A stretch of 64,000 nt of DNA from Enterococcus mundtii (lineage in GTDB: Bacteria; Bacillota; Bacilli; Lactobacillales; Enterococcaceae). Location of the stretch: NCBI RefSeq assembly GCF_002813755.1, contig NZ_CP018061.1, positions 297,001 to 361,000 of the forward strand, in the 5' to 3' direction. Shown piece by piece: positions 1 through 64,000 of the stretch (position 1 is its first letter; every line of letters starts with the position of its first letter). The notes below the pieces were generated by a model. The model ran no database searches and was not told where the DNA came from. It saw nothing but the letters and a program-made list of their open reading frames with translations. Position numbers and translations under genes: made by a program.

Positions 1-76
1 TGTTTACCGGTTGATGCTTTTTAGGTTGAGAGAAATAGCATTCAATAATGGCCGAAGAATCCAATGCTTATCTGAA

Positions 77-316
77 TTACTCAATCGCTTGCTTGACGAT
101 TTCTTGCCAAAAATGAAAATATTCCTCTTCTAAATCGATCGAATCAAGTTCATCCCAAGCAATAAAGCCCTCGTTTACATAAAAGCCATCTTCTGTCATC
201 TTTTTTTGAATCTTTCCTCTATAGTTTTCTCCCTTTTTTGTTTGGATCGTAATTTCTTGTTTGGCAATATAAGCAGTGATTATGACAGTTTCGAAATGAT
301 TCTTTACCATTGTCAT
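77..316 (-). CDS. small conserved protein downstream of YolD-like gene
   Basis: About 79 residues, not assigned to a family. The start chosen is the ATG at 316, because GGGAGG lies 8 bases upstream; the longer reading frame would overlap the preceding gene and has no ribosome site. The product is acidic at the C-terminus and has several beta-type stretches (VIITAYIA, EITIQTKKG, YRGKIQKK), resembling the second half of YolD-like proteins. Its 16-base spacing from the YolD-like gene and its placement after the UmuC homologue suggest it is the last gene of the SOS operon. Its function is unknown; it could be an accessory protein of the polymerase. Confidence 0.7.
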   Translation of the reverse strand: MTMVKNHFETVIITAYIAKQEITIQTKKGENYRGKIQKKMTEDGFYVNEGFIAWDELDSIDLEEEYFHFWQEIVKQAIE

Positions 317-332
317 CGGCAACGCCTCCCTT

Positions 333-842
333 TTAGTCATTTTCCTCTTCAAAAGCTTGATAAAATTCATCTTTGATCAATTGCAACTCAGCTTGTTGGT
401 TTGGCTTGTTCCAATCGATTGATCGGGAAACTTGTTCGTCATATGTCTTGTTGGTACTAAACTCAAACCATTTCATTTCTTGTTTCAAACCAACGTGACG
501 AATGTTCTCCCAGAGAATCTGGTACTGGTCAATCGTCAGATATTCTTCATCACATTCGCCTAAGAAAACGCCCTCGATATTTTCTCTATATCGACCAAAT
601 TCATCTTTTGTGTTTAATTGGATGGTCACTTTTTGTCGGTAGAGAAAGGACTGTAATAGTACTTGGTCGATTTCCTCTCTCGTCATTTGCAATTGGGGAG
701 GGAGGTCTTTTAAGGCGACTGCTGCATTTTCTTCGATCCCTTTAACTAGCTCATCCATGGCAAAAGCGGTTCCCCATTTCAAGCCAAAGGGGCGATCACG
801 GTATTCATTGTAATCGAGAAATTCTTTTTTCGTGCGTCGCAT
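333..842 (-). CDS. YolD-like family protein
   Basis: About 169 residues. The start is set at the ATG at 842 (MRRTKKEFLDYNEYRDRPFG), with GGTGA a few bases upstream, because homologues begin there. The N-terminal segment (DRPFGLKWGTAFAMDELVKG) is the YolD-like signature. The remainder is a beta-rich domain with a VTIQLNTKDEFGRYRENIEG stretch. In Bacillus, yolD-type genes are co-transcribed with a Y-family polymerase (UvrX/UmuC type), as here; a role as polymerase partner is inferred from that linkage. The gene overlaps the 3' end of the polymerase gene by 38 bases, so translational coupling is likely, and it should share the SOS promoter. Confidence 0.85.
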   Translation of the reverse strand: MRRTKKEFLDYNEYRDRPFGLKWGTAFAMDELVKGIEENAAVALKDLPPQLQMTREEIDQVLLQSFLYRQKVTIQLNTKDEFGRYRENIEGVFLGECDEEYLTIDQYQILWENIRHVGLKQEMKWFEFSTNKTYDEQVSRSIDWNKPNQQAELQLIKDEFYQAFEEEND

Positions 843-2196
843 GTCCCTCACCTTCAATACCAGCCATTCCGCCAGCATGACCGCCTACAAGCGAACTGCG
901 GGCGATTGCTCGACCACCTTCTAGTAAACTATGTGCATGGACGATTGCTTTAAATCCATATTTTTGTCGAATCTTATCCACGACAAAGTCAATCTTTGCC
1001 GCATTGACTTGCTCTTTAGGATCATCGAATAGATTCAATTGCAAGCCAGTCGCATAAACTAAGCGAGAACAGTTGACGCCGATACTTCGGATATCTTGCC
1101 GTTGATAATGTCGATCAAAAATCATCAATAGTGCTTCTGCTAAAACATGACTGGCATTGGTCGGCTCGATTTTCATCTGTTGGTGAAACCCAGTTTTTCC
1201 TGAAACATCTGTGTAGCCCAAAGAAAAGCCGACCCACAGACTAACTACTTGTGCTTTTGCTTCTTCTCGTCGTAAGCGTGTGCCTACTTGATCTGCCATT
1301 TCCTTGATCACGATTTCAATCTCTTCTCGGCGGGTATAGTCCTTATTGAGGATTTGACTATTTCCGATGCTTTTTGATTTAGGGGTGTAGACTTCACCAA
1401 GAAAGCTCCGATCGATTCCCCAGGCATGGGCATAAAGTTGTGTACCAATTACCCCCATTGCACTTTTTAAACGATAGTAATCCGCATGTGCAAGCTCATA
1501 GATGCTATGGATGTTCATTTTATTTAAACGAATCGCTGTTTTTCGACCGATCCCCCAAAAATCTGTCAGCTGAGGAATCCGCCAAAGTTTTTCAGGGACG
1601 TCTTCATAACGCCATTCGGCGATCATGTCTCGGGTATCCTTCGCTTCATTATCCAGAGCTAATTTTGCCAATAGTGGATTATCACCGATACCGATCGTGG
1701 TATAGATCCCTGTCTGGTCATAAACGTCTTGACGAATTTTTTTTGCAAGTGTCCGGGCATCAGGAGCATCGAACAAATTCAAACTATTTGTGATATCCAA
1801 AAAACTTTCGTCGACCGAATAGACATGATGGTTACTCTCGTCTGCATAGGTTTTATAAATCGCATTGATTTCTTTGTTCTTCTCCATATAATAAGCCATT
1901 CGTGGTGGGGCAATATATAGATCACTGGGATAAGGAAAGGGCAAATCACGCGCACGACTGATATTCGTGATCCCGTAGGCTTTTTTTGCAGCTGGACTAG
2001 AGGCAAGGATCAACCCGCTACCACGTTCTTCCCATGAATTTCCGGGGTACGACATAACAACTAGTTTGGTTGTTAAAGGGTCTAAACCAAGTGAGACACA
2101 TTCAACAGAAGCATAGAACGACTTACAATCAATACATAAAATATCTCTAGAAGGTTCTTTATGATAGTCAAATACAGGATTTTGATTTTTAAACAT
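805..2196 (-). CDS. Y-family DNA polymerase, UmuC/UvrX-like
   Basis: A translesion polymerase of about 463 residues. Near the N-terminus is the palm motif ILCIDCKSFYASVE, with the first metal-binding Asp, and YSVDESFLDIT supplies the second acidic pair. The helix-hairpin-helix segment WGIGRKTAIRLNKMNI follows, then the little-finger domain (TGFHQQMKIEPTN). The start at 2196 has GAGGTGA 5 bases upstream. The long C-terminal tail (GGHAGGMAGIEGEGH) overlaps the YolD gene. A LexA box sits inside the promoter, so the gene should be induced by DNA damage and give error-prone bypass. It is not DinB, which lacks this tail and the YolD linkage. Confidence 0.92.
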   Translation of the reverse strand: MFKNQNPVFDYHKEPSRDILCIDCKSFYASVECVSLGLDPLTTKLVVMSYPGNSWEERGSGLILASSPAAKKAYGITNISRARDLPFPYPSDLYIAPPRMAYYMEKNKEINAIYKTYADESNHHVYSVDESFLDITNSLNLFDAPDARTLAKKIRQDVYDQTGIYTTIGIGDNPLLAKLALDNEAKDTRDMIAEWRYEDVPEKLWRIPQLTDFWGIGRKTAIRLNKMNIHSIYELAHADYYRLKSAMGVIGTQLYAHAWGIDRSFLGEVYTPKSKSIGNSQILNKDYTRREEIEIVIKEMADQVGTRLRREEAKAQVVSLWVGFSLGYTDVSGKTGFHQQMKIEPTNASHVLAEALLMIFDRHYQRQDIRSIGVNCSRLVYATGLQLNLFDDPKEQVNAAKIDFVVDKIRQKYGFKAIVHAHSLLEGGRAIARSSLVGGHAGGMAGIEGEGHATHEKRISRLQ

Positions 2197-2217
2197 AACA
2201 GTCACCTCTTCTACATG

Positions 2218-2247
2218 ATTAGAACACACGTTCGCGTTTTTTGTCAA
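2218..2247 (-). promoter_or_regulatory. SOS promoter of the umuC-yolD operon
   Basis: Read on the minus strand: TTGACA (2247-2242), an 18-base spacer and TCTAAT (2223-2218), ending 21 bases before the ATG at 2196. The spacer contains a LexA-type box, so bound LexA would block polymerase directly. Confidence 0.8.
2221..2234 (-). promoter_or_regulatory. LexA (SOS) box
   Basis: CGAACGTGTGTTCT on the minus strand matches the Gram-positive SOS box CGAACRNRYGTTYC at 13 of 14 positions. It lies between the -35 and -10 elements of the polymerase promoter. Confidence 0.8.
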
Positions 2248-2330
2248 CGAAAAAATCAATAGGAACTTTAAAAAAACATCGGTCTTCTAAAGGATCATTA
2301 GCATAAAGAGAAAAAGATTTGAAAAAGTAG

Positions 2331-2359
2331 TTGACTTATTTCAGAAAGAAATCTATACT
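2331..2359 (+). promoter_or_regulatory. promoter of the aromatic amino acid operon
   Basis: TTGACT, a 17-base spacer and TATACT. It is followed about 35 bases later by the leader peptide ORF. Transcription diverges from the SOS operon. Confidence 0.8.
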
Positions 2360-2394
2360 TAAACCAATCTTAAATCAGTTTGGAGCGATTTCTT

Positions 2395-2451
2395 ATGAAA
2401 ATCACATTGAATTCACAACTGAATACGTATTACTTTAGCTATTTTAGATAG
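2395..2451 (+). CDS. Tyr/Phe-rich leader peptide of the aro operon
   Basis: An 18-residue ORF, MKITLNSQLNTYYFSYFR, with GGAG 9 bases before its ATG. Residues 12-17 are Tyr-Tyr-Phe-Ser-Tyr-Phe, five aromatic codons in six. It ends about 80 bases before the first of two Rho-independent terminators and about 300 bases before aroF. Ribosome stalling at these codons when charged tRNA-Tyr or tRNA-Phe is scarce would be the classical way to control the terminators; that mechanism is inferred from the arrangement. A second unbiased 18-codon ORF follows at 2462-2518, and a short inverted repeat TGCAAAC/GTTTGTA lies within it. Confidence 0.75.
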   Translation: MKITLNSQLNTYYFSYFR

Positions 2452-2530
2452 GTTTGTATTCATGACATTCATGGGTGCAAACACAACGTTTGTATCTATG
2501 ATGGCTAAGGATGTTTGAGATGACTTGTCC

Positions 2531-2563
2531 GCCACATAGATGAAAATCTATAGTGGCTTTTTT
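2531..2563 (+). terminator. leader terminator 1 (attenuator candidate)
   Basis: GCCAC-ATAGAT pairs with ATCTAT-A-GTGGC (one bulged A, GAAA loop) and is followed by six T. It lies inside the untranslated leader of aroF, not at an operon end. Confidence 0.8.
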
Positions 2564-2579
2564 GTTAGAATTGGTGAAG

Positions 2580-2614
2580 GCCCACTGTAGATTTGTCTAC
2601 GGCGGGCTTTTTTT
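2580..2614 (+). terminator. leader terminator 2 (attenuator candidate)
   Basis: A 12-pair stem with one A-C mismatch and a TTTG loop (GCCCACTGTAGA pairing with TCTACGGCGGGC), followed by seven T. It is only 16 bases after the first terminator. Tandem terminators in one leader suggest tight or two-step control of the operon. Confidence 0.82.
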
Positions 2615-2748
2615 ATACCTAACGAAAGGAGAACCACATCAGTTCATCTTCCAACGAGTTATTTTAAGTAAACAACGAACGATTTTCCATTGTCGATCAA
2701 GTGTTCAAACAGTGATAAAAAAATAAAAATAAAAAAGGATGTTATCTT

Positions 2749-3768
2749 ATGATTTTAATTATTAAACCAGGAATTGAAGTAAACCAACTAGAACCAGTAC
2801 TTTCACGTATCAAGGAAGAGGGCTTGGACGTTCAGATCAACCATGGCAAAGATCGTCTTGTTTTAGGATTGATCGGTGATCCAAAAATTATCCAAGGTGT
2901 ACCATTTGAAAGATACGACACGGTGGAGCGTGCAGTAAAAATCTCTAATACGTACAAACTGACTTCTCGAGAATTTCATCCGCAAGATACAGTCGTTGAT
3001 GTGGATGGTTTGAAAATCGGTGATGGTAGTTTTGTGACGATGGCTGGTCCTTGTTCAGTAGAAGGCGAAGAACAAATCATGGAAACTGCTCGTATGGCAA
3101 AAGCTGGTGGGGCAACAGTCCTACGTGGAGGAGCCTACAAACCTAGAACGTCACCCTACGCTTTCCAAGGATTAGGAGAAGAAGGACTGAAAATGATGCG
3201 TAAAGCAGCGGATCATTACGGCTTAAAAGTCATTACCGAAGTCATGGATGAAGCCCATATCGATGTCGTTTGCGAATACACAGATATCATTCAGATCGGC
3301 GCCAGAAATATGCAAAACTTTCGTCTATTAGAAGCTGTTGGGAAAACAGGAAAACCAATTGGCTTGAAACGCGGGATTTCAGGAACGATCGAAGAATGGT
3401 TGAACGCGGCGGAATACATTGCGGTACAAAACAATCCAAACATCATCTTTATCGAACGTGGTATTCGTACTTACGAAACAGCGACACGCAATACCTTCGA
3501 TCTAAGTGCTGTACCGATCATTAAAAAATTAAGTCATTTCCCGATCATCGTTGATCCAAGTCATGGTACAGGGGTTTGGGATCTCGTATCACCAATGGCA
3601 AGAGCCGGTGTTGCTAGTGGCGCAGATGGGATGATCGTAGAGATCCACCCTGATCCAATCCACGCATGGTCAGATGGACAGCAATCATTGAATGAAAAGA
3701 ACTACCTACGAATGATGGAAGAAGTCGAGATTTTAGTTGAAGCAATGAATAAAATCAAAGCCTTATAG
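2749..3768 (+). CDS. aroF: 3-deoxy-7-phosphoheptulonate synthase (DAHP synthase, type I beta)
   Basis: Condenses phosphoenolpyruvate and erythrose-4-phosphate, the first step of the shikimate pathway in the cytoplasm. The protein has 339 residues. A ferredoxin-like regulatory domain fills about residues 1-70 and the barrel follows, with AGPCSVE (near 98), [15 protein letters not shown] and IVDPSHGTG. There is no fused chorismate mutase. The ATG at 2749 has a modest AAGGA site 9 bases upstream. It is the first structural gene after the attenuator-like leader, so leader control sets flux into the whole pathway. N-terminal domains of this type mediate aromatic feedback in related enzymes; whether that holds here is not visible. 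Confidence 0.95.
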
Positions 3769-3782
3769 AAAAGAGGAGCGTC

Positions 3783-4847
3783 ATGTTAGAAGTTGTCTTA
3801 CCAGAAAAAAGCTATGAGATCATCATTGAACGAAATGCACTCGATCATGTGTCTGAGTGGATCGAAGGAATCTGGAAAAATAAAAAAATCGCGATTATCA
3901 GTGATACGAATGTTTTTCCGATATACGGCGAAAAAATTTGTCAACAGTTGCGGGCAAGCTACGAAGTCGTCCATTATGTTGTTTCAGCTGGGGAGAGCAG
4001 CAAATCATTCGACATGGCAGCTCACCTCTATGCGTTTTTAGCAGAAGAACAATTTACGCGTAGTGATGCGGTGATTGCGCTTGGAGGGGGAGTGATCGGC
4101 GATTTAGCCAGCTTCGTTGCTTCCACCTATATGCGAGGGATTTCATTTGTCCAGATCCCGACTTCCCTACTGGCACAGGTCGATTCAAGCATTGGAGGAA
4201 AAACAGCAATCAATGCACCCATGGCGAAAAATATGATTGGGACATTTGCACAACCAGACGGGGTATTGATCGATCCAGAGACGTTAATGACGTTATCAGA
4301 GCGTAGAATCCAAGAAGGGATCGCTGAGATCATCAAGTGTGGTGCAATCAGTGATGAAACGCTATGGCAAGATTTGGCAAAATTAACAGGAGTTGCTGAC
4401 TTACTGGCTAATAGTGAAAAAATCATTGAAAAGGCGTTGCGTGTGAAGAAACAAGTTGTTGAAGAAGATCAATTCGATAACGGGAATCGTTTGTTACTGA
4501 ACTTTGGCCATACGATCGGACATGCCATCGAAAATACTGCTGGTTATGGTCAGATCAGTCATGGCGAAGCCGTAGCGATCGGTATGGTGCAAATCACCAA
4601 ACAAGCCGAAAAGATGGGAAAATCACCAGTGGGCATCACTGCGCAATTGATCCAAATGATCGAAAAGTATCAGTTACCGATCAAGTACCAACCTTGGGAG
4701 GAGCAATCCCTTTATGATGCGATCACCCACGATAAAAAGGCACGTGGAAAGACATTGAAAATTATTTTATTAGATAAAATCGGACAAGCAAGAATCCAAG
4801 AAATTCCGCTTGAGTCCGTGAAAGACTATTTAAAGGAGGGGAACTAA
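3783..4847 (+). CDS. aroB: 3-dehydroquinate synthase
   Basis: Cyclises DAHP to 3-dehydroquinate using NAD and a divalent metal. The protein has 354 residues, normal for the family. It shows the glycine-rich NAD loop ALGGGVIGDLASFVAS (near residues 98-113), the substrate-binding segment QIPTSLLAQVDSSIGGKTAIN, and metal ligands in NFGHTIGHAIE with an upstream Glu in QEGIAEIIKCG. GAGGAG precedes the ATG, 15 bases after aroF, and its TAA touches the ATG of aroC, indicating translational coupling within the operon. Confidence 0.96.
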   Translation: MLEVVLPEKSYEIIIERNALDHVSEWIEGIWKNKKIAIISDTNVFPIYGEKICQQLRASYEVVHYVVSAGESSKSFDMAAHLYAFLAEEQFTRSDAVIALGGGVIGDLASFVASTYMRGISFVQIPTSLLAQVDSSIGGKTAINAPMAKNMIGTFAQPDGVLIDPETLMTLSERRIQEGIAEIIKCGAISDETLWQDLAKLTGVADLLANSEKIIEKALRVKKQVVEEDQFDNGNRLLLNFGHTIGHAIENTAGYGQISHGEAVAIGMVQITKQAEKMGKSPVGITAQLIQMIEKYQLPIKYQPWEEQSLYDAITHDKKARGKTLKIILLDKIGQARIQEIPLESVKDYLKEGN

Positions 4848-6014
4848 ATGCGTTTTTTAACAGCAGGAGAATCTCATGGTCCACAGTTAACTGCCATTAT
4901 TGAAGGTATCCCGGCAGGTTTAGAAGTTTCACTTGAAAAAATCAATGAAGATCTTGCGAGACGACAAGGGGGGTACGGTCGTGGTGGCAGAATGAAGATC
5001 GAGAAAGATCGTGTCCAAATCACCTCAGGTATTCGACATGGTAAAACGCTTGGTTCGCCAATCACAATGATCGTGGAGAATAAAGACTGGAAGAATTGGC
5101 AAACGGTGATGTCAGCCGAGCCAATCGAAGAAAAACATGTCACACGTCGTCGAGTAGCCAAACCTCGTCCAGGACATGCGGATCTAGTTGGTGGAATGAA
5201 ATACCAACATCAAGATCTTAGGAATGTGTTAGAACGGTCTTCAGCTAGAGAAACGACCATGCGTGTAGCAATCGGCTCTTTAGCAAAACAGATCCTAGCA
5301 GCACTAGATATTGAAATTGCCAGTCACGTAGCAGTTCTTGGAGGGGTCAAAGCAACGATTCCTGAAGTGCTACCTGTGGCGGTGATCAAGGAAAAAACAA
5401 CGATCTCCGAAGTCAATATGGTAGACCTTGAGATCGAAGAACAAGTCAAAACATTGATCGATGAGACGAAAAAAGCAGGTGATACCTTAGGTGGTGTCGT
5501 CGAAGTCCGGGTTGAAAATGTACCGGCTGGTTTGGGTAGTTATGTCCAATGGGATAAAAAATTAGATGGAAAATTAGCACAAGCCATGCTGAGTATCAAT
5601 GCCTTCAAAGGGGTAGAATTTGGGATCGGTTTTGATGCAGCGACTTTACCAGGTTCTAAAGTTATGGATGAAATCACCTGGGATCAAGAACAAGGCTACC
5701 GCCGGACAACCAATCATTTAGGTGGATTTGAAGGTGGGATGACAAATGGGGAACAAATCATCGTTCGTGGTGTGATGAAACCGATCCCTACACTTTACAA
5801 GCCGTTGATGAGTGTGGATATCGACACGAAAGAAGCCTATAAAGCAAGTGTCGAACGTTCCGACAGTACCGCTGTACCAGCAGCTTCTGTGGTGGCTGAA
5901 CACGTCATTGCAACAGCACTTGCCGTGGAGATCCTTGAACATTTCCCAGCGGATAACATGAGTGAGCTGAAAAAATCTGTTGCCAGTCATCGGCAGATGA
6001 TCCAAGACTTTTAG
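4848..6014 (+). CDS. aroC: chorismate synthase
   Basis: Converts EPSP to chorismate with reduced FMN as cofactor. The protein has 388 residues. It shows the N-terminal GESHGP motif, [23 protein letters not shown], the signature [14 protein letters not shown], and [11 protein letters not shown]. The start codon follows the aroB stop directly (TAAATG), with GGAGGGGAAC overlapping the end of aroB as ribosome site. It is placed between aroB and tyrA, so its product is handed to the tyrosine and phenylalanine branches encoded downstream. Confidence 0.96.
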
Positions 6015-6027
6015 TGAGGAGACTGAT

Positions 6028-7107
6028 ATGAAGAAAAAGGTATTTGTCTTAGGTTTAGGTCTGATTGGTGCTTCGCTTTGCCGAGCCATCAAAGGATCGA
6101 ATGTGACTCTTTATGGATGGGATCATTCAGCAGAAACAAGAAAAATTGCAGAAGAAGTCCAATTAGTGGATCATCTGGTGTCTGGGATCGAAGAAGCAAG
6201 TCAAATGGATGTTATTTTATTAGCGGTTCCTGTACAAGTTAGTTTGGACTATTTGCAACAATTAGCGACACTTCCGCTAAAGGAAACTGTATTGGTCAGT
6301 GATACTGGCAGTACGAAAGCAGCAATCATGACAGCGGCTAAGGAATTACCTTTTACTTTTATTGGTGGACACCCAATGGCAGGCTCGCATAAATCTGGAG
6401 TAAAAGCCGGCAATCCTAATTTGTTCGAGGAAGCTTATTATATATTGACCAATGATCATGAGAGTGATCGTGTAGCTGAACTGATGGAACTATTAGAACC
6501 GACTCGAGCAAAATTTGTATTGATGGAAGCCAAAAATCATGACGAGATCGTCGGCGTTTTAAGCCATTTGCCTCATATCGTGGCTGCTGGTTTAGTGCAA
6601 ACCAGTGATGAACTCAATCAAAAACATCCAAGAGCCTCCCAACTTGCAGCCGGAGGGTTTCGAGATATTACGCGTATTGCTTCTTCTGATCCAAAAATGT
6701 GGACAGATATCTTATTAACGAATCAAGAAATCATGCTGTCTTTACTAGAAGAATGGCAATCCTCCATGGAAACATTGAAAACACAACTTGCGAGAAATGA
6801 TGAAGAGGCCATTTATCGATTTTTTGCACAAGCGAAGCAAACAAGGGATCAGTTGCCGAAGAAACGACAAGGAACGATTCCAGCGTTCTATGATCTATAC
6901 GTTGATATTCCGGATATTTCCGGTGCAGTTGCTAAGGTGACAACGGCTTTGAGCCAAGCAGATATTTCAATCATCAATCTAAAAATACAAGAAACTAGAG
7001 AAGATATTTTCGGAGTCCTTGAATTGTCCTTCAAAAATCAAACCGATTTAGAAAAAGGACAAGCATTGATTCAAGCGGAAAATTTTCACTGTTGGATCAG
7101 GAGTTGA
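6028..7107 (+). CDS. tyrA: prephenate dehydrogenase with C-terminal ACT domain
   Basis: Oxidatively decarboxylates prephenate to 4-hydroxyphenylpyruvate for tyrosine. The protein has 359 residues. The NAD-binding motif GLGLIGASL is at residues 8-16, the catalytic His-containing segment [13 protein letters not shown] is near 111-123, and [11 protein letters not shown] follows. A C-terminal ACT domain (about 290-359, starting [20 protein letters not shown]) probably gives feedback by tyrosine. GAGGAG precedes the ATG, 13 bases after aroC. No chorismate mutase domain is present here or elsewhere in the operon, so that activity must be encoded elsewhere. Confidence 0.94.
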
Positions 7108-7111
7108 GACA

Positions 7112-8395
7112 ATGCAATTACTTAATGCTACACATGGGATCAAAGGTGAGCTAACGGTTCCAGCAGATAAATCGATTTCTCATCGCAGCATCATGTTTGG
7201 TGCAATCAGTCATGGAAAAACGACGATAACGAACTTTTTAAAAGCAGAAGATTGCTTGAGTACGATGTCCATATTTAGACAATTAGGTGTGAGAATAGAA
7301 GAGGAAGAAGAGAAAATCCATGTTTATGGTTATGGCGTAGAGGGATTACAAACACCAACAGAACGTTTAGATGCAGGTAATTCTGGTACAACGATCCGTT
7401 TACTTTTAGGGATTTTAGCTGGAAGTAAGATTTCGGCAGAAGTGTCTGGAGATGACTCGTTGAATCGTCGCCCGATGGGGAGAGTGATGAATCCTTTACG
7501 TGAAATGGGTGCAGATCTTAAAGGGATCGAACATCCAGATCTACCACCTTTACGAGTGACTGGTGGGCCTTTGAAACCAATCGAATATGAGATGCCGATT
7601 GCCAGTGCGCAAGTCAAATCAGCGATTTTATTCGCGGCACTTCAAGCAGATGGTGAGACAACGATCATCGAAAAAGAACGCTCACGGAATCATACAGAAG
7701 AAATGATCAAACAATTTGGTGGAGAAATCAGAGTAGAAGATAAAGTGATCACACTTGCTGGCGGACAACGGTTAGTTGGACAAAACGTGGCGGTACCTGG
7801 GGATATTTCGTCAGCAGCCTTTTATCTAGTCGCAGCAAGTATTTTGCCAGATAGTGAAGTCTTATTGAAACAAGTAGGAATCAATCCAACACGAACAGGG
7901 ATTTTAGATGTATTGATCGAAATGGGGGCTTCGATCCAAGAAATGCAAATCGATCAACAAAATCAAGCGGCTGACTTAATGGTACGTTCTGCCAACTTGC
8001 AGGCGTGTACGATCGAAGGAGAAATCATTCCTCGCTTGATCGATGAATTACCGATTTTGGCATTAGCTGCAACACAAGCACAAGGCACGACGATCATTCG
8101 GGACGCACAAGAATTAAAAGTGAAAGAAACAAATCGCATCGATGCGACAGCGGAAGAATTGATAAAAATGGGCGCAAACATCGAAACAACAGATGATGGG
8201 CTGATCATTCATGGTCCGACACCTTTGCATGGGGCAATTGTTGACAGTCATGGGGATCATCGCATTGGCATGATGTTACAGATTGCCGCATTATTGACCG
8301 ATGAGCCAGTTGAATTGAACCATCCAGAAGCGGTAAATATTTCTTATCCTGACTTCTTCACTGATCTAGCTGGTCTGATCAAGGAGAAAAACTAA
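7112..8395 (+). CDS. aroA: 3-phosphoshikimate 1-carboxyvinyltransferase (EPSP synthase)
   Basis: Transfers enolpyruvyl from PEP to shikimate-3-phosphate. The protein has 427 residues and the two-domain family layout. It shows the N-terminal [10 protein letters not shown], the signature [38 protein letters not shown], and near the C-terminus [11 protein letters not shown]. The gene starts 4 bases after tyrA and shares one base with aroK (TAATG), so translation is coupled. Position and length are normal for an enterococcal aro operon. Confidence 0.96.
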
Positions 8396-8901
8396 TGGCT
8401 GCAATTGTGCTGATTGGTTTTATGGGCGCCGGTAAAACAACGATCAGTCGCAAGCTTTCTATGCAGTTAAAGAAACCATTGATCGATATGGATACAAAAC
8501 TAGTCGAGGAGTTTGGCTGTTCGATCAGTCAGTATTTTGAATTACATGGCGAAGCTGCCTTTCGACAGGAAGAAACGAAGCTACTGAAAAACTCATTGCA
8601 AGAAGAAGCGATCATTGCGACAGGTGGGGGAGTTATCCTACAAGAAGAAAATCAACGACTGCTGACAGATCATCTGGTGGTTTACTTAAAAGCTGATCCC
8701 GATCTTTTGATCAAACGTATCCGCCAAGATCACAAACAAGCCCGTCCGTTGGCACTCGATAAAGATGATACAGAGTTAAAAGAATTATTTTTTTCGCGGA
8801 AAAAACACTATGAAACATTAGCAGATCTTACGATAGAAACAACTGGTAAATCACCAGCAGAAGTTGTCTCAGAAATCATAAAGCAGGTGATGAATCGATG
8901 A
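8395..8901 (+). CDS. aroK: shikimate kinase
   Basis: Phosphorylates shikimate with ATP. The protein has 168 residues. It shows the Walker A loop GFMGAGKTT at residues 8-16, shikimate-binding DMD (near 32-34), FRQEE, and the TGGGVIL segment. The lid arginine lies in DHKQARPLALD. The ATG overlaps the aroA stop by one base and the gene overlaps pheA by four (ATGA). Note that dehydroquinase and shikimate dehydrogenase are not in this window, so the pathway is completed by genes elsewhere. Confidence 0.94.
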   Translation: MAAIVLIGFMGAGKTTISRKLSMQLKKPLIDMDTKLVEEFGCSISQYFELHGEAAFRQEETKLLKNSLQEEAIIATGGGVILQEENQRLLTDHLVVYLKADPDLLIKRIRQDHKQARPLALDKDDTELKELFFSRKKHYETLADLTIETTGKSPAEVVSEIIKQVMNR

Positions 8902-9764
8902 AAATTGGTTATCTAGGCCCAAAAGGTTCCTTCACATATAGTGCAGTAAAGAATTATTTCAACGAAGGCGATTGGTCTCCGTATCAAGCTTTAACAAATT
9001 TGATTGATGCCCAGATCAACGATGCGATCGATTATGCGATGGTACCGATCGAGAATTCCATCGAAGGTTCTGTATTGCCCACATTAGACCATGTCTATGA
9101 AACCTTACCAACGATCCAAGGAGAAATCGTTTTACCAATCAAGCAACAATTGATGGTACATCCTAAGCATCAACAGATGTGGCAAGAGGTAACAAAAATC
9201 TGTAGTCATCCGCAAGCGTTGGCACAATCGCAAGTATTTTTGAAGCAACAGTTCCCTGACGTGGAAATCGAGCAAATGGGTTCGACTGCCCAAGGTGCCC
9301 AACAAGTTGCCGAGCATCCTGAACAAAAAATCGCGGCAATCGGACCTAAAGAAGCTGCGGAACAGTTTGGTTTGACCATCGTTCAGCAAGATATCCAATC
9401 GATCCGCAACAATGAAACCCGTTTTTGGCTACTAGGTTCCTCACCGATGTCATCTCAATTACCAGTCAGTACTTACAAAGCAACGCTATTTGTAGACTTG
9501 CCAGAAAATCGCCCAGGTGCGTTATATCAAGTACTTGCGGTGTTTGCAGAACAAAAACTTAATTTGACCAAAATCGAGTCTAGACCGCAAAAAACCTCGT
9601 TAGGTGAATACTTTTTCGTGATCGAAGTAGAGATTGAACAGGCAGATACAAAATTGAACGAAGCAATCAAACTACTGGAACAGCGAGCATTTCCGGTCCA
9701 ATTGATCGGAGAATATCCAGTGTACCGTAGCCGTGAGGATAAAAAAGCGACATACAGAAAATAA
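8898..9764 (+). CDS. pheA: prephenate dehydratase
   Basis: Converts prephenate to phenylpyruvate for phenylalanine. The protein has 288 residues. The periplasmic-binding-like catalytic region begins MKIGYLGPKGSFTY, with VPIENSIEGSV, and ends at the conserved NETRFWLLG. An ACT domain follows (about 195-275) with the Phe-binding KIESRP segment, implying feedback by phenylalanine. It is the last gene of the operon: it overlaps aroK by 4 bases and is followed by a clear terminator. There is no fused chorismate mutase, unlike the enteric PheA. Confidence 0.95.
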   Translation: MKIGYLGPKGSFTYSAVKNYFNEGDWSPYQALTNLIDAQINDAIDYAMVPIENSIEGSVLPTLDHVYETLPTIQGEIVLPIKQQLMVHPKHQQMWQEVTKICSHPQALAQSQVFLKQQFPDVEIEQMGSTAQGAQQVAEHPEQKIAAIGPKEAAEQFGLTIVQQDIQSIRNNETRFWLLGSSPMSSQLPVSTYKATLFVDLPENRPGALYQVLAVFAEQKLNLTKIESRPQKTSLGEYFFVIEVEIEQADTKLNEAIKLLEQRAFPVQLIGEYPVYRSREDKKATYRK

Positions 9765-9766
9765 AT

Positions 9767-9805
9767 CAAAGCAGCTGAACCTAGATAGCTGCCTTGGTTT
9801 TTTTT
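9767..9805 (+). terminator. terminator of the aro operon
   Basis: CAAAGCAGCT pairs with AGCTGCCTTG across a 10-base loop, followed by a run of T. It starts 3 bases after the pheA stop. Confidence 0.85.
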
Positions 9806-9830
9806 GAATAATTTTTCTATATTTGCTTTT

Positions 9831-9885
9831 ACACGTATAGCACGTGTTTTTTATTTTTTTCACGTGTTACACGTGTTAGTATAGA
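9831..9885 (+). promoter_or_regulatory. operator/promoter of the hicAB module
   Basis: Contains ACACGTAT, CACGTGT and a pair CACGTGTTACACGTGTT, i.e. repeated ACACGTG half-sites, followed by TATAGA as a possible -10. HicB antitoxins repress their own promoters through such repeats. The site assignment is inferred. Confidence 0.55.
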
Positions 9886-9907
9886 TATGTCAGGAGGTAT
9901 TGTAACA

Positions 9908-10090
9908 ATGCCAATGACATAACAGGAAATGGTCAAACTCTTGATTTCCATAAGTGGGTTAAAAGTTAAAGGTGGAAAAGGTTCTCATATAAAAGTGAAA
10001 CTACCAGGAGTAAATCGACCAATTATTGTTCCTTCCAAGCTACCTAAAGGGACAGAACATGCGATACTGAGGCAGGCAGGGTTAAAATAG
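9908..10090 (+). pseudogene. hicA: hicA toxin gene interrupted by TAA at codon 5
   Basis: The 61-codon frame reads M-P-M-T, then TAA (9920-9922), then a normal HicA sequence (QEMVKLL..., KGGKGSHIKVKLPG, KGTEHAILRQAGLK). The catalytic His in GSH is kept. Homologues usually have Gln at the stop position, so a CAA to TAA change is the simplest history. GGAGG lies well placed before the original ATG at 9908. An internal ATG at 9929 could give a 53-residue product, but AGGAA abuts it directly, so translation should be poor. HicA is an mRNA-cleaving toxin; here it is probably not made. Confidence 0.82.
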
Positions 10091-10124
10091 CTTTGTTCCT
10101 GCTTCTTGAGAGAGGAGGAGGATC

Positions 10125-10580
10125 ATGCTTATTTCATATCCGGCATTATTCTATTCAGAAACAAGTGAAGGCTATGACTCGGGATTTTCTGTTTTCTTTC
10201 CAGATTTTCCGGAGATGGCTGGTACAAGCGGATCTGACATTCCTGAAGCGCTCGAAAATGCCTCTGATTACTTAGGTATTCTTTTGGCGGCTGAGATAGA
10301 AGAAGACCGAACATTACCTGAACCATCTCTTATCAGTTCATTGTCACTTATAGAAAATAACCCTTTTAAAAGTGACTCTGAGTTCATATTAGAATATGAT
10401 GCTGAAAAATCATTTATTTCAATGGTCTCTGTAGATCTAACAGAATATTTAGGCACAGAGGAACCTGTAAAAAAGACGTTAACGATCCCAAAATGGGCAG
10501 ATAAGTTAGGTAAAGAAATGCATCTAAATTTTTCAAAGACATTGACTGAAGCCATTGTTCGTGAAAAACTAGGTGCTTAA
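10125..10580 (+). CDS. hicB: HicB family antitoxin
   Basis: Antitoxin and autorepressor of the HicA toxin, 151 residues. The N-terminal HicB fold (SYPALFYSETSEGYDSGFSV, FPDFPEMAGTSGSDIPEALENA) occupies roughly residues 4-60 and should bind the toxin. A C-terminal DNA-binding segment (IPKWADKLGKEMHLNFSKTL) is of the ribbon-helix-helix or HTH type used by long HicB proteins. GAGGAGGAGG lies just before the ATG, and the gene begins 34 bases after hicA. The antitoxin is intact although the toxin is broken, the expected survivor of a decaying module. It may still repress its own promoter. Confidence 0.88.
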   Translation: MLISYPALFYSETSEGYDSGFSVFFPDFPEMAGTSGSDIPEALENASDYLGILLAAEIEEDRTLPEPSLISSLSLIENNPFKSDSEFILEYDAEKSFISMVSVDLTEYLGTEEPVKKTLTIPKWADKLGKEMHLNFSKTLTEAIVREKLGA

Positions 10581-10704
10581 CTTTAAAAGAGAAACTATCA
10601 TCTTTCTTTTAAATAAAATAGGTTATAAATCATAAACAGATGATTTGCACACTTTTCTGAAATCCTTTAGGCTAGAATCAAGCGATAAGAAAGGAAGAGG
10701 AAAA

Positions 10705-11214
10705 ATGGCAAAAAAAATTGCAGCAATCGTAACTGATTTAGTCGAAGATATTGAGTTGACTTCACCAAAAGAAGCATTGGAAAATGCGGGGAATGAAGTG
10801 ACAACGATTGGTTTTGAAGCAAACCAAACGATCAAAGGCAAAAAAGGTGGCGAGTTCACGATCGATCGCAGCATTGATGAAGTTTCTCCTGAAGATTTCG
10901 ATGCGCTCTTGATCCCTGGAGGATTCTCACCGGATCAATTACGTAAGGATCAACGTTTTGTTGATTTCGTTACTTACTTCTTGAAAAATGACCAACCGTT
11001 ATTTGCTATCTGTCATGGCCCACAATTGTTTATCCAAACCGGTCTAACAGAAGGTAGAACAATGACTGCTTACGATACTGTTCGTCCAGATGTGGCTTAC
11101 GCTGGCGCCAATGTCAAAGATGAAGCAGTGGTGATCGATAATCAATTAGTTACTAGCCGTACACCAGATGACTTGCCTGAATTCAACAAAGCAATTGTTG
11201 AGATCTTGGGTTAA
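10705..11214 (+). CDS. PfpI/DJ-1 family intracellular protease or amidase
   Basis: A protein of about 169 residues with the class I glutamine amidotransferase-like fold. The nucleophile Cys lies in FAICHGPQL (near residue 103), and the acidic partner region DALLIPGGFSPDQLR precedes it. Related proteins are general-stress chaperones, deglycases or peptidases; the substrate cannot be told. The ATG at 10705 has GGAAGAGG just upstream, whereas the longer frame has no site. It forms a single-gene unit: a strong terminator follows at 11287. Confidence 0.88.
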   Translation: MAKKIAAIVTDLVEDIELTSPKEALENAGNEVTTIGFEANQTIKGKKGGEFTIDRSIDEVSPEDFDALLIPGGFSPDQLRKDQRFVDFVTYFLKNDQPLFAICHGPQLFIQTGLTEGRTMTAYDTVRPDVAYAGANVKDEAVVIDNQLVTSRTPDDLPEFNKAIVEILG

Positions 11215-11286
11215 ACGACTGAACACTTTGTAGCGTTGCAAGTCAAAATAGTGATACGAGGAATAAAGAATTTTAGAATGATTTGG

Positions 11287-11323
11287 GACAGAAAGAATGC
11301 AAATACATTCTTTCTGTCTTTTT
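11287..11323 (+). terminator. terminator after the PfpI gene
   Basis: A perfect 13-base stem GACAGAAAGAATG / CATTCTTTCTGTC with a 6-base loop and five T. Confidence 0.92.
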
Positions 11324-11420
11324 AACTGAAAAAGAAATTTATAATTAAAATAAGATGCAACTAATCAACAGCTGATTTTTAAATTTTTTCAAAATTATTT
11401 AACCTAGATTCAAAATCATG

Positions 11421-11471
11421 ATTCAATAAAATATGCGCCTGAGTTTGATTGTTTGCCAAGCCCAGACGCAT
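11421..11471 (-). terminator. terminator of galM-galK
   Basis: On the minus strand ATGCGTCTGGG pairs with CTCAGGCGCAT (two G-U pairs) and is followed by ATTTTATTG. It begins 15 bases after the galK stop. The T-run is weak. Confidence 0.6.
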
Positions 11472-11485
11472 GTTTCTGTTTTTAA

Positions 11486-12652
11486 CTAAATTTTCGTCGT
11501 ACCGCTTCCGATATGTGCTACATAAAACTCTGGCTCATATCCTACAACCTCTAAATAACGTGCATGGACATTTTCTTTAAAGGCGGGGATTTCCTCTTCT
11601 TTGACTAGAGCGATGGCACAGCCACCAAATCCTGCGCCTGTCATTCGTGCGCCTAATACACCAGGTTGCGCTTGTGCGGCATCTACAAGTGTATCTAATT
11701 CGATGCCTGTGACTTCGTAATCATGACGGAGTGAGTAATGAGAATCATTCAATAATAGACCGAAAGCTTCTAAGTTTCCTTGCTCTAATTCAGCTTTTGC
11801 TTTTAATGTTCGTTGATTTTCAGTGACGGCGTGACGTGCGCGACGGATCAAGGTATCATCGCCAATCAAGTCCGTATTCGCTTCGAAAGTCGCTTCATCT
11901 AATTCGCCTAAAGCTTTGATGTCCAGCTTCGTTTGTAGACGTTTCAAGGCTTCTTCACATTCGCTGCGACGTTCATTATATTTTGATTCCGCTAATTCAC
12001 GTCGTTTATTCGTGTTCATGATAACCACGGCGTAGCCATCTAATTTAACTGGGACCATTTCATAGTGTAATGTATTCGTATCTAGCAAGATGGCATGGTC
12101 GATTTCTCCAAAACCGATCGCAAATTGATCCATGATCCCTGAATTGACACCAATGAATTCATTTTCTACTTTTTTTCCAGTTTGAACGAGTGTCAAGCGA
12201 TCGATCGCTAAATCAAACAAATCTTCCAGAACAACCCCCACTAATAATTCTAACGAAGCACTGCTAGAAAGTCCGGCACCATTAGGGATCGTTCCTTCAA
12301 TCACCAATTCAAAACCGCTCTCGATGGTATAGCCAGCTTCTTTTAGTTTCAAGATCATTCCTTTGACATAATTTGCCCAGTTGTCTTTTTTATCAAATGT
12401 CAGGTCATCAAGCGTGAATTCGATCACGCCGATTTCCTCAAAGTTTGTTGAGTAAACTAATACTTTGTTGTCTTCTCGACGTGCAGCAACGCCGTAAGTG
12501 CCATAAGTGATTGATGCAGGAAAAACGTGTCCACCGTTGTAGTCCGTGTGTTCACCGATCAAGTTGATTCGCCCAGGTGAAAAATAGTTTGTTGTTGGTT
12601 TTTCACCAAATAATTCATTGAATTTCGTTGTTAAATGTGCTGTTTTATTCAT
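11486..12652 (-). CDS. galK: galactokinase
   Basis: Phosphorylates alpha-D-galactose, the entry step of the Leloir pathway. The protein has 388 residues of the GHMP kinase family. It shows [20 protein letters not shown] near the N-terminus, the ATP-binding [13 protein letters not shown], the catalytic Asp region [13 protein letters not shown], and [13 protein letters not shown] near the C-terminus. The start overlaps the galM stop by four bases (ATGA), with GAGAGGA upstream inside galM. Transferase (galT) and epimerase (galE) genes are not in the window. Confidence 0.96.
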
Positions 12653-13689
12653 CTGTCTTGTTCCTCTCTTGCTTCAAGTTTGAATTCTGTAATCGTCTCA
12701 AATGGTGTTTCCGGTACCAAAGATATGTCGCCGAAAGAAGGGTAACGTTCTGCTCCTGGAGCGATTTGTGTTTCAAAAGTGATGCCGCCATGGTTCGCTA
12801 AACGTTGCCCGCGCATTTCAGGTGTATCTTCCCCAAAGTTGGCAGTGAAAATGACGATACTCGATGCATCCGTCCTGACACTGACTTTGATTGTTTCATC
12901 TGGACTTAAAAGAGAAGCGGCCGTTTTATCTAAGCCTGTGTCCTTTAAGAAGAACGGATGATCGATTCCATCAAATAATTCTTTTTGTGGAAAGTCACTG
13001 GTGAAAACAGTCGTTAGTTTTGTTGGTGTTTGAAAATCAAACGGTGTTCCAGTCACTTCTATTTGTTCACCTGTCGGAATGCTATCTGGTCGTAAAGCAG
13101 CAAAGGTTTGACTGTTGACCCACAAAGTATGGTCATCGATTGGTTGCGTCACATCACCACTCAAGTTGAAATAAACATGATTGGTTGGGTTGAATAGTGT
13201 CAATTGATCACTGACTGCTTTCGTTGTGACACGCCAAATATTATCTTCTGTAAGGGTATAGCGAACTTCTACGGATAAATTCCCTGGAAAACCACGCTCT
13301 TTGTCGGGACTAGTCGTGGTAAAGACCACAGTGGCTTCTTGTTCGCCATCAATGATTTCGTATTGCCAGATTTTTTCTTCAAAACTTGGCGTACTGCCAT
13401 GTAAGGAGTGACCAGTTGCAGGATCGACAGGTAGTTGATACGTCTGGCCGTCGAGGGTGAATTTGCCTGCATCGATCCGCCCAGCAGTTCGTCCGATCGT
13501 TGCTCCGATAAAGGCATCTTTTTCGAGATACTCTTCTGCTGAATCAAAACCTAGAATCAACTCTCTACCCATGAATGTCAAACTGACGATCCGTGCGCCT
13601 AAATCGGTAACAGCGAGGGTCGTACCCTGTTGATTGGTTAAAGTAATCAAATGTGCAGATTGTCCAAATGTTTTTTTAGTAATGTCCAT
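12649..13689 (-). CDS. galM: aldose 1-epimerase (mutarotase)
   Basis: Interconverts beta- and alpha-galactose so that galactokinase can use it. The protein has 346 residues with the galactose-mutarotase fold. Active-site segments are ATGHSLHG (first His), [12 protein letters not shown] (second His) and [12 protein letters not shown] (catalytic Glu). GAAAGGA precedes the ATG by 8 bases. It is the first gene of a two-gene operon with galK, facing the AraC-type regulator across a shared 227-base promoter region. Confidence 0.94.
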
Positions 13690-13728
13690 TTAAGTAGTCC
13701 TTTCTTGGTGCTGGATTAGTAGTTGGTG

Positions 13729-13796
13729 TAGGCGCAGTTTACGCCTAATCAAATTAACTATACCATTAAATGAAGCGTTTACAATGGGGCGTTTAC
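13729..13796 (-). promoter_or_regulatory. galM promoter with GTAAACGC repeats
   Basis: On the minus strand GTAAACGC occurs twice (13796-13789 and 13782-13775), with TTGTAA (inside the second copy) and TATAGT 16 bases later as -35/-10. A third partial copy (GTAAAC) lies in the palindrome TAGGCG-N7-CGCCTA at 13729-13747. The repeats could bind the divergent AraC protein. TGTAAACGCTT also resembles half of a CcpA cre site. Confidence 0.5.
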
Positions 13797-13860
13797 TGTT
13801 TTTACCATTCAATCATATCAAAGAAGAGCACTTGCTTGAATGTATTTCTGTGAGCAGTAT

Positions 13861-13889
13861 TTAACTTTTTGTTGCATCTATAGTAGAAT
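13861..13889 (+). promoter_or_regulatory. promoter of the araC-type regulator
   Basis: TTAACT, a 17-base spacer and TAGAAT, 27 bases before the ATG. Confidence 0.55.
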
Positions 13890-13916
13890 AAAGAAAATAC
13901 GAAAGAGGGTACGTCA

Positions 13917-14822
13917 ATGGAAAAAGCGATTTTTTTGAAAAAAGAACATCAATCCATCTCACAAGAACTATACTTTGACTTTTGCGGTTTTTCTAAAACA
14001 TTGCCCTTTCATTCATTTGGACCAGCTATTCGTCAAGATTATATTTTGCATATCGTGATGGAAGGAAAAGGAGTCTATCGCGTAAAAGATCAGCAATATC
14101 AATTAAAAAAAGGTGATCTTTTTTTGATTAGACCGGGTGATTCTACTTTTTATTTGGCGGATGGTGAAGATCCTTGGGTCTACTGTTGGATTTCCTTCGG
14201 TGGGGCAGTAGCCGATAAAATCATTCAACATTCTTTATTCAAAGATGATCAATACACGATGGTTTCTTCAGAAATTGCTAGATATGTGGAGATTATCTTG
14301 GCATGTATGAATTACTCGACAAAAAATCTAGTCGATGAGCTGCAATTAAATGCGTTGACGTATCAATTGCTCGCGCTCTTATTAGAAGATGGTGGCTATG
14401 TTCATTTAGGAGAACAAAAAAGTTATTCAGCCCTCGCTGTTGATGCGGTACAGTATATCGAAGAACATTACAGCGAGCGTTTGACTGTTGAGGAGATCGC
14501 AAAAAAATTATCCGTTAACCGAAGTCATCTCTCTCGTGTGTTCAAAAATCATATGGGGATCAGTATCAAAGAATATATGATTGGTGTTCGCATCAATCGG
14601 GCAGCGTTTCTCTTATCTCTGACGGAAGAATCCGTTGAAGCAATCGCTTATCAAGTCGGCTTCAATAGTTTGGTCGTATTTAGCCGCATGTTCAAGAAAT
14701 TCACTGGTGAGACGGCGACAAACTATCGTAGACGAATGAATAACGAAAAGATCAAAGGAGTTTCCGCAGAACAATTAAAAAAGCAATTAGAAGAACAAGC
14801 CATCATTTCTTGGGCGACCTAA
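13917..14822 (+). CDS. AraC family transcriptional regulator (cupin sensor)
   Basis: A protein of 301 residues. The N-terminal cupin-like sensor domain (about 25-105) contains QYQLKKGDLFLIRPGDSTFY. The C-terminal double helix-turn-helix (about 185-285) contains LTVEEIAKKLSVNRSHLSRVF and VEAIAYQVGFNSLVVFSRMF. It is divergent from galM-galK, whose promoter carries repeats suited to an AraC activator, so control of galactose use is the likely role; raffinose- or melibiose-type regulators have the same shape. AGAGGG precedes the ATG. Confidence 0.88.
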   Translation: MEKAIFLKKEHQSISQELYFDFCGFSKTLPFHSFGPAIRQDYILHIVMEGKGVYRVKDQQYQLKKGDLFLIRPGDSTFYLADGEDPWVYCWISFGGAVADKIIQHSLFKDDQYTMVSSEIARYVEIILACMNYSTKNLVDELQLNALTYQLLALLLEDGGYVHLGEQKSYSALAVDAVQYIEEHYSERLTVEEIAKKLSVNRSHLSRVFKNHMGISIKEYMIGVRINRAAFLLSLTEESVEAIAYQVGFNSLVVFSRMFKKFTGETATNYRRRMNNEKIKGVSAEQLKKQLEEQAIISWAT

Positions 14823-14890
14823 GACATAAAGGCATTGTTGACTGGGTTTTTCTTGGGATATGCTAGACTAGAAAACGGGAGGAAAAAGCT

Positions 14891-15568
14891 ATGAAAACAT
14901 TGATTATTGTCAGCCATCCGACAATTGACACATCGTTGAACCAACAGTTTTTTAAAGAAGCATCCAGCCAGCTATCGACTACTTGGCATCATCTAGAAGC
15001 TTGTTATCCAGATGGGGAAATTGATCTTCAAGCAGAACTTGCTTTATTGAAAGAGCATGACCGGATCATCTTCCAATTTCCTTTCTATTGGTATAGCGCG
15101 CCAGCCCATTTGAAAATGTGGCAAGACCAAGTGTTAGAAGCGGCAACAGCAGTCTTATCAGGTAAAGAATTAGGGATCGTCTTAACAACCGGCGTGAGTG
15201 AAAAAGAATACCAAGCAGGTGGGAAAGAAGAGTATACGATCTCGGAGTATTTGCGTCCGTATCAACGAATTGCCCATAAATTCCAGATGACCTTTTTGCC
15301 TCCGTTTGTTTTAGCACAGTTCATGTACTTAACTCAAGAACAACGGTTTGAACGCCTGATCAGTTATCAGCAATATCTCACATTAGTCGAAAAACCTTCA
15401 CTGATCAATCGGATCGATTGGTTTATCGAACGATTTGCACAAAATGAACGCATCAAGGAAAAAGCACCGATGAAGCAGCAGATGATCGAAACGATGTTAG
15501 AAGAAGCCAAAGAAAATATTGAAGATCTGACATTTATACTACAAGAGATGAAAGGAAAGACCTTATAA
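14891..15568 (+). CDS. NAD(P)H-dependent oxidoreductase, flavodoxin-like fold
   Basis: A protein of 225 residues in the quinone reductase/modulator-of-drug-activity family. It shows the FMN-binding start TLIIVSHPTIDTSLNQQF, the conserved IIFQFPFYWYSAPAHLKMWQDQVL and the glycine-rich LGIVLTTGVSEKEYQAGG. It likely reduces quinones or azo-type compounds with NAD(P)H in the cytoplasm. GGGAGG precedes the ATG. Its stop shares one base with the next small gene (TAATG), so the two are translationally coupled. Confidence 0.88.
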   Translation: MKTLIIVSHPTIDTSLNQQFFKEASSQLSTTWHHLEACYPDGEIDLQAELALLKEHDRIIFQFPFYWYSAPAHLKMWQDQVLEAATAVLSGKELGIVLTTGVSEKEYQAGGKEEYTISEYLRPYQRIAHKFQMTFLPPFVLAQFMYLTQEQRFERLISYQQYLTLVEKPSLINRIDWFIERFAQNERIKEKAPMKQQMIETMLEEAKENIEDLTFILQEMKGKTL

Positions 15569-15735
15569 TGGATCAATGGTTGACAGAACAATTAGCCGAA
15601 TTGAGTACGCAAGCGGATTATGAGGGCAAAGCCTTACTTCATGAAATGTCACGCTTATTTGTCGAAATCAATGAACGGATCGAGCAGTTGCAAGGAGAAA
15701 TCGATGGAGAATCTTGGAATCATCAAAAATGGTGA
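15568..15735 (+). CDS. small helical protein coupled to the oxidoreductase
   Basis: A 55-residue ORF starting in the overlap TAATG with the preceding gene: MDQWLTEQLAELSTQADYEG at the start and NERIEQLQGEIDGESWNHQK near the end. It is acidic, has no hydrophobic segment and is predicted to be a helical hairpin or coiled coil. The composition is coding-like and the one-base overlap is typical of real operon pairs. The function is unknown; it may be a partner of the oxidoreductase. Confidence 0.7.
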   Translation: MDQWLTEQLAELSTQADYEGKALLHEMSRLFVEINERIEQLQGEIDGESWNHQKW

Positions 15736-15852
15736 TTTTTCTTCAGTAATAACATAATAAAAAATGTTCATAACGCTTATTATTTGCTACAATGGAACTA
15801 CAAGAAAGTTGGTAACGCTATTTTTTTACAGAAATAACAGGTGGTGAATGAA

Positions 15853-16752
15853 ATGAATGAAGAAAATGAACAGCGTGGCAATGTTCGATCAGCTCGAAGA
15901 CAACAACAGAAACAAGCATCACGCATGCGTATGATGAAAATCGGTGCCGCTGTTGCAGTAGTCTTACTACTGGTTGGTGCAGGTACTGGATTATATCTCC
16001 ATAGTAGAAACAATGCCAGTGAAAACTCGGTAGCAAAGACGAGTGAAACGACGCAATCGTCCACAGCTTCAACTACTGCTTCATCTGAAACTGAAGCAAC
16101 ACAAGAAAGCAGCGAAGCAACAGAACCTTCAGGAGCTATTTCTGAACAACTACAAGCAGTCGTTGCAGATTATTCGAAGAAAATCGAAGATAAAACCCCA
16201 GTGTTGATCGAAGAATACCAAGCAGAGATCCAAAACAATCAAGACGGTGTCAATGGTCTTTCGGTCATTGCCAACCGAAAAGCAAGAGAACTTCAAGCCT
16301 TGTCGGATGAAGGAATCAGTAAATTAAGAGGGATGTACCAAGATGCTTCCAACAAGGAGGATATCGACCTAGATACCATGATCAATCAGCTATCTGCAAG
16401 TTATACGGCGCAGGTCGCTCGGATCTCCGACATTTATCTGCGAACAAGTGCGGAACTTCAAGCAGCGACACCTAGTAGCGAATCTTCTTCGGAAGAGACG
16501 ACACCTTCGACGGAAGCGACACCAGAAACAACAGAAACGTCGGAGTCACAAGCCGATCAGTACACGGCACAGTCCACAGAAGATACGAGCAATCAAGCCA
16601 ATCAAGCAGCTACAACCGTTGTACGTGAAGGCGAAGGTCCAAATCAAATTGCGCAACGGACGGGTGTGCCAGTTGAGACGATCTTGTCCTTGAATGGCAT
16701 GACGATGGATGATTTCTTCTTTAACCCTGGTCAAGAATTACGTTTGAATTAG
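15853..16752 (+). CDS. membrane-anchored LysM domain protein
   Basis: A protein of about 299 residues. The start at 15853 is chosen because AGGTGGTGA lies 5 bases upstream. A short basic cytoplasmic tail is followed by one membrane segment (about 28-50, IGAAVAVVLLLVGAGTGLYL). A Ser/Thr/Glu-rich linker, a helical region (about 95-195), a second Thr/Ser/Glu-rich linker and a C-terminal LysM domain (about 255-299, VREGEGPNQIAQRTG...FFFNPGQELRLN) follow. It should sit in the membrane facing out and bind peptidoglycan. It has no catalytic domain, so a structural or regulatory wall role is likely. Confidence 0.85.
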   Translation: MNEENEQRGNVRSARRQQQKQASRMRMMKIGAAVAVVLLLVGAGTGLYLHSRNNASENSVAKTSETTQSSTASTTASSETEATQESSEATEPSGAISEQLQAVVADYSKKIEDKTPVLIEEYQAEIQNNQDGVNGLSVIANRKARELQALSDEGISKLRGMYQDASNKEDIDLDTMINQLSASYTAQVARISDIYLRTSAELQAATPSSESSSEETTPSTEATPETTETSESQADQYTAQSTEDTSNQANQAATTVVREGEGPNQIAQRTGVPVETILSLNGMTMDDFFFNPGQELRLN

Positions 16753-16796
16753 GAAGATCAAGAAGAAAGATTCAACTTCAATTGATTAGATGAAGT

Positions 16797-16836
16797 CACA
16801 AAAATGGTTCTTTTTGCCAATTTTTGTGGCTTTTTT
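16797..16836 (+). terminator. terminator after the LysM gene
   Basis: CACAAAAATGG pairs with CCAATTTTTGTG (one unpaired base) across a 9-base loop and is followed by GC and six T. Confidence 0.85.
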
Positions 16837-16941
16837 GTTCTAAATACGTTTCGTTCTCCACTGGCTCATCATGAGTGGGTTGTGATTGGTTGTTTTTTTG
16901 TTAAGATAAAGAAGTGAATGTAACCCGTAAAGGAGAAGATC

Positions 16942-17649
16942 ATGAAAAAACGAGAATTCATCGTCCAAGATTTATTGAGTAAGATCTATCAAGAAGAATT
17001 TAAAGATGGAAAATTACCGAATCAACGAAAACTAGCGGAAATCTATCATGTTTCTCGCTTTACGATCCAACAAGCGATCAAAAACCTGGAAGAAATCGGT
17101 ATTGTCCGTGTCGTTCAAGGATCAGGTATCTTTATCCATGAAAAATGGGTCAAAAATCCCTTGATCTTCAATTCTTTGACACGTACCCCTTATGATCGGA
17201 TCCATTCAAAAATGATCAGTTTAAACAAAGCACCAGCAACGGCGGATGAGCAAAAAATCTTTCAACTTGATGACGGCGCCGAAGTTTGGACATTTGAACG
17301 TATTCGAATCGTTGATTATAAAATCGAGCAGTTAGAAATGTCAAAAATGCCGGTAGCAATGTTTCCCGACTTATCCCAAGAAGTCATCGAACATTCCATC
17401 CAAAAGTACGTGGAACAAAAAGGCTATCGAATTTCTCACTATATCACGAGTTATGACCCAATCACGACTTCCAAAGAACAATCAAAAATATTGCTATGTA
17501 AACGCGGTACACCAGCCATGCAAATCACGAACCGAGCTATATTAGAAGATGGACAAGTCTATGAATACAGCAGTATCATTGCCATCGACTACTCTGTGAC
17601 TTACATCCGCCCCTTTGACCGTGAGATCCATCGTTCGAGGATTGATTGA
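16942..17649 (+). CDS. GntR family regulator with UTRA domain
   Basis: A protein of 235 residues. The winged helix is at the N-terminus (about 1-68; LPNQRKLAEIYHVSRFTIQQ, VVQGSGIFI). A UTRA ligand-binding domain (about 85-225) of the HutC subfamily follows. Such regulators usually sense phosphosugars and control nearby PTS or catabolic genes. The nearest candidates are the dehydratase and beta-glucoside PTS genes 1.4-3.6 kb downstream, now separated from it by the MazEF module. AAAGGAG lies 8 bases before the ATG. Confidence 0.88.
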   Translation: MKKREFIVQDLLSKIYQEEFKDGKLPNQRKLAEIYHVSRFTIQQAIKNLEEIGIVRVVQGSGIFIHEKWVKNPLIFNSLTRTPYDRIHSKMISLNKAPATADEQKIFQLDDGAEVWTFERIRIVDYKIEQLEMSKMPVAMFPDLSQEVIEHSIQKYVEQKGYRISHYITSYDPITTSKEQSKILLCKRGTPAMQITNRAILEDGQVYEYSSIIAIDYSVTYIRPFDREIHRSRID

Positions 17650-17758
17650 GGATTTGAGTAGTCTCAAAATAGCTTAAGGAAAAAACTTCTGTAAAAATGT
17701 AGCTTTTTTGAAAGTTAAGGAAGAAAACATTAAAGCGAATTAGTTGATAGTGATTGTG

Positions 17759-17804
17759 AAGAAAGCACTGATGAAGCGTAAAACGCAATCATCAGTGCTT
17801 TCTT
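17759..17804. terminator. bidirectional terminator between gntR and the membrane protein gene
   Basis: A perfect 16-base stem AAGAAAGCACTGATGA / TCATCAGTGCTTTCTT enclosing an inner GCG/CGC pairing. A- and T-rich flanks serve both converging genes. There is no long T-run. Confidence 0.7.
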
Positions 17805-17834
17805 ACAAATGCTTGATAAGTGAAGTAAGTTATA

Positions 17835-18143
17835 TTATTTATAATAGAAAATATAAAACACAAAAAAATAACTTACAATAAGTATGAACCAAATAAGTCT
17901 TTCAACTATTTGAGCTATTGTTGATTGATTGTATGTAAAAATGATACCAAATTTATAGTTCCTGTTACTGCGTATAAAAATACTCTGTAAACCTAGAGAG
18001 AGCATGATAAGTAACTTCATGATCAGATTCGATAGCTGATAGGATTGATCGTTAGTTGTTAGGAAAAAAGTATACAAAGTTAAAAGTTGTAACAACCAAA
18101 TAACTTGAACAAGTTTTCTCGCAGCTTGGGTTTTATTCGACAT
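17835..18143 (-). CDS. small integral membrane protein
   Basis: A protein of 102 residues and unknown family. Three to four hydrophobic helices are visible (LVQVIWLLQLLTLYTFFL, IMKLLIMLSLGLQSIFI, LIWFILIVSYFFVFYIFYY). The start is secure: AAGGAGG lies 10 bases upstream of the ATG. It is a single gene between two terminators and converges on gntR. AT content is higher than its neighbours, which hints at acquisition. No function can be assigned. Confidence 0.7.
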   Translation of the reverse strand: MSNKTQAARKLVQVIWLLQLLTLYTFFLTTNDQSYQLSNLIMKLLIMLSLGLQSIFIRSNRNYKFGIIFTYNQSTIAQIVERLIWFILIVSYFFVFYIFYYK

Positions 18144-18298
18144 AGATGTTTATCCTCCTTAAAATTATTATTGTGATTTAAGTTGATTATATGCCTTTTT
18201 TAAGTCAATATTCAATAAGTGTTTAATGAGAATGTGGCATTAAATAAAAGATTAAGAAGGTCTGAGAAACTCTATTGATTTATTTTTGTATTAGTATC

Positions 18299-18335
18299 TT
18301 TTACGTTATAAAATTAAATTTTACATAATAAAATT
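18299..18335 (+). promoter_or_regulatory. operator of the mazEF-like module
   Basis: Two 17-base direct repeats (18299-18315 and 18319-18335; TTTTACRTWATAAAATT, 15 of 17 identical) spaced 20 bases apart. The second lies in a palindrome AATTTTA-CATAA-TAAAATT with perfect 7-base arms. This is the expected binding site for an AbrB/MazE-type dimer just upstream of its own gene. Confidence 0.6.
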
Positions 18336-18355
18336 TGCTGTGTGAGGAGTGATAA

Positions 18356-18586
18356 ATGATGATTAATGTAAAAGCTCGTAAAGTAGGGAATTCTATCTCT
18401 ATTTCAATTCCTAAACAGTATCAGGTTAAAGCTGGATCAAAATATGTCGTATATAAATCTAAGAATGGAGGATTAATATTCACACCAAAAATAGAAAATC
18501 CATTTTTATTGGATGAACCATTTCAAAAGGATGAAGATGAGGGATGGCAAACAATAGCAAAAGAGGAGATTGGGAAAAATGTATGA
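18356..18586 (+). CDS. MazE/PemI-like antitoxin (AbrB family)
   Basis: A protein of 76 residues. The swapped-hairpin DNA-binding domain occupies about residues 2-50 (INVKARKVGNSISISIPKQY, VVYKSKNGGLIFTP). An acidic C-terminal tail (LLDEPFQKDEDEGWQTIAKE) should wrap the toxin. GAGGAG precedes the ATG, and the stop overlaps the toxin start by eight bases, the usual antitoxin-first order. The antitoxin is intact while its toxin gene is doubly broken. It probably represses the palindromic operator upstream. Confidence 0.82.
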   Translation: MMINVKARKVGNSISISIPKQYQVKAGSKYVVYKSKNGGLIFTPKIENPFLLDEPFQKDEDEGWQTIAKEEIGKNV

Positions 18587-18916
18587 ACCTCAACAAGGTG
18601 ATTTGATCTGACTTAATTCTACGCCTTCTTTTAGCAGGGAAATAAGAGGGAAGCAGCCAGCTTTAGTTGTTTCCTCAAATGCTTACAATAAAAAAACGAA
18701 CTATATTATTGTCTGTCCGGTAATGACTGGGGGAACAACTTTTCTGGGTATGTTTCTTTGAATGATTACAAGATACGTGGAAGAGTGAACGCTACACAAA
18801 TTCATAGTTTTGATACTGACCGGATTATTAGTAAAGAATTTATTGATCGTCTAAGAGGAGACGATTTTCTTCAAGTCAAACAGATTTTAGATTATTCTTT
18901 AGAAACTGATTTTTGA
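18579..18916 (+). pseudogene. mazF/pemK-like toxin gene, nonsense and frameshift
   Basis: Starts MYEPQQGDLI, then TGA (18609-18611) where MazF proteins have Trp, then continues with REIRGKQPALVVSSNAYNKK and NYIIVCPV. A one-base deletion near 18735 shifts the rest, which reads on as GRVNATQIHSFDTDRIISKE and ends LDYSLETDF at 18916. The total length of 338 bases confirms a net loss of one base. GAGGAGA lies 9 bases before the ATG. The intact form would be an mRNA interferase. Two independent lesions make a sequencing error in both less likely. Confidence 0.85.
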
Positions 18917-18993
18917 AAACTATGTTTTACATAAAAAGCTACTAAGGTTTACACGTGTATTCATTATTATAATAATAGGAATACAGCGGAACC

Positions 18994-19039
18994 AAAAAAA
19001 GCTATCCTTACATATTTCGTGTAAGGATAGCTTTTTTTT
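18994..19039. terminator. bidirectional terminator between mazF and the dehydratase gene
   Basis: AAAAAAAGCTATCCTTACA pairs with TGTAAGGATAGCTTTTTTT around a 7-base loop, with A-run and T-run on opposite sides, so it can stop both converging transcripts. Confidence 0.92.
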
Positions 19040-19043
19040 GGAA

Positions 19044-20243
19044 TTACGGTGTCACGATCGTGCCGTCTGGTGTACGGCTTTGTGTCCATTCGTGTGGACG
19101 ATAGACAACTGGAAATTCTGCCGCCTGTTCTTCATTGAATGTGACACCGATCCCACTTTGTTCGATCGGATAGAAAAAGCCTTTTTTTGGTGTGGGGATA
19201 TTTCCGAAAAGTTGTTTCGTATTTTCAGGAACATCGATGTTTTCTTGGATCGCCGCATTGTGCAAATGGATGTTCAAATGCGTATTCACTGCTAAGCCGA
19301 TCGGTGTGATATCAGATGGCGTATGCCAAGCGATTCGTATCCCCATCGCTTCGCAAAAGTGTGCCAATTTCAAGGCAGGCGTGATCCCGCCGATTTGTGA
19401 GACATGGGCACGCATATAGTCGATTTGACGATTGCGAACTAATTCTTTCCATTCCATTGGATTATTGAACAATTCTCCAGTAGCAATCGGGGTCGTTGAT
19501 TGACTTCGTAATTGAGCCAACCATTCATTTTGGTTTGGCGGTAGAATATCTTCTAAAAAGAAAAGATTGTACTTTTCTGTTTTTTTTGCAAAACGGATCG
19601 CTTGGTTAGGATGCAAGCGTTCGTGAACATCGTGTAACATTTGGAAACGATCGCCATATTTGTTTTGGATATGTTCAAACATGGATAGCGTAGTGGACAT
19701 GTATTCTTCTTGATCGAAATAAGAGCCAGCAAGTGGTTGTTCAGGTGTTGCTAAATTCGTTGGATTTCCCCCATAAAAACCTAATTGACAACGAATATAA
19801 CGATACCTTTGTGCGAGAAATGTTTCGATTTCACGATCGAGGTCCTCTAGATTAGCTGCGACAGCATGCGTATACGCAGGAATTGCTGTTCGAGCTTTTC
19901 CGCCGAATAACTGATACAATGGCATATCAGCGATTTTCCCTTTGATATCCCAGAGCGCCATATCGACACCTGAAATGGCGTTATTTGTGATTGGCCCATT
20001 CCGCCAGTAAGAATTGACATTCATGACTTGCCAAAGGTCTTCGATTTGATTCGCATCGCGTCCAATCAGTAAAGGTTTTAAGTATTCTTCAACTACGGTC
20101 TGGACAGCCAAAGGACGAAATTGGAAAGTGCCGCAACCGAAGCCGGTCACGCCTTTATCTGTTTCAACTTTTACGACTAACAAGTTGTGACGATCTGGTT
20201 TGATTGCGTAACTTTTTATATTTGTAATGATCGTTGGTGTCAT
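19044..20243 (-). CDS. enolase-superfamily sugar acid dehydratase (RspA/mannonate dehydratase-like)
   Basis: About 399 residues. The start at 20243 is chosen because GGAGTG lies 5 bases upstream. The N-terminal mandelate-racemase/muconate capping domain ([40 protein letters not shown]) leads into the barrel. The barrel shows metal ligands in [16 protein letters not shown] and TGELFNN, and a catalytic His in [10 protein letters not shown]. This matches the D-mannonate dehydratase/RspA group, whose members dehydrate sugar acids or are catalytically weak. It is divergent from a beta-glucoside-type PTS, so it may process a sugar derived from that uptake; the substrate is unknown. Confidence 0.85.
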
Positions 20244-20516
20244 TTTTTTCACTCCAATATACATAAATATGAATCATGTGCATCCTCATTGAAACATGGG
20301 GAAGAACATCCTGTCAATTTGGTCTAATAAAAACATCTAAACCGACTAAAAATCAGTCCAATTTTACGTTAGTATTTTTATAAACGTTGATATTAAAGCT
20401 TTTTCGTTGGTTATTTACTAAAAAGGACTGGTTTTACAAGTGGCGTTCCACATGCTACTATTTGGGTGAAAGCGGAAACAAGAATCATTGTTTGATGAGA
20501 ATAAGGGGGAGAACAT
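20244..20516. promoter_or_regulatory. divergent control region, dehydratase and PTS genes
   Basis: AT-rich, with short inverted elements (GACT-aaaaatc-AGTC near 20344-20358, and GGACTGGTTTTAC near 20425) that could bind the nearby GntR-type regulator. No clear -35/-10 pair stands out for either gene. A cre site lies at its right end. Confidence 0.4.
20467..20480 (+). promoter_or_regulatory. cre site (CcpA) before the PTS gene
   Basis: TGAAAGCGGAAACA fits the catabolite-response consensus TGNAANCGNWNNCW. It lies 37 bases before the GTG start, where CcpA would repress the PTS gene during growth on preferred sugars. Confidence 0.65.
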
Positions 20517-22346
20517 GTGAAGCATGAAGAAATAGCAAAACAAATCATACAACATGTGGGTGGAGCAAGTAATATCAACAACGCTTGGCATTGTATGACA
20601 AGATTACGGTTTGATTTAAAAGATGAGAAAAAAGTGGATTATGCTGCGTTGGAAAAAACACCGAAAGTGGTGGGGACAAAATATCAAAGTGAACAACTGC
20701 AAGTCGTGATCGGTACAGAAGTCGCTGACTATTTTGCACCAATTGCGAAAGAATTAGGGTTAGATGAAACAAGTGAACGAAGTGAAGGAGAGAAAAAAGG
20801 CGTCGTATCCTTATTTATGGATACTGTTTCCGGTGTATTTGGTCCGATCGTACCAGCAATTGCTGGGGCAGGAATGATCAAGGGTTTGATGGCCGGTTTA
20901 GTGGCATTGAATGTCATTTCGAACCAGACGGATACGTATTTGATCATTGATATGATTGCGAGTGGCGTATTTACTTTCTTGCCATTTTTCGTTGCTGCTT
21001 CTGCCGCTCGGATCTTCAAAACGAATCCATATTTAGCGATTGCGATCGCTGCAACTTTACAATTTCCCACCATGACGACAGCGGTTGCTGAAGGTTCGAT
21101 CTCTGCTTTCCAACTGTTTGGTCTCATTCCAGTTCCTGTCTTTAATTATGCAGGAACAGTTATCCCGATCATTTTTGCGGTATTGGCACTCAGCTACATT
21201 TATCGTTGGGTGGATAAGTTGTTGCCACAAGTGTTACGAACGGTTTTCACACCAACCATTTCCCTGTTTGTTGCAGGATTGTTGACACTCACAGTGATCG
21301 GCCCGATCAGTATTCATTTAGGTAACCTCTTAGCAGCTGGTGTGGCATGGTTATTCTCAATCTCACCAGTGTTAGCTGGTATCGTGGTCGGTGCGATCCG
21401 TCCAATTGCAATCTTTACTGGGTTGCATCATGCGATGACCCCAATTGCCTTACAAAATTTTGCGAATCAAGGCTATGACATGTTGATGCCGATGATGTTC
21501 ATGGCGAACATGGCGATCACTGGTGCGACAGCTGCAATTTATCTCAAGGTAAAATCAAAAGAAGAAAAGTCATTGGTACTATCTTCTGCTGTTTCTGGTC
21601 TATTAGGAATCACTGAACCAGCGCTATTTGGGATCTTATCAAAATACAAGAAGGCGTTTATGGCGGCTACAATCGGTAGCTCGATCGCTTCAGCGTTTAT
21701 CAGTTTCTTCGGTGTTCGGATCTACGGCTATATTTTATCAAGTATTTTTAGCTTACCAGCTTATATCGGTCAGTATTTTGTTTTTGCGGTATTTGGGATA
21801 GTGATCGCTTTGGTTTCCTCATTCGCCATCACTTATTTCTTAGTACCAAACGAACAAGCTGAAGATACTGAGTACACGAACGAAGTGAATCTACACGCTG
21901 TAGCTAAAGGAGAATATATTCCTTTAGAAGATGTGCCTGATGAAGTTTTTTCAACGAAAATGATGGGGGATGGTTTTGCAATCGAGTCAATCGATGGCGC
22001 CATCTTTGCACCGGTCAGCGGAAAAGTCACTACGATTTTCCCTTCCAAACATGCGTTAGGAATTAAAACTAGTAATGGCGTCGAAGTATTAGTCCATATG
22101 GGAATTGATACTGTCAACTTGAATGGGGCAGGATTCGATGTACTTGTAAAGGTCGGTGATCAGGTAACCGTTGACACTAAAATTGCTCAAATGGATTTGC
22201 CTTATATCCATAGTCAAGGGAAAAAGAGCATGGTCATCGTTGTGATCACGAACATGGATCGTGTGTCGAAATTCTCCGGGGAACGAAACCTAGAAGGGCA
22301 GCACCAAGCTGGAGCGCTCTTGGAACGTGCCTTGTTGAATGGGTAA
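20517..22346 (+). CDS. PTS beta-glucoside-type transporter, EIIBCA
   Basis: A protein of 609 residues that imports and phosphorylates a sugar. The EIIB domain (1-80) carries its phospho-Cys in NAWHCMTRLRFDL. EIIC (about 105-450) has some ten membrane helices and the sugar-binding-site segment ITEPALFGI. EIIA (about 475-609) carries the phospho-His in VEVLVHMGIDTV and FAPVSGKV. The start is GTG with GGGGGAG upstream; an ATG two bases earlier is closed by an immediate stop. No BglG-type antiterminator or phospho-beta-glucosidase is adjacent, so the sugar is open. A partner dehydratase diverges from it. Confidence 0.93.
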   Translation: MKHEEIAKQIIQHVGGASNINNAWHCMTRLRFDLKDEKKVDYAALEKTPKVVGTKYQSEQLQVVIGTEVADYFAPIAKELGLDETSERSEGEKKGVVSLFMDTVSGVFGPIVPAIAGAGMIKGLMAGLVALNVISNQTDTYLIIDMIASGVFTFLPFFVAASAARIFKTNPYLAIAIAATLQFPTMTTAVAEGSISAFQLFGLIPVPVFNYAGTVIPIIFAVLALSYIYRWVDKLLPQVLRTVFTPTISLFVAGLLTLTVIGPISIHLGNLLAAGVAWLFSISPVLAGIVVGAIRPIAIFTGLHHAMTPIALQNFANQGYDMLMPMMFMANMAITGATAAIYLKVKSKEEKSLVLSSAVSGLLGITEPALFGILSKYKKAFMAATIGSSIASAFISFFGVRIYGYILSSIFSLPAYIGQYFVFAVFGIVIALVSSFAITYFLVPNEQAEDTEYTNEVNLHAVAKGEYIPLEDVPDEVFSTKMMGDGFAIESIDGAIFAPVSGKVTTIFPSKHALGIKTSNGVEVLVHMGIDTVNLNGAGFDVLVKVGDQVTVDTKIAQMDLPYIHSQGKKSMVIVVITNMDRVSKFSGERNLEGQHQAGALLERALLNG

Positions 22347-22370
22347 AATGAAAATAGCATGATCAAGAGA

Positions 22371-22406
22371 ACATACGCCATCTTCAAAGATTGGCGTATG
22401 TTTTTT
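22371..22406 (+). terminator. terminator of the PTS gene
   Basis: ACATACGCCA / TGGCGTATGT stem with an 11-base loop followed by T5, 25 bases after the stop. Confidence 0.9.
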
Positions 22407-22757
22407 GTTGGTAACCTTATTTTTTTGTTTATTTAGTTATCTATATTTTTGTTTAAAGTTATTTAATTTATCGGGTGAAACATGAATAGATTTTATGCGA
22501 TTCCATGATTTGCTAGGTGTTAGGGGACTTTGATAATACTGGTTTATCAGCTGGTTTTCATTGTTTTATGAGGGCTAGTGGTTTTTAATGCAGTGGGGAA
22601 TGGTATGGTGGATAGGCGAAAGAGGGGAAATATAAAAAAGATTCATTCAGTGTGTGGAATTCTTCGGGTTGTTTTATTTGATGTTTTTTTTTAAATAAAT
22701 TATCTTTATTTCAAGAAGCGGTAAGCGCTTTCTATGTAAGCTTAGTAGGCGATAGAT
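22407..22757. other. intergenic region before the cystatin-like gene
   Basis: No ORF with a ribosome site is seen in this 351-base stretch. It contains a candidate promoter (TTGATG, 17 bases, TATCTT; 22678-22706) and, just downstream, GGTAAGCGCTTTCT (22720-22733), which matches a cre site at 12 of 14 positions. A cre downstream of the -10 would act as a roadblock, suggesting carbon catabolite repression of the cystatin-like gene. Confidence 0.5.
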
Positions 22758-23057
22758 ATGACTGATTTAGCTGGAGGAATCACTATTCCAGACGCACCAA
22801 CGATTACTGATGAACACAAGAAGCTGGTAGAAGAAGCACGCAAAACGTTAGATGACAGTAGTGAGGCTATACCATTTGCGCTATTAGGAACACAAGTAGT
22901 TGCTGGGACAAACTATTGGATCTTGTGCAAAGTCAACATGTTTGGGCCCACACAGAGCAAAAAATTAGTGACTTACAAAATCAACAAAAATCCACAAGAT
23001 GAAGTGACGCTTTTGGAAGCGGAAACATTCGAGTTTTTGATTGACCCAACTTTTTAA
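22758..23057 (+). CDS. cystatin-like (stefin-type) protein
   Basis: A protein of 99 residues without signal peptide, so presumably cytoplasmic. It matches the type 1 cystatin layout. A Gly-Gly near the N-terminus (LAGGITIPDAP, residues 4-14) precedes a helix (EHKKLVEEARKTLDD). The hallmark Q-x-V-x-G loop follows as GTQVVAGTNYWILCKVN (about 44-60), then further strands (KLVTYKINKN, EVTLLEAETFEFLID). Stefins inhibit papain-like cysteine proteases by inserting this loop. Bacterial examples are rare. The ribosome site is weak (TAGGCG). It is a monocistronic unit with a possible cre site upstream. The inhibitory function is inferred from motif only. Confidence 0.65.
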   Translation: MTDLAGGITIPDAPTITDEHKKLVEEARKTLDDSSEAIPFALLGTQVVAGTNYWILCKVNMFGPTQSKKLVTYKINKNPQDEVTLLEAETFEFLIDPTF

Positions 23058-23188
23058 AATACTTCCCCACTTTCCCATACGGTCGATAAGAGAAGATGTT
23101 CATTCTACTATCAACTATATGGGATTTTTATTATCTCAAGAACTGTCTTTACTGTGATAGAAAAACCATCTTTCCATCATTTACAGAA

Positions 23189-23545
23189 TCAATCCGCTAT
23201 ATCCGTTGAAAGATCAGCAACGACTTCATAATAATGATCGCCCCAATCGCAGATATGTTGGACGATCGTTGAGAGTTCGCGCCCGATCTCGGTCAATTGA
23301 TACTCTACTTTTGGCGGGACTACGGGATAGACTTTACGTGTGAGTAAATGATCGCTTTCTAATTCTCTTAATTGGCGAATCAACATTCGCTGGTTGATGT
23401 CTGGTAACATTTTTTCAATCTCACTTAATCGTAAAATCGGTTGTTGTAAAAAACATCAAATCAAGACGATCTTGTATTTTCCACTCAGGACGTGCATGGC
23501 TAAATCTTTCGTATTGGTAAACTCTTTTTCATGGTATTGATACAT
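23189..23545 (-). pseudogene. HxlR family regulator gene with in-frame TGA at codon 30
   Basis: The frame starts at 23545 (MYQYHEKEFTNTKDLAMHVL, with GAGG 6 bases upstream) and runs 119 codons, but codon 30 is TGA (23458-23456) in ...KYKIVLI-stop-CFLQQPILRL..., where HxlR proteins usually have Trp (ILIWYLL). After it the winged helix is intact (LSEIEKMLPDINQRMLIRQL, YQLTEIGRELSTIV). HxlR proteins sense reactive aldehydes and control adjacent detoxification genes, here adhC-fghA. Reinitiation at the Met at 23410 would give a 73-residue fragment lacking the first helices. The regulator is probably inactive. Confidence 0.8.
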
Positions 23546-23630
23546 AAAGAACCTCACTTTGATTTATTTATTCGACAGCAATAGTTGCTATTATACAAAT
23601 CTTACCAATGGAAGTAAAGAAATTGAGGAT

Positions 23631-23648
23631 ACTGACAAGTTTGTCAGT
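23631..23648. promoter_or_regulatory. palindromic operator before adhC
   Basis: ACTGACAAGTTTGTCAGT: 8-base arms with a 2-base centre, about 100 bases before adhC and 86 bases from the HxlR start. It is a likely HxlR binding site by position. Confidence 0.5.
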
Positions 23649-23713
23649 TTTGTTTCTCAACACAGCCTATGATACGATGAAGTGGAAAGATTGCGGTTTC
23701 GCTCGCTAACTAA

Positions 23714-25712
<1,999 letters not shown>

Positions 25713-26021
25713 AAAGACCATTGTAAGAGATGGAATGTGAGTCAGACAAACGAGCAACTAACTGGAAAATCAGAGGAAGACAGAACGATGCAACTATAAG
25801 CAATAAGCAGTGAAACCTGAAATTTTTTTTGAGAGATACCTCTTTAGTTTGACTAGATCGTGCACAGAGCCACGAAAGCCAATTAGTGAAAGGAGTTCTG
25901 CCGGATACTAGTTTCAATTGTTTATAGCGGTGTAATTCTGTGAGTCAAAATTAAAAAATAAAATTAACAGGTTTACTTTTTAGAATAGATGTGTTAACTT
26001 AATTAAAGTTTCGGAGGATCC
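25713..26021. other. intergenic region, fghA to yitT
   Basis: No gene or clear fghA terminator is recognised here. The stretch has higher G+C in its middle (25850-25940), and the minus-strand open frame is mostly a shadow. An unidentified decayed fragment cannot be excluded. Confidence 0.3.
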
Positions 26022-26061
26022 AAAGGGATTAGATAAGAATATTCTTATCTAATCCCTTTTT
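26022..26061 (+). terminator. perfect 38-base palindrome, terminator-like
   Basis: The left arm AAAGGGATTAGATAAGAAT is matched exactly by the right arm with no spacer, and the transcript would end in TTTTT. It lies 37 bases before yitT, after a GGAGG that has no ORF. It could stop a short leader RNA (attenuator) or be a very late fghA terminator. Confidence 0.7.
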
Positions 26062-26095
26062 GTGTTCTTGCATTAAAAAATATTAGGAGGCGCAT

Positions 26096-26692
26096 ATGAA
26101 AAATCTATTCAAATATTTAACGATTACTTTGGGGCTGTGGATACTATCAATTAGTATCAATATGTTTTTTGGCCCACATTATATTGCTGCTGGAGGAACG
26201 AGTGGTCTAGGAATATTACTTGAATACCTTGTTCAAGTAAATCGTTCACTCGTCGTGCTAGCATTAAATTCAGTTATGTTGCTATTAGCAATCATTTATT
26301 TAGGTAAACAAGTATTTATGAAAGTTTTATATGGCAGCTTAGTTCTACCGTTATTGTTAACTTATGTACCTAAAATAATGTTTACTGAAAATAAAATTTT
26401 ATCGATCGTTTTGGGGAGTCTAATTTTTTCTGTAGGTATGTCCATTGTTTATTCACAAAATTCTTCTAGTGGAGGAACGTCCATTCCACCGATAATTTTA
26501 AAAAAATATTTCAATATAAAACTCTCTACAGGCTTGTTTTTCATAGATGGTATAGTCATACTGCTAAATTGGAGTATTTTTGGTTTTGATCAATTTTTAC
26601 TTGCCTTGACTTCAAATATTCTAGTTTTTCTAACGATGAACCTATTCTCTAAGATATCCTATAAATCTATTGAGAATAGACAAACTTCTTAG
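26096..26692 (+). CDS. YitT family membrane protein (DUF161)
   Basis: A protein of 198 residues with about five membrane helices and the conserved AAGGTSGLGILLEY and SSSGGTSIPPIILKKYF repeats of DUF161. It ends after the membrane part, without the C-terminal cytoplasmic DUF2179 domain that longer YitT proteins have. It is probably a transporter of unknown substrate. AGGAGG precedes the ATG. The terminator-like palindrome directly upstream suggests regulated expression. Confidence 0.85.
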   Translation: MKNLFKYLTITLGLWILSISINMFFGPHYIAAGGTSGLGILLEYLVQVNRSLVVLALNSVMLLLAIIYLGKQVFMKVLYGSLVLPLLLTYVPKIMFTENKILSIVLGSLIFSVGMSIVYSQNSSSGGTSIPPIILKKYFNIKLSTGLFFIDGIVILLNWSIFGFDQFLLALTSNILVFLTMNLFSKISYKSIENRQTS

Positions 26693-26720
26693 AGGTGGAT
26701 AATTTAGTTATTCTTGGAGT

Positions 26721-26978
26721 TTAGGAGATACTGTAACGCTCTTTGACAATTTCTAGTGGATCACCGAAGCGTTCAGCGATTTTCGGAAGGCTCAATCCTT
26801 GCGCATATAGACGATTGAAGACACCTTGAATGCTTTCTGAAACTTCAACGATATGTTTATCGTAGTCGTAAAAACGAAACACTTTTTGTCCCCAGTCATA
26901 GGTCAATGTATCGTGGATCACTTCGATTTCTGAATCAGAAGTTGTAAGTAAAAAGCCTTTCCACTTGATTTTATTCAT
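26721..26978 (-). CDS. small conserved protein of unknown function
   Basis: About 85 residues. The start at 26978 (MNKIKWKGFLLTTSDSEIEV) has GGGAGA 7 bases upstream. The first half is beta-rich with two Trp. The second half holds a helix-turn-helix-like stretch (LYAQGLSLPKIAERFGDPLE), so it may bind DNA or a partner, but no family is recognised. It converges with yitT and lies downstream of the truncated AraC-type gene. Confidence 0.7.
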   Translation of the reverse strand: MNKIKWKGFLLTTSDSEIEVIHDTLTYDWGQKVFRFYDYDKHIVEVSESIQGVFNRLYAQGLSLPKIAERFGDPLEIVKERYSIS

Positions 26979-27075
26979 GATTTCATCTCCCTGAACTTGA
27001 TCGAGCAACTATAGCATGAGAATTTTAGACTGTATTGTAAATACACGACATCTCACTTTGCTCACGACGTATCAT

Positions 27076-27771
27076 CTAATCCAAAGGTTGTGCTTTGAAC
27101 TCTTTACAAAGCTGGACAAATTCGAGTGGTGTAAAGCCGATATGTTTTTTTTAATCTTTGATCAAGTGAGACTGATCGTAGTAATGCAACGCAATTAACT
27201 TTTTTTCACTAGCGTGAGGATCGGTTAGTATTTTCAAGCAGTACTGAAAACGCAATGTAAGCAACATCAGTTGCGGTGAAATGCCATAATACTTCTTAAA
27301 TAACTGTTGGCATTGCCGTGTGCCTACAACTAAATCCTGACACAAATCTTGAATTGTAGAAGCAGGGATTTGGCTAAATCGATCAATCAATTTGATAAAC
27401 TGGTTTGGTGTATGTCCTTCAATCAATTGATGGAGGTAATCAATAAAATATTCTTTTTGTTGAGAATAGGATAGGGAGAAGAAATAGTCGAGGTTGAAAG
27501 GTATCTTAAACTCACTAATTGCTATAGAAATCATACTCTGTTTTACTGATACCTGAAAATTCGATGATTGCTTTTTGAAATCAATGAAAAGATCGATACA
27601 CCCATCTGGAATGATCAAATCATTCACTTCGTAGGAATCCTGAGTCAAGGATTGGTGTTCCCATAGACAAATCACAAAGTCTTGTAATGAGGGAATGACA
27701 ATTGCTGGATACTTGAAATATTTCTGATAGATTGGGTTGACGATATAGGGTACTTGAATTGGAGAATACAT
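27076..27771 (-). pseudogene. AraC-type regulator gene truncated by in-frame TAA
   Basis: An open frame of 206 codons from 27771 stops at TAA (27153-27151) inside the second helix-turn-helix (YYDQSHLIKD). The same frame continues with KKHIGFTPLEFVQLCKEFKA to a second stop at 27076, and KxxxGxTPxEF is the conserved end of AraC domains. The full frame is 232 codons. The N-terminal part (LIIPDGCIDLFIDFK) fits the DUF6597-type sensor. Loss of the last helices should disable DNA binding. A single T to A change (TTA to TAA) would explain it. Confidence 0.78.
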
Positions 27772-28051
27772 GGATCACCTACTTGTTTATGGTTCTGTTC
27801 CTTTCTATCAATTATAGCATGTTGATGAGATGTATCTGTCTATATCACTAAAGTAAGTACGCAATTGGGATTGTCGGTGATAGTGTCAGCGTATCTAGGC
27901 GAAATGAAAAAAGGCGTTGGATTGCTATTTGTCGCTAAATAGGATGCTGGTGTGAAAAAATCAAAGAGATAAGCAGAGATCTGTTAATTGGTAGAGGGGT
28001 AAATGAGTGGATTGGCTAAGGGAAAAAATATGTATGCTCAAGCTAGACAGT

Positions 28052-28103
28052 AAAAACCTAGGATAGATACCACAGTGATCGCTGGTTCTTATCCTAGGTT
28101 TTT
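28052..28103. terminator. strong terminator-like hairpin
   Basis: A perfect 14-base stem AAAAACCTAGGATA / TATCCTAGGTTTTT with a 24-base loop. It is usable in both directions. Confidence 0.75.
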
Positions 28104-28150
28104 GACTATTCTGACTGGTTATAAGGTTACGCATTTACCGTTCTGATTTC

Positions 28151-28261
28151 TCATCTTCTATTCCATAGGTAAGTGATTGTTAAAGTGAATAAAATAGTCG
28201 TTGTTAATGTTAACAGTATTGGTGAAAGAGAAAACTCTCCACGTTGATCCCAATAAATTAT
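28151..28261 (-). pseudogene. fragment of a membrane protein gene
   Basis: A 36-codon open frame with no start codon, ending in the hydrophobic SPILLTLTTTILFTLTITYL followed by WNRR and a stop. It reads like the last membrane helix of a lost protein. The family is not recognised. Confidence 0.35.
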
Positions 28262-28720
28262 TTAATTGGATATGAACAAAATATTCAACATGTATTTCTT
28301 CTACGTATTATCTGACGAAGGAGAAAGACATGTTTTTTTATTTATTGGATTTGTTTTGTAGGATACTAGAGCAAGGAAGACAAAAAACGATAATAGCAAA
28401 TGGATTTTAAGGGAGATCAAGAACTTGAGTTTATGGATAATAAGCAAGAATACATGAACAAATTGTTATAAATAAGTTGGTTCTATGTAAGGTGTATCAG
28501 CTTTTTTGGATCATACATGGTTAATAACTAATAAGATTGGTCAGTTAGCAAAAATACTCCTTTTTATTTAAAGAATGACTTTGTTGGTAATGCTGTTTAT
28601 AACAGTAGGGTTCATTTGGAATCCTGAAAAAAATATAAAAATGGGTACAAATGATCATTTAGAAAGCGTTGTGTAACTATTGAATAAATCATAACTACCA
28701 TAAGGTTAAGAAGCAAAATA

Positions 28721-28757
28721 GAACGTTAAAATCTGTCACTTTTACGTTCGTTTTTTC
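28721..28757 (+). terminator. terminator-like hairpin before the Mga-like gene
   Basis: GAACGTTAAA / TTTTACGTTC with a following T6. It lies about 100 bases upstream of the regulator start, so it could end an upstream remnant transcript or act in the leader. Confidence 0.6.
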
Positions 28758-28854
28758 TTTCAAGGAGAAACAATATAGTTTATCATTCCGATTGGTTGTG
28801 TTATTTATATGTAAGTATAAAGAAAAGTGTTCATTTAAAAAATGAGGTGGAAAA

Positions 28855-30330
28855 TTGAAAGACTTACAATTGGCATTTATCAGTAATCGAACGACGAGTC
28901 GTTTGTTTCGAATATTGAGTATGATTGAACGAAGACGATTGTTTACGATTGGAGAATTGGCCGAAAAACTGCAAGTGACAGAACGAACGATTGCCAATGA
29001 TATCAAGTACATCAAAGACTATTTTGATGATTGTATCAGTTTAGATTCAGGAAATAGTGGAATCTTTTTTGAAGAAAAAAAAGCTTCGATGTATCAAGAA
29101 AAAAAGCAGAAATTACTTGAGAATGAGTGTCTATTTGAAATCATCGGGAATATTTTTTTAGGAGAATTATCAACAATCGATGAACTTGCCCATCACTATC
29201 ATTTTTCAGAGAGTACCTTTCGCCGGCTATTGAATCGAACAACCACAGTATTGAAGAGCTATGGACTGCAGTGGGCATCCAACCCGTTGTCGATTGAAGG
29301 AAGAGAAGCTAATTTGCGAAAATTCTTCAAAGATTTTTATTATGAAGGAGTAGAAACGCCCTATACGCTTGTTCCTGATATTGAATTACATGAATTGGTT
29401 TTAAAAAAATTAAGCAATAAATTGGGCCAAGATGAGGTTGGATCTGGAACTACGCCAGCAGCCTTTTATTATACTTTTTATATCGCAATCAAACGTGCGT
29501 GACTGGGTTTTTCTATAGAGATTCCAAGAAAATTAGCGAAATTAGCATACAAAGCAAAGAATTTTTCTCTCCTTCATTCTTTGAAAGATGACATCAAGAA
29601 ACTTTATAAGGTCGAATTATCAAAAGAAGAATTCGCTTGGATTTATTTAGTCACTGTCTGTAAACGTACCCTAGATCATGAAGAATCAGAGAAAAAGTTT
29701 TATAAAGATTTTCATGAAGGCACAGAAATTTCTCAACTCACGAATCGATATTTAAAGGAATTTGATTTCCCTAAAAATATTGATCAAAAAATCACAACAT
29801 TCTTACGCTCGTTTTTTCTATCTAGAAAAATAAATGATTTGTTATCACCTGTCTTAAATAAAGAGGCGATAGAGATAAAAAAAGCAGTCATACGCTCAGA
29901 TAATGAGAATTATCAGCGGAATTTAGGTTTTTTTAAAAAAGAAAGGAAAAGCTACTCTATTTCTTCAAAATACATGGAAGATATAAGTGTGAGTTTAACG
30001 ATTTATAGTAATTTGATTTTCGATTTTTATTTACCAAGTAAAACAATTTACTTTCTTCTGGAAGGGGATCATTTTGTTTGTCAACAAATTATAACTCGTG
30101 TACGTCAACAATTTGGGAGTAAACATACATTAGTTTTTTTACCGCTTTATTATCTAGCAGAAGAAGTATTGAACGCCGCACATATTGATTTAATTGTGAC
30201 AAACTACAATCGCTATCTTTTAGATTACATCATTGAGAGCGATTTTCTTTTGTTAAAAGCTGTTCCAGATGAACATGATTGGCAACGATTAGAAAGAAAA
30301 ATAAATCCTTATCGTAAAAACTATAATTAA
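28855..30330 (+). pseudogene. Mga-like regulator gene with in-frame TGA
   Basis: The 492-codon frame matches the two intact Mga-like genes of this island in length and layout. It has an N-terminal HTH (FTIGELAEKLQVTERTIAND), a second HTH (TIDELAHHYHFSESTFRRLL), a PRD-like middle and a C-terminal EIIB-like part ending AVPDEHDWQRLERKINPYRK. Codon 216 is TGA (29500-29502) in IKRA-stop-LGFSIEI, most simply a changed TGG. The start is TTG with GAGGTGG upstream, as in both paralogues. It stands just upstream of the LRR surface operon, which it presumably once activated. The truncated 215-residue N-terminal product keeps both HTH regions. Confidence 0.82.
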
Positions 30331-30595
30331 TATTTTTCCACAGTTGCTAATAAAAATAGCGACTGTTTTTTTTCATTTATTTCAGACGTTAATGAAATAG
30401 ATGATTTTATTTCATTAAAAAATCAATGTAATCTTAGTGAAGTAATAAACATGCAAGTTGACTTACAGAATTTTTGAAAGAGAGTTATCTTCGAGCCAAT
30501 AAAAAATGACAGTTGATAAAAAGAATGTCTAAACTTTGTTCGCTATAAGTTTCTAATAAGAATAATACAGTAGGTCAAATACTAGGAGGAGTGGT

Positions 30596-33298
30596 ATGAA
30601 CATAAATACAATTAGCCGAATCGTTGGAAAGTTATTATTGATCATGGTTTTGCTTTTACCCCAGCTCCCATTTCAACTAACCTATGCACATGATTATTCA
30701 AGCTCTTCTGATAATCATGAAGTAGCAGCAATTACGGAATATCCAGAAAAGCAAGAAGAATCGGGAAAAAAAGAAAGTGAAGAGGTAAGTAATCGTGCTA
30801 CTGAATATCGTTTAGAATTAGTTGCAAGCCCACTAGCTGGTGGTAATCCTAGACGAACTGATTCGTCAGGATCGAATGTGGTATGGCTCCAGGTAGGACA
30901 GAGCATGGGTAATATGCACGCGTTCCCCAATCCCGGTTACCGATTTTTACGCTGGGAAGTCGTTTCAGGTCCAATATTCATATTTAGTCCAAATATCCCA
31001 GATCTTGCTGTAAGCCAAAGTGAAGCTGGAAACTCTGTGATTCGTGCAGTCTATGAATCGGTTCCAGGTGGGAATATTACTGTAAAGCATGAAGATGAGG
31101 AAGGAAATCAATTAGCTAATCCTAGCGTGCTGACTGGATTAGTTGATCAAACCTACACAACCGAAGCGTTAAGCATTAGTGGTTGGCAATTGAGTAAGAC
31201 TCCCGAAAATGCCTCTGGGACTTTTAGAGTAGAAGAACAAACGGTTGTCTATACTTATGAGCCTGAACAGAATCTATGGGGAACGGTCCCTTGGTCGTAT
31301 GAGGAAGGAACGGAAACAATCACATTATATGGTGGGGAAGCTGGCGAAGTAGCAGATGCTCCATGGAAAACCTACTCTTCGGTCAAACAAATTATTGTGG
31401 AAGATCAAGTGATACTACCAGAAAATTCAGAGAGGCTGTTTTCAAGCTTACGAAATCTGGAAGTAATTGAGAATATTGATAGATTGAATGTTTCAAATGT
31501 CGAAAACATGATGAATATGTTTTCCAATGCGTCAAGTCTAAGAGAATTAGATTTACTTAATTGGGATACATCAAATGTAATAAATATGAGCGGGATGTTC
31601 AGTTTCACAACTTCTTTGATTGAGTTAGATTTGAATAATTGGAACATGTCGAATGTAACCGATATAAGCTATATGTTCAATGGTACTTCCTCGTTGAAAA
31701 CGTTACATGTGTGTGATTGGGATACGTCGAATGTCACAACTATGAGTGGCATGTTTCAAAATGCAAATTCCTTAATCGAATTGGATATAAGTAGCTGGAA
31801 TACATCTAAGGTAACTAATACGAGCTTCATGTTCCAATCTGCAAACTCAATCACAGAACTAGATTTAGGAAATTGGAATACCTCAGCTTTATTTTCTACT
31901 ATGTTTATGTTCAATGGTGCAAATTCTTTAACAAAATTAGATATCAGTAATTGGAATACAGCAAGCTTAAGTTTAGTTGTAGCTATGTTTAATAATACAT
32001 CTTTAAAGACAATCGTTCTGGGAGAAAAAACGGTTTTCCCACCCACGTCATCAGCTGGTTCGACAAATTTGCCACAGATTGAAATAACTGATCAATATAC
32101 AGGACGGTGGGTTTTAGAAGAAAGTTTAACGAGCGGAACTGGGGTTATCGCCTTTGAAAACTCAACCGAGTTTATGAATAACTATGATGGCACTTATCCA
32201 GGTACGTATATCTGGGAGCCAGTTCCTCCTGAACAACTCATTGCCAAATTTGACCCTGTGAGTGACCAATCTGTAGCGATTCATGGTCATGCCACAGAAT
32301 CAGTTGACCATTTGACGATTACCTATAAAAACACAGAAGGAAGTACAGTAGTTCTTGAAAAAGATTCTCCTCGCATCGTCTGGGGAGAGTATCAAGATAC
32401 CCAGGAGAAGGTTCGCTCGTTCCAAATCAATTTGACAGAAAATGAACGGCTTGAAACGGGGTCAACGGTCGAAATCAAACTATCCAAACCTTCAGGAGAC
32501 ACAACTGGTGATGTAGCAGAAGAGCAAACAGTCATCAAAGGGATTGATTATCGGAGCAATAACTTTACGTTAGATCGTTCTAAGCTCAATGAGTTAGCTA
32601 CTGTCGAAGCATTACATGCGCTTATTCTTCAAGAAAGTCGTGCACAAGCAAAAAATATCTTATCTGAAGAAGACATGACCAATGATTTTCGCATCGTTGA
32701 GACCGATCTTTCGTTAGATAGCGAAGAAGACGGAAGTTACTACGCGATTCTTGAAGTCGGCAATAAAGCGTATCAAATGACGATTGATATTGATCTTACC
32801 TCCAAAGTTGAACATTTAAGGGTAACGATCCCTGTCAAAATGATTTTTGAATCATTGTATGACGAAGAAGAATCAAACCGCCAGTTTGAGAGCCAAACCT
32901 ATGAGATCCACAACCAATCTTCGGTAGCTATTGATACGTATATCAACCAAGTTGCTATTGATGATTCTGCTGGAATCGTTCTTTTAAAAAAAGGGGAAGA
33001 TCCACTGGATTATGCAGAAAGTGCAGTGGAAGATCCTAGTTATGAGGATATTACGAAGCCACTGTTGCGCTTGCATCTCCAAACGCAGGAGACAAAAAAA
33101 CAGTTATACGCAACGATGCCAGAGCAACATTTGATTCGTTTATCTGAAGGAGATCGTACCCCCCTTTCCTTATCGGGAGAATTTTATGGGAATTATCCAC
33201 GGTGGATTGATCATCCTGAACTTGAGCAAGGGGGCTATTACGAGAGCACACTTGTACCTAATTACCGAATCGTGTTACGATTCGTCCCACGAATTTAA
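30596..33298 (+). CDS. secreted LRR (BspA-type) and MucBP surface protein
   Basis: A protein of 900 residues. A signal peptide (about 1-32) is followed by an acidic linker, a beta-rich segment, and a MucBP-like domain near 158-222 (VKHEDEEGNQLANPSVLTGL). About seven 25-residue BspA-type leucine-rich repeats follow (about 280-480; for example LRELDLLNWDTSNVINMSGM). The C-terminal third includes a domain with VTIPVKMIF, YEIHNQSSVAIDTYI and YRIVLRFVP, which reappears in the small secreted protein two genes downstream. There is no LPXTG, membrane anchor or W-x-L motif, so retention must be non-covalent. AGGAGGAG precedes the ATG. It is the first gene of a four-gene surface operon. Confidence 0.88.
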   Translation: MNINTISRIVGKLLLIMVLLLPQLPFQLTYAHDYSSSSDNHEVAAITEYPEKQEESGKKESEEVSNRATEYRLELVASPLAGGNPRRTDSSGSNVVWLQVGQSMGNMHAFPNPGYRFLRWEVVSGPIFIFSPNIPDLAVSQSEAGNSVIRAVYESVPGGNITVKHEDEEGNQLANPSVLTGLVDQTYTTEALSISGWQLSKTPENASGTFRVEEQTVVYTYEPEQNLWGTVPWSYEEGTETITLYGGEAGEVADAPWKTYSSVKQIIVEDQVILPENSERLFSSLRNLEVIENIDRLNVSNVENMMNMFSNASSLRELDLLNWDTSNVINMSGMFSFTTSLIELDLNNWNMSNVTDISYMFNGTSSLKTLHVCDWDTSNVTTMSGMFQNANSLIELDISSWNTSKVTNTSFMFQSANSITELDLGNWNTSALFSTMFMFNGANSLTKLDISNWNTASLSLVVAMFNNTSLKTIVLGEKTVFPPTSSAGSTNLPQIEITDQYTGRWVLEESLTSGTGVIAFENSTEFMNNYDGTYPGTYIWEPVPPEQLIAKFDPVSDQSVAIHGHATESVDHLTITYKNTEGSTVVLEKDSPRIVWGEYQDTQEKVRSFQINLTENERLETGSTVEIKLSKPSGDTTGDVAEEQTVIKGIDYRSNNFTLDRSKLNELATVEALHALILQESRAQAKNILSEEDMTNDFRIVETDLSLDSEEDGSYYAILEVGNKAYQMTIDIDLTSKVEHLRVTIPVKMIFESLYDEEESNRQFESQTYEIHNQSSVAIDTYINQVAIDDSAGIVLLKKGEDPLDYAESAVEDPSYEDITKPLLRLHLQTQETKKQLYATMPEQHLIRLSEGDRTPLSLSGEFYGNYPRWIDHPELEQGGYYESTLVPNYRIVLRFVPRI

Positions 33299-33330
33299 AG
33301 AAAAAAATAGTTAACAAGGAGGTGAAGCCA

Positions 33331-33849
33331 TTGGAGGAAACGAACCAAGCACAAAATAAGAATAAGCGTAAATGGCTCTTGTGGTTTTTGCTATTTTCGT
33401 TGATTGCCGGTGGTCTTGCCTATTATTTCAATCAATCAAAAGATCAGGTTCCATTGATCAGTGCGGATCTTTTACCAGCAGTTGGTGATGCCTCTGATCA
33501 ACGCTTGGCGAAACGTGCGCAAGAAGTAGCCGATGCCAATTATTTTACATTACAAATCAATCCAGAAGCCGTCTTTGAGAACGGACAGAGTGAAGGCTCG
33601 ATCGAGATTGTCAATCCTGGGACGAATGTTTATCCGATCGCAGTTGATATTTCTTTACTCTCTACTGGAGAGTTGATTTATTCTTCGGGTGCCATCCATC
33701 CAAACCAATTCGTAGAGAATGTAAAATTGGAAAAACAATTAACTAAAGGAGAGTATCCTGCTAAAGCCACCGTTAATATTTATGATCCTGAAACGAAAGA
33801 AAAACAAGGGGTCACTGAGGCGGAAGTAATGATTATCGTTAAAAACTAA
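33331..33849 (+). CDS. membrane-anchored extracellular Ig-like protein
   Basis: About 172 residues. The start is taken as TTG at 33331, 8 bases after AAGGAGG; a GTG at 33322 would overlap the ribosome site. A basic N-terminus and one membrane helix (KWLLWFLLFSLIAGGLAYYF) are followed by an outside domain with an Ig-like strand pattern (FTLQINPEAVFENGQSEGSI, PIAVDISLLSTGELIYSSG, ATVNIYDPETKEKQ). By position and topology it could take the place of the DUF916/DUF3324 protein of WxL operons, holding the secreted partners at the membrane. No defined family is recognised. Confidence 0.8.
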   Translation: MEETNQAQNKNKRKWLLWFLLFSLIAGGLAYYFNQSKDQVPLISADLLPAVGDASDQRLAKRAQEVADANYFTLQINPEAVFENGQSEGSIEIVNPGTNVYPIAVDISLLSTGELIYSSGAIHPNQFVENVKLEKQLTKGEYPAKATVNIYDPETKEKQGVTEAEVMIIVKN

Positions 33850-33874
33850 AAAAAAAGAAAATGAGGGAATTTAG

Positions 33875-34432
33875 ATGAAAAAAATAGTAGCAGCACTTAT
33901 AAGTACAGCAACAATCGCAGGGATTATGGCAACTGGGACAATCGCTAGAGCGGAGCAAGTGATTGACGGGCGTGAAGGAGAGACGTCAGGAGACGTTCTT
34001 GTACGGGGGATCATCGGTGAATTCGATAATACGACACCTGGACCAAATCCTGAGGATTTGGATCAATGGATCAATGTGACGATTCCAACAACCGCCTTAT
34101 TTTACACAACAAAAGCCTCAAATCATACCACAATTACGTCACCTGAACACACGATTACGAATAATTCTGCTGTTGGCGTGATTGCTTCCGTTTCTGGCGT
34201 AGATACACCAACGAATATGGCTGAAGTAGACTCATTGAAAGTGAATACGATTGATTTGTTTGAAGATGGCAAGCCAACAGAAACGGTAGCTGAACTTTTC
34301 AGACTCCAAGGAAATCAAGGGACGAATGAAGGAAAATTTACTTTCACTGGTAAAGTCACGCCGGTCAATGCCTCAGCAGAGTTAAACCCAACATTTAAAT
34401 TAGTTTTGAGTTTCTCTCCTAATGTAGCATAA
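33875..34432 (+). CDS. small secreted protein of WxL-like locus, without W-x-L
   Basis: A protein of 185 residues with a signal peptide (about 1-26, ending TGTIARAEQ). The mature part starts with VLVRGIIGEFDNTTPGPNP, like the N-terminus of the next gene product. The rest is a beta-rich domain: VTIPTTALFY, HTITNNSAVGVIASVSGV, GKFTFTGKVTPV and the end FKLVLSFSP. The size, order and final strand recall small WxL proteins, but neither W-x-L motif is present. The same domain pattern ends the 900-residue LRR protein of this operon. GAGGGAA precedes the ATG. Confidence 0.8.
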   Translation: MKKIVAALISTATIAGIMATGTIARAEQVIDGREGETSGDVLVRGIIGEFDNTTPGPNPEDLDQWINVTIPTTALFYTTKASNHTTITSPEHTITNNSAVGVIASVSGVDTPTNMAEVDSLKVNTIDLFEDGKPTETVAELFRLQGNQGTNEGKFTFTGKVTPVNASAELNPTFKLVLSFSPNVA

Positions 34433-34472
34433 AAAAGAATCACTTAAATCCCAAAAAGAAGGGATCAATCGT

Positions 34473-34838
34473 ATGCAAAGAAGAATGAAGTTGTTCTATA
34501 TCACGGGACTATTCTTTATTATCGCTAATGGATTGCTTACTGAGGTAGTTGGTGCAGATACGACAACGGGACAAATCACTGTCACTGGACGAATTGGAGA
34601 AGACACTAGCACAGAAAAAAGTATAACGATCAATGGATCACATGGAAACGAGGACAAGAAGCACACCCTTGTCGCTGATATTTCCGAACTAAAACAAGGG
34701 AAGCTACCAAAAACAAACGCTTTGAGCGGTCAGCGTTTCTTGTGGCTTGGCTATTTACTCGTTACCGCCTGGCTTGTTATTTCGACTAGAAAGAATCATC
34801 GCTCAGGTAACAAACGTCCGAAAAAGAATAGTTACTAA
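34473..34838 (+). CDS. LPKTN cell-wall-anchored small protein
   Basis: A protein of 121 residues. A signal peptide (about 1-28) is followed by a short beta segment (QITVTGRIGEDTSTEKSITI), then a sorting signal: LPKTN (about 79-83), a hydrophobic helix (FLWLGYLLVTAWLVIS) and a positively charged tail. The motif has Asn instead of the usual Gly at position 5, pointing to a sortase with relaxed or different specificity. AGAAGGGA precedes the ATG. It is the last gene of the LRR surface operon and likely gives it a covalent wall foothold. Confidence 0.85.
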   Translation: MQRRMKLFYITGLFFIIANGLLTEVVGADTTTGQITVTGRIGEDTSTEKSITINGSHGNEDKKHTLVADISELKQGKLPKTNALSGQRFLWLGYLLVTAWLVISTRKNHRSGNKRPKKNSY

Positions 34839-34857
34839 AAACAAAATAATAAAGAAG

Positions 34858-34908
34858 AAACAAACCAATAGGTCTCCGTCATTGAAAGGGGCTTATTGGT
34901 TTGTTCGT
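34858..34908 (+). terminator. terminator of the LRR surface operon
   Basis: AAACAAACCAATA pairs with TATTGGTTTGTT across a 23-base loop, with a weak T-run (CGTTT). Confidence 0.7.
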
Positions 34909-34990
34909 TTCATGGTGGATGTATATGCCGAATGAGCACAACTTCTAGTTGTAAAAACAGAAAAATTCTTGCTTTGCAGAAAAAACATTT

Positions 34991-35020
34991 TTGATATTCC
35001 ATTTTGCTTTCAGGTATGAT
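34991..35020 (+). promoter_or_regulatory. promoter of the first pectate-lyase-like gene
   Basis: TTGATA, an 18-base spacer and TATGAT, 28 bases before the ATG. The stretch AAAAACATTTTTGAT before and in the -35 resembles AAAAACACTTTTGAT upstream of the paralogue. Confidence 0.6.
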
Positions 35021-35048
35021 CGCTTTATAAAAGGAAGGCGTGTTAGAT

Positions 35049-36194
35049 ATGAAAAAAATTATGCAGCTCAATTTGGTATTTTTTTTAGGAGGAATAATAG
35101 GCTTACTCTTTGTACGTTCAACAACAAGTGAAGCGACAATGCATGATTTCCAAACAAATCTTGGAATCGGAGTGAAAGAATCGGTCAATGGGATTTTACT
35201 GGAAGATGGTGAATCATTAGCCGATAACGTCCATCATTTTATCAGTGAAGATGGGGCGTACTATGTCGTAAACAAGGAAAATCGTAAAACAGTGGAGGTA
35301 AGAACGTGGTACCAATTTCGAAATGCTATCAATGATCAAAATGTCAGCGTTATCAATGTGTCAGCTAGCTTCAATACGACCTTTCATTCGTTGGATACGA
35401 TTGATCGCCCATTGACGATCAATTTTATCAATGCTGCTCGTATAGATTTAGAAAATAATCATGCACTCAAGCTGGCAAAGCATTCTACTTTAGAAATCAA
35501 AGCGAACGCCAAGTCGCCTATATTTGTTAGTCAAAATCAATTAAAGCAACCATTTATCCAAAGTTCTTATGGGAGTACGATTCGTCTAGAAGGTGAGGTG
35601 GTCATCGGAGATGGTTCAACTGAACTGAGAGAGCAACCTTTTATTCGAACAGAAGGATTGATCGAGGTTCCGTCTGGCTCCAATGTAAGGATATATGAAG
35701 CAATCGAAGCAAATGATTTATTTGTGATCAACTATGGTCGTTTAGAATTACGCGCACATGAAATCACCCCCATAAAAATGGGGATCAATGGGACGATTAG
35801 AGTCGGTGAATTTTCTTCGTTAAAAGTGACGCATGGGGGGAGTCATTCAGTGATCAAAATGACTGGCGGGGAGATTTTTTTTGATAATCCGTACAGTATA
35901 CATTTAAAACAGACTGGCTTCGGTGGGCTTGTCGCTCCATTGATCGATTCTTCTGCCGTACTCATGGAAATCAATGCCGTGAGAAACGCTTTTTGGGAGA
36001 ATTATAATATGAGTTTTCGTCCCACCCATGTTTGGAATAGTCAATTACAGACACGACTGGGTGGCCCCCATGGTTCGCAAGTTCTTCGTTCAAATTCAGT
36101 TAGTTTTGAAAATCATTTTTTAGGATTTGATTCTTATCGAGAATATACTGCTGGAATGGAGATGCCATTATTTCCTGATACATTCCCGGAGTAA
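35049..36194 (+). CDS. secreted pectate-lyase-like adhesive domain protein (paralogue 1)
   Basis: About 381 residues. The start is taken as the ATG at 35049, with GGAAGG 10 bases upstream. A signal peptide is followed by a right-handed beta-helix-type region: VRTWYQFRNAINDQNVSVIN, then repeated short strands (PLTINFINAARIDLENNHAL, QPFIRTEGLIEVPSGSNVRI). No anchor motif or W-x-L is present. It is about half identical in pattern to the next gene, including INAVRNAFW and the ending GFDSYREYTAG...LFPDTFP. Such domains are found in adhesins and are not expected to have lyase activity. It has its own promoter. Confidence 0.82.
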   Translation: MKKIMQLNLVFFLGGIIGLLFVRSTTSEATMHDFQTNLGIGVKESVNGILLEDGESLADNVHHFISEDGAYYVVNKENRKTVEVRTWYQFRNAINDQNVSVINVSASFNTTFHSLDTIDRPLTINFINAARIDLENNHALKLAKHSTLEIKANAKSPIFVSQNQLKQPFIQSSYGSTIRLEGEVVIGDGSTELREQPFIRTEGLIEVPSGSNVRIYEAIEANDLFVINYGRLELRAHEITPIKMGINGTIRVGEFSSLKVTHGGSHSVIKMTGGEIFFDNPYSIHLKQTGFGGLVAPLIDSSAVLMEINAVRNAFWENYNMSFRPTHVWNSQLQTRLGGPHGSQVLRSNSVSFENHFLGFDSYREYTAGMEMPLFPDTFPE

Positions 36195-36280
36195 CATGAT
36201 TGAAGTAGAAATCACAACAGCTTTTGAAGAACCTTGAAAGAATCAATTAAAAAATTTCGTATAGTTACGAAAAAACACTT

Positions 36281-36309
36281 TTGATTCAATGTGAGTTCTT
36301 CGTTAATCT
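36281..36309 (+). promoter_or_regulatory. promoter of the second pectate-lyase-like gene
   Basis: TTGATT, 17 bases, TAATCT, 29 bases before the ATG, with the shared upstream stretch AAAAACACTTTTGAT. Confidence 0.5.
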
Positions 36310-36338
36310 TAAATTATCAAATGAATGGAGGAAAGAAA

Positions 36339-37502
36339 ATGAAACGAATGACTCTGATGAGTACCTTATTATTAAGTGGTATGCTCCTTGCTGGCCCAAT
36401 TTCAGTAACGAATGTCGCTGCAAGTGAAATCGTACCAGAAGCACAATTATTGACAGAAGGCGAAACTGCTGGTGGTGTTTTTCTGAAAGATGGGGAAACA
36501 TTATCAATGTATGGGGAAACATTTACAAATGATGAAGACGTGGAATTTTTTGTAGATGATCAAAATCGCACAACTGCATCCGTAAGAACATGGTCTGGAT
36601 TTAGAAGTGCCATCAATAATTCAAATGTGTCAGTAATCAATGTCACTTCAAGTTTCAATAGCGCTTTAACTAGTCTAAACACAGTCAATCGAGCGGTGAC
36701 AATCAATTTCCTCAATAATTCGACTATCAATATGAATAATAATCATTCCCTACATGTAGGGTTTGGTGGACATGTTCATTTTAACTCTAGCTCGAATCGA
36801 CCAATTGTTACAAACGGAAACCAAGTCAGACAACCATTTATACAAGGTGTCTCTGGTTCAACAGTAAGTTTTTCTGGGAATACGTTGGTTGTTGGGAATG
36901 AACAAACAAGACAGAGACAACAACCATTTATCCGAACAGATGGTCTAGTGCAAATCGACTCTGGCTCCCAAGTGATCATGAATGAAGCCATCGTGGCGAA
37001 TCAATTGAATGTGATCAACAATGGTAGTTTGACTGTCAATTCGAATATTTTATCACCTGTACAAATTTCAACAAATGGTCGGATGTATGTGGGGGAATTC
37101 TCAACATTTAAAGCAGATCATACTGGTGGAGAGCCAGTAGTAAAAGTCCTTGGATCTGGACATTTAACAATTGATAATCCTTACCAAATCCATTTAAGAC
37201 AAACGGGTTCTGCCGCTTATTCTAGTCCATTGATCCATACGTTAGGAACAAATATCCAGATCAATGCCGTTCGAAATGCTTTCTGGGCGAATAATAATTT
37301 TGGACCAACACCGACTCATGCTTGGACAGCTCATCTACAAACACAGTTAAGTGGTGCAAATGGGAGTCAAGTGGTTTCTTCGAACATCAATAGCTTTACA
37401 CAGAATTTCTTAGGATTCAATGGTTATCGAGAGTATACTGCTGGAAGTGCTAGTCAGCTGTACCCAGATACATTTCCCTCAACTGAATCAATGAACGACT
37501 AA
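36339..37502 (+). CDS. secreted pectate-lyase-like adhesive domain protein (paralogue 2)
   Basis: About 387 residues. The start at 36339 has TGGAGG 7 bases upstream. A clear signal peptide (about 1-28, MKRMTLMSTLLLSGMLLAGP) is followed by an acidic segment and then the beta-helix region: VRTWSGFRSAINNSNVSVIN, AVTINFLNNSTINMNNNHSL, QPFIRTDGLVQIDSGSQVIM. The C-terminal part matches paralogue 1 (INAVRNAFW, GFNGYREYTAG, LYPDTFPS). It has no LPXTG or W-x-L. The tandem arrangement with separate promoters suggests duplication. The same opening motif occurs in the 1625-residue WxL protein. Confidence 0.84.
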   Translation: MKRMTLMSTLLLSGMLLAGPISVTNVAASEIVPEAQLLTEGETAGGVFLKDGETLSMYGETFTNDEDVEFFVDDQNRTTASVRTWSGFRSAINNSNVSVINVTSSFNSALTSLNTVNRAVTINFLNNSTINMNNNHSLHVGFGGHVHFNSSSNRPIVTNGNQVRQPFIQGVSGSTVSFSGNTLVVGNEQTRQRQQPFIRTDGLVQIDSGSQVIMNEAIVANQLNVINNGSLTVNSNILSPVQISTNGRMYVGEFSTFKADHTGGEPVVKVLGSGHLTIDNPYQIHLRQTGSAAYSSPLIHTLGTNIQINAVRNAFWANNNFGPTPTHAWTAHLQTQLSGANGSQVVSSNINSFTQNFLGFNGYREYTAGSASQLYPDTFPSTESMND

Positions 37503-37517
37503 CGTTATCACGTTTTT

Positions 37518-37557
37518 ACTCCCTCAAAGATTATTTCCATTTGAGGGAGTTTTTTTT
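37518..37557 (+). terminator. terminator after paralogue 2
   Basis: ACTCCCTCAAA / TTTGAGGGAGT stem with a 12-base loop and a run of eight T. Confidence 0.92.
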
Positions 37558-37719
37558 GTCTTAAAAATCGATACATATTTGCAAATCTAAACAACAAGCA
37601 TTTCATGATACAGGTGCTGATAAAATAATCGTAAGCCAAGGTTAGGAGTAATCGTAGACATAGTTAAAATCTGCTTAGCAAAGACCCATTCGAAAGGCCA
37701 TTGGAGTATGGTGGATTTA

Positions 37720-39237
37720 TCATTCGCATATGGATGAGGGAAAGCTCGTTTTGTCAGCTAAAAAATATTGATTGATGATTTTCGGATTGATTTTTTCGAG
37801 TAAGCGATTCCAATCAGAAGCAGAAGGAATAGACCGAAAAAGAATACATTCTGTTACTTCTTGGAATTCTTCTACATGTTCAGGATGATTAGTGATCAAA
37901 AAATCTATCTTGTTTTTAAGAAGATAGTTCTTGTTTACTTCACTAGCGTTTGGATAGAACACACATTGATATTCCATAAAATATTTATTCGATATGGCTT
38001 CAATGAACTGTATGACATGATTATTGCCTTCAAAAAGAAAGGCAATATTTTTTTTGTTTTTCCAGTAGCGTTCTCGAATGGTTTCAACGTAGATCACTAG
38101 GCTAGAAGCGAAATCTACTAAAAAGTCATGAGAGTATAGCGAATGATAAGCCGAGCTGTTTTCTAGAAAATATTGGTACTTACGACACTCATTCGGGAAG
38201 ATTTTTTTAATAAATCGATTGATATCTTGCGTATTTCGATTAGCAGAAATGCACAAATATTCTTTCAGTTTCGCGGTTGTAAAAAAAGATTCTAAAAAGA
38301 TCAGATTGACGAGCTTATTTTCATCGCTACAGTCTAATATCTCTAGAAACTCTTTTGCAAGTCGTTTGCTTTCTGGCCACTGATTGTATGTTGAACAAAA
38401 TTGTTTTTCAACAATGATATCACTCATTTTTCTCTGTGTAATAATGCTACAGAATAAGAAAATCAGTTCATCTTCAGGCAAACGGATGCCGTAATATTTT
38501 TCAATTACGTCATTTATTTTTTCGGCATGTACTTGTTGCATCCGATCAGTCAGGACACAGCGTAAGTGGTTATTTACGTTCACAGTATTTCCCTGCATGA
38601 ATCGCTCAACCGAGATATAAAGTAAGTAAGTGTATAAGAAAAATGAGGTATTTCGATAGAAGTCATTCTTATACAGACAACTGATTTCATTCACCGCTTG
38701 CTGAGCGGAAACAGAAGGGAAGATGGTGTGCGGAGTGATTTCAGATTCATAAAAGAACGTGCAAAAAAAATGTCGTATATCTGCTTCTTGACCAATGATA
38801 TTTACGGGATCATGCGTGATATCCAAATCAAAATGAACTAACTGTGATTGGATTTTTTTGAGGTATTTCAAGAGGGTCGTTTTAGAGAGATGTAACTGAT
38901 CGGACCAATCGTCAAGGGTATATAATTCAGCAAAAAAAATTTTCTCAAGAATTAAAAAAAGTGGCTCGTTCTCAAGTAAAGCAGTTTTTTTCTCTTCGTA
39001 AGTAACTAATTTTAATTGTTTGAATACATACCCCTGATGGGTAGATTCAATCGTGATCGAATCTTCAAAATAATCTCGGATCTGACAGATATCTTTACCA
39101 ATTGTTCTAGAAGTGCTCTCAGTAAGTATTGCTAAGTCATTCGCGTTGCAACAAGCATTCTTTTCAAATTCATTGAGGATTTGAAGCCATCGTATCAGTG
39201 GTTTATTGGTAATGAAATTCAGTTGGAATGTTTTCAA
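37720..39237 (-). CDS. Mga-like transcriptional regulator
   Basis: About 505 residues. The start is taken as TTG at 39237 (MKTFQLNFITNKPLIRWLQI), with GAGGTGG 5 bases upstream, matching its paralogues. The N-terminal HTH (DLAILTESTSRTIGKDICQI), the second HTH (TLDDWSDQLHLSKTTLLKYL), a PRD-like helical middle and a C-terminal EIIB-like domain follow (KKNIAFLFEGNNHVIQFIEA, IDFLITNHPEHVEEFQ). Mga-type regulators activate surface-protein genes in response to sugar status through PTS phosphorylation. It diverges from the WxL operon at 39503, its most likely target. Confidence 0.88.
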   Translation of the reverse strand: MKTFQLNFITNKPLIRWLQILNEFEKNACCNANDLAILTESTSRTIGKDICQIRDYFEDSITIESTHQGYVFKQLKLVTYEEKKTALLENEPLFLILEKIFFAELYTLDDWSDQLHLSKTTLLKYLKKIQSQLVHFDLDITHDPVNIIGQEADIRHFFCTFFYESEITPHTIFPSVSAQQAVNEISCLYKNDFYRNTSFFLYTYLLYISVERFMQGNTVNVNNHLRCVLTDRMQQVHAEKINDVIEKYYGIRLPEDELIFLFCSIITQRKMSDIIVEKQFCSTYNQWPESKRLAKEFLEILDCSDENKLVNLIFLESFFTTAKLKEYLCISANRNTQDINRFIKKIFPNECRKYQYFLENSSAYHSLYSHDFLVDFASSLVIYVETIRERYWKNKKNIAFLFEGNNHVIQFIEAISNKYFMEYQCVFYPNASEVNKNYLLKNKIDFLITNHPEHVEEFQEVTECILFRSIPSASDWNRLLEKINPKIINQYFLADKTSFPSSICE

Positions 39238-39406
39238 TGTACCCACCTCTCATAGATCAGTTTAGTTTAGGGTAGTTGATTCTTTGTTTTAGGTGTAGCT
39301 AATTTTAAGTAAATTATATCTATTAAGTATAATTAGTAAATAGTAATAATTTCAGAGTATGGTGAAAAACGCTAATTGCGAAAGAATGCGTGTGTTGTTT
39401 AAAGTA

Positions 39407-39412
39407 TATAAT
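39407..39412 (+). promoter_or_regulatory. -10 element of the WxL operon
   Basis: TATAAT 91 bases before the first gene, with no recognisable -35 at the proper distance. This is compatible with dependence on an activator such as the divergent Mga-like protein. Confidence 0.4.
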
Positions 39413-39502
39413 GTACTCTTCTAAAAAACAAACTTGAGTCATAAAAATGTTATTTAGAAGAAAATAAATGTAGTTACCTAGAATAGGAGGAATGAAATAA
39501 AT

Positions 39503-39874
39503 GTGAAAAAGAAGCCTTGGTATTTGTTATGGACCATTTTATTGTTTCTTGGGATGCTTCATCAACCAGTTCAAGTCTTTGCGGCAGAAGGCTCCTCTGT
39601 AGAAACGAATAAGAATGTAGGGTTTTACGGAGAAATCGATTATGAAGGGGACCCTAAACCACAACCACCTTCTGAAGAGCAGGCGCAACCCTCAGATAGA
39701 GACGAATATGTACAGGTAAATGGACAATTACCAAAATTAAATCAAGTGATACCAAGTTACGGGTTGCTGGGTCTACTAATTCTTTTATGGGTCATTCGAA
39801 CTTGGTTAAAACGAAGAGATAAGAAAATAAACGAGCAAGTCGCACTATCAAGTAGATGTTTTACAAAAAAATAA
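39503..39874 (+). CDS. small surface protein with LPKLN anchor-like signal
   Basis: A protein of 123 residues. The start is GTG with AGGAGG 10 bases upstream; the nearby ATG is closed at once. A signal peptide (about 1-27) precedes a short acidic, Pro-rich mature part (DYEGDPKPQPPSEEQAQPSD). LPKLN (about 76-80), a hydrophobic helix (YGLLGLLILLWVIRTWL) and a basic tail follow. The arrangement is that of a sortase substrate, but Thr of LPXTG is Leu and Gly is Asn, so it may stay a membrane protein instead. It is the first gene of the WxL operon, and its counterpart in the other operon has LPKTN. Confidence 0.8.
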   Translation: MKKKPWYLLWTILLFLGMLHQPVQVFAAEGSSVETNKNVGFYGEIDYEGDPKPQPPSEEQAQPSDRDEYVQVNGQLPKLNQVIPSYGLLGLLILLWVIRTWLKRRDKKINEQVALSSRCFTKK

Positions 39875-39896
39875 AACAAATAGGGAGAACGAATAA

Positions 39897-40700
39897 ATGA
39901 AAGCATTAAAACTAGTATCAATGTCAGTGTTATTAGCAAGTCTAGCAACAGGAAGTATGGTTGTTCATGCAGACAATACAGATCAGGATGGAACACTAAA
40001 AACGAATGGACAGATCCAATATCGTGAAGCGGATGAGGACAACGGTGAAACAATTGATCCAAACCCGGGACCAGAAGAAGTCATCGTACCTCCTACTCAA
40101 GATGGTGCTTTTGCAATTGCATATGTTGGTGATTATGATTTTGGTTTACGTCAAAATTCAGCATTAGATCAATCTTATCCAGCTGCCGCTTGGTGGTTTG
40201 ACATCGATGAAGAATCAACTGATTTTCCTAATCCTGATATGAATAGCCCATGGGTCAATGAAGCGACAAAACAAGCTGCACGTACACAATTTGCTCAAGT
40301 ACGTGACTTACGTGAAGACCTAACAGGTTGGAACCTGGCATTGAAACAAGAAGCACAATTTACGAATGGGGAAAGAAGCTTAAATGGTGCTCAAGTCAAG
40401 TTTGCGAATGGGACAGCTCAAAATACAAGTGACGAATTACCAACGATAAATTCAGGTTTCACGTTGATTCCGGAAAATAGCCGAGTGATCATGACTGCCG
40501 GAAGCAACATAGGCTATGGACTAAGTACTGCCATGTGGGGAGATAAAACCAACTTAGTGCAAGACAGTGAAGTAGATGGAGGATTGGCTAATCCTTCTGT
40601 ACAATTAAGTGTACCTGGCACAACACGTACAGATGCTAATTCCAAATATACGACTAATTTATTATGGACATTGTCTGCAACACCGGCAAATATCAATTAA
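39897..40700 (+). CDS. small WxL domain surface protein (Swp type)
   Basis: A protein of 267 residues with a signal peptide (about 1-25, ending VVHADN). A Pro/acidic linker (DPNPGPEEVIVPPT) is followed by a WxL domain. The first W-x-L motif is GWNLALKQEAQF (Trp near 144) and the second LLWTLSATPAN at the C-terminus. The WxL domain binds peptidoglycan non-covalently. GGGAGAAC precedes the ATG, 22 bases after the LPKLN gene. A terminator follows, so this gene is probably the most highly expressed of the operon. It corresponds to swp in the swp-duf-lwp operons of E. faecium. Confidence 0.92.
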   Translation: MKALKLVSMSVLLASLATGSMVVHADNTDQDGTLKTNGQIQYREADEDNGETIDPNPGPEEVIVPPTQDGAFAIAYVGDYDFGLRQNSALDQSYPAAAWWFDIDEESTDFPNPDMNSPWVNEATKQAARTQFAQVRDLREDLTGWNLALKQEAQFTNGERSLNGAQVKFANGTAQNTSDELPTINSGFTLIPENSRVIMTAGSNIGYGLSTAMWGDKTNLVQDSEVDGGLANPSVQLSVPGTTRTDANSKYTTNLLWTLSATPANIN

Positions 40701-40725
40701 CTAGCTAGAGATTTGAAAGGTTGAT

Positions 40726-40760
40726 AAAAAACAACGATGCAGTCAGCATCGTTGTTTTTT
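40726..40760 (+). terminator. internal terminator of the WxL operon
   Basis: A perfect 15-base stem AAAAAACAACGATGC / GCATCGTTGTTTTTT with loop AGTCA. It ends 15 bases before the next ATG, with the ribosome site directly after it. Partial read-through would lower expression of the two downstream genes relative to the small WxL protein. Confidence 0.88.
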
Positions 40761-40775
40761 AGAAAGGAGATAACT

Positions 40776-41861
40776 ATGCCTTTATTGAACAAGTTTACAG
40801 CATCTTTTCTGGTTATGCTTTATGTAATGATCGGGTTTGTTGGTTTTTCTCAAGAGGTATTTGCCAATGGTGAACTAAATTTTAGTGTTCGCACAATTAC
40901 GCCTGAAAGTCAATTTGGGGATGATAAAGGCTACTTTGATGTGGAATTGCAACCAGGAGAAACAGAAGAACTCACGTTAGTGGTGAAAAATGTTAGAAAT
41001 ATCCCGATCGATCTCTCGATCACAGCTCATACTGCCTACACAAATATCAATGGTGTGGTTGAATATGGCGGAGAAACTGACCAGCCCGATCCTACATTAA
41101 AAGTGGAAATGAAGGACTTACTGGATGTCGAAGATGAACCCATTCGTTTAGAAGCAGGAGAGGAAAAACGGATCGTTACAACCCTCACTATGCCTCAGGA
41201 TGAGGTAGAAGGATTATTAGCCGGTGGCTTACAACTAAGCGAAGTGGCACAAGAAGAAGAGGAAGAGGATTCTGAGGATAAAGGAATGCAGATCATCAAT
41301 TCTTTTTCTTATGTAATTGGTGTCGTAGCGAGTAATGATCGTACACAAACGATTGTTCCAGAATTGGCGCTTTTAGATGTATTTGCGGATCAAATAAATT
41401 ATAGAAACGCCTTTAGTGCGACGATTCAGAATTTCTTACCTACTTTTGTGAATGAACTAAGTGTGGAAGCCTCGATACGTAGAGAAGGATCTGATACGAT
41501 TTTATATCGAGCATCAGAGGAGATGATGCAAATGGCACCTAACTCCAATTTTAATTTTCCAATCTCACTCAATGGCGAACGTTTTAGAAGCGGGACATAT
41601 GTGCTGAATATGACGGCTCGCTCTGGCGAACATGAATGGACTTGGGAAGAAACTTTTGATGTGACAGCAGACGAAGCAAGACGCTTGAACCAATCAGATG
41701 TTTCCGTTAAAGATACCAACTGGTGGTTGATTGCAGCAATCGTTCTAATCGTGATCATTATTAGTGTACTCGCCTATACGACATACAAAAATAAGAAAAA
41801 AGCAAAACTAATGCAAGAAAAATACATGGATACACTTTCAGAAAATAAAACAGATGACTAG
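40776..41861 (+). CDS. DUF916/DUF3324 WxL-associated membrane protein
   Basis: About 361 residues. The start at 40776 has AAAGGAGA upstream. A signal peptide (about 1-30) is followed by DUF916 (about 35-155; FSVRTITPESQFGDDKGYFD, GETEELTLVVKNVRNIPIDL) and DUF3324 (about 165-310; SFSYVIGVVASNDRTQTIVP, RSGEHEWTWEETFDV). One membrane helix (NWWLIAAIVLIVIIISVLAY) and a basic tail close it. Such proteins bind WxL proteins and peptidoglycan and hold the complex at the membrane. It corresponds to duf of E. faecium operons and sits between the small and large WxL genes. Confidence 0.93.
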   Translation: MPLLNKFTASFLVMLYVMIGFVGFSQEVFANGELNFSVRTITPESQFGDDKGYFDVELQPGETEELTLVVKNVRNIPIDLSITAHTAYTNINGVVEYGGETDQPDPTLKVEMKDLLDVEDEPIRLEAGEEKRIVTTLTMPQDEVEGLLAGGLQLSEVAQEEEEEDSEDKGMQIINSFSYVIGVVASNDRTQTIVPELALLDVFADQINYRNAFSATIQNFLPTFVNELSVEASIRREGSDTILYRASEEMMQMAPNSNFNFPISLNGERFRSGTYVLNMTARSGEHEWTWEETFDVTADEARRLNQSDVSVKDTNWWLIAAIVLIVIIISVLAYTTYKNKKKAKLMQEKYMDTLSENKTDD

Positions 41862-41874
41862 AGGAGGAGGACCA

Positions 41875-44800
41875 ATGCGTCAAAAAGTATGTAAAATGAT
41901 GACTAAAATAAGTGTTTCAATCTTTGCACTATATACTTTGGGTATACCTTTCCTCGCTGTTGCGGAGACAATCGATCAAGGGAGTCAACCTATAAACACG
42001 CCGAACAGTAATAGTCAATCAACAGAATCAGCTGAAGTGAAGGATACCCAGTCACTGGCACCCGCTTTTTCTTTTGAGCAAGCGGTAATAAAGGGAACTG
42101 AAAAGACGGTAACTGCCCTTTCGTTTATAAGTACAGAAGAAGTGGATAACGTGGCAATCAAACTTCCGTCAACTGCTGAGATCATTGAAGATGAATTGTC
42201 ATCAGGGATGAGTAGCAGTTATGATGAAACGTTTGACCAGTGGCTCCTATCATCAGAAACTCCGAAAAAGGAATTTACCGTACCTGTGATGTTTGCAGAA
42301 GCAGGAACCTATTCAGTAACTGTAGGAGAAGCGGCAACTGTTAAAGTAGAAATCACGAAGGCTGATCCGAACCATTCTTCAGGAGAAGAAAAGTCAGAAA
42401 ACGACGAACCAAAGGAAGAAAGAAATCGCTCGGAAGAGAAACAGGACGAAGAAAATGTCTTTCAAGGAGCAACGGTACCGGTTTCGACTCGTGCAGAATT
42501 TTTAAGTGCACTCGCCAATCCAGAGGTTTCTATCATCAATTTAGAACGTTCGATCGATATAGGTTCAGTTATCAGTCCAGAAAACTTAGACATTGATCGT
42601 TCGCTAAAAATCAATGGGCAAATGAATACTTTGAATATCGGCACCGGACAAGTGCGTTTATTGACGACTACTGAGAGCAAAACTTTAAGAATTGAAAATA
42701 CTTTTCTTAATAAAACAGATACCAATCCCTTTGTTATCGGGCAATCGTCTGGTGAAAATTGGACCCTTCAAATGGAAGATGTTTCAAGAGACAGCTCATC
42801 GATCAATTATTTTAGAGTAGCTGATATCTCAAGCGCAGTGGTACGAATAACTGGCGGTGAGTTAACCATAGATAATAGGATCAATCTACCAGGCGCGCTG
42901 TTTACGACAAAAGAATTTATCGTAGAAAATCAGGCAGTCGTGAAGCTGGGGAATACTCAAAATTCTGCGTTGGCATTTACGAGAGCGAATGCTAAACTGA
43001 TCGTCGCAGACGGAGCAGAACTGTTTATTACGAACAGTGGAACAACTGCTTTGCAAAATTCCGTCTATTTTACGGGGAGCAATGCGACAGTTTCTGTTAA
43101 AAACAACGGTAACTTACAAATCCAAGCGGATGGTGCAGCATCTACTTCGTCAGACGCTACAAGTAGGAATGCGCTCTCGATGACAGGGAATCAGTCGAGC
43201 ATTGAGCTGGAAAATGGAAGGTTAAATGCGACAACTACAGGTGGACAGGCAATTATCATGACAGGGGAAAACCCAACAATCGATGTGGCATCAGGTAGTC
43301 AATGGCAAAGTCAATCGAATACAGCGCATTCCATCAACCTTACAGGTGCAAATGGCGCATTCAACATAGCTAAATCAACGGCGGTAATCCAATCGACTAC
43401 AGGAAATAGTCTAGTCATGTCTGGAAACGATGCAACTTTTGAAGTAAATGACTCAAGTAATGTAACGATCAACTCTAGTACAGGCAATCGGCTGACAATG
43501 ACTGGTACAACGCCGACAATGACGATCAATGACAGTGATTTGAAGATGACTGCGACAACTGGGGCAGGTATTCGATTGTTGAATCAAGAAGCGATGTTAA
43601 CTGTTGATAATAGTGCTGTTGCTATTACAAATACAGGGAACCGAACCGAGGATATCAATCAACTCGGCACCACCACATTAGGTAAAAATTCTACGTTACG
43701 TATCCAAAATGGTGCAACGCTAGACGTTCAAGGTGCGTTAGTATCTACCGCAGGTGTGAATAGTTTGATTGGACTTTATGGGGAAGAGGCAAAAGCAACT
43801 CTTTCAGAAAATGCTCAACTGAATCTGACAGTCAACAGTGGAACAGGAAATGGCATATATTTACAAGGAAAGAAAACGGGTATTACATTTGCAGATTCTA
43901 AAGCTGACATACAGACAGTGACAGGAAGAGCGGTGGAACTATCTGGGGCTGAGCCATCTGTCCATTTAGATAGAAGTGACTTGACAACGAAATCAACAAG
44001 TACCGGTGGAGCTGTTCTTCTGACAGGTGAAACTAGTTTATTTACCCTAGATAACCAAAGTAATATGAGTGTAGAAAATGAAGGCGGAGCAATTGCTAAT
44101 GTCTCTCTTCAAGGAAATCAAGCAAAAATGGTTGTTGACAACCAATCACAACTATCCGTCGCAGTTCCAAGTACTAATTCAGCTGACACTGTCATAACGA
44201 ATAATAGTATCTATTTAAAGGGAAATGCTCCTACCATGGAAATTACTCGAGGAGCTAGCGTGGATGTATTGGTCCGCTCGGGTACGAAGAGAGGGATTCG
44301 CTTAGACGGTGCGAATGCTGTTTTATCACTTAATCAAGGCGGAAAGTTAACTGCGGAAACGCAAGCAGCGACAGCGATACAATTGAATGGTGATTATGTC
44401 AAACTCCTAGCAGAGAATAAAGAGACAAGTATCAATGCGAAAAGTAACTATATCGCAACCACTGTAAATGGTGTATCCACTGTGAAGTTAGGCGAAGAAG
44501 AAACAGAAAAAATTGGGCGTGAGCCAATTGTAGGAGCATCCGATTCAGCAAATATCACACTTTGGGCGAACTCATCCTCTGCATTAGTCTTACAAGGAAT
44601 CAATGGACAGTTCAATGTAAATAGCAAGGCGACATTAAAGTTAGATTCAGGTCCTTCTGGACAACTTGAAGCAAATAATGCGAATGCTACTTTAAGATTT
44701 TTACGTTCCGGTCCAAATAATACAGGAACGACGCACGGTGGCTATCAATTCAATATCAATGGTGGAGATATGACCGTGACTAAGCGAAAAGGTAACGCAG

Positions 44801-46752
44801 GGGGTGCAGCGCAAATGGCGCCAGCAATCCGGATGTGGGGCAGTAACAACCAAGTGACTGTTAGTAATGCGGGGCGATTGTTAGTAGTCAATGAGGGGAC
44901 TGGTATTGCTCACGATGGGAATACAGGTGGTGGAAACCAAGGAATCCATTATACTGCGGGATCAAATAATGGGTTTTCTGTCAATGATCCGGGTTCAGAA
45001 GTAAGAATCTATGCGAATGATGGTCCCGCATTGGATATGAGTGATGCGACAGTGGCCGGTGGAAATACCGTCGGTGGAAATGGTGAGATCAGAGTGAGTA
45101 ATTTAGGTTATTTTGAAGCTTCCGGTCGTACGGCAAGCGCAAATGCAGGTATTTTTCGTGGTCGTTCAACTACTGTGAATTTCGATAATCCGCTATTTAT
45201 GGACTATCGGAATAATCGTGTAGGTGGCGGGAATATTTTTAGTAATATTGCGAGCTCCACTTTAACTGCTACTGCAAGTGATTTTGCTGTTTGGAAAGAT
45301 GGTACAGACTTAGATGCCGATCCCTATCTTCACTCGAACAATATGGATTATACTTTCTCTGGCACTAACTTTTCTACGCTCACTTCAATGGAACCAGCAG
45401 AACGTTTCGATTTTGATGCATTTGGTTCATCGGGTTTAACTTCTTATTCTCGACTCAGCTCAAACAATGCACGTTGGGCAATCGTGAATGAATTGAGAGT
45501 ACCGACGAATGCGGATAAAAAAATCCACGGGTTGATCCGTATGCCAGTTGGTCTCCATGACAGCCGCCCCGCGTGGCAAGATGAAGTGAAGGTAACTGTG
45601 GAAATCGAAAGAGATGGGGCAGTGATCCAGACATACGAAACCTTGACACATGGTCACGCAGCGGAAAAACCAGGTATTAGTATCTATGATGAAGAGCCAC
45701 AAGGCGGCGTTTTTGAAATCGAACTTGACGAATATTTACAACCAGGCGATCTTGTACGTATCACAGATGTTGAGGTTTTAGCAGGTGAAATGGAAGGCGA
45801 TTTTGAAAATGTGTATGAAGTGGAAGATGTCACCGTATTTCCTATCATACCACCTTCACCTGCGACTTTTTCCAATCATTTAGTTCCGGCAAATGCGCGG
45901 GTTATTTCAGGTCATTCCGACGATCCTGAGGTAGAGGTTACGGCGACTCATAATGGAGAAACAATCGATCCTACCCTCATTACCATAGATGATAAAGGGG
46001 ATATCAGGATTGCTGTTGAGAAATTAAACTTAGCAGTAGATGATGTCATCCAAGTCTTCTTAAGAGATCGCCAAGGTTCTGCTAGTGAAGCTGGTGTCAT
46101 GAATCCACCAGAGACGAATAATCACGTAGGAAACATCAATCCGAAAACGCCATTAGCATTTCGGGATGCAACGTTTGTTCCTGCTACCACATTGATTGTC
46201 GGTGGTATGGTCGATGGAGAGCTAACGATCGATCAAGCAAGTAATTGGGACTTTGGGACCCAACCGCTTACGACTAAAACACAAACGTACCATGCATTAC
46301 CGAGTCAGATAGGCGGTACGGAGCAGGGAACTTCCAGACCGAATTTTGTTCAGGTGACAGATGAGCGACCGGTATCAGAAATAAGTGGCTGGAGTTTGTT
46401 CATCAAACAAGAAGAACAATTTTCTAATCAAAAAACAGGTGAATTGAAAGGTGCACAACTTAGTTGGAAAAATGGACAAGCCATTTCAAGCACTGGAGAA
46501 ATCGGCAATGAAGATAATTTAGGTATCATCCGCACGAGTGGGATCTTGATTCCTAATAATAATAGTATCCAATTGATCGATGCCAATCTATTCATAGAGA
46601 AGCAAACATGGTTTTATAATTTTGGGGATGATTCGAATAAAGAGAGCAGTATCTTTCTAAATGTGCCGAATACAGCAAATGCAAAAGCAACAAACTATAC
46701 GACGCACATCAATTACTCGTTTCAAGCCACTCCTAAAAATCGAATAGAATGA
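41875..46752 (+). CDS. large WxL domain protein with beta-solenoid repeats (Lwp type)
   Basis: About 1625 residues. The start at 41875 has AGAGGAGG 4 bases upstream. A signal peptide (about 1-32) and a charged Glu/Lys linker (about 165-195) come first. Next is a pectate-lyase-like opening (STRAEFLSALANPEVSIINL), as in the two paralogues upstream. From about 390 to 870 roughly a dozen 25-28-residue repeats follow the pattern TG-x2-I-x-M-[TS]-G-x3-[PA]-T-[IM]-x-[VI]-x-[DN]-S, predicted to form a long solenoid. The C-terminal WxL domain (about 1415-1625) has GWSLFIKQEEQF and ends INYSFQATPKN, with Ser-Phe in place of the second Trp motif. It is a surface adhesin-like protein, the last gene of the operon. 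Confidence 0.9.
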   Translation: MRQKVCKMMTKISVSIFALYTLGIPFLAVAETIDQGSQPINTPNSNSQSTESAEVKDTQSLAPAFSFEQAVIKGTEKTVTALSFISTEEVDNVAIKLPSTAEIIEDELSSGMSSSYDETFDQWLLSSETPKKEFTVPVMFAEAGTYSVTVGEAATVKVEITKADPNHSSGEEKSENDEPKEERNRSEEKQDEENVFQGATVPVSTRAEFLSALANPEVSIINLERSIDIGSVISPENLDIDRSLKINGQMNTLNIGTGQVRLLTTTESKTLRIENTFLNKTDTNPFVIGQSSGENWTLQMEDVSRDSSSINYFRVADISSAVVRITGGELTIDNRINLPGALFTTKEFIVENQAVVKLGNTQNSALAFTRANAKLIVADGAELFITNSGTTALQNSVYFTGSNATVSVKNNGNLQIQADGAASTSSDATSRNALSMTGNQSSIELENGRLNATTTGGQAIIMTGENPTIDVASGSQWQSQSNTAHSINLTGANGAFNIAKSTAVIQSTTGNSLVMSGNDATFEVNDSSNVTINSSTGNRLTMTGTTPTMTINDSDLKMTATTGAGIRLLNQEAMLTVDNSAVAITNTGNRTEDINQLGTTTLGKNSTLRIQNGATLDVQGALVSTAGVNSLIGLYGEEAKATLSENAQLNLTVNSGTGNGIYLQGKKTGITFADSKADIQTVTGRAVELSGAEPSVHLDRSDLTTKSTSTGGAVLLTGETSLFTLDNQSNMSVENEGGAIANVSLQGNQAKMVVDNQSQLSVAVPSTNSADTVITNNSIYLKGNAPTMEITRGASVDVLVRSGTKRGIRLDGANAVLSLNQGGKLTAETQAATAIQLNGDYVKLLAENKETSINAKSNYIATTVNGVSTVKLGEEETEKIGREPIVGASDSANITLWANSSSALVLQGINGQFNVNSKATLKLDSGPSGQLEANNANATLRFLRSGPNNTGTTHGGYQFNINGGDMTVTKRKGNAGGAAQMAPAIRMWGSNNQVTVSNAGRLLVVNEGTGIAHDGNTGGGNQGIHYTAGSNNGFSVNDPGSEVRIYANDGPALDMSDATVAGGNTVGGNGEIRVSNLGYFEASGRTASANAGIFRGRSTTVNFDNPLFMDYRNNRVGGGNIFSNIASSTLTATASDFAVWKDGTDLDADPYLHSNNMDYTFSGTNFSTLTSMEPAERFDFDAFGSSGLTSYSRLSSNNARWAIVNELRVPTNADKKIHGLIRMPVGLHDSRPAWQDEVKVTVEIERDGAVIQTYETLTHGHAAEKPGISIYDEEPQGGVFEIELDEYLQPGDLVRITDVEVLAGEMEGDFENVYEVEDVTVFPIIPPSPATFSNHLVPANARVISGHSDDPEVEVTATHNGETIDPTLITIDDKGDIRIAVEKLNLAVDDVIQVFLRDRQGSASEAGVMNPPETNNHVGNINPKTPLAFRDATFVPATTLIVGGMVDGELTIDQASNWDFGTQPLTTKTQTYHALPSQIGGTEQGTSRPNFVQVTDERPVSEISGWSLFIKQEEQFSNQKTGELKGAQLSWKNGQAISSTGEIGNEDNLGIIRTSGILIPNNNSIQLIDANLFIEKQTWFYNFGDDSNKESSIFLNVPNTANAKATNYTTHINYSFQATPKNRIE

Positions 46753-46796
46753 ACCAGTCAGTGGTGATTAAAATCGACTGGAAATGAAAAAAACAT

Positions 46797-46847
46797 AAAA
46801 AGGAATTCAATTGATCGGTACATTAAGGTCAATTGAATTCCTTTTTT
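46797..46847. terminator. bidirectional terminator, WxL operon / Mga-like gene
   Basis: AAAAAGGAATTCAATTGA pairs perfectly with TCAATTGAATTCCTTTTT around a 14-base loop. A- and T-runs flank both sides. Confidence 0.92.
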
Positions 46848-47001
46848 AGATGTAAGATGTGGCAAGTGATGATTATAAGTATAAATATAAATGCACTGAA
46901 AGAGTCGTCGGAAGACCATCTACTCCGAGTCGGTGGAATTGTATTTACTTGTTTGGATCACCACATTATGCAGTAGAAAAAATGAATAACTGTAAGTTTT
47001 A

Positions 47002-48489
47002 CTAATGTTGCGTTCTAAATTTTTGTAATAATTGAGGATCGATTTTATTTAGTAATTTTTTCCAATCTGAGGCATCAGGTACTGTTTTTAATAAAAGACA
47101 TTCTAGACCTAACGAAGAAAATGTCAAGTATTCATTGTAATTCGTGACTAAGAGATCGATCTCATGATTTTCAATATAAGAGGCGCATAGCTCATTTGGA
47201 CGAAGAAAGTAGATATTTTGAAAGCCCCCTAAATATTTTCGAACTAAGGCTTCGAGATGTTGACTGATATACTCATTTCCTTCAAAAATAAATGCGATAT
47301 TCGTAGGGTTTTTCCAATATTTTTCTTTGATTGACTCAGTGAATATCGTTAAACTAGCACAGATATCGTCCAAATGATCATCAGAGAACAAATGATGGAA
47401 GGAGGAATTTTTTTTTAAAAAAGCTCGATTTTTTTTATATTCATTGCTAAACAAGGTTTTGGCATACTCATTGGTATCTTGGATATTTTTATTTCCACTT
47501 TTAGACAATAGACTACGTAGCTTGATGGACGTGAAAAAAGATTCTAATAAGATTAACTCGTGTGCTTGTGTGTGCGTATTTCTCTTGATCATTTGATAAT
47601 AGTCGCTTGTAAGCGCTATTATTCTAGGCCATCGATTATACCTTTCACAAAAATATTTTTCCTGTTTCGGATTTTCGATACCTCTACGGCATAAAACAGA
47701 ACTAAAAATAAAAATGGCTTCTTCTTGTGTTAGGTAAATATTAAAATAATCTTTCACAATCGAATAGGCAGGTGAAAGTCGGTGAAACTCTGGATCATTA
47801 AGGACAATATCTTTTAATTCAGGGTCGAGTTCCACCATACAACCACATAATATCCGTTCAATAGAGAGGTATAATAAATAACTAAAATAACCAAATGAAG
47901 AAACTTTTTGATTAGGACGCTCCAATAGGTTAACAATTTTAATCACTACTTCTTGCGTCGCAATTGATGGGAAAACCGTGTGGGGTGTAATATCTGATTC
48001 ATAATAGAAAGCAAAATAAAAATTTCGAATATCGGCTTCTGATCCGATCAAATTGACGGGATTTAGCTCAAGGGTGATATTGAATTCTTTTACTTGATCT
48101 GCAATTTTTTTAACGTACGTGATCATCGTGCTCTCAGAGATATGAAAATAATCTGCCCAATCATAAATAGACTGAAGTTCGTTGAAAAAAATTTGTTCAA
48201 GAATAATAAAGAGTGGTTCATCTTCGAGAATCGCTCTTTTTTTTTCTAGGTAGGTTTCTGAAGAATGGATGTTTAAAGAATAACCTTGTTTCGAGGATTG
48301 GATATCCGCGACGTTCTCGAAATATTCTCTCAAATAATTGATGTCGTTGACTAATGTCCTGGCTGTACTGTTTGTCATGCCAATCAGTTGGGCTGTCGTA
48401 CAGATTCCAGTAGACTCTAACTCTTTCAAGATTTGGAACCAACGTAATTTTACTTTATCTGTTATAAAATTTAATTGAAAATTTTTCAA
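47002..48489 (-). CDS. Mga-like transcriptional regulator
   Basis: A protein of 495 residues. TTG start at 48489 with AGGAGGT 10 bases upstream. It begins MKNFQLNFITDKVKLRWFQI, nearly the same as the regulator at 37720-39237. HTH one is TAQLIGMTNSTARTLVNDIN, HTH two SIYDWADYFHISESTMITYV, and the C-terminal EIIB-like part contains IAFIFEGNEYISQHLEALV and IDLLVTNYNEYLT. It converges on the large WxL gene and faces a one-kilobase AT-rich region upstream. Its target could be the WxL operon or the small gene at 49526. Confidence 0.88.
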   Translation of the reverse strand: MKNFQLNFITDKVKLRWFQILKELESTGICTTAQLIGMTNSTARTLVNDINYLREYFENVADIQSSKQGYSLNIHSSETYLEKKRAILEDEPLFIILEQIFFNELQSIYDWADYFHISESTMITYVKKIADQVKEFNITLELNPVNLIGSEADIRNFYFAFYYESDITPHTVFPSIATQEVVIKIVNLLERPNQKVSSFGYFSYLLYLSIERILCGCMVELDPELKDIVLNDPEFHRLSPAYSIVKDYFNIYLTQEEAIFIFSSVLCRRGIENPKQEKYFCERYNRWPRIIALTSDYYQMIKRNTHTQAHELILLESFFTSIKLRSLLSKSGNKNIQDTNEYAKTLFSNEYKKNRAFLKKNSSFHHLFSDDHLDDICASLTIFTESIKEKYWKNPTNIAFIFEGNEYISQHLEALVRKYLGGFQNIYFLRPNELCASYIENHEIDLLVTNYNEYLTFSSLGLECLLLKTVPDASDWKKLLNKIDPQLLQKFRTQH

Positions 48490-49525
48490 TAGAACTTTTA
48501 CCTCCTATCTAAATCTTTCTAGGGAATAGAAAATAGAACATAGGCTTGTATCCATTGCGAAAGTTAAAGATATATTTTTGGAATTTTCCAATTTCTTATT
48601 TGTTAACAAGTGAGATAGAAATTCAAAAAAAGTTAGAATATTTTCAGATGTATGTTTTTAATAAAAGAGTAAAGGAGAATTGCTTTTATCATAGTATTCA
48701 TTTAGTTAGGAACTCATTAGATCTAAGTTTCTTACATGTTGAATATGAGAGTAATGTTCAAATTGAGTAGTGGACATTCATATAAATTAAAAGTAACTTA
48801 TGTTATCTTTTGAGTGAAAGGTTAACGTTTTTTATTTGCTTATTGGAGCGTTCGATTTTACATGGTTATTTTAATCAGTATCAAATGAGTTGGTTTTACT
48901 TCTATGATCAGTTTTTGATAGTGGTTCAAAGTGTTCAGTAGATAAACGAGCTACTAATACCATTAATTACCGGATATTCGTCCTTTCTATTTTTTTTAGC
49001 AATCCACTTTTGCACTAGCGTAAGGTTAAAAAACGTATCGCTTTCAGATTGATAATTAATATTACCTAATAACTATATTAAAATAACTTAATGACAACAA
49101 TCTATAAATTTCAGAAAACTATGAAATTATTCAATTGAAGTATTATTTGAATACTGTAAAATTGCATGAAGAAGTTAGAAATTAGGAGTGTTATTAGTTC
49201 AATTTGTTTGTTAATTATTGAGACGAAAGAGGCTTGTTCTTAAGGTAGTCTCACATAAAAAATTTTCAAGTAATGGGGAAAACTGATTTGGATCTAGTAA
49301 GATGTTCTCTGCATTAAATGTTATTATGGAACACATAAAATATAGGATCTGTTACTTTCATTAATGAGTAAATATAAAAATAATCTGTGAAGAAAGATAT
49401 ATTTTTTTGTAATTATTTTCTTGAGTGAAGTATCAAAATGTAAGCGTAATTAAATTTGGTCAATCTGACAAATAAATCTTAAAAGAAACATTAATGTAGG
49501 TTTTAATGTTTTAAGGAGGGAGCGA
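48490..49525. other. long AT-rich intergenic region
   Basis: About 1 kb with no convincing gene. The longest open frame (48546-48770) starts at TTG without a ribosome site and has low-complexity AT-driven composition. Parts of the region may hold Mga-binding sites or an untranslated leader for the gene at 49526. A 9-base inverted repeat ends it (see 49486-49511). Confidence 0.45.
49486..49511 (+). promoter_or_regulatory. inverted repeat next to the ribosome site of the 49526 gene
   Basis: AAACATTAA and TTAATGTTT are perfect 9-base arms around TGTAGGTT, one base before AAGGAGG. It could be an operator or an mRNA hairpin that affects ribosome access. Confidence 0.5.
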
Positions 49526-49909
49526 ATGGAAACGAAAAGAATTGAAACGCCTGAAGAATACTTGGCCTATTATGATCAGAGAGTAATCAATCATTCTTTT
49601 ATCAGTAAACATCCAGAAATGTTTGAATTTTATCTTGATTTACGAACAAAATTCCTAATGACTTATCAGCAAACAGATGCCACTCTTTTTCTGAAATTAG
49701 CAACATTATTAGATATTGATGCACAGCTACAGATCCTATTAGAATTGATCAAAAGTACCAACAAAAGTTTATGTGAAGAATTAGGGATGACAGAATCAGA
49801 AATCATTTCGATGATCGCCAAAGATAAAAAATGTTTTTACAGAGAATTAACAGGTCTTGACATGAACCACTCAGTACCTTGGCAGTTGATTTATCTCAGT
49901 GAGTCTTGA
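49526..49909 (+). CDS. small cytoplasmic protein of unknown function
   Basis: A protein of 127 residues, all-helical in appearance, with no membrane segment. AAGGAGGGAG lies just before the ATG. It begins METKRIETPEEYLAYYDQRV. A central Leu-rich part (FLKLATLLDIDAQLQILLEL) is followed by an HTH-like stretch (NKSLCEELGMTESEIISMIA). No family is recognised. It stands alone between the Mga-like gene and the deoC operon, so a link to either is conjecture. Confidence 0.65.
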   Translation: METKRIETPEEYLAYYDQRVINHSFISKHPEMFEFYLDLRTKFLMTYQQTDATLFLKLATLLDIDAQLQILLELIKSTNKSLCEELGMTESEIISMIAKDKKCFYRELTGLDMNHSVPWQLIYLSES

Positions 49910-50038
49910 GGGAGCTTGAGATTCATTGATAAAAAGCTAAATGAATTATTTTGGTACAAAAAGATGTACGTCATGACAGAGAAAACTAAACAAACGGTTA
50001 ACAAAGGTGTGCCAATCGCAAGTAAAAGAACAAAGAGC

Positions 50039-50089
50039 GGGACAGAAATGGTTAATCTCGAGAAATAAGTAGAGGTTACTTCTGTTCCC
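50039..50089. repeat. inverted repeat GGGACAGAA / TTCTGTTCCC
   Basis: A 9-base stem with one bulge and partial inner pairing; the same GGGACAGAA arm opens the terminator at 11287. No T-run follows, so termination is doubtful. Confidence 0.5.
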
Positions 50090-50191
50090 TTAGCTTGCCT
50101 CGACCTCTGTGACTAGAGATCCTTCATTATTCCAATCATTTTGTAACCATAGATAGCTATAACCATCATTTTCATTGATCATATAACAACA

Positions 50192-50253
50192 TTCCCTAGA
50201 TGATAGAATCCACTGACAGTTTTTTCAGGGGTCTATCGTCTAGGGATTTTTTT
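50192..50253 (+). terminator. terminator before the deoC operon
   Basis: CCCTAGATGATAGA pairs with TCTATCGTCTAGGG (one G-T pair) across a long loop, followed by A and seven T. Confidence 0.85.
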
Positions 50254-50318
50254 GTTTTAAATTGAAAGATTAAAAAAACAAAATTGATTAATCTGATATT
50301 TTTATTTGCTTTTATATA

Positions 50319-50346
50319 TTGACGATTTAAAATTAAATGATAGCAT
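50319..50346 (+). promoter_or_regulatory. promoter of the deoC-PTS operon
   Basis: TTGACG, 16 bases, TAGCAT. It predicts a transcript starting near 50353, which favours the ATG at 50387 over the upstream GTG at 50357. Confidence 0.55.
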
Positions 50347-50386
50347 ATAAGCGTAAGTGAAAATAAATAAAGAATTGAGCAAGCAA

Positions 50387-51070
50387 ATGATCGAGTTAAA
50401 AACATTAGCGAACATGGTAGATCACACATTATTGAAGGCTGGTGCTCAAAAAGAAGAATTTGAACAGCTTTGTAAAGAAGCGGATAACTACGGATTTAAA
50501 ATGGTTGCGATCAATTCTTATCCTGTAGCGATGTGTCGTAATTATTTACGAGATAGCGATGTGCATGTGGGCGCTGCGATTGGTTTTCCATTAGGGCAAA
50601 CAACAATTGAGACAAAAGTTTTTGAAGTAGAGGACGCAATCAAAAATGGTGCAGACGAAATCGATTATGTCATCAATATCGGTAAGTTAAAAGAAGGAGA
50701 TAGCGACTATATTCGTGAAGAAATGAAAGCGATTGTCAATACTGCTCGTGAAGGTAGCATCATTAGTAAAGTCATTTTAGAAAATTGCTATTTAACAGAT
50801 CAGGAAAAAATAGCCGTTTGTGAAATTGCTAAGGAAGTAAAGCCTGATTTTGTCAAAACATCAACAGGGTTTGGTACAGGAGGTGCAACAGTAGAAGATA
50901 TACGGTTAATGAAAAAAGTGGTCGGTGAAACAGTGAAAGTGAAAGCTGCAGGAGGGATACGTAACTTAGATACAGCACTGCAGATGGTAGAAGCAGGGGC
51001 TGAACGTTTAGGAACAAGCGCTGGTATCAAGATCATCGAAGAATATAAACAGTTAGAAGGAGCAGATTGA
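50387..51070 (+). CDS. deoC: deoxyribose-phosphate aldolase
   Basis: Cleaves 2-deoxyribose-5-phosphate to acetaldehyde and glyceraldehyde-3-phosphate. About 227 residues. It shows [11 protein letters not shown] at the N-terminus, the reactive Asp region [26 protein letters not shown], and the Schiff-base Lys in [12 protein letters not shown]. The start is uncertain: the ATG at 50387 fits homologues and the predicted promoter, but its ribosome site is weak. It lies first in an operon with a fructose-family PTS and two dehydrogenases, so it or a variant may act on a related phosphosugar rather than nucleosides. Confidence 0.9.
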
Positions 51071-51516
51071 TGACGGAAATTCGAGATCTATTAAAATCGG
51101 CTTTTGTAAATTTTGAGTTGAAAGCAACAGAAAAGGAAGCGGCAATCAATGAGCTTTCAACCACTTTTGTCAAAAAAGGTGTAGTAAGAAATGATAGCGT
51201 TTACTTTGATGCGGTCATGAAAAGAGAAGAAGAAAGTACGACAGGGATTGGCTTTGGTATAGCGATTCCTCATGGAAAGAGTGCTGCCGTGACTGAATCT
51301 GCGTTGGGATTTGGGCGAAGCCAAGCAGGGATCACGTACGATTCAATGGATGGAAAACCTGTTCATCTGATGTTCTTGATTGCTGTACCCGAAATGTCCA
51401 ATAATGAGCATCTAAGAATTTTAAGTAAATTATCTCGTAAACTAATGCATGAGGACGTGCGCCAAAAGTTGATGGCTGTCACTGATGTAGAAGAAATTTA
51501 TCAGATTTTTGAATAG
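51070..51516 (+). CDS. PTS fructose-family IIA component
   Basis: A protein of 148 residues. The ATG at 51070 shares one base with the deoC stop (TGATG) and has AAGGAG 7 bases upstream. The EIIA type-2 domain shows GIGFGIAIPHGKSAAV, with the phospho-His near residue 64, and KPVHLMFLIAVPE. It passes phosphate from HPr to the IIB domain encoded next. The gene-to-gene overlap indicates tight coupling. Confidence 0.9.
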   Translation: MTEIRDLLKSAFVNFELKATEKEAAINELSTTFVKKGVVRNDSVYFDAVMKREEESTTGIGFGIAIPHGKSAAVTESALGFGRSQAGITYDSMDGKPVHLMFLIAVPEMSNNEHLRILSKLSRKLMHEDVRQKLMAVTDVEEIYQIFE

Positions 51517-51531
51517 AAAGGGGCTGGGAAA

Positions 51532-52897
51532 ATGAAAATCGTGGGAATTACTTCTTGTTCGACTGGCATTGCACATACGTATATGGCAGCTGAGAACTTA
51601 GAAATAGCTGCCAAAAAACGACAGATTGAAATGAAGGTAGAAACACAAGGATCGATTGGAGCAGAAAATGTTTTGACCGAGCAAGAGATCGCTGAAGCAG
51701 ATGCTGTTGTGATTGCAGCAAGTACTTCAGTAAATAAAGATCGTTTCAATGGCAAGCGTTTATTGGAAGTAGATGTGACAGAAGCAATCAATCACCCAGA
51801 TGATTTACTTGATCGTGCGTTGAACGCCGCTATCTATTCAAATGGGACAGAGGTAAAATCGGAAGCCAAGGCAGAAAAAAGCGGGGTTTATAGTCACCTA
51901 ATGACCGGCGTTTCTTATATGATCCCGTTTGTCGTCGCCGGCGGGATATGTATCGCATTAGCTTTTGCATTTGGCGGTATCAATGCTGAAGGTGAGTTAG
52001 CTTCATCGATCAATGAGCTAGGCGGGATAACCATGGGCTTGATGTGGCCTGTTTTGGGCGGGTATATCGCTTTCTCGATCGCTGATCGTCCAGGGCTTGT
52101 TCCGGGAATGGCGGCAGGAATGATCGCTTCGACAATGAATGCGGGATTTTTGGGTGCATTATTGGGAGGATTTTTAGCAGGGTATACAGTTTATTGGTTG
52201 AAGAAAATTCTTAAATTACCACCTGCGCTTTCTGGATTACTACCAGTGTTGATCCTACCAGTTATCTCGGTCCTTTTTGTCGGGCTTATCATGAAGTTTG
52301 TCGTAGGTATCCCAATCACAGCCCTTAATGAAGGAATTACCAATTGGTTGAATAGTTTATCAGGTATGAATTCAGTGCTGCTTGGATTGCTCTTGGGCGG
52401 CATGATGGCAATTGATCTGGCAGGTCCGATCGGAAAAGCTGCATATTTCTTTGGCGTTGCACTTAGGTGTTGGAGAAACAAGCATAGTCATGGCAGCAGT
52501 CATGGTTTCTGGCATGGTACCACCACTAGCGATGGCTCTCTCTTCAACTATTTTAGGGAAAAACTTATATAGTAAGGAAGAACGTGAAGCTGGGAAATCA
52601 GCGTGGGTCTTGGGGTTATCTTTTATCTCTGAAGGAGCCATTCCTTTTGCGGCAGCAGACCCGCTACGTGTACTGGCATCAGTGACAGTCGGATCTGCGG
52701 TTGCTGGAGCGTTGTCCATGATTTTTCAGTGTGGGATCGCGGTTCCTCATGGCGGTTTCTTCGTCTTCTTGATTCCGGGAGCAGTGGAGAATGTTCTATT
52801 ATATGTATTAGCGTTAGCAATTGGCACGATGGTCAGTGGATTTTTGATAACAGCTGTAAAAGTATTCTCGCAGAAACAACAAGCGACTAAGAGGTAA
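51532..52897 (+). pseudogene. PTS fructose-family IIBC component, frameshifted
   Basis: The EIIB domain (about 1-100) has the phospho-Cys motif GITSCSTGIAHTYMAAENLE. EIIC begins at SGVYSHLMTGVSYMIPFVVA. Near 52460 the frame changes: PIGKAAYFFGVA leads into an altered tail that stops at 52572. The correct continuation (LGVGETSIVMAAVMVSG to SQKQQATKR) lies in the +1 frame and runs to 52897. One inserted or two missing bases explain it. The break is in the middle of the membrane domain, so the permease should be dead unless this is a base-call error. GAAAGGGG precedes the ATG. Confidence 0.85.
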
Positions 52898-52905
52898 TGA
52901 TCAGG

Positions 52906-53928
52906 ATGAAAGAAATGATTCGAGTATGTTTGATAGGCACAGGTAGAGCCGGGATGATCCATGGCAAAAATTTTGCACGACGAGTGGAAAATGCAAAATT
53001 GATCGCCCTATGTGATCCCTCAAAGGAAAGCTTAGCGTCAGCTCAAAAAGAAGTGGATTGCCCATATATTTATGAAGATTATCGGGAGGCAATGCAAAAT
53101 CCCGAGATAGACGCAGTTGTGATCGTTACACCAACTAGCTATCACAAGGAGATTGCTTTGGCAGCTGCGGCTGCAAAAAAGCACATTTTCTGTGAAAAAC
53201 CGTTAGCAATGAACGAAGCGGAATGTTTGGCGATCATACAAGCAGCAGAGGAAAATCAGGTGAAATTGCAAGTTGGCTTCATGCGTCGTTTCGATGCGAG
53301 CTTTCTAGAGGCAAAAAAAGTAGTCGATTCCGGGGTCATTGGAGAAGTCGTATTGGTAAAATCTTTGACTCATGGACCAAGTGAACCAAAACCATGGATG
53401 TATGATATCCACCAAAGTAATGGACCGATTGGGGAGGTCAATAGTCACGATTTTGACACGTTACGTTGGCTGACTGGTAGTGAAGTGAGCAGTATCTATG
53501 CGAATGGCGGCAACTATCGTTCGCCAGAAGTGAAAGCTGAATTTCCTGATTATTATGACACAGTAGCAATGAATTTACGCTTCAAAGATGGAAAACTTGG
53601 ATTGATTGACGGCGCACAATATGTTCAATATGGTTATGATGCACGGACGGAGATCCTTGGCACAAAAGGAAGCATATTAGTCGGAGATCAAGGAAAGCAC
53701 ACTATCGTAGTGGCAACTAATAATCAACAGCTGACACGACCGACGATGCACAGTTGGATGTATCTTTTCAGAGAAGCTTATGTAGCAGAAGATCAAGCCT
53801 TTGTTGATTGTATTTTGAATGACACGCTACCTCAATGTACAGGCTATGATGGATTGATGGCAGTACGACTGGTAAACGCAGGGGTGACGTCACTGTTAGA
53901 AAATAGAATTGTAGAGGTGAAAGAATAG
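52906..53928 (+). CDS. Gfo/Idh/MocA family oxidoreductase (inositol dehydrogenase-like)
   Basis: About 340 residues. The Rossmann fold has VCLIGTGRAGMIHGKNFAR, the conserved Lys is in FCEKPLA, and NSHDFDTLRWLTG carries the catalytic-type Asp/His pattern of inositol 2-dehydrogenases. It oxidises a polyol or sugar with NAD(P). The start is uncertain among ATGs at 52897, 52906 and 52915; 52906 is best spaced from AAGAGG. It lies next to a zinc dehydrogenase, suggesting successive redox steps on an imported polyol or sugar phosphate. Confidence 0.85.
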   Translation: MKEMIRVCLIGTGRAGMIHGKNFARRVENAKLIALCDPSKESLASAQKEVDCPYIYEDYREAMQNPEIDAVVIVTPTSYHKEIALAAAAAKKHIFCEKPLAMNEAECLAIIQAAEENQVKLQVGFMRRFDASFLEAKKVVDSGVIGEVVLVKSLTHGPSEPKPWMYDIHQSNGPIGEVNSHDFDTLRWLTGSEVSSIYANGGNYRSPEVKAEFPDYYDTVAMNLRFKDGKLGLIDGAQYVQYGYDARTEILGTKGSILVGDQGKHTIVVATNNQQLTRPTMHSWMYLFREAYVAEDQAFVDCILNDTLPQCTGYDGLMAVRLVNAGVTSLLENRIVEVKE

Positions 53929-54975
53929 ATGAAAGCGGTCCAATTATTAGGGAAAGAAAATATCCAAATAAATGAAATACCCAGACCAGAGATAACGGAG
54001 AAAGAAGTGTTAGTAAAGGTCAGAGCAGCTTCGATCTGTGGGACCGATGTTCGGATGTATAAAAATGGCTATCCAACAGCAAGCGAGACAACTCCATTGA
54101 CTTTGGGACACGAAATTTCGGGGGATATCATTGAGGTAGGCGCATCTGTGGAATTTTACAAAAAAGGAATGCGCGTAGCGATTGCACCAAATATGGGCTG
54201 TGGGATCTGTGATCAATGTGTCCGCGGGTACACACATTTATGTGAAACTTATGAAGCATTTGGGATCAATCTTCCAGGTGGTTTTGCAGAATATTTAGTG
54301 ATTCCAGAAAAAGCTGTACGTCAAGGAAATATCTCGTTGATTCCTGATGGATTATCTTATGAAGAAGCAGCGCTGATCGAGCCATTCAGTTGTGTATTCA
54401 ACGGACAAGAGATTGCTGGGAACAATCCAGGGGATAATGTGTTGATCATCGGCTCTGGACCAATTGGGATCATGCACGCGCAGTTAGTCCGAGCAAGAGG
54501 TGCGGGTAAAGTCATGATGAACGATCTATCAGAGGATCGTTTAGCAGATGCGAAGAAGATCATCCCAGATCTTGTGACATTAACGTCTGAGAACTTAAAA
54601 GAAAAAATATTTGCTGAAACAAACAATCAAGGAGTCGATCTATGTATTATTGCTGCACCAGCTCCACAAGCGCAAGAAGCAAGTTTTAGCTATATGGCAA
54701 TGAATGGTCGGTGTCTGTTTTTTGGTGGATTACCTAAGGAAAAAGAAGAAGTGAAATTGAATACGAATATCCTTCACTATAAACAGTTACGGGTTTTTGG
54801 TTGTACACGTGCTAGTCTCATAAGTTATCGAACCTCTGCACAGCTAGTTGCGAATGGTCGTATCCCGCTAAAAGAGTTGATTACGAGTCGCTATTCCATT
54901 GATGACTTCGATTCAGCATTGGAAAATGCAAAGAATGCTGTTGGTCTAAAAAATGTGATTATCTTCAAGGAGTAA
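53929..54975 (+). CDS. zinc-dependent medium-chain alcohol/polyol dehydrogenase
   Basis: A protein of 348 residues. The catalytic zinc motif is in ASICGTDVRMYKNG and LGHEISGDIIEVG. Structural zinc cysteines are in CGICDQCVRGYTHLC. The Rossmann segment is VLIIGSGPIGIMHAQLVRARG. It resembles sorbitol and threonine dehydrogenases. The ATG follows the previous stop directly, with GAGGTGA upstream. It is the last structural gene of the operon, before the separately promoted DeoR regulator. The substrate is not determined. Confidence 0.88.
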   Translation: MKAVQLLGKENIQINEIPRPEITEKEVLVKVRAASICGTDVRMYKNGYPTASETTPLTLGHEISGDIIEVGASVEFYKKGMRVAIAPNMGCGICDQCVRGYTHLCETYEAFGINLPGGFAEYLVIPEKAVRQGNISLIPDGLSYEEAALIEPFSCVFNGQEIAGNNPGDNVLIIGSGPIGIMHAQLVRARGAGKVMMNDLSEDRLADAKKIIPDLVTLTSENLKEKIFAETNNQGVDLCIIAAPAPQAQEASFSYMAMNGRCLFFGGLPKEKEEVKLNTNILHYKQLRVFGCTRASLISYRTSAQLVANGRIPLKELITSRYSIDDFDSALENAKNAVGLKNVIIFKE

Positions 54976-54986
54976 ATGGCGTTTTA

Positions 54987-55015
54987 TTGCTTACATTTTC
55001 ATTTTCTTTTATAAT
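54987..55015 (+). promoter_or_regulatory. promoter of the DeoR-type gene
   Basis: TTGCTT, 17 bases, TATAAT, 28 bases before the ATG. It gives the regulator its own transcript besides read-through. Confidence 0.7.
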
Positions 55016-55043
55016 GAAACAAAACAAAAAAAGGTGATAAAAG

Positions 55044-55820
55044 ATGGACGATCAATTGTATGCAGAAGAAAGAAAGCAATCAATCGTAAATATGGTCAAT
55101 GAGAAAAAGCGAATGCAAGTCTCAGAACTTGTAGAATTTTTCAATGTGACTGGGTCAACGATTCGTAATGACTTGCGAGAACTTGAAAATGAAGGTCTAG
55201 TGACACGTACGCACGGTGGGGTCATTAAACGAGAATTTCAGCGAAGTGTTGAAATTATTCCGAAAAGTCGTGAGTTGACAAGTGAAAAATACAAAATTGC
55301 TGAACAGGCGGTTCAATTGATTGAAGAAAATGACATCTTGGCGATTGATACAGGAACATCTTGCCGTGCATTCGTCGAAAAATTGATCACTAGTCCATTG
55401 AAACAGTTAACGATCTTGACTTATGATCTTGAGATTGCCTTGTTATTAAGTGAAAAAACAAATTATCAAGTACAAGTGATCGGTGGGACGATTCGAAATG
55501 GCTATCCTTATGTGTCAGGAAGTTCCGTAGCACTTGGGTTGGCTGGATTTTCCGTAGATAAAGTTATTTTGGGGACCACTTCTTTTGATAAAGATTATGG
55601 ATACTCAACCCCTAATTACGAAACAGCAGAAATGAAGAAAAGTTTGATCAATATCGGGCGCATAAAAATCGTATTAAGTGACTCGAGTAAGATCAATCAA
55701 CGCAGTTTCAAGCAATTTGCGAAACCTGAAGACTGTGATTATTTAGTCACGGATGCCCATATTACGCAAGAACAGCAAAATGAAATCAATGCACTGGGGA
55801 TCAATCTATTGATCGTTTAA
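55044..55820 (+). CDS. DeoR family transcriptional regulator
   Basis: A protein of 258 residues. The N-terminal winged helix (about 8-60) has MQVSELVEFFNVTGSTIRND and ENEGLVTRTHGGV. The C-terminal sensor domain (about 75-235) is of the DeoR phosphosugar type (DTGTSCRAFVEKL, QVIGGTIRNGYPYVSG, CDYLVTDAHI). It is a likely repressor of the deoC-PTS-dehydrogenase operon, relieved by a phosphorylated intermediate. AAAGGTGAT precedes the ATG. Confidence 0.9.
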   Translation: MDDQLYAEERKQSIVNMVNEKKRMQVSELVEFFNVTGSTIRNDLRELENEGLVTRTHGGVIKREFQRSVEIIPKSRELTSEKYKIAEQAVQLIEENDILAIDTGTSCRAFVEKLITSPLKQLTILTYDLEIALLLSEKTNYQVQVIGGTIRNGYPYVSGSSVALGLAGFSVDKVILGTTSFDKDYGYSTPNYETAEMKKSLINIGRIKIVLSDSSKINQRSFKQFAKPEDCDYLVTDAHITQEQQNEINALGINLLIV

Positions 55821-55871
55821 AAAATATACTGCAAACAAAGCGGCCATATTAAAAGGATCCAACCGAAACCA

Positions 55872-55919
55872 AGACGACAGCCACGAAAATTGCGCGTTCA
55901 ATTTTTGTGGCTGTCGTCT
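55872..55919. repeat. long inverted repeat, 21-base arms
   Basis: AGACGACAGCCAC-GAAAATTG and its complement (one G-T pair) around CGCGTT. It has no T-run and is unlike ordinary terminators. It could be a mobile or intergenic repeat or part of an attachment region. Confidence 0.75.
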
Positions 55920-55927
55920 CGTAACGC

Positions 55928-55965
55928 GTAGATCGTAGGTTCGATCCTTATAACTGGTATACGAT
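55928..55965 (+). other. tRNA 3'-end-like sequence, candidate attachment site
   Basis: GTAGATCGTAGGTTCGATCC continues with TTATAACTGGTA. GTAGG-TTCGATC-CTTAT has the length and TTCGA loop of a tRNA T-arm, but no anticodon arm lies before it. It sits about 120 bases beyond the 3' end of the integrase remnant, where attL or attR normally is. Confidence 0.5.
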
Positions 55966-56013
55966 AAAAGCAGTCATATCATGGCTTTTACGCCTTCGAT
56001 ATGACTGCTTTTT
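55966..56013. terminator. terminator-like hairpin beside the att-like sequence
   Basis: A perfect 15-base stem AAAAGCAGTCATATC / GATATGACTGCTTTT with a 17-base loop. A-run and T-run lie on opposite sides. Confidence 0.85.
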
Positions 56014-56081
56014 GTTTTTGTTGAAAAGGGAATGACTAAAAATGCCTACTTACAATAAGTTAGTTAGAGTATTTGGTTATT

Positions 56082-56213
56082 TTATAATTCAAAAATATCA
56101 TAATCATCAAATTTATCACTCATTGATTTTTGTGAGTTAGGATACAAGTGACCATACGTATCTATAGTTGTAGTTATCGAGGCATGTCCTAGTCTTTCTT
56201 TAAGGGACAGCTC
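56082..56213 (-). pseudogene. tyrosine integrase, C-terminal remnant
   Basis: The last 40 or so codons of a site-specific tyrosine recombinase: LSLKERLGHASITTTIDTYG then HLYPNSQKSMSDKF and a natural stop. LGHASITTT-x3-Y-x-H-x-YP contains the catalytic-type Gly-His pair and the nucleophile Tyr. Everything upstream (the core domain with Arg) is missing: at about 56205-56215 the sequence changes into the upstream part of the lysin gene on the other strand. It marks a deleted prophage or integrative element. Confidence 0.8.
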
Positions 56214-56245
56214 GTGGTGTCGGCGGTTCAGAAGGTGGAAATCAT

Positions 56246-56976
56246 ATGAAGTTTCCGAATAAAAAATCTACCTTTAGTTATTATGGCTATATGGTGGCTT
56301 CACAATCGAATTTTAATGCGTGTGTGGGGAATAAAAGTCCTAGTGAATGTTTATTGATACTAGGAAGAGGCAGTTATGCTACGGCTGGTATTACAGAAAG
56401 TAGTCCTTATTTTACAGGTTGTATGTCAATCATTCAGTCGAATAATCTGACACAATATGATGATTTTGCGATCCAAAAATGGAAAGATTTTGGTAGTAAC
56501 ATAAGTGGCTCAGTTGGTGGTGGCTGGGTATGGCCGTTCCCAGAAGTCGGACAAGGTCTTTTGCAGGTGGTCAATTATTTGGTAAAAATCCTGGTGGGGA
56601 ATTTCGAGAAAATGGTTTTCACAACGGATTGGAGTTTGGATCGGTAGATCACCATGGAAATGAAATTCACGCCATTCATGGTGGAACGGTCACTTATGTT
56701 GGAAATCCTGGTATTTCGGGGTTAGGTGCTTGTGTGATCGTCATTAATGGTAGTGGATTAAATATGGTTTATCAAGAGTTCGCCACAAGTACCAGCAATG
56801 CAAAGGTTAAAGTAGGTGATAAGGTCAAATTGGGAGACGTAATTGGCATACGTGATACAGAACACTTGCACTTAGGAATCACGAAAAAAGATTGGTTACA
56901 AGCGGAATCAAGTGCGTTCACAGATGATGGAACGTGGCTTGATCCATTAAAGATTATCACTACTGGTAAATATTGA
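56246..56976 (+). pseudogene. phage/ICE-type cell wall hydrolase with M23 domain, frameshifted
   Basis: The frame from 56246 (and in-frame sequence just before it, GGSEGGNH) reads KFGSNISG-like lysozyme-type sequence up to GGGWVWPFPEVGQG. One base is then missing near 56557 and the sequence continues in another frame as SFAGGQLFGKNPGGEF, NGFHNGLEFG, GGTVTYVGNPGISGLGACVI and TEHLHLGI to 56976. The C-terminal part is a LytM-type M23 peptidase. The first zinc motif H-x3-D reads HNGLE, with Glu for Asp, while H-x-H is kept. The N-terminus is cut by the junction with the integrase remnant. It is probably inactive. Confidence 0.78.
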
Positions 56977-57088
56977 TTGTTCGCTTTTTACGTTGGATTT
57001 TTTTCATTTTATTTGACTGCAGTCAGAAAAATAAACGCAAAAACCGAATGTTATTTGTGAAATCAATTTTGAAGAAAAGAGGGAAATG

Positions 57089-57610
57089 ATGAAACGAATT
57101 ACTTGTATCATTTTATTATTGATTGGTCTCCTATTTGTTGGAGTGAAGTATCATGAATTACAAGAAAAGTATTACGATAAAGAAGCTACTATCGCGAACT
57201 TAAAAAACGAAAACAGTGAACAATCGGTTGTTATATCAGAGCCACAAACTGATAGCAATGAAGAAAAAGCCGATAAAATAAAAGAAAAAGATATTCTTGA
57301 ATCTTTTGTGGATGCTTATGTCAATTTTCATTCCATTGATAATCGAAATCAATCGGTTATGAACTTTGTAACAGAAGATTGTCAAAAAGAAAATGCACTG
57401 GATATAGAAGTTCATGCAGATTTTGATAGTACGGGAACGATTGAACGTAGCTATCAAGACTTAACTGATCCAGATAGTTTTATTGTGGTTGGAAAGGAAG
57501 AAAGTCGTGGTGCTTCGCATGAATTTTTGATGAAGGTTCATTTTAGCGATGACAAAATAAACTTTTATAATTACCAATATTGGCACAAAATTAAATATCA
57601 TTTGTTTTAA
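57089..57610 (+). CDS. membrane-anchored extracytoplasmic protein, unknown
   Basis: About 173 residues. AGAGGGAA lies just before two adjacent ATGs; the second gives the better spacing. One N-terminal membrane helix (ITCIILLLIGLLFVGV) is followed by a charged coiled-coil-like stretch (about 20-70). A folded outside domain (about 70-173; FVDAYVNFHSIDNRNQSVMN, HKIKYHLF) has an NTF2-like feel, as in accessory proteins of conjugative elements. It follows the lysin remnant and precedes a lipoprotein, and so belongs to the same inserted element. No family is recognised. Confidence 0.7.
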   Translation: MKRITCIILLLIGLLFVGVKYHELQEKYYDKEATIANLKNENSEQSVVISEPQTDSNEEKADKIKEKDILESFVDAYVNFHSIDNRNQSVMNFVTEDCQKENALDIEVHADFDSTGTIERSYQDLTDPDSFIVVGKEESRGASHEFLMKVHFSDDKINFYNYQYWHKIKYHLF

Positions 57611-57633
57611 TAAAACTAAAAGGAGTTTTTTTT

Positions 57634-58047
57634 ATGAAACGTTTAGTAGGATTTTCTTTGTTATTGATCTCTCTAGGGATTTTTGGGGCTTGTAGCCAAA
57701 CTAATAAGCTTGATGAGAATGCCCAAAAAGCAGAAAAAGAAGTGCTTGCTTTTTATAATGAAATAAATAAAGAAAGTCGAGAAGAAGAACATGGCTCCAG
57801 CTTTGAAGGAGATTTAACAGAAGAAAATGTAAAGAAAGTTTATTATTCAGGAGAAGATTTTAATGAGTATATCTTTGTTACAGAAGAACAATTATATTCT
57901 GATCCACAATTGAAGGAAAAAGAAAATAAAATTACTCGTCATTATCTTTACAAAGATAGCAAATCACATGTAATCAGTGATAAAGAATTTGAAAAATTGA
58001 TTAAAGATGAAAGTAATAACTTCGAGAAAATTTATGAAGTTGATTAA
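57634..58047 (+). CDS. lipoprotein, unknown function
   Basis: A protein of 137 residues with a lipoprotein signal peptide: MKRLVGFSLLLISLGIFGAC, lipobox F-G-A-C with the lipidated Cys at residue 20. The mature part is highly charged (KAEKEVLAFYNEINKESREE) with no known domain. AAAGGAG lies 9 bases before the ATG, 23 bases after the preceding gene. It is probably co-transcribed with the membrane protein as cargo of the decayed element. A terminator follows. Confidence 0.75.
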   Translation: MKRLVGFSLLLISLGIFGACSQTNKLDENAQKAEKEVLAFYNEINKESREEEHGSSFEGDLTEENVKKVYYSGEDFNEYIFVTEEQLYSDPQLKEKENKITRHYLYKDSKSHVISDKEFEKLIKDESNNFEKIYEVD

Positions 58048-58098
58048 ACAGAGATACAGTAGAGATGGTACTTAAATTTGAATGACCACAAGTCGCAT

Positions 58099-58141
58099 AG
58101 AGCCTTTAACAGCTATTTGATAGTTGTTAAAGGTTCTTTTT
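58099..58141 (+). terminator. terminator after the lipoprotein gene
   Basis: GAGCCTTTAACA / TGTTAAAGGTTC (one G-T pair) with a 13-base loop and T5. Confidence 0.88.
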
Positions 58142-58643
58142 CGTTTTAATACATAAACGTAATAGAGTTTGTTCTATGGGATCAAGAGAACGATTTTTAG
58201 GGTTAATAGAGGAGAAGCAATTTGCGAGTTTTAATAGGTATCCTTTAATGGCAAATAATTAGCAAGAGATTTTGATAATTACAAAAAAGTAAAAACTGAT
58301 TTGAACTATGCTCATGTAAAAAATTTTAAAGATCGTTTGAATCAACTGTTGATTTAACCGAGAAATTATTTATTATCTTTAGGTATAAATAATGAATAGT
58401 TAGTTATTTTATTGCTCGAAAAAGAGCGGTATATACTTATCTATCGAAAATAGTAAACTATTTACTTTTCTAATTATATTATTTGAAAATCCGAAAAATG
58501 AGCACATAAACGATTATGATTTTAGGGTGTTTTTTTATGAATGATTGTGAATTTATTAACAATTACATGATAATCTGTTTTTGAGTTAGTGAATAAGTAA
58601 ATAGAGCTGACTCTAAAATAAAAACTATTAGGAGGAGATGAAA
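58142..58643. other. AT-rich region with a gene fragment
   Basis: No complete gene. An open stretch at 58259-58357 reads RDFDNYKKVKTDLNYAHVKN and ends with a stop, like the C-terminus of a lost helical protein; it has no start codon. The rest is AT-rich leader before the protease gene. Confidence 0.4.
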
Positions 58644-60686
58644 ATGAAAAAGTTTAAGAAAAAAATATATTTAGGATTGGTTGTTGGTGTGAGTATGTTT
58701 GGATTCATTGTTCATACTAAACAAGTAAATGCTGATACTCAACAAAAAGAAATGATCATGAGTCAATTAGGTGAATCTCAAAGAGAGTATGTACCAAATG
58801 AGGTAATTGTCAGTTTAAAGGCCACACAGAGAATCTCAACAGAGAAGAATAAACCACAGAAGTTACTAGGTGTAAATATTATGGTGGAAAAAGATTTGAC
58901 TCTTAGAACAAATGAAAGCGATTATAACAAACGAGATCAAGTATTATTAGTGAAATTGAGCGAAGAAATTAGTGTAGAAGAGGCAGTAAGAACATTTAAT
59001 GCTTCTGATATGGTCAACTATGCAGAGCCAAACTATGTTGTTGAACTAGAGCCTTTGAACGAGGTTGAAGAACCAAAAGTAAATAATCAATTAGAGAATC
59101 AATCAATTATTCCTAACGATCTTAATTGGAGTAAACAAGGTAATTTAAGAGATATTAGTATGCCAACGGCTTGGGAGGAAACCAAAGGTTCTAAAGATGT
59201 TAAGGTAGCGGTAATTGATTCAGGAATCGATTATCAACATGAGGATCTTTCCGAGAATGTAGATGCCAGCTTGGGATACGATTTTTTTGATGAAGATTCA
59301 GATCCAATGGATACTATGGGACATGGGACACATATTGCAGGAATCATTGGCGCACAGACGAATAATGAAGTAGGTGTAGCCGGTGTAAATTGGGATGTTA
59401 CAATGGTGCCTATACGTGTATTTGGTAGTAGTGGAGTTGCTGCTGTCGCAGTTATGATTGAAGCTATTAATTATGCGACTGAAAAAAATTTTCCAATTAT
59501 CAATTATAGTATGGGCAGTTTAGGTTACAGTAGCGCAGAAGAAGAAGCAATAAAAAATTATCCTGGGTTATTCGTAGCAGCAGCAGGAAATAACGGAATA
59601 GATACAACTGATCAACCTTTTTACCCAGCTTCTTTGGATATCCCTAATATTATTTCTGTAGGAAATTCTATTGGTTATAAACGTTACTTTAATTCAAATT
59701 ATAGTAAAACAGGTGTCGATTTATTTGCCCCAGGGACGCAAGTTTATAGTACAGTTCCAGGTTATCTTAAGTACTCATATAAAACAGGTACCTCTATGGC
59801 GACACCACATGTCACTGGTAGTGCTGCATTAGCTCTATCACTAAATCCTGACTTATCTATCGAAGAATTAAAAAAAATTATATTAAATAGCGTTGATCCG
59901 TTTTACGAACTGTCTGATCTGTGTCTCACGGGCGGAAGACTAAATACGAATAATGTCGTACGACAAGTAGCTGGTAAACTTACTGCATCTAATATTACAC
60001 TAAGTTTAAATAGTGAATGGTCAGATGAGATTGCTAAAGAGATGTGTCATGTTCAATGGATTGATCAATCAGGAGAAGATTTAACTGATCAAGTTGTTGT
60101 TCTAAAAAATGAAGTAGACATATCTAACTTTGGTGATTATGAAGTAGTCTTTGCAACTCCAGACTTAACCGATCAACTCGCAGTGACAGTGACTATCCCT
60201 CGATTGCGGGCACTTACGCTAGGTAAAGGAACAGCAACCATTGATATTGGTTCTGCATGGGACAGTAACATAGCCATCGATACGTTCCAAGTCAAAGCAA
60301 TAGATGATTTTGGGAATGATATTACAGATCAAGTACAGGTCACTATTAATGCAAATATTGATACAATTATTTCAACGGAAGCAACGATAAAATTTGAAGT
60401 TCCAGAATTGGGATTAGCGGATTTAGGTGTACTGAATATTACTGCAAAAAATAGTACCATTGAAGGATTGAAGGAAGTTAGGATCAATCAAGGAACACAA
60501 TGGAATAGTTCACTGGCTAAAGAAATATGTAATATCACAGCAGCTAATCCAGATGGAGTAGCTGTGACAGAAGCAGTTAAAGTAATAGAAGATAATGTGA
60601 ATCCAAATGAAATTGGTACTTATAATGTACAATTCAAAGTAGGACTTGATGGACCTAAGTTTAGTACAACAGTAATTGTGGAATAG
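58644..60686 (+). CDS. secreted S8 family serine protease (subtilase) with Ig-like repeats
   Basis: About 680 residues. The start at 58644 has AGGAGGAG upstream with better spacing than the ATG six bases earlier. A signal peptide (about 1-31) is followed by a propeptide-like region (about 45-130) and a catalytic domain (about 155-430). Asp is in VAVIDSGID, His in MGHGTHIAG, oxyanion Asn in AAAGNNG and Ser in GTSMATPHVTG. Three Ig-like repeats (about 435-680) start with NITLSLNSEWSDEIAKE, ATIDIGSAWDSNIAID and EVRINQGTQWNSSLAKE. No LPXTG, W-x-L or other anchor is visible, so the enzyme may be released or held by its repeats. Confidence 0.9.
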   Translation: MKKFKKKIYLGLVVGVSMFGFIVHTKQVNADTQQKEMIMSQLGESQREYVPNEVIVSLKATQRISTEKNKPQKLLGVNIMVEKDLTLRTNESDYNKRDQVLLVKLSEEISVEEAVRTFNASDMVNYAEPNYVVELEPLNEVEEPKVNNQLENQSIIPNDLNWSKQGNLRDISMPTAWEETKGSKDVKVAVIDSGIDYQHEDLSENVDASLGYDFFDEDSDPMDTMGHGTHIAGIIGAQTNNEVGVAGVNWDVTMVPIRVFGSSGVAAVAVMIEAINYATEKNFPIINYSMGSLGYSSAEEEAIKNYPGLFVAAAGNNGIDTTDQPFYPASLDIPNIISVGNSIGYKRYFNSNYSKTGVDLFAPGTQVYSTVPGYLKYSYKTGTSMATPHVTGSAALALSLNPDLSIEELKKIILNSVDPFYELSDLCLTGGRLNTNNVVRQVAGKLTASNITLSLNSEWSDEIAKEMCHVQWIDQSGEDLTDQVVVLKNEVDISNFGDYEVVFATPDLTDQLAVTVTIPRLRALTLGKGTATIDIGSAWDSNIAIDTFQVKAIDDFGNDITDQVQVTINANIDTIISTEATIKFEVPELGLADLGVLNITAKNSTIEGLKEVRINQGTQWNSSLAKEICNITAANPDGVAVTEAVKVIEDNVNPNEIGTYNVQFKVGLDGPKFSTTVIVE

Positions 60687-61214
60687 TATTTTTTTAATTT
60701 ACCAGGATAAGGTTTTTTGAAACTGTAGTTAGATGTTAATTTCTTTCTAGTGTTTAAAAAATATGACCAATATCATATTGCTATTATATTTGGAATAGTG
60801 TGTGGATGAGACATTTAGATACTGGCAATATAATACAAAGCTTATCAGCACTTATAATCTAGATGAATAGAAAATATCTGTAGTTATTTTATAGAAAAAT
60901 AAACTAGTAACTCTAAAAATAGAAGCTATATAAAATCTTTCATGTAGCTACAAACTAAAAATAATTGTAACTATTTTGATGCTAACTAGAGTGGGACAAT
61001 AATCAGAAAAATTCTAATTATTGTCCCACTTTAGATTACATATTTGATAATCCCAAGAAAGAGTGAGTGACCATTGTATTGATATAAACATCAATGTTCC
61101 TCATTTTCCATAAGTTGGAAGTAATTTTCTTCCATACAAGGATTGTTTAAATGTTGTCTAACCTATTTCTACAAATTCAAATCAGTTATGAAGACGGAGA
61201 TAGTCACTAAACAT
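60687..61214. other. intergenic region, protease to proC
   Basis: An AT-rich 528-base stretch with no ORF of note. It contains one hairpin (60990-61033). Part of it may be the 3' region of proC. Confidence 0.45.
60990..61033. terminator. terminator-like hairpin between converging genes
   Basis: A perfect 14-base stem AGTGGGACAATAAT / ATTATTGTCCCACT with a 13-base loop and a weak T-run (TTTAG). Confidence 0.7.
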
Positions 61215-62033
61215 CTATTTTTGTTGATTATTCATTTCATTATCCTTAGCAATTGTAGCATCAATTCCTTTTACAACAGTTGATATAAAAGCATGATCTT
61301 CCAAAGCTAATAGACCGGCTACTGTAGTACCTCCGGGAGAGCTTACGCGATCAATCAATGACCAAGGAGATTCTTCACTTTCAAGGATCATTTTTGCACT
61401 ACCTAAAACAGCTTGTGCTGCAATCTGAGTAGCTAGATCTTTCGGTAATCCATGCTTAACACCTGCTCTTGCTATACTATCAATAAAAAGAAATGTATAT
61501 GCTGGGGAACTACCTGCTAAAGCAGTGAAATTTGAAAAATACTTTTCATCTAATTTCCAAGCAAAACCGATAGAGTTAAACATATCAAGGACATAATTCA
61601 ACTGTTTATCTGTTACATATTCATTTCCACAAATGGCAGCAGCAGTTTCTCCGACGATAGCATTTATATTAGGCATGACCCGTACGATTGGAAGTTCTTC
61701 ATTGGTTTGTAGAAAATTATATATTTTGTCCGTTGGTGTACCAGCAGCAATTGATATTAGTAAAGGTCTCTTTTCCAATATCTGATTTTTTTCAGAAGCT
61801 AATATCCTTTCAATAACTGTTGGCTTTACAGATAGTACCACCATATCTACTAAACCAATCAATTGTGAATTAGAAGTGCAAGCTGTTGCTCCAATATTTT
61901 TAGCAAAAAGTTGCACTTTTTCGGACATTATATCAAAAAGGTAAAGCTCGTCTGGAGAAGCAAATTCTTTTTTAATAATTCCTTTAATAATTGCTGAAGC
62001 CATATTGCCGGTTCCGATAAATCCTATTTTCAT
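61215..62033 (-). CDS. proC: pyrroline-5-carboxylate reductase
   Basis: Reduces pyrroline-5-carboxylate to proline with NAD(P)H. The protein has 272 residues. The N-terminal dinucleotide fold has MKIGFIGTGNMASAIIKG, then VVLSVKP. The C-terminal dimer domain has ALAGSSPAYTFLFIDS and the signature segment DRVSSPGGTTVAGL. AGGAGGAA lies 4 bases before the ATG. It stands alone; no proA or proB is nearby. It may be a second copy, as its AT-rich setting next to remnants is unusual for a core gene. Confidence 0.93.
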   Translation of the reverse strand: MKIGFIGTGNMASAIIKGIIKKEFASPDELYLFDIMSEKVQLFAKNIGATACTSNSQLIGLVDMVVLSVKPTVIERILASEKNQILEKRPLLISIAAGTPTDKIYNFLQTNEELPIVRVMPNINAIVGETAAAICGNEYVTDKQLNYVLDMFNSIGFAWKLDEKYFSNFTALAGSSPAYTFLFIDSIARAGVKHGLPKDLATQIAAQAVLGSAKMILESEESPWSLIDRVSSPGGTTVAGLLALEDHAFISTVVKGIDATIAKDNEMNNQQK

Positions 62034-62794
62034 ACTATTCCTCCTAATCTGATGTAAAAAGAGTCATCAAAGTATTTTTCTGTAAACAAATGTTTAAATT
62101 AATTATAGAGGAAAGGTTTGAATATTATGATCTGTTTTCGGATTATTAAAAGATAGAAAAATAGGTATCCAAATTAATAGGATGAAGTCGAAACCTGTTA
62201 ATCTTATATGTATATATGAAAGAAGTTGGACAAAATTAACTTTAGTTACTAAAAAAGGATTTCACGAATATTCGCAATGAATGTTCGTGAAATCTTTTTC
62301 TCTACACAACAAAGAGAGAACCTACTATTTATATAAGTGCTAAACAAAAATGATGAAAGAAGCTCTTCGACGTTTAAAGGTCACAACACAGCATAAGTCA
62401 TTGTACCTCTAGATTTAGAATTGATGGAACGAAAATTCATGCAATGCAAATAAGAATTCAATTGTATGGACAAAAATCGAGTGAAATGAACAAAAGTTGT
62501 ATAAAAAATCAGCTACGCTATGTCATGGTCTTGTTAAAAAATGAAGTTATTTCCCTCATTGAAATACAACGAGAGATCTTTATACTTTATGAACTAAAAC
62601 AACTTGAAACAATTATAATACTTTTAGAAATGTGGGATTTGCTACTACGCCTCCTTTAATATACGGAAATTTCCTAATAAGAAGGTATATGTAATAATGA
62701 GGGCTACGATCCAACAGGTAACACAAAAGATGTCGCGCAAGATTTTTATGATAAGTGTTGGTATTAGAATATTCCGCAATAATAAAAGCATGTA
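62034..62794. other. intergenic region with remnants
   Basis: About 760 bases. It holds one hairpin (62252-62299) and short coding-like scraps on the plus strand, such as MMKEALRRLKVTTQHKS near 62350 and GYDPTGNTKDVAQDFYDKCW near 62702-62763. Neither has a complete gene around it. The open frame at 62444-62659 has no ribosome site. It is probably eroded mobile or phage DNA. Confidence 0.4.
62252..62299. terminator. terminator-like hairpin upstream of proC
   Basis: GATTTCACGAA / TTCGTGAAATC with inner pairing, six A before and five T after. Confidence 0.7.
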
Positions 62795-62826
62795 GAAAAT
62801 GAGCTTACAATACAGAGTAAGCTCAT
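62795..62826 (-). terminator. terminator of the 62829-63386 gene
   Basis: On the minus strand ATGAGCTTAC / GTAAGCTCAT with an 8-base loop, followed by TTTTC, starting 3 bases after the stop codon. Confidence 0.82.
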
Positions 62827-62828
62827 TG

Positions 62829-63386
62829 CTATGGATGTAAAGTGGGCTCGTTTTTAAACCATCTCATCTTACTAATTATAAATAAGTAAAATGGGTTTTT
62901 TATTGATTTTCTTAGTTGTCTAACACACTTAATAAAAATATCAAATTCATTTACTGCATTTTGGGAATAATGAAAAGAATATCCTTGGATACCACTTGCT
63001 GTATCTGGATGTTCAACTTTTTTGTAGTCATGCAAAATTGTACTTAGAATAAGTTCATATTGTGTTGTTTGAACATGTAAGCCCTCAATCAATCTTAAAG
63101 TCTTTTGATTCAGTAAAGGATAAGATTCTTTTATTTTAGATATAGAATCATAAATAGGATGAAAGTATTTTTGTTGCATGGGAATAATATCTAGTTCAAG
63201 TTTATTATTGTTAGCATAGAAAGTATTTAATACTTGTTCAGCAAGTTGTTCAATTCCATGTAATTCTAATAACACAATATTTCTAGTCTCGCTTTTAGAA
63301 TTCCAGATTGCTGCAGTATAAGATCCAATTACACCAAAAAAACCTCCTAAAAAAAAGAATAAACTATCCCAGGATAGCGTCTGCAT
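62829..63386 (-). CDS. membrane-anchored protein of unknown function
   Basis: A protein of 185 residues. One N-terminal hydrophobic segment (SLFFFLGGFFGVIGSYTAAI, about 8-27) is followed by a long helical domain (about 35-175), mostly cytoplasmic by charge, with a basic C-terminus (KNPFYLFIISKMRWFKNEP). AAAGGAGG lies close before the ATG, so the start is firm. No family is recognised; single-pass helical proteins of this size sometimes occur in defence or immunity loci, but nothing here proves that. Confidence 0.7.
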   Translation of the reverse strand: MQTLSWDSLFFFLGGFFGVIGSYTAAIWNSKSETRNIVLLELHGIEQLAEQVLNTFYANNNKLELDIIPMQQKYFHPIYDSISKIKESYPLLNQKTLRLIEGLHVQTTQYELILSTILHDYKKVEHPDTASGIQGYSFHYSQNAVNEFDIFIKCVRQLRKSIKNPFYLFIISKMRWFKNEPTLHP

Positions 63387-63637
63387 AAAATTCCTCCTTT
63401 AATATCTGATGTTATTTATTATGTTAGCAAAAAAAACAAAAAAATAAATATTAAAAGTAAAAAAATATAGGCTTTTTATGTTCAGAAAAAACCATATAAA
63501 ATCCCTCGATTTAGATATTTTTAAATATTCTATATGGTAGTTTATCATTTGATGTCAAATGATATTTAATAAAGGTGCAATATTAAAAAATAGAAGGGGT
63601 TACTACTGTTCCCACGGTTTATTCGGTTTTAGTAGGT
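63387..63637. other. AT-rich upstream region
   Basis: About 250 bases with no complete gene. The last 60 bases are open in the frame of the small ORF at 63650 (E-G-V-T-T-V-P-T-V-Y-S), so that ORF may be the 3' part of a longer, decayed gene. Confidence 0.35.
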
Positions 63638-63649
63638 GTGAGAGGGCAA

Positions 63650-63775
63650 ATGCCCACTATCATGTATCTAGGTTCGGATGAAACTATAAAAATACTGGTA
63701 GAAGATGTTTTATTTAATTGCGACGAACAAATGCTCCAAAAGGACACGTTATTACAGGATAAATCACTGATATAG
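63650..63775 (+). CDS. possible 41-residue protein or gene remnant
   Basis: ORF from ATG 63650: MPTIMYLGSDETIKILVEDV and on to a stop at 63775. AGAGGG lies 3-4 bases before the ATG, which is close. The frame is open without a start codon back to about 63590, and a GTG at 63638 could add four residues. The composition is coding-like (acidic, amphipathic). It may be a small protein or the tail of a broken gene. Confidence 0.35.
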   Translation: MPTIMYLGSDETIKILVEDVLFNCDEQMLQKDTLLQDKSLI

Positions 63776-63811
63776 AATTTACTGAATACGTTTGATTCTA
63801 AAGCAATTAAA

Positions 63812-63875
63812 ACATACTAACGAATTAGTGGGCAAAATATTCCGTCAATATCTTGCCCACTAATCGTTAGTATGT
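63812..63875. repeat. long imperfect inverted repeat
   Basis: ACATACTAACGAATTAGTGG and ten further bases pair with the right arm ending TCGTTAGTATGT, with one bulge and one mismatch over about 29 pairs; the loop is CCGTC. There is no T-run on the right. It could be a terminator for the minus-strand gene at the window edge or a small mobile repeat. Confidence 0.65.
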
Positions 63876-63910
63876 GTAAAGTTCTTATTTCTTAAAATAA
63901 TTAAAAAGCA

Positions 63911-64000
63911 CTATTTGTTTAGTAAATCTTCTCCATTGATTCGTACCATAGGAATATAGTCAAAAGAACTGTCATCTACTATATAATAATACTGTGCCTC
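63911..64000 (-). CDS. C-terminus of a gene running off the window
   Basis: A 29-codon open frame on the minus strand reaching the window edge: EAQYYYIVDDSSFDYIPMVR then INGEDLLNK and TAG. The composition is protein-like and the hairpin at 63812 lies 36 bases after the stop. Too short to identify. Confidence 0.45.
   Translation of the reverse strand, partial: EAQYYYIVDDSSFDYIPMVRINGEDLLNK

Follow-up and report, generated by a model that had tools for sequence, protein, structure and literature searches.

We analyzed a 64,000-nucleotide stretch of the Enterococcus mundtii genome (the window; NZ_CP018061.1, positions 297,001 to 361,000). Four open reading frames lie where the initial annotation had placed them, at 30596-33298 (900 aa), 33322/33331-33849, 33875-34432 (185 aa) and 34473-34838 (121 aa, LPKTN). 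The features of this operon and its upstream neighbour are as follows.

28855..30330, forward strand: Mga-type regulator upstream of the operon, split by one in-frame stop into ORFs 28855-29502 and 29581-30330
30596..33298, forward strand: large surface protein, 900 aa, with signal peptide, MucBP, DUF285/PARCEL leucine-rich repeats and C-terminal shared domain; proposed tip adhesin
about 31073-31261, forward strand: MucBP of the large protein
about 31460-32005, forward strand: DUF285/PARCEL leucine-rich repeats of the large protein
32801..33295, forward strand: copy of the shared domain at the C-terminus of the large protein, residues about 736-900, a proposed acceptor
33331..33849, forward strand: single-pass Ig-like membrane protein; proposed membrane-held assembly chaperone
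33875..34432, forward strand: secreted 185-aa protein with signal peptide, N-terminal extension and shared domain; proposed pilin-like link
33989..34021, forward strand: GDVLVRGIIGE, donor-strand-like motif within the secreted protein's N-terminal extension
34064..34429, forward strand: shared domain as present in the secreted protein, at residues 64-185, with pLDDT of 75-97 by blocks of ten
34473..34838, forward strand: small LPKTN protein, 121 aa, with signal peptide, about 50 residues and sorting signal; proposed wall-anchored base peptide
34569..34601, forward strand: GQITVTGRIGE, donor-strand-like motif within the LPKTN protein

The large protein matched DUF285 (5.6e-40), MucBP (1.4e-17) and the PARCEL repeat (5.7e-38). 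For the Ig-like gene, a ribosome-binding site, AAGGAGG, favours the TTG codon at 33331 over the GTG codon at 33322, and the TTG start given in the initial annotation is thus preferred. The Mga-type regulator is presumed from its position to be the regulator of the operon; at another locus (L108), the same operon is preceded by an uninterrupted regulator ORF of 491 aa.

The shared C-terminal domain and its proposed membrane partner

The large and secreted proteins have a common C-terminal domain: comparison of a profile of 16 large-protein C-termini with a profile of 20 secreted proteins gave a probability of 99 (E 3.8e-18, 124 columns). At the level of sequence profiles, this argues that the C-termini are homologous and not unrelated. 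The motifs first proposed for the domain can all be read in both proteins (large/secreted: VTIPVKMIF/VTIPTTALF, IHNQSSV/ITNNSAV, LSGE/FTGK and NYRIVLRFVP/NPTFKLVLSFSP), but the spacer after the N of the last motif is 0 or 2 residues and not 1-2. As had been observed, W-x-L is absent from both C-termini. The secreted family does have a Trp, within W-[IV]-N-V-T-[ILM]-P, which is invariant in 27 of 27 sequences, the window's included. The secreted and large proteins terminate in FSPNVA and RFVPRI, respectively, and carry no sorting signal.

Fold prediction for the secreted protein points to similarity with subunits of donor-strand pili, with modest structural matches; its best VIA match was 7pnb, a thread. 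PDB entries 9i25 (WxL in complex with EfmWxLIP1) and 9i1y (EfmWxLIP1) were absent among the 50 matches listed, an absence that excludes nothing. The Ig-like protein was modelled with AF2 (mean pLDDT 78.3) as a transmembrane helix (residues 5-38 of the 175-aa ORF), a helix (59-72) and a C-terminal Ig-like domain (77-174), the model containing this single Ig domain and no second domain. The predicted Ig fold resembles the first domain of pilus chaperones, among other Ig proteins, and non-chaperone Ig proteins match the model as well as or better than pilus chaperones do. Pfam, NCBIfam and PDB sequence searches for the identity of the secreted and Ig proteins returned single weak matches only, none convincing: no convincing Pfam family was found for 20 divergent secreted proteins or for 20 Ig proteins, and no NCBIfam family passed its cut-off for the former or for the window's Ig protein.

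The genes had been expected to co-occur, and the secreted and Ig genes do. At 48 of 48 distinct strong Ig loci, a secreted gene lies within 3 kb of the Ig gene on the same strand, and a large protein ending in the shared domain is present at 38 of the 48. A small protein was found at 41 of the 48 loci by a rule that needs a loose motif-like pattern and not LPXTG, a count that tests neither. A second rule, which needs a sorting-like signal and not the motif, placed one next to 41 of the 54 secreted ORFs, a total that counts near-duplicates. Strong Ig-protein matches occur in 65 of 105 Enterococcaceae genomes, the Ig family counts excluding many matches near E 1e-4 that span only the membrane-helix region; the window's genome has six secreted and Ig pairs. 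A plasmid search returned 11 records, all below 60% identity and labelled hypothetical or without annotation. The window operon is one among many related sets in enterococci and their neighbours. These genes are common among Enterococcaceae, yet the 20 secreted and 20 Ig proteins scanned gave no convincing Pfam match.

A strand motif in the secreted and anchor proteins

The V-x-G-x-IGE stretch described as common to the secreted and LPKTN proteins is real and recurs across loci; it is strand-like, with alternating hydrophobic residues around a central Gly, and in the secreted protein it lies near the N-terminus. One pattern of alternating hydrophobics and central Gly matched the N-terminal extension of 46 of 54 secreted proteins, versus 3.5 expected, and in 20 aligned secreted proteins the Gly is invariant and the consensus strand present. 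Motif column percentages over 24 rows are partly circular, the motifs having been placed by such a pattern; in 5 of these rows (L056, L057, L064, L098, L099), the motif was placed or the pilin chosen by eye. In most pilins and anchors, the signal peptide is followed closely by the motif. A signal peptide is absent from 8 of 44 anchors, which begin almost at the motif, and this weakens the explanation that we favour below.

The motif of the LPKTN protein (p 0.001 against 1000 shuffles) was scored with a matrix trained without its own locus and without secreted proteins more than 60% identical. At p<0.05, the motif was found in 29 of 39 small LPXTG proteins (the best-scoring strings of the 39 anchors number 31 once duplicates are merged, and the 29 significant rows contain 21 of these) versus 1 of 49 large adhesins. 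Among the anchors, the chosen string looks wrong in L104, which is counted, and in L122, which is not significant; in rows L055 (twice), L064, L098 and L104, the pilin had no pattern match, so training omitted the same locus only. The fragment L104 9710 and the candidates L060 and L099, too short once trimmed, were left out. Furthermore, the resemblance between pilin and anchor motifs is locus-specific. The locus test, when repeated with automatic motif placement, covered 27 rows, without identical duplicates or rows lacking an automatic pilin motif, and 22 once five near-duplicates were removed.

A donor-strand reading of the operon

Donor-strand exchange predicts an acceptor only in the adhesin, both elements in the pilin and a donor only in the anchor, and the motif distribution fits this prediction. 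As a donor strand, the V-x-G-x-IGE stretch probably holds the key to how the system works, and we lean, with modest confidence, towards the operon encoding a short wall-anchored adhesive stalk built by donor-strand complementation. Supporting this are the homology of the proposed acceptor domains, the gene co-occurrence, a motif present in pilin and anchor and not in the adhesin, and its locus-specific resemblance; from these and the predicted folds we infer groove filling, the chaperone role, the assembly order and adhesion. The shared domain would form a beta-sandwich that is incomplete and leaves an acceptor groove; on the outer surface of the cytoplasmic membrane, the Ig-like membrane protein would cap this groove in the fashion of a PapD-type chaperone. 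The large LRR/MucBP protein would form the tip because it has an acceptor domain and no donor strand, and the 185-aa protein, since both its donor strand (GDVLVRGIIGE) and its acceptor domain are present, would provide one or more links. The LPKTN protein would combine a donor strand (GQITVTGRIGE) with its sorting signal; joined to peptidoglycan by sortase, it would plug the last acceptor and hold the stalk to the wall.

Pilus assembly by strand slotting is best known from Gram-negative bacteria. Enterococci have no outer membrane, and therefore no usher is expected. The proposed stalk resembles chaperone-usher pili (type 1, P, CFA/I, Csu) in its predicted subunit fold and Ig-fold partner; in those pili, the N-terminal extension has a conserved Gly and the adhesins have no donor strand. 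Unlike them, the window's chaperone-like protein is membrane-bound with one predicted Ig domain, the base would be fixed by sortase, and the donor-motif profile had no sequence match to pilus proteins in a PDB search, which returned one chance match only (E 5.4). Like the secreted protein, chaperone-usher subunits have an N-terminal extension with alternating hydrophobic residues, an alternation described in PMC12952627.

As far as the available sources go, TasA/TapA fibres and archaeal threads are likewise assembled by donor strands outside Gram-negatives; TapA and TasA, helper and subunit, share donor residues. Unlike the window system, they are described in these sources without an adhesin tip, an LPXTG anchor or a membrane Ig partner of this kind. 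Sortase-polymerised pili (Ebp, Spa) are similar in being Gram-positive with a sortase-linked base. Unlike in those pili, the sorting signal in the window operon is carried only by the 121-aa protein; pilin and adhesin end in the shared domain, and covalent polymerisation is therefore not expected.

Relation to WxL clusters and alternative readings

A gene set of the WxL/csc type (CscA-D, e.g. elrA-E), comprising large and small proteins with a shared C-terminal domain, a membrane protein and a small LPXTG protein, was found in the window and at other loci. As in WxL clusters (WxL, WxLIP (DUF916-DUF3324) and small LPXTG protein), adhesin and small secreted protein share their C-terminal domain in a four-part set with a membrane Ig protein and a tiny LPXTG protein, and Mga-type regulator genes lie nearby in the window. 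Unlike WxL, the window system has no W-x-L motifs and no Pfam WxL or WxLIP match; unlike WxLIP, with two Ig domains and a C-terminal transmembrane segment (PF06030), its Ig protein has one Ig domain and an N-terminal transmembrane segment.

Pfam WxL was not matched by 20 divergent secreted proteins among the families listed at E<=1, nor WxLIP/DUF916 by 20 Ig proteins among the 25 families listed of 34 weakly matched. The 24 places of PF13731 (WxL) in the genome are all outside the operon, none of the 12 WxLIP_PGBD places is at a secreted/Ig operon, and WxL or WxLIP genes lie within 3 kb of only 1 of 48 strong Ig loci. Alignment to WxL by hhalign was not significant (60.9% over 14 columns, 0.14% over 13 columns), and neither was a WxLIP profile link for the Ig protein (15% across 45 columns at the YFDL strand). 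Among 53 relatives, P0026 and P0048 are called 'WxL domain-containing' in UniRef, and this counts against a non-WxL assignment. The suggestion of a separate system that has a membrane partner and a wall anchor of its own is supported by the missing WxL/WxLIP matches and the near absence of WxL genes from the loci; on the donor-strand reading, it is parallel to WxL because both would obey the same donor/acceptor logic.

A WxL-like complex without strand exchange is possible, if on the unlikely side; here the shared domain would attach non-covalently to peptidoglycan and be stabilised by the Ig protein, with the LPXTG protein as a loosely associated helper. The gene set mirrors csc/WxL clusters, modelled as a peptidoglycan-bound platform in the available text of PMC10599100 and PMC9772566. 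However, such a complex leaves unexplained why the strand motif occurs in pilin and anchor and is missing from the adhesin, and it accounts neither for the motif's locus-specific resemblance nor for the pilin-like fold matches. For the WxL-type elr operon, microscopy reportedly saw no appendages, which counts against a stalk.

We consider it unlikely that the Ig protein acts in sensing, or simply tethers the complex to the membrane, instead of serving as a chaperone; either role would still allow strand exchange among the remaining three proteins. The Ig fold is generic, with non-chaperone proteins matching equally or better, but its pairing with the pilin is constant (48/48), pilus-chaperone matches are many, and the analogous WxL-interacting membrane protein is predicted, in the available text of PMC10599100, to insert a strand into WxL. 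Alternatively, the operon's secreted products could share the V-x-G-x-IG stretch as a tag for processing or targeting, used by signal peptidase, by sortase or in export. This reading suits the position of the stretch after the signal peptide and the anchors that begin almost at it, but is very unlikely because the large secreted proteins lack it (1/49 at p<0.05).

Returning to donor-strand assembly, we hold the chances evenly balanced that WxL clusters and the window system, probably joined by a third branch (proteins of the 'IPAxI' type that come with a related Ig protein of the membrane), belong to a single superfamily of adhesive stalks that monoderms assemble with chaperones and donor strands; the Listeria/Clostridia-type label of the third branch is a guess. 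The common plan would combine a membrane-tethered Ig chaperone with a tip that only accepts, a link that both donates and accepts, and a base consisting of a donor peptide attached by sortase. The tiny LPXTG proteins would then be donor strands in covalent linkage to peptidoglycan. Siezen et al. in 2006 described tiny LPXTG proteins as acting 'through as yet unknown interactions'. If the donor-strand reading is true, the role of these peptides in WxL-type operons would be explained, Gram-positives would gain an adhesin-display machine with chaperone-usher pilus logic, and the WxL-interacting membrane protein would be a chaperone of the bacterial membrane, not located in the host membrane as proposed in the available text of PMC10599100. 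The words donor, LPXTG and chaperone are absent from that text. For WxL together with donor strands, the literature searched, which held no preprints, gave one 2013 review, and for WxL domains together with chaperone-usher systems one secretomics paper; a prior description elsewhere is possible.

WxL clusters likewise have a common N-terminal strand in their small WxL proteins and anchors; the matrix for this comparison was trained with 10 of the 12 small WxL proteins, the other two lacking a pattern match. Against NF053819 (EF2685/EF0750 LPXTG protein; cut-off 47), the LPKTN protein scored 39.5 bits, under the cut-off, and the WxL-cluster LPXTG protein at 39503 scored 79.7 bits.

The operon and its shared C-terminal domain

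In the 3.5 Mb genome containing the window, the operon lies between an Mga-type regulator and two pectate-lyase-like adhesin proteins, and it is followed by a cluster for WxL proteins, a wall-domain family with W-x-L motifs, together with WxLIP, their DUF916-DUF3324 membrane partner.

28855-30330, + strand: Mga-type regulator upstream of the operon, split by an in-frame stop
30596-34838, + strand: four-gene operon encoding a large LRR/MucBP surface protein (900 aa), a single-pass membrane Ig protein (175 aa), a secreted protein (185 aa) and a small LPKTN protein (121 aa)
35040-37502, after the operon: a tandem pair of secreted proteins resembling each other (384 and 403 aa), with pectate-lyase-like adhesive domains
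37720-39246, strand opposite to the WxL cluster: AcpB/EbpR/MafR-family regulator gene preceding that cluster
39503-46752, 4.7 kb downstream of the operon: WxL cluster (small LPXTG, small WxL, WxLIP and 1632-aa large WxL proteins)

The Pfam cut-off was reached by the first of the pectate-lyase-like proteins and not by the second. E. mundtii Pe161, which holds the nearest named relative of the window's Ig protein (93% identical), carries an intact 491-aa Mga-type regulator ahead of the same operon (locus L108). The split regulator may leave the operon silent or under different control in the window's genome.

The initial annotation held that the large and secreted proteins end in the same pattern, and its motifs, from V-T-I-P-x(3-4)-F to the final VL-x-F-x-P, were present in both C-termini. 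Profile-profile comparison of 16 large-protein C-termini (A8) with 20 divergent secreted proteins (A3) gave a probability of 99 and an E-value of 3.8e-18 over 124 columns. Among the families listed, Pfam WxL was absent for the operon's own proteins and for all 20 secreted proteins, and the matches shown for the window's Ig protein and its relatives included no convincing Pfam family. AlphaFold2 modelled the Ig protein (mean pLDDT 78.3) with residues 5-38 as a membrane helix and an Ig-like sandwich at the C-terminus; in the predicted structure of the secreted protein (mean pLDDT 75.2), the N-terminal part was of low confidence and a beta domain was confident from about residue 61.

Gene co-occurrence and a donor-strand-like motif

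Because loci were gathered by the Ig protein, the presence of partner genes was unselected. Among 48 distinct strong Ig loci (partners on the same strand within 3 kb; loci sharing an identical 90-residue C-terminal end counted once), a secreted protein was found in 48 and a large protein with the shared domain in 38, which bears out the proposal that these genes form a set of their own. WxL and WxLIP genes adjoined one of the 48 (L063), where, in one genome, the operon at 4215-8071 lies directly next to a WxL cluster on the same strand. For 41/54 secreted ORFs, a figure that includes near-duplicates, a neighbouring small protein bore a sorting-like signal.

In donor-strand pili, subunits that are both donor and acceptor link onward, the tip adhesin is an acceptor only, and the terminal piece may be a donor only. 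The secreted proteins (proposed pilins) carry [VI]-x-[VI]-x-G-x-[ILV] soon after the signal peptide; one pattern fitted 46/54, against 3.5 from shuffles, and the Gly was invariant in 20/20 aligned proteins. A position matrix trained on loci other than the one tested detected this motif in the small LPXTG proteins (anchors) at p<0.05 in 29/39 and at p<0.01 in 23/39. At p<0.05 it was found in 1/49 large proteins at the N-terminus, in 3/49 ahead of the C-domain, and in 2/62 Ig proteins. Anchor and pilin motifs from the same locus scored a likeness of 18.2 versus 15.0 in permuted pairs (sd 1.0, p 8.5e-4, n=22, automatic placement), to which common ancestry of the loci could contribute.

Alongside the observed homology, co-occurrence and motif distribution, we infer the physical steps of an assembly mechanism. 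At the membrane, the Ig protein would cap the acceptor groove of the shared domain, the least certain step. The pilin N-terminal strand would then fill the groove of the large protein, the proposed tip adhesin; the pilin's own groove would take the strand of another pilin or of the anchor; and sortase would attach the anchor to the wall. Donor-strand assembly is already described in a Gram-positive (TasA/TapA) and in archaea (threads). Listings of the published literature, preprints excluded, showed no earlier adhesin set of four parts in which sortase anchors a donor peptide.

Eight of 44 small proteins (L049, L053, L054, L097, L099, L105, L106 and L123) lacked a hydrophobic N-terminal core and had the motif almost at the start, together with a C-terminal membrane segment and too little in-frame upstream space for a signal peptide. 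Such anchors would have to leave the cell by another route, such as N-out tail anchoring, or else would be evidence against the model. The window's own LPKTN protein has a signal peptide.

Comparison with WxL clusters

Small WxL proteins in the WxL clusters of the window's genome open with sequences like RNVTTNGTIEFTP; the adjacent LPXTG proteins open with ones like RSVETEGTVGFTG. With a matrix trained on the small WxL proteins, five of eight WxL-cluster anchors scored at p<0.01, two at 0.05 and 0.08 and one at 0.84, and 0/7 large WxL proteins scored at p<0.05. In this, WxL clusters follow the same donor and acceptor logic. One WxLIP gene of this genome (L131 3485-4492, contig G000:C2) is divided into two pieces by a stop.

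Hassan et al. (2022, PMC9772566) describe a strand at the N-terminus, loosely joined, that lies over the WxL platform, and they suspect a rearrangement. In the account of Hassan et al. (2023, PMC10599100), the two WxLIP domains are predicted to be perpendicular, and a WxLIP strand to enter a gap in WxL in parallel, completing the WxL sandwich. This predicted insertion resembles chaperone donor-strand complementation; a word search of the 2023 paper found neither "donor" nor "chaperone". The relevant passage of Siezen et al. (2006) describes LPXTG peptides of only 40-60 residues, with no informative alignment and as yet unknown interactions.

Overexpression of elr, a WxL-type operon, gave no surface change in electron microscopy (data not shown in the source), and for the proposed assembly a short stalk is therefore more likely than a long fibre. 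Detection of ElrA required at least one other elr operon gene despite transcription, as would be expected of a subunit without its chaperone.

Distribution across genomes

The window's genome holds six adjacent secreted and Ig pairs. On its contig G000:C1, at about 2.78 Mb, L051 encodes two large proteins (6970-10830 and 12997-17163; 1286 and 1388 aa) ending in the shared domain, and the 18 kb of this locus carried neither a secreted nor an Ig gene belonging to these families. They are possibly orphan tip adhesins that borrow another operon's parts.

A close Ig profile matched 14 of the 15 genomes in the GTDB genus, a count that includes the window's genome. With a broader profile, 75/105 Enterococcaceae genomes had a match at E<=0.001; ten with a best match of only about 1e-4 were set aside, the four with listed rows spanning only model positions 5-82, leaving the Ig protein in 65/105, all at E<=1e-12. 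When 295 genomes were drawn evenly from across the order, 12 genomes belonging to three other families matched at E<1e-30. Among 398 genomes of the phylum, eight matched at E<=1e-8 including the window's, the remaining seven only at 1e-9 to 1e-17. Two genomes of Gordonibacter (L124, L125), a genus of Actinomycetota, also have the genes for the large, Ig and secreted proteins next to one another, and this arrangement suggests transfer between phyla.

Among ten weaker Ig loci, a secreted protein was found in one (L055, truncated neighbour); the other nine belong to a second Ig branch. This distant branch occurs at L088 4402-8601 (contig G000:C2), L089-L096 and L136-L142, partly in genomes beyond the order. 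At several of these loci the Ig gene adjoins secreted proteins with the pattern IPAxI ... GxYTxTLxF, read by eye, and an LRR-type large protein or a small protein of LPxxG-like type is present at some.
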